A stretch of 33,816 nt of DNA from Candidatus Kaiserbacteria bacterium. GTDB taxonomy: Bacteria > Patescibacteriota > Minisyncoccia > Phycocordibacterales > UBA2100. Of this stretch, positions 1-33,816 are shown piece after piece. The position numbers were made by a program, and so were the translations under genes. The stretch is from positions 1 to 33,816 of the forward strand of contig JACQKA010000022.1 in assembly GCA_016204805.1 (NCBI GenBank), given 5' to 3'. Below the pieces are notes generated by a model. That model had not been told where the DNA came from, did not search any database, and saw only the letters and a list, made by a program, of their open reading frames with translations. Position 1 is the stretch's first letter; every line of letters begins with the position of its first letter.

Positions 1-8
1 ATCCGGGG

Positions 9-317
9 TTGAACCTATCTCTGTACGCAAACGTAAAAGCTGATAAACTGCTCGCCGAAGCCCGTCGGGCAATCGACCAGAAGACGCGTGATGAGAAGAC
101 CCGGGAATTCATCGATATCATCAACGACGAGCACCCTGCGGCATTTCTCTACGCGCCCGAATTCATCTATGTCGTGCCGGATGATCTGACGGGTGTGCGC
201 ATCGGATCAATCACGACCCCATCCGAGCGATTCCTGAATGTATACGAATGGCATCGCGAGACGGAGAGGGTGTGGGATATTTTCATACCGAAAGAACAGA
301 TAGTCACTATATATTAA
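9..317 (+). CDS. C-terminal fragment of ABC transporter substrate-binding protein (peptide/SBP_bac_5-like), truncated by window start
   Basis: ORF runs in from the window edge; 'A.IDQKTRDEKTREFIDIINDEHPAAFLYAPEFIYVVPDDLTGVRIG' resembles the C-terminal end of DppA/OppA-type proteins. Confidence 0.6.
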   Translation: MNLSLYANVKADKLLAEARRAIDQKTRDEKTREFIDIINDEHPAAFLYAPEFIYVVPDDLTGVRIGSITTPSERFLNVYEWHRETERVWDIFIPKEQIVTIY

Positions 318-549
318 AAGTTACTAAATTAATCGCGCCATTCGGCGCAAAACAATACACAGATATGTCCGGTAGTAGAATTTCAGCTTAATTATGTTCA
401 CCAAAAACAAACAACGAAACATTATGTACGACATACGCATCGCACAGCATCCATTCCCTACTGCACGACGCTCAAGAACATAATCGGATTATCTGCAAAA
501 ATATGCTTCCACAAATTACGCTTTATACATTATTCGCTCATTCAGCGAC

Positions 550-2457
550 GTGCGAGCTGAAATTTCACTACCGGATATGACTCCACAAAAGAGAAGCGGG
601 CCGGGAGGGCCCCATGATGGCGGCCGTCCGCGACCGCAAGGCGGCGGGCGTCCCGGCGGAGGACGCGGATTCGGCGGCCTGCGTCGCGGTGGTTCGCGCC
701 GTCCGCCCCGCAAGATGGGCCCTGTCCGCCACATGCCACGCAGTACCAACAGCGCACCGCGTCCGATAATCCCACCTCCAGGCGAGGGTGTTATTCGCGT
801 CATCCCCCTGGGCGGCGTCGAGGAGATCGGCCGCAACATGACCGCGATAGAGATCGGTAACGATATCATCGTCGCTGACGCCGGTTTCGGATTCGGCGAA
901 ACGGATACGCCAGGCATCGATTACATCCTGCCCAACACTGAATACCTCGAAGAGAACCGTTCAAAGATCCGCGCACTCGTCATTACGCACGGACACCTCG
1001 ACCACATCGGCGGCATTCCCTACATCATCGACCGCATCGGCAATCCGCCTATCTACACGCGCAAGTTGACCGGCGTCATGATCAAGAAACGACAGGAAGA
1101 ATTCTCACACCTGCCGCCGCCCACGATCCGCGATGTCGAGAAGGATGAGACGATCAAGATCGGCAGTCTCACCCTGAAATTCTTTGCAGTGACTCACACT
1201 ATTCCGGATTCGATGGGTATCATCGTCGAAACGCCGTATGGCGACGTCGTCGTCACCGGCGATGTGAAGCTCGATCTCGCGGACGGAAAACCGACCGCTG
1301 AAGAAGAGCGCGAGTACGGCATCTTCAAAGACCGAAACGTGCTCCTCCTCTTGATGGACTCGACCAACGTTGATCGTGCCGGATGGTCCATTCCCGAGCG
1401 CACAGTGCACAAGACACTCGAAGACCTCGTCACGAAAACAAAAGGCCGCATCATCGTCGGTACGTTCGCTTCGCAATTGGAACGACTGATGAAGATCGTC
1501 CGCATCGCGGAGACGCAGGGCCGACGCATCGTCGTCGACGGCCGCAGTATGAAGACCAACATCGAGATCGTGCGCGAGCTCGGTATCCTGAAACACAAAG
1601 ACGAGACCATCGTTTCGGTCGAGAATATGCGCGACTATCCGCCGGAAAAACTCATCATCCTCGCGACGGGGGCGCAAGGCGACGAATTTGCATCGCTTAT
1701 GCGCATCGGCAACAAAACGCACAAATACATCTCGCTCACGCCGAATGACACAGTGATCCTTTCATCGTCCGTCATTCCGGGGAACGAGCGCGCGGTGCAG
1801 AAATTAATGGACAATCTTTCCCGCCAGGGCGCGCACATCATCACGTATCAATCGAGCGATGTGCACGCGTCCGGCCACGGGTATCGCGAGGAAGCGATCT
1901 GGATCCACCAGAAGATCCGCCCGAAATTCTTCATGCCGCAACACGGATACCACTACAAACTGCGCATCCACGCCGATCTCATCCAGGAATCGATCGGCAT
2001 GCCGCGGGAGAACATCGCTATCCCCGACAACAGCTCCATCATCGAGATCGTCGAGGGTGGGACGAAGATCGTGAAGCGAAAAGAAAAAGCACCGGACAGT
2101 CTCCGCGTCGTCGAAGGACAATCGATCACTGAGCTTTCGGATGTGCTCATGCGCGACCGCAAGACGCTCGCCGAAGAAGGGTTCTGCGTCGTCGTCGCGA
2201 CCATCGATCGCCGCACCGGCAAGTTGCACAAATCCCCTGATATCATTTCACGCGGATTCGTGTACTTGCGCGACAACCGCGACCTCATGGATCAGACGCG
2301 GCTCATCATCAGGAAAAGCGTCGAATACGCGCTCCGCCCGCCAAAGACGCAGGACCTTGATCGCGCGCGTGAAGACCTCGCCGACGCAGTCGCACACTTC
2401 CTCCTCCAGCAAACCCAAAAACGCCCCATCGTCATTCCAGTAATTGTGAGTATCTAA
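550..2457 (+). CDS. rnj: Ribonuclease J with G/R-rich N-terminal extension
   Basis: Metallo-beta-lactamase motif HGHLDHIGG, beta-CASP region, C-terminal RNase J domain; start is GTG at 550 (ATG at 577 also possible). Confidence 0.93.
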   Translation: MRAEISLPDMTPQKRSGPGGPHDGGRPRPQGGGRPGGGRGFGGLRRGGSRRPPRKMGPVRHMPRSTNSAPRPIIPPPGEGVIRVIPLGGVEEIGRNMTAIEIGNDIIVADAGFGFGETDTPGIDYILPNTEYLEENRSKIRALVITHGHLDHIGGIPYIIDRIGNPPIYTRKLTGVMIKKRQEEFSHLPPPTIRDVEKDETIKIGSLTLKFFAVTHTIPDSMGIIVETPYGDVVVTGDVKLDLADGKPTAEEEREYGIFKDRNVLLLLMDSTNVDRAGWSIPERTVHKTLEDLVTKTKGRIIVGTFASQLERLMKIVRIAETQGRRIVVDGRSMKTNIEIVRELGILKHKDETIVSVENMRDYPPEKLIILATGAQGDEFASLMRIGNKTHKYISLTPNDTVILSSSVIPGNERAVQKLMDNLSRQGAHIITYQSSDVHASGHGYREEAIWIHQKIRPKFFMPQHGYHYKLRIHADLIQESIGMPRENIAIPDNSSIIEIVEGGTKIVKRKEKAPDSLRVVEGQSITELSDVLMRDRKTLAEEGFCVVVATIDRRTGKLHKSPDIISRGFVYLRDNRDLMDQTRLIIRKSVEYALRPPKTQDLDRAREDLADAVAHFLLQQTQKRPIVIPVIVSI

Positions 2458-2507
2458 AAACTCACCCGCACCAGTACGCTATTGGCAGTGCGGGAATATG
2501 CTAATCT

Positions 2508-4271
2508 ATGGAAATGAAACAAGGCGCCCCAACCCCTTCGCGTAAACCCATGGGGGGGAAACTGTCGCTTGCCATGGCGGCCCTCGCCGGAGCGATGGCA
2601 GCCGGGAATCCTGCCGTCGCAGCTCCCCCAGATACGACCTTTGAGGTGCAAAAAACTAGCGAAGAAATAGGACTTGAAACCGAACTGAAAAATTTACTGG
2701 AAAAAGATCCGATTGCGTTTATTGAACGCGCCAAACAACTTGGCAAGAAAGTTCCTTTCGTCAGTCTGTTACGTGCGAATATTAAGGCGCCCCTGCTTGT
2801 GTTGAATAATCTTGATCATTTTGAACTCGAAGCGTCTGAAGAAGCTACCGTTATCCGAAGCATGGTCGAAAGCATGGATGTGGTCTCGGCGGCACAATGG
2901 TTGAGCACTCATCCGGACAAGCTGGAACGAATGAGGAAGAATGCTGAATATTGGTTAGAGAATTTCCGCTTTGATTGGCAAAAAGAAGAGTACGAGACAA
3001 TCGCTCATTTCCCTTCACCAGCCGCAGCGCAGTTGATGCTCGCCTTTTATCTCAAACATGGCGGTAAAGCCGTGACATGGCTTAACACGACCGATCATGT
3101 TGAAGAATTTGAAACCGCTACTAAACTACTTGAAAAGTATCCTTTCATCGCCGAGCATGTTAATGGAGCGGACTCTCATTTTGATAAAAGTGCTTTTACG
3201 AAAACAGCTCGGAATTTGGTGAACATAGAACACGTTTTGATGCGAACAAGCAGGGATATGGAGGCGGCTATCAAAGCACGCAAAGAGGAGGGTGCGGGCA
3301 TTGCCGATACTACCTCGCTATGGGCGAACAAATTCAATGCCAAGAATCCTCTCCTTCTTGCAAAATATGCTGTTTTGATCGCGCGCGATATAGCGTTGCG
3401 TGGCGTATCTGCAGACTCGGCCGAAGAAGTACAAAAGTCCTTGGTGCGAATCGAGGCGGGACAGAGGGAAGCGCAAAAAATGGATATTCTGAAGGGAAGA
3501 GACCTGTTTGTCTTTATGTCCGGCGATAGCGATATGGAGACAAAAAACGACGAGAAGACACGAGTCCACCAACTGCATGATCAGAACGCTGCCAATGTCT
3601 ATGAACGAATATGGAAAGAGAAGAATCCGACAGGATTCAAAATTGAAAAGCTGGCCGTGCCTTTCGACGAGCAGGGGAATGTGGCCAATGCGGACATTAA
3701 AAAAACAAAAAGGGCGCTTCTTGAGTATGTGGAGGGTGGTGGGAATCCGCGCGTTGTGCTTATCGAAGCACATGGAGGAAGAGAATCGATCGGCATATAC
3801 AAAGATCCAGTGAAAGATACGGGAGAATTTGGAGATGGAATTATTACTCCCACAGAGTTCGTGGCTGCGCACAAGAAACGGGTGCAAGACTCTACGGTGG
3901 CTCAAAACTATGCTACCGGCAAGCGGGACGTCTATCTTTTTTCCCAATGCCTCTCTTCCGACTTCGCCAGAAACGTGTTTGCGCTCCTCCAAAAGGAGAA
4001 ACTCCCTATACCGATTATTATTGCGTCCGCTGAAGTTGGAGCCTCTGCCCAATTCTTGCCACCAAGCGCACACCCAGGGGGAAGGTCTGAATTCACTGAC
4101 GCACTCGCGAGTCGTTTAGAACAGGGGCTCGATTCCGTCGTTGAGCAAGCACTTACCTTTACTCCTGACGGAATAGATTCTCCAATTATTATTTTCATTC
4201 CGGACGCGGAAGGACGACCGCTACAAGTAACCGAGCCTACGAACATCAAGAGAGATACGGACCACGCTTAA
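2508..4271 (+). CDS. Exported hypothetical protein with C-terminal clan CD (caspase-like) cysteine-peptidase-like domain
   Basis: N-terminal signal-like segment (LSLAMAALAGAMAAGNPAVAA); hydrophobic strand followed by 'VVLIEAHGG' and 59 residues later 'VYLFSQC' (His422, Cys481 by ORF numbering). Confidence 0.55.
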   Translation: MEMKQGAPTPSRKPMGGKLSLAMAALAGAMAAGNPAVAAPPDTTFEVQKTSEEIGLETELKNLLEKDPIAFIERAKQLGKKVPFVSLLRANIKAPLLVLNNLDHFELEASEEATVIRSMVESMDVVSAAQWLSTHPDKLERMRKNAEYWLENFRFDWQKEEYETIAHFPSPAAAQLMLAFYLKHGGKAVTWLNTTDHVEEFETATKLLEKYPFIAEHVNGADSHFDKSAFTKTARNLVNIEHVLMRTSRDMEAAIKARKEEGAGIADTTSLWANKFNAKNPLLLAKYAVLIARDIALRGVSADSAEEVQKSLVRIEAGQREAQKMDILKGRDLFVFMSGDSDMETKNDEKTRVHQLHDQNAANVYERIWKEKNPTGFKIEKLAVPFDEQGNVANADIKKTKRALLEYVEGGGNPRVVLIEAHGGRESIGIYKDPVKDTGEFGDGIITPTEFVAAHKKRVQDSTVAQNYATGKRDVYLFSQCLSSDFARNVFALLQKEKLPIPIIIASAEVGASAQFLPPSAHPGGRSEFTDALASRLEQGLDSVVEQALTFTPDGIDSPIIIFIPDAEGRPLQVTEPTNIKRDTDHA

Positions 4272-4304
4272 CTTTCTCTTTGACGTACTTTCACGCGTGA
4301 GTAT

Positions 4305-4333
4305 TTGACGGAAAAATTATATTATTGTAGTAT
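4305..4333 (+). promoter_or_regulatory. Putative sigma70-type promoter for the 49-aa ORF
   Basis: TTGACG (4305-4310), 17-nt spacer, TAGTAT (4328-4333), overlapping a perfect TATAAT at 4331. Confidence 0.45.
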
Positions 4334-4363
4334 AATCGCTAGGAAAAACAGAGTGAGGTCCCG

Positions 4364-4513
4364 ATGAAATATCCAAACTGGGTCAGTGCTTTGATCAACC
4401 CTATATCGCGTACGTACAAGATGTGGCGCTTGCGTCGTGATCTCCGCGCCATCTGGCGTGAACACGATCGCACATGGGAACAAAATGGGACATGGAGGTG
4501 TCCCCGGCACTAA
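4364..4513 (+). CDS. 49-aa W/R-rich small protein MKYPNWVSALINPISRTYKMWRLRRDLRAIWREHDRTWEQNGTWRCPRH
   Basis: ATG after GAGTGAGG; bracketed by promoter-like sequence and a strong terminator; below the 60-aa ORF-track limit. Confidence 0.5.
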   Translation: MKYPNWVSALINPISRTYKMWRLRRDLRAIWREHDRTWEQNGTWRCPRH

Positions 4514-4532
4514 TAGCCACCGACAATGTTTG

Positions 4533-4562
4533 CGCCCCGCCTGAAACAGGCGGGGCGTTTTT
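4533..4562 (+). terminator. Rho-independent terminator
   Basis: CGCCCCGCCTG-AAA-CAGGCGGGGCG-TTTTT. Confidence 0.9.
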
Positions 4563-4583
4563 CGTTGCTATACTTATAATGAT

Positions 4584-5762
4584 ATGGCTCACGCGCGCGG
4601 TTTTTCTGTACTACGCTTCGCGCCGCTTTTTCTGCTCGGACTTTTCTACAGCTTGACCATAGCACCGCCCGGTATTTACAACGCAGAATTTTTGGTGTAC
4701 CGATCATTCTCGACGGAAACTGCCGGACACATTTATGTTTTTGCCGCATTGGTAGAGGCCGCTATTCTCATGATGCTCCCCGTGTTCTTGACGCGCCACG
4801 GTGCCCGCCGCACGCTCCTCGCGCTCACACTGCTCGGCGGCATCGGCGCCCTATCGCTTGCACTCGTTTCCTCGCCGACGGCAACGCTCATCGCATTTCT
4901 GGTATTCATCGGGGGTCAGATATCCATTTATGCGCTCATAGATTTTTTCCTTGAGGCGCGTGTGGATGGTTTCGAAGGCATCACCGGCCGCGTACGCGGA
5001 TTCTATCTCATGATAGTGAACATAGCGTTCACTGCGGGGCCGCTCATTGCAGGGCTTATCATTTCGCAGTACTCATTCGAACTGCTCTATCTGCTCGCCG
5101 CTCTGGTGTCGCTCGCCTTTTTCGCCTGCGCCAATTACGTCACGCGCGGTTTCAAAGACAGCCCTTATCCGCATATCACCGTGGGATATATCGTGCGAAC
5201 GATTTTCCAAAACCGCTCCATCGTCGCGGCACTCACCATCAATTTTCTTCTCCAGATGCGCTATGCGTTCGTCGTGGTGTACCTCGCATCATATCTCTAC
5301 CACGTGCTCGGCTTTTCTTTCGCGGAGATCGGATTCATGGTGACCATAGCGAACATCCCGTTCGTGCTCATTCAATTCCCGCTCGGCCATTCAGCGGATC
5401 GCTGGCTTGGCGAGAAAGAGCTCTTGGCTTTCGGATTCCTCATGACCTGCGCGGGCGGATTTCTGCTCGCATTCGTCCCCACAACTGCAGTGGTCACCAT
5501 GACCTCGATACTCACACTCATGTTCACCGGTGCGGCAGTGATCGAGATCATGTCGGAGAGTTATTTTTTCAAACACGTCCGGAGCAAACACGACGCCCAC
5601 ATTGTCGCATTCCGCCTGCTCATTCCTCTGTCCTACATCGCGGCGCCGCTCTTTGGCGGGCTCATCCTCCTGTCACTCCCCGTGCAATATGTGTTCGCGG
5701 CTATCGCCGCACTGTGCCTCTTGGGAATTCCGCTCGCGCTCTCGCTCAAAGACACTCGCTGA
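4584..5762 (+). CDS. MFS transporter
   Basis: 392 aa, about 12 hydrophobic segments, MFS-like loops. Confidence 0.8.
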   Translation: MAHARGFSVLRFAPLFLLGLFYSLTIAPPGIYNAEFLVYRSFSTETAGHIYVFAALVEAAILMMLPVFLTRHGARRTLLALTLLGGIGALSLALVSSPTATLIAFLVFIGGQISIYALIDFFLEARVDGFEGITGRVRGFYLMIVNIAFTAGPLIAGLIISQYSFELLYLLAALVSLAFFACANYVTRGFKDSPYPHITVGYIVRTIFQNRSIVAALTINFLLQMRYAFVVVYLASYLYHVLGFSFAEIGFMVTIANIPFVLIQFPLGHSADRWLGEKELLAFGFLMTCAGGFLLAFVPTTAVVTMTSILTLMFTGAAVIEIMSESYFFKHVRSKHDAHIVAFRLLIPLSYIAAPLFGGLILLSLPVQYVFAAIAALCLLGIPLALSLKDTR

Positions 5763-5807
5763 ACATGCCATAGCAACGGGCTCTTCCGAAATATGCGAAA
5801 TAAGTCG

Positions 5808-5847
5808 TGGGTCAGTAATTTCAGCACCTGCTCCAATTACTGACCCA
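5808..5847. repeat. 13-bp perfect inverted repeat with nested small hairpin
   Basis: TGGGTCAGTAATT (5808-5820) / AATTACTGACCCA (5835-5847); loop contains AGCACCTGCT. Confidence 0.8.
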
Positions 5848-5851
5848 TGCA

Positions 5852-5878
5852 AAAAGCCCCGGATACTTGTCCGAGGCT
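5852..5878 (-). terminator. Rho-independent terminator for the small membrane protein gene
   Basis: Minus strand AGCCTCGGA-CAAGTA-TCCGGGGCT-TTTT (one G.U pair). Confidence 0.75.
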
Positions 5879-6062
5879 AAATGTATTTGCTTTGTTTCGC
5901 GAAGAGCAGGATGGTTGCTTGTCCCAAGAGGTAGGTCTGGGTTAAAGATCCCATTCCGAATCCCGTCCAAAATGTGTCCCCGATCATGAACCATAATGGC
6001 AGGTACAACCACGTGGGTAACAAAATTGCCACCCACGTAAGCACTACTTTCCATGCGTACAT
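5877..6062 (-). CDS. Small membrane protein (61 aa from the internal Met)
   Basis: MYAWKVVLTWVAILLPTWLYLPLWFMIGDTFWTGFGMGSLTQTYLLGQATILLFAKQSKYI; two hydrophobic segments; followed by a terminator. Confidence 0.5.
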   Translation of the reverse strand: MYAWKVVLTWVAILLPTWLYLPLWFMIGDTFWTGFGMGSLTQTYLLGQATILLFAKQSKYI

Positions 6063-6111
6063 GTTCGACTCCTGATTTCTCAAAACAGATTGGCACCGAA
6101 TACTATAAGCG

Positions 6112-6924
6112 TCAAGATATCTGCCAACGAGATCCATTTTTTCTGACCATACCCTCTGCTTCAAGCGCCACGAGCGCCTGCATGAGTCGTGACGTGGCGA
6201 ATCCGGTCTTATACGCGAGAGTAGATTCGGTTGCGTTAGATCCCGATAATGTTCGCAAAATTGCGCCGCGCACTTGGCGTTGTGAATCTTTGAACGGTTT
6301 CTGTTTTACATATGCCCTGCTCCGGCGCGTCGCATTGCTGTGCTCTTTCTTGATCTGTGTTCCGTAATCCATCAGCGCCCAATACCAGACTCTCGGAGAA
6401 TTGACATGCTGGATGCACGCCGCGAGAATCGATGCGAGCCGCTCATCGCTCACCTTCCGCCCGCGTGGGAAGAAATCGTGGATGACGGCAGTGCGGATAT
6501 TCGTTTCGAGCATTACCTCCGGCAGGTCGAATGCGAACGTGCGCACGGCTTTCGCCGTGTATTCCCCCACTCCCGGCAATGCGCGGAGCGCGATGTAATC
6601 GCTCGGCGTTTTGCCGTGGTGTTGCGATGCGATCACCTGCGCCGCTTGGTGCAGGAATTTTGCGCGGCGGTTGTATCCGAGCCCGCTCCATTCTTTCAAC
6701 ACTGTACCGAGCGATGCTTGTGCGAGCGTTTTTGCAATGGGAAATTTTTTAATGAACCGCTGATAGTACGGTATGACCCGATCGACTTGCGTCTGCTGGA
6801 GCATCATCTCGGAGACGAGTATGCGATAGGGGTCTTTGGTTTTCCGCCACTGTAGATGATCACGTCCCTCTTTTTCATAATGTACAAGCACCTTCTTGCA
6901 GAAGAGCTGGACGCTATAGTTCAT
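6112..6924 (-). CDS. mutY: A/G-specific adenine glycosylase-like (HhH-GPD) protein lacking Fe-S ligands
   Basis: VSEMMLQQTQV, LPGVGEYTAKAV HhH; start taken at MNYSVQL, overlapping the upstream HAD gene. Confidence 0.8.
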   Translation of the reverse strand: MNYSVQLFCKKVLVHYEKEGRDHLQWRKTKDPYRILVSEMMLQQTQVDRVIPYYQRFIKKFPIAKTLAQASLGTVLKEWSGLGYNRRAKFLHQAAQVIASQHHGKTPSDYIALRALPGVGEYTAKAVRTFAFDLPEVMLETNIRTAVIHDFFPRGRKVSDERLASILAACIQHVNSPRVWYWALMDYGTQIKKEHSNATRRSRAYVKQKPFKDSQRQVRGAILRTLSGSNATESTLAYKTGFATSRLMQALVALEAEGMVRKNGSRWQIS

Positions 6925-7609
6925 AGATAACATCCTTCCGTTCCACAACCACATTCCACTTGTTGCGCTTTGCGTGCCGATACAGCTTGCTCGACGGATT
7001 GAAACAGATCGGCTTCGCGACAAGCTCCAAAAACGGCACGTCGCTTTCTGAATCCCCCACGCCTATCGAATGATGGAGCGTCAAATTCTCTTTTTCGACA
7101 GCGCGTTTGAGCGTATTCGCCTTATTGAAAATGATGTGTTCATCGGCAACTTTCCCCGTCAGACGGTCTTCAGGACCAATCTCGTAGATAACGCCATACA
7201 CCTTGTCGAAACCGAGCCGCGGACAGAAAAAATCAAGAATGGTTTTCGGTGAATGCGACACGGCAAGCAGATAGTAATCGCGCTTCTTAAGTTCCTTAAG
7301 TAGATCGCGCGTATAACGATAGACGCGCTTCCATTGCGCCTCTACCACGTACTGCGCCGCATCACGGAAATCGCCGTAGTAGACGCCTTTGAAATATTTC
7401 TCGGATGCATCCACCATCGCGCGGATATATTCGTCGTATGTTCCTTCGCGGTTCACCCATTTGCTCTGCTCACGCGCGTAGGTGTTGTGCATCTCTTCGG
7501 GAATATGCCCACGCTCGATGAGCCTCTCGACTAGCTGGATGAATAGCGACGAGCGAAAGATCGTGCCGTCCACATCAAATACCGCCACCCGACGTTTTTG
7601 CGCACTCAT
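6914..7609 (-). CDS. HAD superfamily hydrolase (subclass IB, SerB-like)
   Basis: VAVFDVDGTIFRSSL, SHSPKTI, GVGDSESDVPFL motifs. Confidence 0.85.
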   Translation of the reverse strand: MSAQKRRVAVFDVDGTIFRSSLFIQLVERLIERGHIPEEMHNTYAREQSKWVNREGTYDEYIRAMVDASEKYFKGVYYGDFRDAAQYVVEAQWKRVYRYTRDLLKELKKRDYYLLAVSHSPKTILDFFCPRLGFDKVYGVIYEIGPEDRLTGKVADEHIIFNKANTLKRAVEKENLTLHHSIGVGDSESDVPFLELVAKPICFNPSSKLYRHAKRNKWNVVVERKDVIYEL

Positions 7610-7627
7610 GCGCCTATTGTAGCAAAG

Positions 7628-8290
7628 CTACTTTGCTTTAGGCCAGCGGGTGGCAGCTTCCGGCCATAGTTTTGTCAGTGGGTGGATAGAACAATCATGT
7701 TTATTCGCCTTGCACACGTAGCGGCCGTACAGCATAAGACCGTTGTTAACGTATTTCCAATCTTTTTCGGGGACGAGCGCTTCGAGGTCGTGCGATATTT
7801 TCTTGAGATCGCTGTTGTCAGAGAGGTCAAATTTCTTCGCAAAGCGCTTCACGTGCGTGTCTGTCGGGATGCCCGGCCACTGTTCATAGAGTTCACCTAG
7901 GACAACATGCGCGGTCTTGTAGCCGATACCGGGAAGCTTTTGGAGTTCCTCGGCGCTTGCCGGAACCCTGCCGTGATGTTTTACGACGATCTCTTTTGCG
8001 GAATCGATGATGGCTTTCGCTTTGTTGCGAAAGAATGGGACGGACGAAAGTTCTTTCGTGAATGCTGTAGAGTTCGCGCCAGCGAAATCTTTCGGCGTTT
8101 TGTATTTCTTGAAAAGCGTCTCCGTAAGCCGGTTCACTGCCTTGTCGGTACATTGCGCAGAAAGCATGACCGCCACCACGAATTGGAATGGAGTTGTATG
8201 CTTGAGTTCGCTCTTCGGTTTCGGGTATATCTTTTTCAGATACGCCAGAATCTTTTGCATCCGCACCTTTCTCTCCGTGTGTTTGTTCAT
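7628..8290 (-). CDS. nth: Endonuclease III-like DNA glycosylase with degenerate Fe-S loop
   Basis: LSAQCTDKAVN, LPGIGYKTAHVV, TDTHVKRF; C-terminal CKANKHDCSIHPLTKLW. Confidence 0.9.
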   Translation of the reverse strand: MNKHTERKVRMQKILAYLKKIYPKPKSELKHTTPFQFVVAVMLSAQCTDKAVNRLTETLFKKYKTPKDFAGANSTAFTKELSSVPFFRNKAKAIIDSAKEIVVKHHGRVPASAEELQKLPGIGYKTAHVVLGELYEQWPGIPTDTHVKRFAKKFDLSDNSDLKKISHDLEALVPEKDWKYVNNGLMLYGRYVCKANKHDCSIHPLTKLWPEAATRWPKAK

Positions 8291-8342
8291 GCGCCCTATA
8301 TTACACTACCTTCTCCACGCATAACCCCACAAGTCGGATCTT

Positions 8343-8810
8343 CTACTCGTCTTTGGGTGTGAGCGGCACGACCTCTGCTTCGTGCGGGTTAATATCCTGT
8401 TCGGTAATACCCCAGAACGGCATCGTGTCTTTTACAAATAGATTCTGTGTTGCTGTGAATTTCTCGATCTCTTCAGGAGTGTCATTACGGAAGGTGGGAT
8501 TTGTGAGTCGATCCTCTATAGCAGTTAATCTCCTTTCCATTGTTTTTATCATGTCTTCGAACATGTCCGGATCCTTTTCTATCTTCAATTCTTCCAAATC
8601 TATAACCTTCGCTTCTCGCATCTTCTTCGCGGCCTTTTCTTTTTCTGCTATGTTCTTCTTTACAGCAAACATGTGGAGCCGCCCAAGTTTTGCGGCCACA
8701 TTCGCGAGTCTGCCCCATTGTGCTTCGGCTGTTCTTCCAAATGGCGGCGGTCTATTATCGTTCGTTTCCTTTGGTAGAAAGTTATCATTCGCCGGTTCTT
8801 CCATTTTCAT
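8343..8810 (-). CDS. Hypothetical coiled-coil-like protein
   Basis: ORF from MKMEEPANDNF; start overlaps the stop of the ZIP gene by 4 bp; charged helical composition. Confidence 0.65.
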   Translation of the reverse strand: MKMEEPANDNFLPKETNDNRPPPFGRTAEAQWGRLANVAAKLGRLHMFAVKKNIAEKEKAAKKMREAKVIDLEELKIEKDPDMFEDMIKTMERRLTAIEDRLTNPTFRNDTPEEIEKFTATQNLFVKDTMPFWGITEQDINPHEAEVVPLTPKDE

Positions 8811-9541
8811 ACGCCTGCGAGATTGATGACAACATACAGAACGGCTGCGCCCAAAACCGTCGCCACGGTCGTCCACCATACGGGGTGGGCGTGATGACTT
8901 TCGGGGATGAGATCACTTGCACCGATGTAGAGGAAGAATCCCGCGAACAATGCGAGCAAAAGCCCGAGCTGTGCATCAGGAATAGCGAAGAATGAGGCGA
9001 CGGCGATGCCGATGACCGGTGCGAATGCGTCGATCATGAGCCAGCGCAATGCCTTACTCTTGTCGCCACCATGCTTAAGAACCAGGTTCACGGTATTGAT
9101 GCCGTCGGAAAAATCATGTGCTAACACGGCCGCAGCGACGGTGATGCCGAGCGCCGATGATATATGAAATGCGAGTCCGATGGCGATGCCATCGAGAAAA
9201 CTGTGAAATGACAGACTCCCCGCCCCTGCGGTGCCACGATGCTGGTGCTCGTGAGTATCTTCTTCAGTATGACCATGCAACAGCACCAGGCGATCGAGCA
9301 CGAGATAGATCAGGAAACCGACTGCCACCAATGCGGTTATGGTCGCACTGTCATACTGCACGCCACCCAGTTCAAGCGCCTCGGGGATGATATCGAAAAA
9401 CGCAACGCCAATGATCGCACCGGCACTGAACCCGAGTATCAGGTGCAGTTTATCTTTGAGCCGCAGAGCGAACAGACCGCCCAACAGGGTCGATACGAAA
9501 GTAGCACCCGCAATGAATATAATCATGGGAACATGGTGCAC
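8807..9541 (-). CDS. ZIP family metal transporter
   Basis: 'SFHSFLDGIAIGLAFHISSALGITVAAAVLAHDFSDGINTV' with His-rich loop GHTEEDTHEHQHRG. Confidence 0.88.
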   Translation of the reverse strand: MHHVPMIIFIAGATFVSTLLGGLFALRLKDKLHLILGFSAGAIIGVAFFDIIPEALELGGVQYDSATITALVAVGFLIYLVLDRLVLLHGHTEEDTHEHQHRGTAGAGSLSFHSFLDGIAIGLAFHISSALGITVAAAVLAHDFSDGINTVNLVLKHGGDKSKALRWLMIDAFAPVIGIAVASFFAIPDAQLGLLLALFAGFFLYIGASDLIPESHHAHPVWWTTVATVLGAAVLYVVINLAGV

Positions 9542-9561
9542 GAGAATACGCTCGTGCGCAA

Positions 9562-9708
9562 TTACATTGAGTGTTGGTGCATGCCGTCGTCACAGCCGCA
9601 GGGCTGGAGTGGAAGGCCTTTCATTGTGCAATTATCCGTTTCGCACACACCTGCTTCTGGTGCAGTGCCCTTGCATGCCGCACATGCGTAGTGAGTAATA
9701 TCGTTCAT
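9562..9708 (-). CDS. 48-aa Cys-rich putative metal-binding protein MNDITHYACAACKGTAPEAGVCETDNCTMKGLPLQPCGCDDGMHQHSM
   Basis: ATG 4 bp-scale distance from the upstream gene's stop (9712) and 20 bp before the ZIP start; 6 Cys as CxxC, Cx4C, CxC; not in ORF track because of length. Confidence 0.65.
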   Translation of the reverse strand: MNDITHYACAACKGTAPEAGVCETDNCTMKGLPLQPCGCDDGMHQHSM

Positions 9709-9711
9709 ATA

Positions 9712-10101
9712 CTAGCGGATGATGCCAAAGCCAATGCCTGTTAAGTAGCCACCGAGGAGGATTGAGATGAGACCGCCCGCGAGATACCATGTCGGAGTCG
9801 CAAAACGCTTCATGAATTGCTGTATGTCGCGCGACGGCATGAGGAGGTAAAAGATGCTTTCGACGACCATCATCCATCCCACGAGCGACAGCACCCCGTC
9901 CGTCGAAAATCCGACTTTCGGATACGCGAGCACCACCGCGAGGCCAGCCAAAAGCTCTACCATGCCTACGATGATAAGCATAGGACGGTTGGCAAGGAGC
10001 TGTTTCATCGCGGGCATGAACGCCGAACGACGCACCACGACGATAAAACCGACTATTAAAAAGTAGAGGCCGATGAGCTGTGTGAGATCGAATGAGATCA
10101 T
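9712..10101 (-). CDS. Small integral membrane protein (about 4 TM)
   Basis: Hydrophobic profile of the 129-aa ORF, operon-like spacing. Confidence 0.65.
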   Translation of the reverse strand: MISFDLTQLIGLYFLIVGFIVVVRRSAFMPAMKQLLANRPMLIIVGMVELLAGLAVVLAYPKVGFSTDGVLSLVGWMMVVESIFYLLMPSRDIQQFMKRFATPTWYLAGGLISILLGGYLTGIGFGIIR

Positions 10102-10227
10102 AACATTGCTAATAATTTTCTAATGATACATATACGGTAACATACTTTTACGACTGTCTCGACCATACAATGGAACACTGTGGAGAAACAAAACCCCTGC
10201 CTTGGGCGCTCCTGAAGTACGGTGAGT

Positions 10228-10806
10228 TCACCGGGGATTTGGCCCCATAGCCACGGCCATGCTGTGTCTATACGCGCCGAAGAGTTCGAGTCCGAAGGTG
10301 GCGGCGAGCATCAAGAGGAGTCCGATCGTGAGCTTCATCGTAAAATCGCGAATGCGCATTTCGACTTCAGACATGTTGCGACCAGACACGACATAGAATT
10401 TCTTCTCCGGCACGTATCGGACAACGAGCGCAATACGCGTCGATCCGCTCGGCTGCCATGTCACCCGATTCTCGCCGGATGTGCGTGCGGAATCGAATAT
10501 GCCTTGCGGCGGCGCAGGCGGCGCTCCTGCTATTGCTGCGGATGATTCGAGCGGGGTTCCGTTCTCGTCGAATATTGCAACGAATGGGGAGAGACTCTCA
10601 TCAGCATTGAATACGTACCGTGGCACGACCGAGGCCGGCTCTGCGCCATCGCGCAGCGCATTAGCAACGTCGCGCGCGATCTGAATCTGCGGATCGTTCA
10701 GATCCTGTCGATACACCTGGTGAGTACCTGTGTACAATAATCCCCCAAAACCGATAATGACCACGGCAAGCGGCGACCACTTGGCTATAACGATTTTTAT
10801 GGACAT
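10228..10806 (-). CDS. Membrane protein with N- and C-terminal TM and extracytoplasmic sensor-like domain
   Basis: MSIKIVIAKWSPLAVVIIGFGGLLYTG... and C-terminal LTIGLLLMLAATFGLELFG. Confidence 0.6.
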   Translation of the reverse strand: MSIKIVIAKWSPLAVVIIGFGGLLYTGTHQVYRQDLNDPQIQIARDVANALRDGAEPASVVPRYVFNADESLSPFVAIFDENGTPLESSAAIAGAPPAPPQGIFDSARTSGENRVTWQPSGSTRIALVVRYVPEKKFYVVSGRNMSEVEMRIRDFTMKLTIGLLLMLAATFGLELFGAYRHSMAVAMGPNPR

Positions 10807-10848
10807 GTACGGATAGTAGCACGGAGAGCGGCATGGTACAGTGCCGCA

Positions 10849-12918
10849 ATGCGTGCGCATAAGCTCTACGGAGCGACGATTTTTCTAAGCGCATTTTTAC
10901 TCTTTCTGATCCAACCGCTCATCGGACGGCACCTGCTTCCTGTGTTCGGCGGCGCATCCGCAGTGTGGGCGACGAGTCTTCTTTTCTTTACGACGGCACT
11001 CTTCCTCGGATATGCATACACGTACTATGTGAGCCGCCTGCACCCACGCACTCAGGTGCGTATTCATTTCTTTGTACTCGCAGTTGCGGTGGTGCTCGCG
11101 CTCGCACATCCGCTGTGGTATGGATCTATCTACCCATCGCTCGAATGGACGCTCACGAGTGCGTTCCCACCCGCGGCACAGGTGTTGCTCGCGCTCGCCA
11201 TATCGATCGGCATTCCCTATTTCCTGCTCGCGACGACGGGGCCTTTGGTCCAACACTGGTATGGTGTCATGGAATCAAAAGAGCCCTATCATCTCTACGC
11301 ATTGTCGAATATCGCATCATTCGTCGCGCTCGGTACGTATCCATTCGTGATCGAACCGATGTTCACCTTAAGTTTCCAGAAATCGCTATGGCTCGGGCTG
11401 TTTGCGATATTCGTAGTGCTCTATGGAGCCATTACGATATTCTTTCTGCGCAGTCACGTGCATGTCGTTATCGAGAAGCCTGCACCGACTCCCTTTCTCG
11501 AAAAATTGCGCTGGATCGGGCTCGCAAGCTTGCCCGCCGCGCTCTTGGTCGCGACCACCGCGGAGATCACCCAAGCGGTCGCCCCCGTGCCGTTCCTGTG
11601 GGTCATCCCGCTCGCGCTCTATCTGTTCACTTTCGTCATCGCTTTTCGCGGCTGGGGCAATCGTGGCATCATTCCGGCACTCGCCATACTGAGCGCCGCC
11701 GTTGCATTCATGTTTTTGGGATTCAGTTACGACGCGATCACGCGGCAGATGCTGGTGTATCTCGCATTCTTTTTCTTCACCAGCTTGTTCTGCCATGCAG
11801 AGTTGTACGCATCACGCCCCCATCGCGGTTCGTCATCATTGTTCTATCTCTGCACTGCGTTTGGAGGCATGATAGGAACGACCTTGGTGAGCATCGTCGC
11901 GCCACTCGTCTTTGTCGATGTGTTTGAATTCCCGTTCGGCCTCGCACTCGCCGCGGGTGTCGCGATCACGCTTTTCCCCGCGATGCGCTACGTGCGTGAT
12001 GAATTCGAGCGCAGTGTCATGGTGCTCCGCATCATTGCACTCGTCGTCGTCTTAGCCGCGAGCATCCACTTCTTCCAAGGTGAGGACACCTATTATTCGG
12101 TCGTCTCCCGCAATTTCTACGGTGTCGCGAAAATAAGTGAGGATGAAGAGCGGCGCAATCTTTATAACGGCACGACCTTCCACGGCGAACAGCTGTTCGA
12201 TAAAAAATTGGCATACATACCGACCACGTATTACACTGCGCCAAGCGGCATCGGTCGCGCCATACGATACGAAGAAGTACTCAACAAAAAAGTGCCGATC
12301 AATGTGGGCACTATCGGACTCGGCACGGGCACAATCGCTTCATATTGCCGCCCCGGGGATCGCTACACGTTCTATGATATAGACCCACGAATCGAAATGC
12401 TCGCGCGCACCTATTTCACCTATCTTGAACACTGTGCAGGGAGCGATGTACGTATAGGTGACGCGCGCCTTCTCCTCGACAAAGAGCGCCGTGAAGGCAA
12501 GCTCGGCACATACGACATACTCGCCGTGGATGCATTCAGTAGCGACACCATTCCTGCGCACCTCCTCACTATCGAAGCCATGCGGCTCTACCTGGAACAT
12601 CTCAAAGACGACCGTAGCCTGCTCGTTGTCCACACATCGAATCGCTATCTCACGCTTGCACCGGTCGTGCGGCGTATCGCACAAGAACTCGGGCTTACCT
12701 ATCGCATCGTGGATTCATCAAGCGATGATGCGCCATACGCGACATTTTCACAGTGGGTAATAGTTTCCCGCGATCCCCACGCATTCGAATCACCGATCTT
12801 CAAAGATCTGGAAGCAGACACAAACGAAACTCGCGCGCCGCTCTGGACCGACGATTACATGAACATATTCGCCGCCCTAAAACTCCCCACGATCTACAAT
12901 TTCAGTTCGGGTAACTAG
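10849..12918 (+). CDS. Membrane-fused spermidine-synthase-like protein
   Basis: Multiple TM segments followed by a SAM-binding-like fold: VGTIGLGTGTIASY, YTFYDIDPRIEMLA, YDILAVDAFSSDTIPAHLLT. Confidence 0.85.
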   Translation: MRAHKLYGATIFLSAFLLFLIQPLIGRHLLPVFGGASAVWATSLLFFTTALFLGYAYTYYVSRLHPRTQVRIHFFVLAVAVVLALAHPLWYGSIYPSLEWTLTSAFPPAAQVLLALAISIGIPYFLLATTGPLVQHWYGVMESKEPYHLYALSNIASFVALGTYPFVIEPMFTLSFQKSLWLGLFAIFVVLYGAITIFFLRSHVHVVIEKPAPTPFLEKLRWIGLASLPAALLVATTAEITQAVAPVPFLWVIPLALYLFTFVIAFRGWGNRGIIPALAILSAAVAFMFLGFSYDAITRQMLVYLAFFFFTSLFCHAELYASRPHRGSSSLFYLCTAFGGMIGTTLVSIVAPLVFVDVFEFPFGLALAAGVAITLFPAMRYVRDEFERSVMVLRIIALVVVLAASIHFFQGEDTYYSVVSRNFYGVAKISEDEERRNLYNGTTFHGEQLFDKKLAYIPTTYYTAPSGIGRAIRYEEVLNKKVPINVGTIGLGTGTIASYCRPGDRYTFYDIDPRIEMLARTYFTYLEHCAGSDVRIGDARLLLDKERREGKLGTYDILAVDAFSSDTIPAHLLTIEAMRLYLEHLKDDRSLLVVHTSNRYLTLAPVVRRIAQELGLTYRIVDSSSDDAPYATFSQWVIVSRDPHAFESPIFKDLEADTNETRAPLWTDDYMNIFAALKLPTIYNFSSGN

Positions 12919-12925
12919 ACGCTTC

Positions 12926-12998
12926 GCAACCACACCCTCAAAAAAGACCACTCGAGGGCGTTTGCCCAAGCTTTAGTCTTTTTTGAGGGTGTGGTTGC
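12926..12998. repeat. Palindromic element, copy 1 (73 bp; 23-bp perfect arms, 27-nt core)
   Basis: GCAACCACACCCTCAAAAAAGAC (12926-12948) / GTCTTTTTTGAGGGTGTGGTTGC (12976-12998). Confidence 0.95.
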
Positions 12999-13003
12999 TT
13001 CGC

Positions 13004-13588
13004 TTACGCGCGTGCATTCTTCAATGCCTTTGTCCACCACAATAGTTGTTCGATGAATTTCTGCGCTGGTACGGCGACGGCTTCGAAGAGCGTTTCTGCG
13101 GGGGCTTTGCCTATCAAGACCGGAACCCATTTGTCCGGCGGAAGATGAATAGCGGCACGGATAGGTACCATCTGCAGTTCTATCGCCACCATTCGAAGTT
13201 GCTCCACCGCGCGGGCTCCTGCAACCGAACCATAACTCACAAAACCTATCGCCTTCTGATTCCATTCTGGATATACATAATCAAAGGCGTTTTTGAGGAC
13301 AGCGGGGTAGCCGTGATTGTATTCGGGCGTCACGACGACGAACCCGTCTGCCTCGGCAATCTTCGCCGTCCACTTTTTCACCACTGGATGCTTGTACGGC
13401 TCCGTTTTCATCGACGGACTCACTGCTTCATCGAAAAACGGCATGGGGTAATCACGCAAATCGAGCACTTCCACATCGACGCCATTCTGTTTTTTCAATT
13501 CATTAAAAATCCACTGTGTCGGCGTTTCACTAAACCGACTCGGTCGTGTGCTCCCCATGATCACTTTTATCTTCATGTTGTCCGCCAT
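13004..13588 (-). CDS. NADPH-dependent FMN reductase family protein
   Basis: MKIKVIMGSTRPSR, VVVTPEYNHGYPAVLKNAFDYV. Confidence 0.92.
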   Translation of the reverse strand: MADNMKIKVIMGSTRPSRFSETPTQWIFNELKKQNGVDVEVLDLRDYPMPFFDEAVSPSMKTEPYKHPVVKKWTAKIAEADGFVVVTPEYNHGYPAVLKNAFDYVYPEWNQKAIGFVSYGSVAGARAVEQLRMVAIELQMVPIRAAIHLPPDKWVPVLIGKAPAETLFEAVAVPAQKFIEQLLWWTKALKNARA

Positions 13589-13589
13589 A

Positions 13590-13877
13590 TTATTTTTTAG
13601 ACTTGCCTACATCCATGGCAAGTTTTTTCAATAACCCCGCCATGTACGAGACGTTTATCGAATAATACACCTCCTGCCCCTGCCGCTCATCGTCGACGAG
13701 ATTTGCGGACTTGAGGACTGTGAGGTTCTGCGAAACTGCCGGCTGTGCCATGCGAAGCCGCGCCGCTATTTCCCCCACCGTGCGGGGGCCCCGCATCAGC
13801 GCTTCGAGAATGCGATAGCGGTTCTCATTGCCGATACCCTTCCCCATCCGCGCAATCTCCTTGCACAAATCAGTCAT
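13590..13877 (-). CDS. ArsR family transcriptional regulator
   Basis: MTDLCKEIARMGKGIGNENRYRILEALMRGPRTVGEIAARLRMAQPAVSQNLTVLKSANLVDDERQGQEVYYS. Confidence 0.9.
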   Translation of the reverse strand: MTDLCKEIARMGKGIGNENRYRILEALMRGPRTVGEIAARLRMAQPAVSQNLTVLKSANLVDDERQGQEVYYSINVSYMAGLLKKLAMDVGKSKK

Positions 13878-13895
13878 ATGCGTATATTTGCATAT
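13876..13895. promoter_or_regulatory. Candidate ArsR autoregulatory operator
   Basis: ATATGC-N8-GCATAT at the start of the ArsR gene in an AT-rich tract. Confidence 0.3.
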
Positions 13896-13964
13896 CTTTA
13901 TATATCTTGCAAGCCTAATGTTCCACAAGACTCGCTCCGCCCTTTTGCGCAGGTGTCGGCTCCG

Positions 13965-14984
13965 CTACTGCGAAGGCATCAAGGTGCGAATGCTATCTGC
14001 ATTGAGCGTGTAGGCACGCACAAATGAATCATCGACATGTGCATATAAAGTCCCACTTCCAGATTCGTGTTGCACAAATTGACTTGCGAAAGTGATCGTT
14101 TTTGCTTCTGTGTCTTGAATGAGTGGTTGCGGCGAGACCCATTCGATCTTTCCATGTTCGTAATCATAGATGAACAGGCCGATGGCGAAGGAACCGTAAT
14201 GTGTCTTCTTGCCCACTTTTCTGCTTGCTTCACGACCATTCATGATGCCAAGCATTTTTCCAGGCCCGAGATCAATAAATGATTTAGGGAATAATGGCCC
14301 TGGTGATGCATGTTCTCCTGCCCATGGAATCTTGTGATCGCCCGGATGAAATGCAACCGGACCAAATTCCCATTCCTTACCCATATCTTTCGCAATCGCA
14401 ACACGCACCGTTGAATACCAACGATGGCCGCGTTTGTCGTTGGATTCGATAAGGTTGTATCTTATTCCTTCGCTGTTTTCAGGGGCAATGGAAACCTCTT
14501 TCGCAGAATTTTTTCCTTTGGGATCGGACTGAAGCACGGGCTCAGTCATCTCAAGAGAATCGAGATCTTTGCCCACAGCGTGCCCGAGATGAACTTGTAC
14601 TGTTCCTTTTACTTTGTGTCTCAGGGGGAGTGTGAAGTACAGATGCAATTGCTGCATTCTTTCATCAAAAAAGAGGTCGGGATCTTCAAAACCGATGCAC
14701 TCCCATGCACCTCCGCCAAACTTTGTAAGAACATCTTCTCCACGGATTTCGAGACGGCCGCCGATAGTGAAATGTCCAGGCGTCGTTTCCGAGACATGAT
14801 GGATGACGCTACGATCAATATAGCCACCGACATCCACCGAACCCTCTCGGCTTGTGATGCACCGAATGACACCCCGTTTATAGTTTGAAGTTGCATCAAG
14901 CGCAATCGCCATGACATGACTGAACCGATGTCCATGTTCTATTGCCTTATCAGGATGTTGAGTATATGCGGGTGTTTTTTCCAT
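13965..14984 (-). CDS. Five-bladed beta-propeller glycosidase/phosphorylase-like protein (GH43/GH130-like)
   Basis: GFEDPDLFFDERMQQLHLYFTLP motif and 'WAGEHASPGPLFPKSFIDLGPGKMLGIMNGRE'; start taken at MEKTPAY. Confidence 0.5.
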   Translation of the reverse strand: MEKTPAYTQHPDKAIEHGHRFSHVMAIALDATSNYKRGVIRCITSREGSVDVGGYIDRSVIHHVSETTPGHFTIGGRLEIRGEDVLTKFGGGAWECIGFEDPDLFFDERMQQLHLYFTLPLRHKVKGTVQVHLGHAVGKDLDSLEMTEPVLQSDPKGKNSAKEVSIAPENSEGIRYNLIESNDKRGHRWYSTVRVAIAKDMGKEWEFGPVAFHPGDHKIPWAGEHASPGPLFPKSFIDLGPGKMLGIMNGREASRKVGKKTHYGSFAIGLFIYDYEHGKIEWVSPQPLIQDTEAKTITFASQFVQHESGSGTLYAHVDDSFVRAYTLNADSIRTLMPSQ

Positions 14985-15118
14985 AGAATTTCTCCTAACC
15001 CCTTCAAGCATGCGGACAGTATACCAGAGACGACGCTTCATTCGGAGCGGAGAGTAAAATGAAAAAGCGAGTACCGAGGACCCGCTCCTCGCTAGCCGCA
15101 GTAACAAGCTGGAAGCAA

Positions 15119-15147
15119 TTGACTTGGTACGAAGTTGTGATACAGGT
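15119..15147 (+). promoter_or_regulatory. Candidate promoter of fused E1 gene
   Basis: TTGACT, 17-nt spacer, ACAGGT. Confidence 0.3.
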
Positions 15148-15187
15148 TATGATAGATACGAACCTTAAAAAGAGGAGTGGGTAGGAA

Positions 15188-17383
15188 ATGAACGGACATG
15201 TAGCACGGCTTTCCAGGGAGAATCAGCTCCTGATGTACGAAATCATGTATAAAGGGCGTACCATTGATGAAAAGATCAGTGAGAGCGTCAAGACCTCTGA
15301 CGGGCTCATCCCGACGGGAGGTTTTGTCACGATCGGAGAAGAAGCAGTTTCTGCAGGCGCCGCTATGGCGCTTAATCCGAAACTTGATTGGGTCGGTATG
15401 CAGCATCGCTGTAAACCTGGATATATCCGATTCGGCGTTACGCCGTACGAAGACTTTATGAATCAAGGATGTCGGAAAGAATCTTCGACCGGCGGCAGAG
15501 ATGGGACAGTGCATTATGCATTCGTCCATCGTCATGTGCTCAAGTTCATTAGCCACATGGGTGCTCAAGTGGGAGCCGCATGCGGAGTCGTCGAAGGCCT
15601 GCGCTATCTGTATGATCTTGAGAAACGGGAAGGAGAGCTTCCGGTCTGCCAGGTGTATTTTGGAGATGGCGCCGCGCAACAGGGTATCATCCATGAGGCG
15701 ATGAACTATGCAGCCACGCGCAATCTTCCGGTCATCTTTGTGATAGACAACAATCACATCTCGACCGTGACGCGTGCGGACGGAGAATACGCAGGAAGGC
15801 ATTTATTTCCCCGCGCTCTTGGTTACAACATCGGCTGGCGGTATGTGGAAAACGGCAACGATGTTGTCGCTGTCTACAACGCTGCATATGAACTGGTTGA
15901 GCGTGCGCGCAGCATTGCCCGCTGTGGTCCCGGAGAATCGGGTCCCACCAAAGGTGAGGTGCGTGCGCCGGCAATTCTCGAATGCAACACATTCCGCTGG
16001 TCGGCTCATAACGAGTCGTTCATGCTACAGGATGTGGATCTCGACGAATGGCGCGAATGGCGCGCTCGCGATCCGGTCCGTATGTATCGCAATTTCCTGC
16101 TCGAGCTTCGCAGTGTCGAAGCGCTTAAGAAGGTAACCAGCAGAGAACCGCGAGCCATGCGTCTAGTGGAAGATCGTGAATTCAGCGAGGAAGAAATCAT
16201 CGCCATTGAAAAACGTGTGAAGGCGGAGGTTGAAGAGGCCTACGCGAAAGCGAAGGCGATGGAAAACCCCGATCCCAAAAAAGATGGGCTCGGCGACGTG
16301 TACCCCCCGACCGTGATCGTAAAAAAGGAGCGCATTGTCGAGCCGCTCCGAGCAGGTCTCCGTACGAGTTTCTCGAACGAAGAGTTGAAAAGCAAGCGGT
16401 CGTTTATGCGGTCGCTCCAAGATGTCATCAGGGAAACTCTGCGCGCTGACAAACGAGTACGCTATTTCGGAGAAGATGTCCGCGGACACGGCAACCATAT
16501 GGGAGGGGTGTCAGGCAAAACGCTCCTTGCGATCAAGGATCCGGATATTCTTGAAGAGCAGGTGTTTAACACACCACTCTCTGAGATGGCGATCATTGGC
16601 TCTGCGATCGGCCAGTCCTTGGTCGGGATCAAGCCGATCGCTGAAATTCAATATATGCCGTTCATGTCGGTTGGGATCTCGCAATTGACTGATTACGCTG
16701 CGACTCATTATTACACGACTCATACCCCCATTCAAGCAATGTTCACGATGCAATATGGCGGTCCCGCAGGCGGCGACTTCCATAGCAACACACGGCTTGA
16801 GGCGACACTCTTTCATACGCCAGGCATCAAGATGGTCGATCCGTCGACTCCGGCTGATGTGGCTGGACTTTTCAGGTCAGCTATGAAAACGCAAGCGCCA
16901 GTCATCTTTAAGACGAACGTCTGGGCATTCTCGCGCATCTATGGAGATCCCGCACCTGATGGATATGAAGTTCAGATCGGCATACCAGCACTTCGCAAGG
17001 AAGGTACGGATCTTACCATTATTACGTGGGGTCCGAGAATGCTCTTTGACGTAGTCGCTCCGGCAATAACGCGTCTTGAAGCGGAGGGACATTCGATCGA
17101 ACTCATTGAGCTTCGTTCTATCCAACCGTATGACCTCGAGTTCCTCGTGGATTCGGTGAGGCGCACGCGACGAGCTCTGGTTGTGCATCAGGATGTGGAG
17201 ATGGGTGGCGTTGGTGAATCAATTGCCTCCGCGATCACGAAAGATGCGAACTTCGATATGCGCGCAATCTCATACGGAGCCGCATATACTCCCACGCCCC
17301 AGCATCCAAATCTGGAACAGTATTTCCTGCCCTCAGCTGATGGCGTGTACAAGCACTCTATGAGGCTGCTCAAACATTGGTAA
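15188..17383 (+). CDS. Fused alpha/beta 2-oxoacid dehydrogenase E1 component (pyruvate or branched-chain)
   Basis: ThDP motif GDGAAQQGIIHEAMNYAATRNLPVIFVIDNN in N-half; transketolase beta half with EQVFNTPLSEMAIIGSAIG and C-terminal domain. Confidence 0.92.
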   Translation: MNGHVARLSRENQLLMYEIMYKGRTIDEKISESVKTSDGLIPTGGFVTIGEEAVSAGAAMALNPKLDWVGMQHRCKPGYIRFGVTPYEDFMNQGCRKESSTGGRDGTVHYAFVHRHVLKFISHMGAQVGAACGVVEGLRYLYDLEKREGELPVCQVYFGDGAAQQGIIHEAMNYAATRNLPVIFVIDNNHISTVTRADGEYAGRHLFPRALGYNIGWRYVENGNDVVAVYNAAYELVERARSIARCGPGESGPTKGEVRAPAILECNTFRWSAHNESFMLQDVDLDEWREWRARDPVRMYRNFLLELRSVEALKKVTSREPRAMRLVEDREFSEEEIIAIEKRVKAEVEEAYAKAKAMENPDPKKDGLGDVYPPTVIVKKERIVEPLRAGLRTSFSNEELKSKRSFMRSLQDVIRETLRADKRVRYFGEDVRGHGNHMGGVSGKTLLAIKDPDILEEQVFNTPLSEMAIIGSAIGQSLVGIKPIAEIQYMPFMSVGISQLTDYAATHYYTTHTPIQAMFTMQYGGPAGGDFHSNTRLEATLFHTPGIKMVDPSTPADVAGLFRSAMKTQAPVIFKTNVWAFSRIYGDPAPDGYEVQIGIPALRKEGTDLTIITWGPRMLFDVVAPAITRLEAEGHSIELIELRSIQPYDLEFLVDSVRRTRRALVVHQDVEMGGVGESIASAITKDANFDMRAISYGAAYTPTPQHPNLEQYFLPSADGVYKHSMRLLKHW

Positions 17384-17391
17384 AGGAACAG

Positions 17392-17421
17392 CCGCCCGCG
17401 ATATACCGCGGGCGGTTTTTT
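17392..17421 (+). terminator. Rho-independent terminator after E1
   Basis: CCGCCCGCG-ATATAC-CGCGGGCGG-TTTTTT. Confidence 0.9.
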
Positions 17422-17427
17422 GCGATA

Positions 17428-17456
17428 TTGACAAATCATATAAAAAGTAAGATGGT
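17428..17456 (+). promoter_or_regulatory. Candidate promoter for lipoyl/E2 genes
   Basis: TTGACA (17428-17433), 17-nt spacer, GATGGT (17451-17456). Confidence 0.45.
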
Positions 17457-17488
17457 GAGTGACAGGATCTTTAAGAAAAGAGGACGAC

Positions 17489-17764
17489 ATGAAAATCGCG
17501 ATCACCGTTCCTATCTCGTATGAAGTGCAGGAGGCGACCGTCGAGAAATGGTATAAGAAAATCGGCGACTCCATAGTAGCGGGCGATTCACTGCTCGATT
17601 GCGCCACCGAGAAAGTTGTCATCGAAATTCCGGCCCCTGCAGACGGCGTGCTTTTGGAGATCATAGCGAAAGACGGTGAGTCAGTCTTTCGCCCGGAGCA
17701 CGCGCCCACCACAGGCAACTGGGACGCCACGGTCGGCTATATGGAAACGGGTAACACGCCATGA
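17489..17764 (+). CDS. Stand-alone lipoyl (biotinyl/lipoyl attachment) domain protein
   Basis: VEKWYKKIGDSIVAGDSLLDCATEKVVIEIPAPADGVLLEI; RBS AGGACG before ATG at 17489. Confidence 0.88.
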   Translation: MKIAITVPISYEVQEATVEKWYKKIGDSIVAGDSLLDCATEKVVIEIPAPADGVLLEIIAKDGESVFRPEHAPTTGNWDATVGYMETGNTP

Positions 17765-18591
17765 CTGGAATGGCTTCCGCATCGCACCCGCCGGGAACAC
17801 TTATACTCAAACCCTCGCAAGAATTGTTGAGAAAAGCGCACGGTCTTGAAGGACTGAACAACCGACTCACCTATACCACTAAAGAGAGGCGAGTCGTCGT
17901 TGCCGGTGGCGAACCGATTGCATACAATCTGTATAAACTCCTCGCATTCAAAAAGGAGCTCGACTATCGGTTTCAAGAAGTATTACACGTACGTGTGCGG
18001 CCATGGATGTTTGTTGCGCTTGCCGTAGCGCGCGTGCTGACGCGAGATGCATTCGCAACATTGAACGGCTACTGGAACACGCATGATACTGACCAGAAAT
18101 ATGACAGCGTTGCGCTGTATGCATCCGTCCATCTCGGGTTCTCGTACGACCGTGGCACTCCACCGCGCATTGATAGAGAGCAGAGAACGATCGGCGAAGG
18201 GACTCCCGGTTTGCGGATTCTCACACTGCGCGACGCGCACATGAAATCATGCGCAGAATTTCTTGCTTCGCTCGATGATCTGCTCAAGAGAGCAGATCTT
18301 GATACACGGAAAGGAACGCGTATCAAAGACACAAAGCTTGAAGAGTGGACGGGCGCGACTTTCATATTCAACAATATCGGGGCGTTGCGCCACGCGCGCG
18401 GCTGGTCAATCCTGTCACCGCATATATCCGCGCTTATGAATATGGGACACATTGCCCCTGACGGTACAGCCACGTTCCAGATCTTTTTCGACCATCGGAT
18501 GTGTGACGGCTCGCTAGTGACTGCGTTTACGGACGCTGTATATGAGGAGCTCGGGCGCGTGCTCACGGAAGTGAACGCGCTCATCGCGTAG
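17761..18591 (+). CDS. Stand-alone 2-oxoacid dehydrogenase E2 acyltransferase catalytic domain
   Basis: FDHRMCDGSLVTAF (DHRxxDG) and FIFNNIGALRHARGWSILSPHISALMNMG; 4-bp ATGA overlap with the lipoyl gene. Confidence 0.88.
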   Translation: MTGMASASHPPGTLILKPSQELLRKAHGLEGLNNRLTYTTKERRVVVAGGEPIAYNLYKLLAFKKELDYRFQEVLHVRVRPWMFVALAVARVLTRDAFATLNGYWNTHDTDQKYDSVALYASVHLGFSYDRGTPPRIDREQRTIGEGTPGLRILTLRDAHMKSCAEFLASLDDLLKRADLDTRKGTRIKDTKLEEWTGATFIFNNIGALRHARGWSILSPHISALMNMGHIAPDGTATFQIFFDHRMCDGSLVTAFTDAVYEELGRVLTEVNALIA

Positions 18592-18596
18592 CAAAA

Positions 18597-18632
18597 AAGG
18601 CACCTGCGGAAAACAGGTGCCTTTCCCTTTTT
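18597..18632 (+). terminator. Rho-independent terminator after E2
   Basis: AGGCACCTG-CGGAAAA-CAGGTGCCT-TTCCCTTTTT. Confidence 0.85.
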
Positions 18633-18683
18633 GACCTGCTTTAACCACAAAAAATCGCGCTGACAATAGTGTATATTTTCTGT

Positions 18684-18821
18684 ATGTTCGGACACGATAC
18701 ACAGTTCATCATCGATTTTGATAGCACGCTTGTCTCCCTGGAGACGCTCGACGAACTCGCGAAGATCACGCTCGCAGATGACATCTGGGACAGTTTTGAT
18801 AAGGTAAACGCAGAATCATAG
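18684..18821 (+). pseudogene. N-terminal remnant of phosphoserine phosphatase-like HAD protein (45-aa ORF)
   Basis: MFGHDTQFIIDFDSTLVSLETLDELAKITLADDIWDSFDKVNAES*: HAD motif I DFDST at the N-terminus then abrupt stop, directly upstream of serA. Confidence 0.6.
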
Positions 18822-18832
18822 GAGGCGCCGTA

Positions 18833-20041
18833 ATGAGCAGAGGAACAGTGGTGTTACTCAACACGATCCATGATCGTGCACAAAAAATGTTCGACCAAAA
18901 CGATTACCGCGTAGTGCTGGCATCGACGTCAGCACTCAAGGGCGAGTTACACAGGGAATTGCGTGATGCGGTCGTGCTCGGTATTCGTTCGAGCAATACC
19001 GTAACAGAAGCGATGCTCGAGCAGATGCCGAATCTGCTTGCAATCGGCGCATTTTGCATCGGCACGAACCAGATAGACATAGCCGCATGTTCAAAGCGCG
19101 GCATCGCAGTCTTCAACGATCGACACAGCAGTGCGCGCAGTGTCGCGGAACTTGCGCTCGCATGTATGTTGAATCTGTCGCGCGGCATCGGTGATCACAG
19201 CAAGTCCATGCACGATGGCATCTGGAACAAGCGTGCCAAGGGAGCACACGAGATCCGTGGCAAAAAATTGGGCATCGTGGGCTACGGCAACATCGGTACG
19301 CAATTATCGGTCATGGCAGAAGGTCTCGGTATGCAGGTGTATTTCTACGATGTTGCTGATAAGCTTGCGCTCGGCAATGCACGCAAATGTGCGTCTCTTG
19401 TTGAGTTACTTTCGACAGTTGATGTCGTCAGCATGCACATTGACGGCCGCGGCGCGAATAAGAAAATTATGGGTGAGCAAGAATTCAGTCTGATGAATCG
19501 CGATGCATATTTCATCAACGTAAGCAGAGGAAGTGTTGTTGACGAAATAGCTCTCGCACATGCGCTCATGAGCGGTAGACTTGGCGGCGTCGCGCTCGAT
19601 GTGTTCGAAAAGGAGCCATCTGGTAACGAGGAGTTTGCTTCGCCGCTCAGGAATATGCGGAACGTTATTCTCACGCCGCATATCGGCGGCAGTACGGAAG
19701 AAGCGCAGGAAAACATAGGTGCGTTCGTTGCAGAAAAATTGCGCGCGTATCTCGAAACCGGCTCGACCGCGCTTTCGGTCAACCTACCGCAAGTCACTAT
19801 GCAAGAGATGCACCGACAATACCGCATTACGCACCTACACCGGAATGTGCCGGGTGTCATGGCGAACATCAACGCCCTCTTTGCGCACAGCAAAATAAAC
19901 ATCGAAGCCCAACGTCTGCAAACCGCAGGAGAGTTGGGATACGCAGTCATCGACCTGAATCAACCGTGCGATGCGAGTCTACTGCAGGCACTGCACGATA
20001 TTCCAGAGACCATACGGCTTCGAGAGATCGACAGAGCATAA
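18833..20041 (+). CDS. serA: D-3-phosphoglycerate dehydrogenase with ACT domain
   Basis: LGIVGYGNIGTQLSVMAEGLGMQVYFYD, NVSRGSVVDE, ILTPHIGGSTEEAQENIG, C-terminal ACT-like region. Confidence 0.93.
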   Translation: MSRGTVVLLNTIHDRAQKMFDQNDYRVVLASTSALKGELHRELRDAVVLGIRSSNTVTEAMLEQMPNLLAIGAFCIGTNQIDIAACSKRGIAVFNDRHSSARSVAELALACMLNLSRGIGDHSKSMHDGIWNKRAKGAHEIRGKKLGIVGYGNIGTQLSVMAEGLGMQVYFYDVADKLALGNARKCASLVELLSTVDVVSMHIDGRGANKKIMGEQEFSLMNRDAYFINVSRGSVVDEIALAHALMSGRLGGVALDVFEKEPSGNEEFASPLRNMRNVILTPHIGGSTEEAQENIGAFVAEKLRAYLETGSTALSVNLPQVTMQEMHRQYRITHLHRNVPGVMANINALFAHSKINIEAQRLQTAGELGYAVIDLNQPCDASLLQALHDIPETIRLREIDRA

Positions 20042-20044
20042 AAC

Positions 20045-20070
20045 AAGGGAGGCCAGTGGCCTCCCTTTTT
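20045..20070. terminator. Terminator between convergent operons
   Basis: AAGGGAGGCC-AGT-GGCCTCCCTTTTT. Confidence 0.85.
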
Positions 20071-20075
20071 AATTT

Positions 20076-21212
20076 CTACTTGTCCAGATTCTTTGCAATC
20101 ACCTCGAGCTGGATGTTGTTCGCACCCTCATAGATGAGCGTAGGGAAAATATCCATGAGTCGTGGGAGCCAAGGCATCTCTTGCGTCACTGCCATGCCGC
20201 CAAAATAGGTAGCAAGCTTGCCACCGTATTGCCATGCGATTTCTGTGGCATTTTCCTTCGCTTCCGATGCTATTTTGGTACAGTATTCACCGCGATCGCG
20301 CATTTCTGATGCAGCGAGCACCAGTGTCCACGCCGCTTCCAGCCGCGCATGCGCCTGGGCAAAATCGAGTCTCACTTTCTGATTGTCCCAGACCGCTCTG
20401 TCGAATTGTCTTCGCGTTTTAGTCCACTCAAGAGCGGTGTCGAAGATCCACATCGCCATACCAATCGCCTGCGCGGCGATATTGATGCGCCCGCCATCCA
20501 AGGTCTTCATGGCTATGTCCCAGCCGTCTCCTTGGAGCAGGGTGTCTTCTGGCAGTACCGCATCTGCAAATGATATCTCGCAAAAATCGGAACTTTTCAA
20601 CACACGCTTGGGAAGATAGCGGACATTGACACCCGGATGTTTCAATCCTGGCGCTGATTCAAGAACAAAAGCGGAAATGTCTCTGAATCCTGTGCGGGCA
20701 AACATCACTGCTACGGACGCGTGCAATGCATTCGTAATGAATGTTTTCGTACCGTTAACTACCCACCCATCTTTTTGGAGATGTGCATGAATTTTCATCG
20801 AACGTGCATCCGAACCCGCATTCGGCTCGGTAAGCGCATAACAGCCGAGGATTTCACCCGAGGCGAGTTTTGGCAGAATCCGTTTTTTCTGTTCCTCACT
20901 ACCCGCATACATAATGGGAAATGCCGCAAGCGAGCTATTCGCTGTCCATATCAGATGAAAAGACGGCCAGTAATAGGCAACTTCGCGTGCAACATACGAT
21001 GCCGCAACGGTGTTCATGCCCATGCCACCATATTGCTCGGGAATCGTGAGCCCGAATAATCCAAGACTGCCCGCTTTCTTCACAGGCTCTGCCGGGAACT
21101 TCCCTTCCTCCTCGTGAGTAGTATAAGCGGGTAGTAGCTCTTCCTCGCCGAATTTGCGGACCGTATCAAGTATCGCCCGCAATGAATCGTCGTGTGGTTC
21201 TGTCCACCGCAT
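20076..21212 (-). CDS. Acyl-CoA dehydrogenase
   Basis: CYALTEPNAGSDARSM, LPKRVLKSSDFCEISFADAVLP, C-terminal LIYEGANNIQLEVIAKNL (catalytic-type Glu). Confidence 0.93.
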   Translation of the reverse strand: MRWTEPHDDSLRAILDTVRKFGEEELLPAYTTHEEEGKFPAEPVKKAGSLGLFGLTIPEQYGGMGMNTVAASYVAREVAYYWPSFHLIWTANSSLAAFPIMYAGSEEQKKRILPKLASGEILGCYALTEPNAGSDARSMKIHAHLQKDGWVVNGTKTFITNALHASVAVMFARTGFRDISAFVLESAPGLKHPGVNVRYLPKRVLKSSDFCEISFADAVLPEDTLLQGDGWDIAMKTLDGGRINIAAQAIGMAMWIFDTALEWTKTRRQFDRAVWDNQKVRLDFAQAHARLEAAWTLVLAASEMRDRGEYCTKIASEAKENATEIAWQYGGKLATYFGGMAVTQEMPWLPRLMDIFPTLIYEGANNIQLEVIAKNLDK

Positions 21213-21249
21213 GCTTTTTCTCCCTTTGTGTCTGATCTTTCTCTAACAT

Positions 21250-21277
21250 AAAAAAAGCCCCCGCGCGAGCGCGGGGG
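21250..21277 (-). terminator. Rho-independent terminator after SDR
   Basis: CCCCCGCG-CGAG-CGCGGGGG with U-run on minus strand. Confidence 0.85.
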
Positions 21278-21292
21278 ATTCTACTGAGAGTT

Positions 21293-22114
21293 TTAACTTA
21301 CCAAGTAACCGCCATCAACAGGCAGGCAGGCACCGTTTATGGCACTCGCTTCTTTGCTTGCCAGCCATAGTACGGTCTGAGCAATTTCCGCCGGCTGTAT
21401 TTTTCTCCTTTGTGGATTCCGTGCGAGGTACGACGCCAATGCCGCATCAGAAAGGTCAGTGGTCATCGGTGTTTCTACGATACCAGGGGCCACCGCATTC
21501 ACGGTGATATCCAAAGCGGGTTCATCGCGGTTTTTGTTAAACGGCGCTTCACAAGCAAGGGTCTTGGTCAGAGAAAGTACCGCGGCTTTTGATGCCGCAT
21601 ATGCGAGATTGCCTACGTCTCCCTTAAGTCCCTCCACCGAGGCAATATTTACAATCCTGCCGTATCCGGCCCTGCGCATGTATGGTAATACCGCATGACA
21701 ACAGTGCAGTGTTCCCCAAAAGTTCACGTCCATCACACGGCGCATGGAAAGAAAATTCTGCTCCGTTACTTTTGCCAGAGTCTGCATGGCATCCTTGGGC
21801 ATAATGCCAGCCGCATTTACTAAAACACTGATGCCCCCGCAGTCCGATGCTATGGATTGTAAACCATCGCTCACCGCTGCAAGATCAGTAACATCCAAAT
21901 CCCATGTTTTGATTTCACAATTAACATTCCGGGTACTCAGTGGAAAAAGGTCATGAAGTTCTCGATGCAGTTCTTTCAACTGCACGTATGCCTTCGTATG
22001 ATCGAGAAGGGTGATGTATAATGCGTCGCTACCGTATGTAGCGACAAATTGCTCCGCTATCGCCCTACCAATACCACCCGCAGCACCGGTAATAACGACC
22101 ACCTGTTCCTTCAT
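21293..22114 (-). CDS. Short-chain dehydrogenase/reductase (3-oxoacyl/3-hydroxyacyl type)
   Basis: VITGAAGGIGRAIA, NAAG, YAASK, PGIVETPMT. Confidence 0.92.
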   Translation of the reverse strand: MKEQVVVITGAAGGIGRAIAEQFVATYGSDALYITLLDHTKAYVQLKELHRELHDLFPLSTRNVNCEIKTWDLDVTDLAAVSDGLQSIASDCGGISVLVNAAGIMPKDAMQTLAKVTEQNFLSMRRVMDVNFWGTLHCCHAVLPYMRRAGYGRIVNIASVEGLKGDVGNLAYAASKAAVLSLTKTLACEAPFNKNRDEPALDITVNAVAPGIVETPMTTDLSDAALASYLARNPQRRKIQPAEIAQTVLWLASKEASAINGACLPVDGGYLVS

Positions 22115-22149
22115 TTTTCAGTCTCCTTTCCAAATGCCGATCCCATGAA

Positions 22150-22178
22150 ACCCTACAGCACGGTGGCAACTGCGTCAA
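22150..22178 (-). promoter_or_regulatory. Candidate promoter for SDR
   Basis: Minus strand TTGACG, 17-nt spacer, TAGGGT. Confidence 0.45.
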
Positions 22179-22180
22179 AT

Positions 22181-22207
22181 AAAAAGCCCCCGCGCGAGCG
22201 CGGGGGC
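22181..22207 (-). terminator. Rho-independent terminator after HMG-CoA lyase
   Basis: GCCCCCGCG...CGCGGGGGC with U-run on minus strand. Confidence 0.88.
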
Positions 22208-22215
22208 TTCTCCAA

Positions 22216-23106
22216 CTACTTCAAAGATCGTAGATATCGCGATGGAAGCTCGTGTCCAAGCACTGCTTCCATGTACCGCGATGCTTTGACGAGTTTTGCA
22301 ATGTCGATGCCGGTCGTGATGTTACTTTTCGCAAAGCAGTCCACGACATCTTCGGTAGCAACATTGCCGACCGACACGTTGGCGAACGGACAACCGCCCA
22401 ATCCGCCAGCGGAGCTATCGAATGTCCGAATACCGAGGGCATACCCACGCTCGATGTTCGCGAGCGCATTGCCATCAGTATCGTGCATATGAAGTGCAAA
22501 GCAAGATGTGCCGTGCCGTGCGAGTACAACGTCGAGAAGCTGTGACACTTCATCAGGACTCGCTTTGCCGATCGTATCCGCAAGTGACACTTCATAGACG
22601 CCGAGATCAAAGAGTGCGGTTGCAACATCGAGAACTTTCTGTGGATCAACTCGGCCTTCGTACGGACACCACCATGCTGTTGATACGTATCCACGCACCA
22701 CCATGTCAGAGCGCAAGGCACATGCGACAATGCCGCGATATGCCTCGATCGATTCGTCAATGGACTGTCTAATGTTCCGTACGCTGAATGTATCAGATGC
22801 CGCGGCAACAATGGCGATTTCTTTAACGCCCGACGCAAGCGCTCGAACTAATCCTACGCCGTTTGCAACAAGTGCAGAATAGTGCGCGGGTGGGTATGTA
22901 AGTAGTGCCTCACATACCACCTGTGCATCACGCATCTGCGGCACAAGGTCAGGTCGAACAAATGACGTGACCTCGATGTGCCGACACCCCGCATCCACCA
23001 ATTTCTTGATGAACGCTATCTTGTGTTCGGTCGCGATGAAGTCCTCAATATTCTGGAGCCCATCGCGCGGACCGACTTCGACAATGCGAACGTCATTTCG
23101 ATCCAT
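22216..23106 (-). CDS. Hydroxymethylglutaryl-CoA lyase-like protein
   Basis: VEVGPRDGLQN, CPYEG, LADTIGKASP, HMHDTDGNALANI, SAGGLGGCPFANVSVGNVATEDVV. Confidence 0.92.
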   Translation of the reverse strand: MDRNDVRIVEVGPRDGLQNIEDFIATEHKIAFIKKLVDAGCRHIEVTSFVRPDLVPQMRDAQVVCEALLTYPPAHYSALVANGVGLVRALASGVKEIAIVAAASDTFSVRNIRQSIDESIEAYRGIVACALRSDMVVRGYVSTAWWCPYEGRVDPQKVLDVATALFDLGVYEVSLADTIGKASPDEVSQLLDVVLARHGTSCFALHMHDTDGNALANIERGYALGIRTFDSSAGGLGGCPFANVSVGNVATEDVVDCFAKSNITTGIDIAKLVKASRYMEAVLGHELPSRYLRSLK

Positions 23107-24799
23107 AGCTCTTCTCCACCAGTGCGGGCCACAGCGTCCAAAGCCCTTGCACGGACTCTGGCTTCTTCATGCCCGAATACGCTGCGTGCAAAAACCACGT
23201 AAGGTACTCGCGGAGTCGTGACAAATTCACGACTTCATCAACGATACCCTGCCTTGCAACATAGTGCGGGCAGGCGCTCTCGCTGTACTTTTCCACGAGT
23301 CCGTTCATTTTCGCAATGACAGAAAGCCGCTCCGTATCATCTGCCGCCTTTTTAAGAGCGCGGCCAAAACAAGCGATTGCAGCGGTTTCTTTGTGCATGA
23401 CCATGACCTCGGTCACTGCAGTTCCGATCGTGAGCGCATTGTTGGACGCCATCGGTCCGCACATTACGTAGTGGCTCGCCGCATGCCCCTTTCGAAGCAC
23501 GACGGTAGCCATTGGAATGTTCGCGCGTTCGATTGCATAGATGAGCGCCTGCCCCAGACCGAGGAGCCCTGCCTTTTCGGCTTGGTCTCCGACGTCGATT
23601 CCCGACGTGTCTTGGAGCCAGATCATCGGCACCTTATTTTCATCGCACCACGAGACGAATTTACACATCTTCACCAAACCCTGCCGGTACAATTTCCCTC
23701 CTATGCCAGGATAATCCGCATACTCGGGATAGCCGCGAGGAAGGAAGCCCTGCCGATTGGCAACTATGCCTGCAGAGAGTCCGTCAACGGATACGACTCC
23801 GCAATACACTTCGGGGCCATATCCTGGCAGATATTCTCTTGATGTACTTCCGTCTACCAGTCGGGCAAGTATATCTTCCGTCTTGTATGTCATTTTTGAA
23901 TCATGAGGTATTAGGTAGTACAGATCCTCACCGTCATATTTTGGAGGGTCTGTGACGTCCCACAGTTCTTGCGGGTCATCTGCACCGCGAGCGGCAATGC
24001 ACGACCTCATGGCTTCGATCACTTCTTTCTCCGTCCCGTGTACACTGTCGAAGAATCCCGTCTGCGTATGAACGGTTGAGCTACCGGGGGGCGGAATCTT
24101 GCTGATCCGTTCCATTTCCTCCAGCAGCGCAGTAACATCCTCTTCGCTAAAACCACTCTTCGAAGACCGCATACCGCTCAAAATCGCCGCGCCGCCGACC
24201 GCCATGCTGGCGTCTGCGTGCGCCAAGCGCTTGGTGGCGGAAATACCGTGATAGCCGCCGCCCGCGGGATTGGTTCCGAAGATGCCCGCGATGATGGGGA
24301 TGCCCTTCGCCGAAAGGCGAGCGTTATTGAAGAATATCTTTCCACCGCTGTCGTGACCAGTGTATACCCGATCCTGTCGTTCAAGATCGAGCCCGCTACA
24401 TTCAAGAAGCCACATGATGGGTGTGTGTAGCAATTCCGCCAACCGCTGTATACGCAGTATCTTTTGGGGTTGGCCGGGAAGCCACGCTCCCTTGCGTAGT
24501 TCAGGATTGGATGCGATGACGCACACGCATTCCCCATGCACTTTTGCCAGTCCAGTGATGACGCCGGTTGCTCCTTCAGGATTGCATTCCGGATCATACA
24601 GACTCCCGAGATCAAGAAACGTTCCAGGGTCAACGAGTAGCGTGATGCGCTCCCGCACGACCCTTTCTTTCCTTGCGCTCTGGGAGTGCCCAAGTACACG
24701 CTCGGTTTCCTTGATACGTGCGGCATTCGTTTCGTTCCGCGTATAGTCACCTGGGGAACATGCTCTTCCCAAGGTCTCTAGTCTGCCGAAATCGCTCAT
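23093..24799 (-). CDS. Acyl-CoA carboxylase carboxyltransferase, glutaconyl-CoA decarboxylase alpha (GcdA)-like
   Basis: FGTNPAGGGYHGISATKRLAHADASMAVGGA and GGKLYRQGLVKMCKFVSWCDENKVPMIWLQDTSGIDVGDQAEKAGLLGLGQALIYAI resemble GcdA more than classical MCC/PCC beta. Confidence 0.88.
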   Translation of the reverse strand: MSDFGRLETLGRACSPGDYTRNETNAARIKETERVLGHSQSARKERVVRERITLLVDPGTFLDLGSLYDPECNPEGATGVITGLAKVHGECVCVIASNPELRKGAWLPGQPQKILRIQRLAELLHTPIMWLLECSGLDLERQDRVYTGHDSGGKIFFNNARLSAKGIPIIAGIFGTNPAGGGYHGISATKRLAHADASMAVGGAAILSGMRSSKSGFSEEDVTALLEEMERISKIPPPGSSTVHTQTGFFDSVHGTEKEVIEAMRSCIAARGADDPQELWDVTDPPKYDGEDLYYLIPHDSKMTYKTEDILARLVDGSTSREYLPGYGPEVYCGVVSVDGLSAGIVANRQGFLPRGYPEYADYPGIGGKLYRQGLVKMCKFVSWCDENKVPMIWLQDTSGIDVGDQAEKAGLLGLGQALIYAIERANIPMATVVLRKGHAASHYVMCGPMASNNALTIGTAVTEVMVMHKETAAIACFGRALKKAADDTERLSVIAKMNGLVEKYSESACPHYVARQGIVDEVVNLSRLREYLTWFLHAAYSGMKKPESVQGLWTLWPALVEKSYGSK

Positions 24800-25851
24800 G
24801 ATTTTTCCTCCATCTGTTTGAGCTCGAAGTTAGGGACTCTCTTTTCCAATACCGCTCGGATGCCTTCCGCAAGAAGAGGATGTCGATAGAGCATCGAATC
24901 GCACTTCATCTCTGTGCGGAAAAAATGCTCCTCTTCATACGGGATGCCGTACGCTAGAAACAACGTACGGAGCGCCTGTATTGATTGAGGTGCGAGGGGC
25001 ATTTTCAATTCCGCAATTTCATTCCGAACATCCCCGAGGGGTTTCCCCCACAGATGACTATATGTATGAGGATCGCATCTTCGTGCGACCTCTGCTTCCA
25101 TGTCATCCTCACTCATGAGTATGGTGGGAACGCGAGTTTTGATCTTGCTCAAGGCGAGCTTGAACGCCCGTTGGAACAATGCCGCGAGCATACAGCTACC
25201 GACCACTGCGTCCAAAACACCGATAGCTTTGAGTTCACGTGCGGTTGTTTTTCGTGCTGTCGCAACGAGACAACGCGCATTATGATGCCCTGCCTTGGTA
25301 CTCAATCGCGCGAGACCACCCCATCCAGGGATGAGTCCGATGGTCGCCTCGCTCATGCAGATAGTCGTGCGGGGATCGCCGACCATCTGATCCGCCCAGA
25401 GCGCAATTTCTGCAGACCCGCCGTAATAATCACCGCCGGGAAGTACAGAAATAATGCGTAGGTGTTTTGCGAGCGCGCGTACTCTTTTATAGAGCGCGAA
25501 CGCCGTGAGCAACCGTCGATCCGCCCACCTGTATCCGCGTTTCGTACGCAGACTGGTGAGTGTTTCTTTGAGATCGCCACCGGCGTGTACTGGATCGGGT
25601 GCAAACGAAAAGATGAGGAACGATAATTCCCTCTTTCGCCGCTCGATGAGTTTCAGCTCCGACGCATAGGCGTCTAACACGTGCGTGTCTATTTGATGCA
25701 CCGGCGGATTCTCATAGTGCAGTACCACGCCGCGAGTCCCTTTGAAGGACACGGTGTGTGCGTGTAGCATTTTGAGACCGCCCCATGCCACGGTGCAGGA
25801 ATCCAAAATCTGGGCACCGGTACTTTCAATGGCTTGGCGCAGTTGGTCCAT
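24796..25851 (-). CDS. Enoyl-CoA hydratase/isomerase (crotonase) family protein
   Basis: GVVLHYENPPVHQIDTHVLDAYASEL, GDYYGGSAEIALWADQMVGDPRTTICMSEATIGLIPGWGGLARL; 4-bp overlap with downstream gene. Confidence 0.85.
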   Translation of the reverse strand: MDQLRQAIESTGAQILDSCTVAWGGLKMLHAHTVSFKGTRGVVLHYENPPVHQIDTHVLDAYASELKLIERRKRELSFLIFSFAPDPVHAGGDLKETLTSLRTKRGYRWADRRLLTAFALYKRVRALAKHLRIISVLPGGDYYGGSAEIALWADQMVGDPRTTICMSEATIGLIPGWGGLARLSTKAGHHNARCLVATARKTTARELKAIGVLDAVVGSCMLAALFQRAFKLALSKIKTRVPTILMSEDDMEAEVARRCDPHTYSHLWGKPLGDVRNEIAELKMPLAPQSIQALRTLFLAYGIPYEEEHFFRTEMKCDSMLYRHPLLAEGIRAVLEKRVPNFELKQMEEKS

Positions 25852-25893
25852 GCAGTTCCTTCCTCTCTTTATATGTCAAAGCTCCTGTCCGAC

Positions 25894-25922
25894 ACCATAC
25901 AATTCTGAACTGTGTGAGTCAA
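25894..25922 (-). promoter_or_regulatory. Candidate promoter for crotonase-GcdA-HMGL operon
   Basis: Minus strand TTGACT, 17-nt spacer, TATGGT. Confidence 0.5.
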
Positions 25923-25924
25923 GG

Positions 25925-25955
25925 AAAAACTCCGGCAGATTTTGCCGGAGTTTTT
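25925..25955. terminator. Bidirectional-looking terminator after thiolase
   Basis: AAAAACTCCGGCA-GATTT-TGCCGGAGTTTTT. Confidence 0.9.
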
Positions 25956-25957
25956 GT

Positions 25958-27157
25958 TCATGTTCTTTCCAAAAGAACAGCGACCGCCTCGCCGCCGCCG
26001 TTACAGGCGACCGCGACGCCTCTCTTTTTCTTCAGCGCAACAAGCTGGTGTGCGAGCTGGCCCACGATGCGCGTGCCGGTCGCACCCAAGGGATGCCCGA
26101 TCGCGATCGACCCGCCCCACACGTTCATCTTTTCGCGTGGGATGTAGAGCCATCGCATTGCAAAAAGCGGAACGACAGCAAATGCTTCGTTCACTTCGAA
26201 CAGATCAATGTCATCGATCTTAAGACCGCAACTATCAAGAAGTTTCTTGGTTGCGCTCGCCGGCGCTGTTGTATACCAATTCGGCCCATGCGAACAAACC
26301 GCGAAATCGCATATGCGCGCGATTGGTTCGATACCCATGTGGCGAACGGAAGGCTCATCAGCGATAAGAAGCCCCGACGCGCCGTCTGCGATCTGTGCCG
26401 ACGTCGCCGCAGTGATGGTGCCTTTCTTGTCGAATGCTGGCGGCATTTTTTTTATCTTGGTAGCATCCGCCACCCGCAGACCTTCGTCTTTGTATAGGCC
26501 GCTCACTGATGCCATCCACGTATCGAAACAGCCGTCACTGTGCGCATTGTTGGCGCGAGCAAAGCTTTCGATCGCGTACTCTTCCTGCGCTTCGCGCGTG
26601 ATGCCGAAGTGCGCCGCACAATACTCCGCGACAGCGCCCATGTGGGGTCGACCTTCAGCCGACGGTTCGGAAAGTCCATCGTACACCATGCTGTCGTACG
26701 CTTCCCGCGGCGATTCCTTGCCTGATTTGATATAGAGACTGGATAGCGTCTCATCGCCCATACGTTTTGCACCACGCCGGATGAGATAGGGTGCCCTACT
26801 CATGCTCTCCATGCCGCCCGCGATCATGCAGTCGGCCTCGTCGAGCTGGATCATATGAGTCGCGTGTCGTAGCGCCACGAGTGATGACGCGCACACTTTG
26901 TTGAATGTCTCTCCGGGACATGTATGCGGCAAACCGCTCTGTAGCGCCGCATGACGCGCAGGGTTCTGTCCTTCGCCCGCAGTCAAGACCTCGCCCATGA
27001 ACACCCCCTTCACCATATCGAGAGGTAGATTGCTCCTCTCTAATAAAGATCTGATGACCACTGCTCCGAGTTCAGAGCTCGAATGTTCTTTCAACGACCC
27101 GCAGAAACTGCCATGCGCGGTGCGCACGGCATCGCAAATGTACACACTTCGCTTCAT
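25958..27157 (-). CDS. Acetyl-CoA acetyltransferase (thiolase)
   Basis: VCASSLVALRHATHMIQ, GGSIAIGHPLGATGTRIV, ACNGGGEAVAVLLER. Confidence 0.94.
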   Translation of the reverse strand: MKRSVYICDAVRTAHGSFCGSLKEHSSSELGAVVIRSLLERSNLPLDMVKGVFMGEVLTAGEGQNPARHAALQSGLPHTCPGETFNKVCASSLVALRHATHMIQLDEADCMIAGGMESMSRAPYLIRRGAKRMGDETLSSLYIKSGKESPREAYDSMVYDGLSEPSAEGRPHMGAVAEYCAAHFGITREAQEEYAIESFARANNAHSDGCFDTWMASVSGLYKDEGLRVADATKIKKMPPAFDKKGTITAATSAQIADGASGLLIADEPSVRHMGIEPIARICDFAVCSHGPNWYTTAPASATKKLLDSCGLKIDDIDLFEVNEAFAVVPLFAMRWLYIPREKMNVWGGSIAIGHPLGATGTRIVGQLAHQLVALKKKRGVAVACNGGGEAVAVLLERT

Positions 27158-27184
27158 GTGTGTCTCCTCTATTGCTCTGTGGTC

Positions 27185-27212
27185 ACCCTAGCGCATTTGT
27201 GTGGGAGTGCAA
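27185..27212 (-). promoter_or_regulatory. Candidate promoter for thiolase
   Basis: Minus strand TTGCAC, 16-nt spacer, TAGGGT. Confidence 0.3.
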
Positions 27213-27225
27213 TGCGCAAGCCGGA

Positions 27226-27353
27226 GTCGCCACATCCTCCAAAAAGACTGGAGCTTGGGCAATTCCCGTTTTGCCCAAGAGCGAAGCGATTGGATGCAAA
27301 ACGCAATCCTGTAAGGGACGCCCTCGAGTGGTCTTTTTGGAGGATGTGGCGAC
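27226..27353. repeat. Palindromic element, copy 2 (128 bp; 23-bp perfect arms, core with 55-bp insert)
   Basis: GTCGCCACATCCTCCAAAAAGAC (27226-27248) / GTCTTTTTGGAGGATGTGGCGAC (27331-27353); core ends match copy 1. Confidence 0.95.
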
Positions 27354-27361
27354 GAAGGCGC

Positions 27362-28396
27362 TTATTCGAAGTCCACAGCATTGCCGCGCGCGAGCGTATT
27401 TTCGACGATCTCTTTCACCAGATCGGTGTAGGTCAGATTCTGTAATCTGGCGCTGTCCCCGAATTCACCCTCGGGCGAGAAGTCCGGATTAGGATTGATC
27501 TCGAGAATATACGGACGGCGATTCTCGCTGATGCGGAAATCGATGCGCGCGTAATCACGGCACCCGAGCGTCTGGAATGCCCGGAGCGCGAGTTTCTCGA
27601 GCCGGTTCTTGAGCGTCGTTTCGATTTCAGCGGGAAACACTGCATTCAGATCCGGCGCATCACTTTTCCATTTTGCTTCGTATGATTTGATCTTCGGTTC
27701 TTTTGCTGACAGCACGCTGAAATCGATCTCGCCTATGCCGAGTACGCGCGGCGGATTGCCGAATACCGGCACCGTGACTTCGCGTCCTTCGATAAATTCT
27801 TCGACGAGCGCCGCTTGTTTGTAGGTTTCGTGAATGATCTTTATCTGCTCCTCGGCTTCTTTGGGGGTTTTAACCACCGAATCTTTCGTAATACCGAAAC
27901 TGCCGTCTTCGCGTACGGGCTTTACGATAAAAGGCGGCGTGATGGCGTCGAGGTTCGGCATGTCGCCCACCTGCGCCAATATAGATGGCGCGACCGGTAG
28001 CCCCGACGCGCGCGCGATCTGCTTGCAGCGCATCTTATTAAGCGCCAAAACAAGCGAAAGCGGCGGCGCGCCCGTATACGGGATCTTCAGCAATTCGAGC
28101 CAGCCGGCCACGTACATCTCGGCGAGCGCTTTGTGTTTGTGGTTGTAGAGCGTTTCGCAGAGGTTGAATATGAGATCCGGCTTGATCTCTTCGAGCTGTG
28201 CGGTGAATTTTGACGTCAATTTGCGCAACGCGAGCGTGCGCACGTTCATGCCGAGTTCTTTGAGCGACGAGCGTACCGCTTTCGTGTCGCTCCGTTCATT
28301 CAATATCGATTCGAAATCCGCTTCAGCCATTTCTTCCGGCGGTTTGCCGCTCGCAACGTTATACAAGATGAGACACGTTTTGCCTTCCAATTTCAT
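27362..28396 (-). CDS. D-alanine-D-alanine ligase-like ATP-grasp protein
   Basis: PFIVKPVREDGSFGI, ALVEEFIEGREVTVPVFG, DYARIDFRISENRRPYILEINPNPDFSP. Confidence 0.85.
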   Translation of the reverse strand: MKLEGKTCLILYNVASGKPPEEMAEADFESILNERSDTKAVRSSLKELGMNVRTLALRKLTSKFTAQLEEIKPDLIFNLCETLYNHKHKALAEMYVAGWLELLKIPYTGAPPLSLVLALNKMRCKQIARASGLPVAPSILAQVGDMPNLDAITPPFIVKPVREDGSFGITKDSVVKTPKEAEEQIKIIHETYKQAALVEEFIEGREVTVPVFGNPPRVLGIGEIDFSVLSAKEPKIKSYEAKWKSDAPDLNAVFPAEIETTLKNRLEKLALRAFQTLGCRDYARIDFRISENRRPYILEINPNPDFSPEGEFGDSARLQNLTYTDLVKEIVENTLARGNAVDFE

Positions 28397-28503
28397 ACTA
28401 TACCTTTATTAAATCATATCGCTTACAAAAAAGAAATAGAAAAATTAACATATGGACGTTATCCCCTGTTTTACTAAAACTTCACGATAAAAAAATATTC
28501 GTC

Positions 28504-28511
28504 TATATAAT
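28504..28511 (+). promoter_or_regulatory. Candidate -10 element for the RimK-like gene
   Basis: TATATAAT shortly before ATG 28518; TTCACG at 28481-28486. Confidence 0.35.
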
Positions 28512-28517
28512 TACCTG

Positions 28518-29447
28518 ATGCTGACCATCGGATATATTTTCGGAAACAAAGAATTAACGTACGAGGACAAATTATTTTTGAGGCTGACTCGCAAAAAAGG
28601 TGCGCGGGTGGTCACCTTTCCCTCCATGCGGCACATTTCGCCCCGCCAGATAGTCAACAAATCCGCACGGTGCGATGTTATATTCAATGGTTCTGCAGAT
28701 TTGGTCGCGGTGGAAATTGCAAAAATAGCCGAATACGCGGGTGCGCTTGTTTTGGACCCCACACAATCTTTTTATTACTGCGAAGACAAGATGCTGTTCT
28801 CGATCCTCTGTGCGAAGCACGGCATCCCGACGCCCAAAACGTACCTGCTCCCCATGCCCATCCACAAATGCCGCGAGCCGATACGGCGTTTGATACGCGC
28901 ACACGGTGCCGTCGTGATTAAAAACATCATGGCGGACAACGGTGAATTCGTTGGTCGCGCGAAAACTGTTGATCAGGCACTGGAATTGATCAAAAAGTTC
29001 CGCAAGCGCGATCTTGCACCACTCATCGCACAGGAATATATCCACGCATCGCGTAATGTCTACCGCGTCATGGTTCTGGACGGTACAGTCGTGCAGGGTG
29101 TCGTGAAAAAATCGCGCCACTGGAAATGCACGGGCGAATTTGTACACGGAGACGCCCCCGTGTTCCACGTCCCACCGCCACTCGAGGAGGTGTGTGTCAA
29201 AATTGCGCAGGTCACTAATCTTCCCCTCTGCGGCATAGATCTGATGCGCAAGAACGACACATGGGTCGCCATTGAAGCGAACTCCTGCCCTGGAATGGAC
29301 TTCGTTAAGCAAGACATGGCGCGCCTCTACGAGCGTCTGATCAGCTATCTCGTGCGCAGGGCAAACGCCCGCAAAGAAGCGGTGCGTAGTGCCTATGCTA
29401 ATGCGATAGAAACAGAGCTCCCGCTCGTTGTCGCACCGCGCACATAG
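28518..29447 (+). CDS. RimK-like ATP-grasp protein
   Basis: GIPTPKTYLLP, AHGAVVIKNIMADNGEFVGRA, LIAQEYIHASRNVYRVMVLDG, LCGIDLMRKNDTWVAIEANSCPGMDF. Confidence 0.85.
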   Translation: MLTIGYIFGNKELTYEDKLFLRLTRKKGARVVTFPSMRHISPRQIVNKSARCDVIFNGSADLVAVEIAKIAEYAGALVLDPTQSFYYCEDKMLFSILCAKHGIPTPKTYLLPMPIHKCREPIRRLIRAHGAVVIKNIMADNGEFVGRAKTVDQALELIKKFRKRDLAPLIAQEYIHASRNVYRVMVLDGTVVQGVVKKSRHWKCTGEFVHGDAPVFHVPPPLEEVCVKIAQVTNLPLCGIDLMRKNDTWVAIEANSCPGMDFVKQDMARLYERLISYLVRRANARKEAVRSAYANAIETELPLVVAPRT

Positions 29448-29489
29448 TGCTCCTTACCCCACAATTTCATTTGCACTGCGGATGTGAAT

Positions 29490-30038
29490 TTATCGAGCGC
29501 GCGAAAAATGTATACGGTCTACTACGAAATAATGTGCGAGGAGTGCCATCACGATGCCCAAGCCCGCGCCCACGATAACATCGGATGGATAGTGTACGCC
29601 CGCGACGATGCGGCTGATACCCATCAAAACGGCCGCAACAAAGAATGCGGCTCCCCACTTTTTGTTATGCAGATACACGACCATCGCCAGCGCAAAGAAT
29701 ATCGCCGCATGCGACGACGGGAATGACCACGAGCTATCGGCATAGAACCAACCATCGGAAAGCAGTGTGTGAGAAGAGAGTATCAGGAACGGCCGTGGGC
29801 GATGCATGAAATAACGGATCGCTTCTATCACGCCATAGCGCATGACCACGATGGCTATCGCCATCGTCCATCCGAATAACAATTTCCCCCGCTTCGTTTG
29901 TCGAAATAACAGCCATAAAAAAGCCGCAACGAGGAAATACTGCAGAATGGACGCAAAAAATATGACGATGGCATCGAGTACGGCGGAATGCCCAGCTAAA
30001 CCATTTAGTGCGAAAAACAGCGTATAATCCCATGCCAT
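29490..30038 (-). CDS. PAP2 family phosphatase
   Basis: FMHRPRPF, SWSFPSSHAAIFFALA, SRIVAGVHYPSDVIVGAGLG. Confidence 0.93.
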   Translation of the reverse strand: MAWDYTLFFALNGLAGHSAVLDAIVIFFASILQYFLVAAFLWLLFRQTKRGKLLFGWTMAIAIVVMRYGVIEAIRYFMHRPRPFLILSSHTLLSDGWFYADSSWSFPSSHAAIFFALAMVVYLHNKKWGAAFFVAAVLMGISRIVAGVHYPSDVIVGAGLGIVMALLAHYFVVDRIHFSRAR

Positions 30039-30071
30039 TACGTATATGGTACCATTCTAAAATTAAGGTTG

Positions 30072-30305
30072 TTATATCAACTGCAATTTCTTTTGTCGTG
30101 TCCATTGTTTGATCTGAGCTTCTCTTTTCGATGCTGATGACCTGTCGGGGTGCGGTTCGGTATATACTACCCGCACCGCCTTCTTGGAGCTGGTATAGTG
30201 ACCTCCCTCTTTATTCTTGTGCTCGCTGAAACGCCGTTCTACATCGGTAGTAATACCAGTATACAAAGACCCGTCAGCACATTCGATGATATAGAGGTGG
30301 TACAT
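30072..30305 (-). CDS. GIY-YIG domain protein (UPF0213-like)
   Basis: MYHLYIIECADGSLYTGITTDVERRFSEHKNKEGGHYTSSKKAVRVVYTE. Confidence 0.92.
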   Translation of the reverse strand: MYHLYIIECADGSLYTGITTDVERRFSEHKNKEGGHYTSSKKAVRVVYTEPHPDRSSASKREAQIKQWTRQKKLQLI

Positions 30306-30384
30306 ATATCGGGATAATGTTGGGGCCCATCTGACCAATGTAGTATACCGGTAAGTAAGGGGATATCACATCGTCTGTTACGAT

Positions 30385-31872
30385 ATGACTATGCAAAGAG
30401 TTTTCGCATGCATACCTGTCTTCATGATAACGCTATTCATGTTGCCTATCTCCATTTCTGCTGCAGAACGGTCGCTCTATCTCGGCACGTCGGGTGCCGA
30501 TGTTACGACGCTCCAGAAAACGCTCATCGCAAAGGGCTATCTTTCCGCGGGAAAGGCCACCGGATATTTTGGCCCACTCACCGAAGCGGCACTCAAGAAA
30601 TTCCAGTGCGATCACAAAGTGATCTGTGCGGATTCCACCAACATCGGCTACGGCGTCTATGGCCCCAAAACGCGCCTCGCCCTCGCGTCCGTAAACGCCG
30701 CCTCGGACAACTACGCGACGATCAAATCCGGCGCGATGACGCCTCGCGCGACGGGAACATTCGAAGTCTCCGGCTGGATTCCCTATTGGCGCACCGCGAG
30801 CGGCACGCAAGACGTCCTCCCTCATCTCAATCAAATGACGAGTGTCATGCCTTTTGCGTACAGCGTGAAGAGCGACGGCACTCTATCCGACACCGCAAAG
30901 ATCACCGAAGATCCGTGGATTTCGTTCATAGCAGAAGCGAGGCGTCAGAAAGTGCGCGTCATCCCTACTGTGATGTGGGGCAACGGCGATCACATCCATG
31001 CGATATTGAGCGATACCAAAAAGCGCATCGCGCTCGAAGACGAGATCGCGAAACTCGTGCGCGACAATAACTTCGACGGCATCGACATAGATTTCGAAGC
31101 CAAAAAGCACGAGACGATCACCTACTATTCCACCTTCCTCAAAGGGTTGTATCAACGCATGGGCAAAAAATGGGTGTACTGCACGATCGAAGCGCGCATA
31201 CCGCTCGAGAATCGCTACAGCCCGGGTACCACGATTCCTGCGGATGCCACCGACTATGCCAATGACTACGCGGAGCTCAATAAATATTGCGATCGCGTCG
31301 AGCTTATGGCGTACGATCAAGGTACGATCGATCTGCGGCTAAACGCCGCGCGCCGCGCACCGTATGCACCCGTCGCCGATCCGGGCTGGGTAGAGACGAT
31401 GGCGACGCTCGCCGCGCAGAATATCTCGCGCAATAAATTGGTCATTGGCATCCCAACGTATGGTTACGAATACACCGTAACGCCACAGCCGGACGGCACA
31501 TATAAATACAAAGTCCTGTGGCCGTTCAATTACCGCTATGCCATCGATATCGCTCAGAAACTTGGCATCTCACCGGAGCGAAACAGCGCAAATGAAATCG
31601 GCTTCGCATACGACCCGAATCGTCTTGCCGCTATCGCCCCCATGGGCAGCGAATCGACACAGACACAACAGCACAACATCCCCGAGACTTCCATCACACA
31701 GAATGCTGACTCACAGGTGAGCACCGCTACGCCACTCAACTATCTCTCGTGGAGCGATGCGCGCGCGATCGCGGACAAGGTGGAGATCGCTCACCGCCTC
31801 GGTGTGCGCGGAGTAGCGATCTTCAAGATGGATGGCGGCGAAGACCAAGCGATGTGGGAAGTGTTGAGGTAA
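30385..31872 (+). CDS. Exported GH18-family glycoside hydrolase with N-terminal peptidoglycan-binding domain
   Basis: Signal peptide, GTSGADVTTLQKTLIAKGYLSAGKATGYFGPLTEAALKKFQ, GH18 motif FDGIDIDFE. Confidence 0.92.
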   Translation: MTMQRVFACIPVFMITLFMLPISISAAERSLYLGTSGADVTTLQKTLIAKGYLSAGKATGYFGPLTEAALKKFQCDHKVICADSTNIGYGVYGPKTRLALASVNAASDNYATIKSGAMTPRATGTFEVSGWIPYWRTASGTQDVLPHLNQMTSVMPFAYSVKSDGTLSDTAKITEDPWISFIAEARRQKVRVIPTVMWGNGDHIHAILSDTKKRIALEDEIAKLVRDNNFDGIDIDFEAKKHETITYYSTFLKGLYQRMGKKWVYCTIEARIPLENRYSPGTTIPADATDYANDYAELNKYCDRVELMAYDQGTIDLRLNAARRAPYAPVADPGWVETMATLAAQNISRNKLVIGIPTYGYEYTVTPQPDGTYKYKVLWPFNYRYAIDIAQKLGISPERNSANEIGFAYDPNRLAAIAPMGSESTQTQQHNIPETSITQNADSQVSTATPLNYLSWSDARAIADKVEIAHRLGVRGVAIFKMDGGEDQAMWEVLR

Positions 31873-31922
31873 AACCTTGTCGTTTTATATCACAAAAAAC
31901 TAGCCCCTCGGCTCTCGCAAGC

Positions 31923-33266
31923 GGGTGTGTAAATACTTTTGTGTAAATGGCATGGGGATAACATAGCTAGCATAGTCATATTTTGATCTTGTCAGGAAAC
32001 ATAATCGCGAATTGTGCAACACAATCTCCCCATGCTGGAATCGGTGAGGTCCACTTTTTTGCAATGTCACGCTGTGCGAGCCAAAGCAGTTTCTTGAGCG
32101 CTTCATCGTGGGGAAAGATCGTCGTCGTTTTAGTAACTTTACGTAATTGATGGTGCACACTTTCAACGGCATTCGTCGTGTAGATGACTTTGCGCACTGA
32201 TGCTGGATAGGAGAAGAAGGGTGAGATCTCACTCCAGTGCGTCTCCCAACTTTTAAGATAGAGCGCATACTGCGGCCAGAGTTGTTTGACCTCTGCAAGC
32301 GCATTGCGTCCCGCTTCTTCTGTCGGTGCGGTGTATACCGTACGGAGATCTTTGCAGAACTTGTCGCGGTGTTTGCTCGGCACGTATTTCATCGAATTGC
32401 GTATCTGGTGGATAACACACTGCTGCACGGTGGCAGTTGGGAACACCGCCTGAATCGCCTCGGAGAAACCGGTGAGCCCATCGACGCAGACGATGAGCAT
32501 GTCGTCGACACCGCGATTCTTGATCTCATTCAAGACGCCCAACCAGAACTTCGCTCCCTCGGTGGTACCGACCCACAAACCCAGTAATTCCTTGTATCCT
32601 GACTCATCGACACCCAGGGCGGTGTAGGCGCATTTGTTAACGATTCTGCCGCCATCGCGTACCTTGAAGTGAATACCATCGAGATAGACGACCGGGTACA
32701 GGGACGCGAGCGGACGCGCCTGCCACTCTTCGACGAGCGGGAGTACTTTGTCGGTAATGGCAGAGATCATCGCGGCTGATACATCGACACCGTAGATATC
32801 GTTCATGTGATCAGTGATGTCTCTCGTTGTCATACCTTTCGCGTACATGGAGACAATCTTCTCTTCGACATCGCTTTCGACCGTCTCGTACTTCTTGACG
32901 ACGAGCGGCTCAAAGGTGCCGTTACGATCGCGTGGGATTTTGAGCTGTTCTTGACCAAAACTTGTTTTCAATACCTTCGTGCTGTTGCCGTTGCGAGAGT
33001 TGCCGGAATTCTTTCCAACCGACTCGTACTTCTTGTATCCGAGGTGATCGTCCAGCTCAGCTTCCAGCATCTTCTGGAGGGTGGGAGCGATCAGTGTTTT
33101 GACGAAATCGGTGACGTCGGAGAGGGTCTTTAGGTTCTTGCTGCGCTCCGTGAATTCTTCGTATGAGATGACCTCGGCAGTGCTGTGTTTCTCGTTGTGC
33201 ATATGGTTTGAAACGATGATTGATTAATTGTGTAATACCCATTTACACAAAATATTGTACACACCC
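31923..33266 (-). mobile_element. IS256-family insertion sequence, about 1344 bp with 28-bp imperfect TIRs
   Basis: GGGTGTGTAAATACTTTTGTGTAAATGG (31923-31950) and the complement of 33239-33266, GGGTGTGTACAATATTTTGTGTAAATGG, 24/28 identical. Confidence 0.85.
31976..33202 (-). CDS. IS256 family (MULE/mutator-type) transposase
   Basis: YPVVYLDGIHFKVRDGG, MLIVCVDGLTGFSEAI, QQCVIHQIRNSMKYV, TTNAVESVHHQLRK. Confidence 0.95.
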   Translation of the reverse strand: MHNEKHSTAEVISYEEFTERSKNLKTLSDVTDFVKTLIAPTLQKMLEAELDDHLGYKKYESVGKNSGNSRNGNSTKVLKTSFGQEQLKIPRDRNGTFEPLVVKKYETVESDVEEKIVSMYAKGMTTRDITDHMNDIYGVDVSAAMISAITDKVLPLVEEWQARPLASLYPVVYLDGIHFKVRDGGRIVNKCAYTALGVDESGYKELLGLWVGTTEGAKFWLGVLNEIKNRGVDDMLIVCVDGLTGFSEAIQAVFPTATVQQCVIHQIRNSMKYVPSKHRDKFCKDLRTVYTAPTEEAGRNALAEVKQLWPQYALYLKSWETHWSEISPFFSYPASVRKVIYTTNAVESVHHQLRKVTKTTTIFPHDEALKKLLWLAQRDIAKKWTSPIPAWGDCVAQFAIMFPDKIKI

Positions 33267-33300
33267 CGGCACCGGAGACGCGCGGGGCACGCGCCATACC

Positions 33301-33525
33301 TCAGAGAGCGATGACGTGCACGCTGATATTGGGAACGGCGACGTCGCTCGCGTCTTGCTCCGCGAGAGATGCCTCGGTCGCTTCGCGCACGTTCGCGAGC
33401 GCCTCGTTCATCGTCCGTCCCTGGCTGTAGCAGCCGGGTAGCGCCGGATTGGTGGCGACGAAAAAGCCTGCTTCGTCCTGTTCGACGATGATGGGGAAGT
33501 GGCGGGTATCGCGTGTCCGGGTCAT
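33301..33525 (-). CDS. HicB-like antitoxin family protein
   Basis: FPIIVEQDEAGFFVATNPALPGCYSQGRTMNEALANVREATEASL. Confidence 0.8.
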   Translation of the reverse strand: MTRTRDTRHFPIIVEQDEAGFFVATNPALPGCYSQGRTMNEALANVREATEASLAEQDASDVAVPNISVHVIAL

Positions 33526-33816
33526 GCAGACAGTGTACCACATCGGCGCTTTCGCGCGAGGAGTGCGCACGCCGACAGAACCGAAAAGCAAGCGGGGCGA
33601 CCAGATGGCCGCCCCCTTAGCCCCTTTTATTCATGAGGCTGTGTGAGGTGATGCGGTAGCGGCGACCAAGCCGTTGGCCTGGCGTATGATTTTGTTGTGG
33701 TACTGTAAAGTTCATTGTGTCTGCGCGCTGTGGATAAACCCAAATTGATGCACCGGATATCTCGACCAGTTCCGTGTTTCAAAGTCTTTGATGATGATAA
33801 ATACATAGTCCAGTAA

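Follow-up and report, generated by a model that had tools for sequence, protein, structure and literature searches.

Mitochondrial double-hairpin elements are tiny hairpin repeats that are probably mobile and sometimes nested, and integron attC sites have conserved outer R boxes around a variable centre. The hairpin family described here reverses the attC arrangement, its centre being conserved and its outer arms variable, and thus does not qualify as attC. We know of no constant tip with host-derived arms in either the mitochondrial elements or the cyanobacterial SDR repeats, from which the family is set apart by description and not by sequence. The SDR repeats, very small mobile repeats in the account that PMC3116915 gives of Elhai et al. 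2008, are alike in being tiny hairpins, probably mobile and sometimes nested. The REP sequences and REPINs with their RAYT transposases (PMC3116915, PMC3733652) are likewise short, multi-copy, palindromic and mostly intergenic, downstream of coding regions; their own feature is a conserved palindrome sequence with a GTAG or CGTC tag, whereas the family here combines hypervariable arms with a constant tip. Insertion at the centre of a palindrome is a likeness to insertion sequences that target REP palindromes, such as IS1397 (listed among the references of PMC3116915); the hairpin family differs in having no coding sequence and in five congeneric sites without an element-free palindrome. Finally, in template-switch hairpin mutations (PMC8794818) one event is enough to give perfect arms, to change several bases with compensation and to copy adjacent sequence in inverted form; they are treated there as scattered, whereas here such features are found again and again, in many genomes, at a single constant tip that is itself repeated.

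In size and genomic position the hairpin family recalls REP/REPIN and comparable small dispersed hairpin repeats, yet it does not pass the tests that define them. On the basis of sequence comparison, we propose that it is a dispersed, probably mobile hairpin element with a constant tip, whose perfect arms would arise and persist through inverted copying of the adjacent DNA (probability about 0.62).

Two palindromes in the window and ten further host copies

The window, that is, the whole stretch of 33,816 nucleotides analysed, corresponds to C61, one of the 71 contigs of a 748-kb MAG referred to as the host. The first-pass annotation had noticed two related palindromes in it, and the sequence confirms their layout: copy 1 occupies 12926-12998 and copy 2 27226-27353, the 23-nt arms are 100% complementary (12926-12948 with 12976-12998; 27226-27248 with 27331-27353), and the arms of the two copies differ at five positions, all five compensated. 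Read on the strand carrying GACCACTCGAGGGCG (the core strand, which is the plus strand in copy 1 and the minus strand in copy 2), each copy starts, as had also been reported, 7-8 nt past a stop codon, with the spacers ACGCTTC after the TAG ending at 12918 and GCGCCTTC after the minus-strand TAA at 27362-27364. Compensated arms around a shared invariant core thus stood up, with two features that had escaped the first reading: the variable arm is 20 nt long, the inner GAC/GTC being invariant, and copy 2 holds between its core halves a 56-nt insert (27263-27318) from a separate repeat family, which replaces a single T of copy 1 in the GGGC/GCCC loop and makes copy 2 the longer one. RNA folding energies are 8 to 10 s.d. 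lower than those of dinucleotide shuffles. The parts of both copies and the genes upstream are as follows.

10849-12918, plus strand: gene upstream of copy 1, with a weak MFS/spermidine synthase match under the curated cut-off
12920-12925, plus strand: left flank motif CGCTTC of copy 1, semi-conserved outside the arm in most host copies
12926-12948, plus strand: 5' arm of copy 1 (short form), 20 variable nt and invariant GAC
12946-12978, plus strand: 33-nt tip of copy 1, GACCACTCGAGGGCGTTTGCCCAAGCTTTAGTC, with the GGGC/GCCC helix and proposed loop pairs nt 5-16 and 6-15
12976-12998, plus strand: 3' arm of copy 1, GTC and 20 nt, the perfect complement of the 5' arm
12999-13004, plus strand: right flank motif TTCGCT of copy 1, TCCGCT in most host copies
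27226-27248, minus strand: 3' arm of copy 2, GTC and 20 nt, the perfect complement of the 5' arm
27246-27262, minus strand: 3' core half of copy 2, TTGCCCAAGCTCCAGTC
27263-27318, minus strand: nested 56-nt insert of copy 2 in the tip loop, a relative of the Patescibacteria GGACTGC-stem-loop-stem-GGGAGC hairpin element
27319-27333, minus strand: 5' core half of copy 2, GACCACTCGAGGGCG
27331-27353, minus strand: 5' arm of copy 2 (long form) on the core strand, 20 nt and GAC
27362-28396, minus strand: gene upstream of copy 2 on the core strand, D-Ala-D-Ala ligase C-terminal / ATP-grasp

Of the 12 copies in the host MAG, six are short (73 nt) and six are long (128-129 nt). With the inserts removed, they align without gaps over 73 columns, namely 20 variable nt and GAC, 27 core nt, then GTC and 20 variable nt; because 12 copies from the same genome align gapless once the insert is set aside, the palindrome pattern is not due to chance. 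Among the 276 cells of the arm helix in these copies, 61 carry a change in both partners, no cell has a one-sided change, and five are mismatched (four of the five as would-be G-U pairs on the strand opposite the core strand), and sliding or shuffling the arm partners, as a control, abolishes the pattern of paired changes.

Distribution of the family

The search for further copies that had been suggested as a check found them both in the host genome and in its order. At E<=0.01, a covariance model built from the 12 host copies matches genomes of 11 genera: 18 of the 397 sampled from the order, counting the host itself. The element is often multi-copy, with at least 12 hits in each of three genomes, all model hit counts being lower bounds since scoring covered up to 12 candidates in each genome. 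The other sampled genomes of the host's family gave no convincing model match (one weak, E 0.78). The near-exact tip pattern, a less sensitive test than the covariance model, was found in 1 of 380 genomes sampled phylum-wide, and the exact host tip pattern was not found in the GTDB r220 contigs, the covariance model being needed to see the family; searches of plasmids, phages and IMG/VR returned nothing useful. The hairpin repeats are thus a dispersed non-coding element family in one Patescibacteria order, with copies mostly intergenic and near stop codons (the gene calls being a simple ORF choice).

This family is apparently undescribed so far. In the open-licence papers searched, there is no published account of it or of the nested hairpin family, and the copies gave no REP, MITE or Rfam match; had all of them matched a known MITE or REP family, that would have told against the first-pass annotation. 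Rfam 15 gave no gathering-threshold match in the window, with sub-threshold matches to mainly microRNA/sRNA models at three loci. Inspection of the listed copies revealed no conserved unpaired GTAG/CGTC tag (as defined in PMC3733652) at the tip or the element ends. The Y1 transposase was considered as a mobiliser, but co-occurrence did not support it: PF01797 does not show the pattern expected of a REP/REPIN system with its RAYT, being present in G000 and G118 and undetected in the high-copy G141, G146, G206 and G270. More generally, no mobilising enzyme was found, and no transposase co-occurs consistently with the copies. An assembly or library artefact, with a constant linker joining the arms, has to be considered, since the carriers are mostly metagenome-assembled and an invariant stretch flanked by inverted arms looks adapter-like. 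It is extremely unlikely, however: the tip varies by lineage, some arms are old and have decayed, and the copies are found in independent genomes, within regions that are otherwise syntenic.

Origin of the arms

Long perfect stems with compensated changes are usually taken as evidence of selection on RNA. In the host copies, the mean pairwise difference is 0.40 in the arms against 0.048 in the core halves (about 8-fold), and the nested insert differs by 0.02-0.13 among the long forms. If the arms were merely drifting with inter-arm correction, the insert should drift equally, unless it is also constrained. Copies with identical cores still differ in their arms, by 0.29 in G118 and 0.46 in G141. 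Outside the host, in several genera, the constant tip lies at the centre of site-specific palindromes with arms of up to about 70 nt; past the inner arms, the complementarity often extends for 10 to 50 nt of site-unique sequence and decays outward at some sites. An ordinary MITE, copied as a unit with terminal inverted repeats homogenised by occasional correction, would account for a repeat that is dispersed in many copies, has inverted ends and lacks coding capacity, and the G118 copies do have much of the inner arm in common. This explanation is nevertheless very unlikely: conservation is highest at the centre and lowest at the ends, opposite to the conserved terminal inverted repeats that mark a MITE; no clear target duplication stands out in the diverged flanks, and no associated transposase was seen.

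The sites at which the arms reach into genes indicate where the arm sequence comes from. All such cases are from G141, a relative, and none from the genome of the window. At L167, the left arm holds the last 14 codons of rpoD (KIRQHDKINRLKNY) and the stop, and the right arm, reverse-complemented, is a diverged, decayed copy of the same rpoD-end DNA; the end of the topoisomerase I gene topA (L168, 35 nt) and that of a HIT-domain gene (L176, 27 nt) likewise lie within an arm. Read from these alignments, one arm at each of the three sites is native coding sequence and the other its inverted copy, as expected of a template-switch hairpin, in which an arm is an inverted copy of the native flank. 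The host arms are about 20 nt long with a shared consensus and need not copy their present flanks.

The leading alternative is an RNA that functions at the 3' ends of genes, as a terminator, an mRNA stabiliser or a site of RNase III processing, and whose stem is kept by ordinary compensatory selection. Most copies are intergenic near a stop codon, and covarying loop positions occur in the tip; at one orthologous G187 site there is an intrinsic terminator instead, and terminator-like hairpins occupy two sites in G246. In the host, eight of nine clear cases follow a gene in core orientation, but the rule that the core strand follows the gene fails in other genera, where orientation is mixed. Compensation proceeding slowly via G-U intermediates should also have left more G-U pairs than are seen: among about 1650 aligned arm positions, 1524 are Watson-Crick and G-U pairs are nearly absent (15 on the core strand, 21 on the other). 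Moreover, pairing selection does not predict arms that are inverted host coding ends, and the distribution is patchy (18 of 397 genomes). The first-pass annotation rightly held that this is no canonical terminator. Instead of a GC-rich stem directly followed by a U-tract, there is no U-tract after the stem and the T-run lies inside it, and in copy C59 this in-stem A/T run is replaced by CCGGA/TCCGG; one weak terminator consensus match was found, on the minus strand of copy 1. We thus consider the functional-RNA explanation unlikely, while, from their position between genes near stops, the copies may still play a terminator or 3'-end element role.

Comparison with congeners provides sites without the element. 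It is missing at all eight congeneric sites compared, and five of those are also without a matching palindrome. For five sites of G118, the congener G187 has no element; at four of these it also lacks a matching palindrome, and at the remaining one it has an ordinary bidirectional intrinsic-terminator hairpin of other sequence. One G270 copy is without any trace in either of two congeners, and for two G206 sites other hairpins occupy the gap in the congener. No target-site duplication is evident by eye in the congener alignments, in which the flanks have diverged. G118 has at least 19 element matches against one found in G187, which points to spread inside one lineage; the congeners being only about 70% identical, loss in the congener is still conceivable as an alternative to gain. 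The other hairpins that occupy the same gap at three of the eight congeneric sites would also fit terminator replacement.

These sites also bear on the idea that the tip inserts into the centre of pre-existing palindromes, as some insertion sequences do on REP hairpins, so that the arms would belong to the target. The arms are indeed site-unique beyond the inner 20 nt, the host genome contains many other perfect palindromes (about 270 kb of it was scanned), and congeners have other hairpins at three sites. The idea is, however, mostly contradicted by the five congeneric sites without a matching palindrome; in addition, an rpoD-coding arm with a decayed opposite copy is atypical of a pre-existing hairpin, and the inner arms of the host copies have a single consensus and a single exact length. 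We therefore regard it as improbable.

Given the origin of the arms and the congeneric sites, the perfect arms are best explained by inverted copying at the DNA level, i.e. template switching, and not by slow RNA compensation. Template switching can generate multi-base, fully paired changes and new perfect stems, and it both creates and maintains perfect hairpins (PMC8794818). The first-pass annotation had offered template-switch correction within the palindrome as an alternative; the scarcity of G-U pairs, the contrast between arm and core rates and the flank-copy arms in relatives all favour it, and we widen it from correcting arms to creating them. In the simplest model, a replicating strand that has copied the flank and the tip would fold back at the tip, its GTC end pairing with GAC so that the GAC/GTC closing helix acts as primer; synthesis would then continue along the strand's own flank and leave an inverted copy on the opposite side. 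Repeated fold-back events would lengthen, replace or correct the arms, and would thus keep them site-specific yet paired around a constant tip. We infer this model because it would cover the constant tip, the site-specific arms, the gene ends in arms and the palindrome-free congeners. The family comprises tens of natural sites that have one constant tip in common, and at some of them the second arm is traceable to the neighbouring gene; this makes the role of template switching in building and maintaining hairpins directly testable across related genomes. It is also a warning that DNA copying can make covariation counts look like strong evidence of 'RNA structure'.

The constant tip and the nested hairpin element

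The tip is 33 nt long, running from GAC to GTC with a GGGC/GCCC helix, and its consensus outside the host is GACC[A/G]CTCCGGGGCG[T/C]TTGCCCAAGTCTTAGTC, with variants. Tip nt 5, in the internal loop, covaries with nt 16, in the apical loop: 35 copies have G-C, 24 A-T, two G-T and one C-T (raw counts, uncorrected for common ancestry), and one additional A-T copy disrupts the neighbouring 6-15 pair. Both main states of the 5-16 pair are found inside each of G118, G141, G146 and G270, in more than one sequence background. Nested-arm copying cannot explain this non-nested pair, so the tip fold itself appears to be selected, which suggests a likely pair between apical and internal loops. The earlier proposal of selection on a folded structure thus holds for the core, through the 5-16 covariation, but for the arms, where G-U pairs are few, change is fast and flanks are copied in inverted form, selection on RNA pairing is the weaker explanation. 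More speculatively, and with the odds against it, the tip could be a dedicated fold-back primer, i.e. a selfish sequence whose selected three-dimensional fold would turn the replicating strand back onto the host flank and build a perfect palindrome from adjoining DNA.

In the long form, half of the host copies, the tip loop houses another hairpin element, so that two Patescibacteria hairpin repeat families are identified here, one nested inside the other. A hairpin of about 43-60 nt, with the pattern GGACTGC-YRTTTGT-loop-ACAAAYR-GGGAGC, is a relative of this insert. Scanning GTDB genomes for the pattern gave 76 stretches, almost all of them in MAGs of Patescibacteria, including Kaiserbacteria, Azambacteria, Nomurabacteria, Zambryskibacteria and others; those assigned to clearly other groups (L081, L086, L105, L126, L131) all fail the stem test. 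An in-frame insertion of the second element in an ABC-F gene (L024) was considered and rejected: the frame is open, but there is no extra length relative to YheS. The loops of the second element vary in sequence and often form an additional hairpin, and some of its copies lie in or adjoin tRNA-like sequence.

Tip and arms of the hairpin repeat in congeneric genomes

When the copies in two congeneric genomes (L156 in G300 and L157 in G403) are compared, the arms are nearly identical and their differences are compensated, whereas the tip variants differ (CCGGGGC..GCCCAAG versus CCAAGGGC..GCCCGG); it is as if the tip and arms can change independently. In the high-copy carrier G206, a different repeat of ~200 nt (L170:9657-9880) adjoins a copy of the element; this repeat is found in many places in this genome and in some in its congener G246.

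Other palindromes and hairpins of the host

Five loci of the host genome carry a second set of perfect palindromes, in which the outer arms share (C)CC[GC]CACACCAA and the inner arms vary. The loops are of 91-95 nt and related in three of them, and of 3 nt in one.

Second-set palindromes in the host genome
L134:2017-2151
L144:195-331
L144:2458-2596
L136:16063-16140
L147:17179-17221

On host contig C68, the short copy of the element lies ~20 bp from a perfect palindrome with 29-bp arms (L147:17291-17436), the 88-nt loop of which is unrelated sequence. The window also contains two terminator-like hairpins, GCCCCCGCGCGAGCGCGGGGG (21247-21282 and 22176-22211), which are near-identical (92%) and spaced 929 bp apart.

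Settings of the second hairpin element

At L025:1314-1478 the second hairpin element (GGACTGC-stem-loop-stem-GGGAGC) is present as a tandem array of three near-identical units, flanked on either side by similar stretches of a DnaG-like gene start. Elsewhere, duplicated tRNA-like fragments contain or adjoin copies of this element, and are themselves adjoined by intact tRNA-Gln, tRNA-Tyr and tRNA-Asn genes.

Second hairpin element in or beside tRNA-like fragments
L032:1430-1740
L029:1490-1630
L034:1490-1690

L034 holds a further copy, with a different loop.
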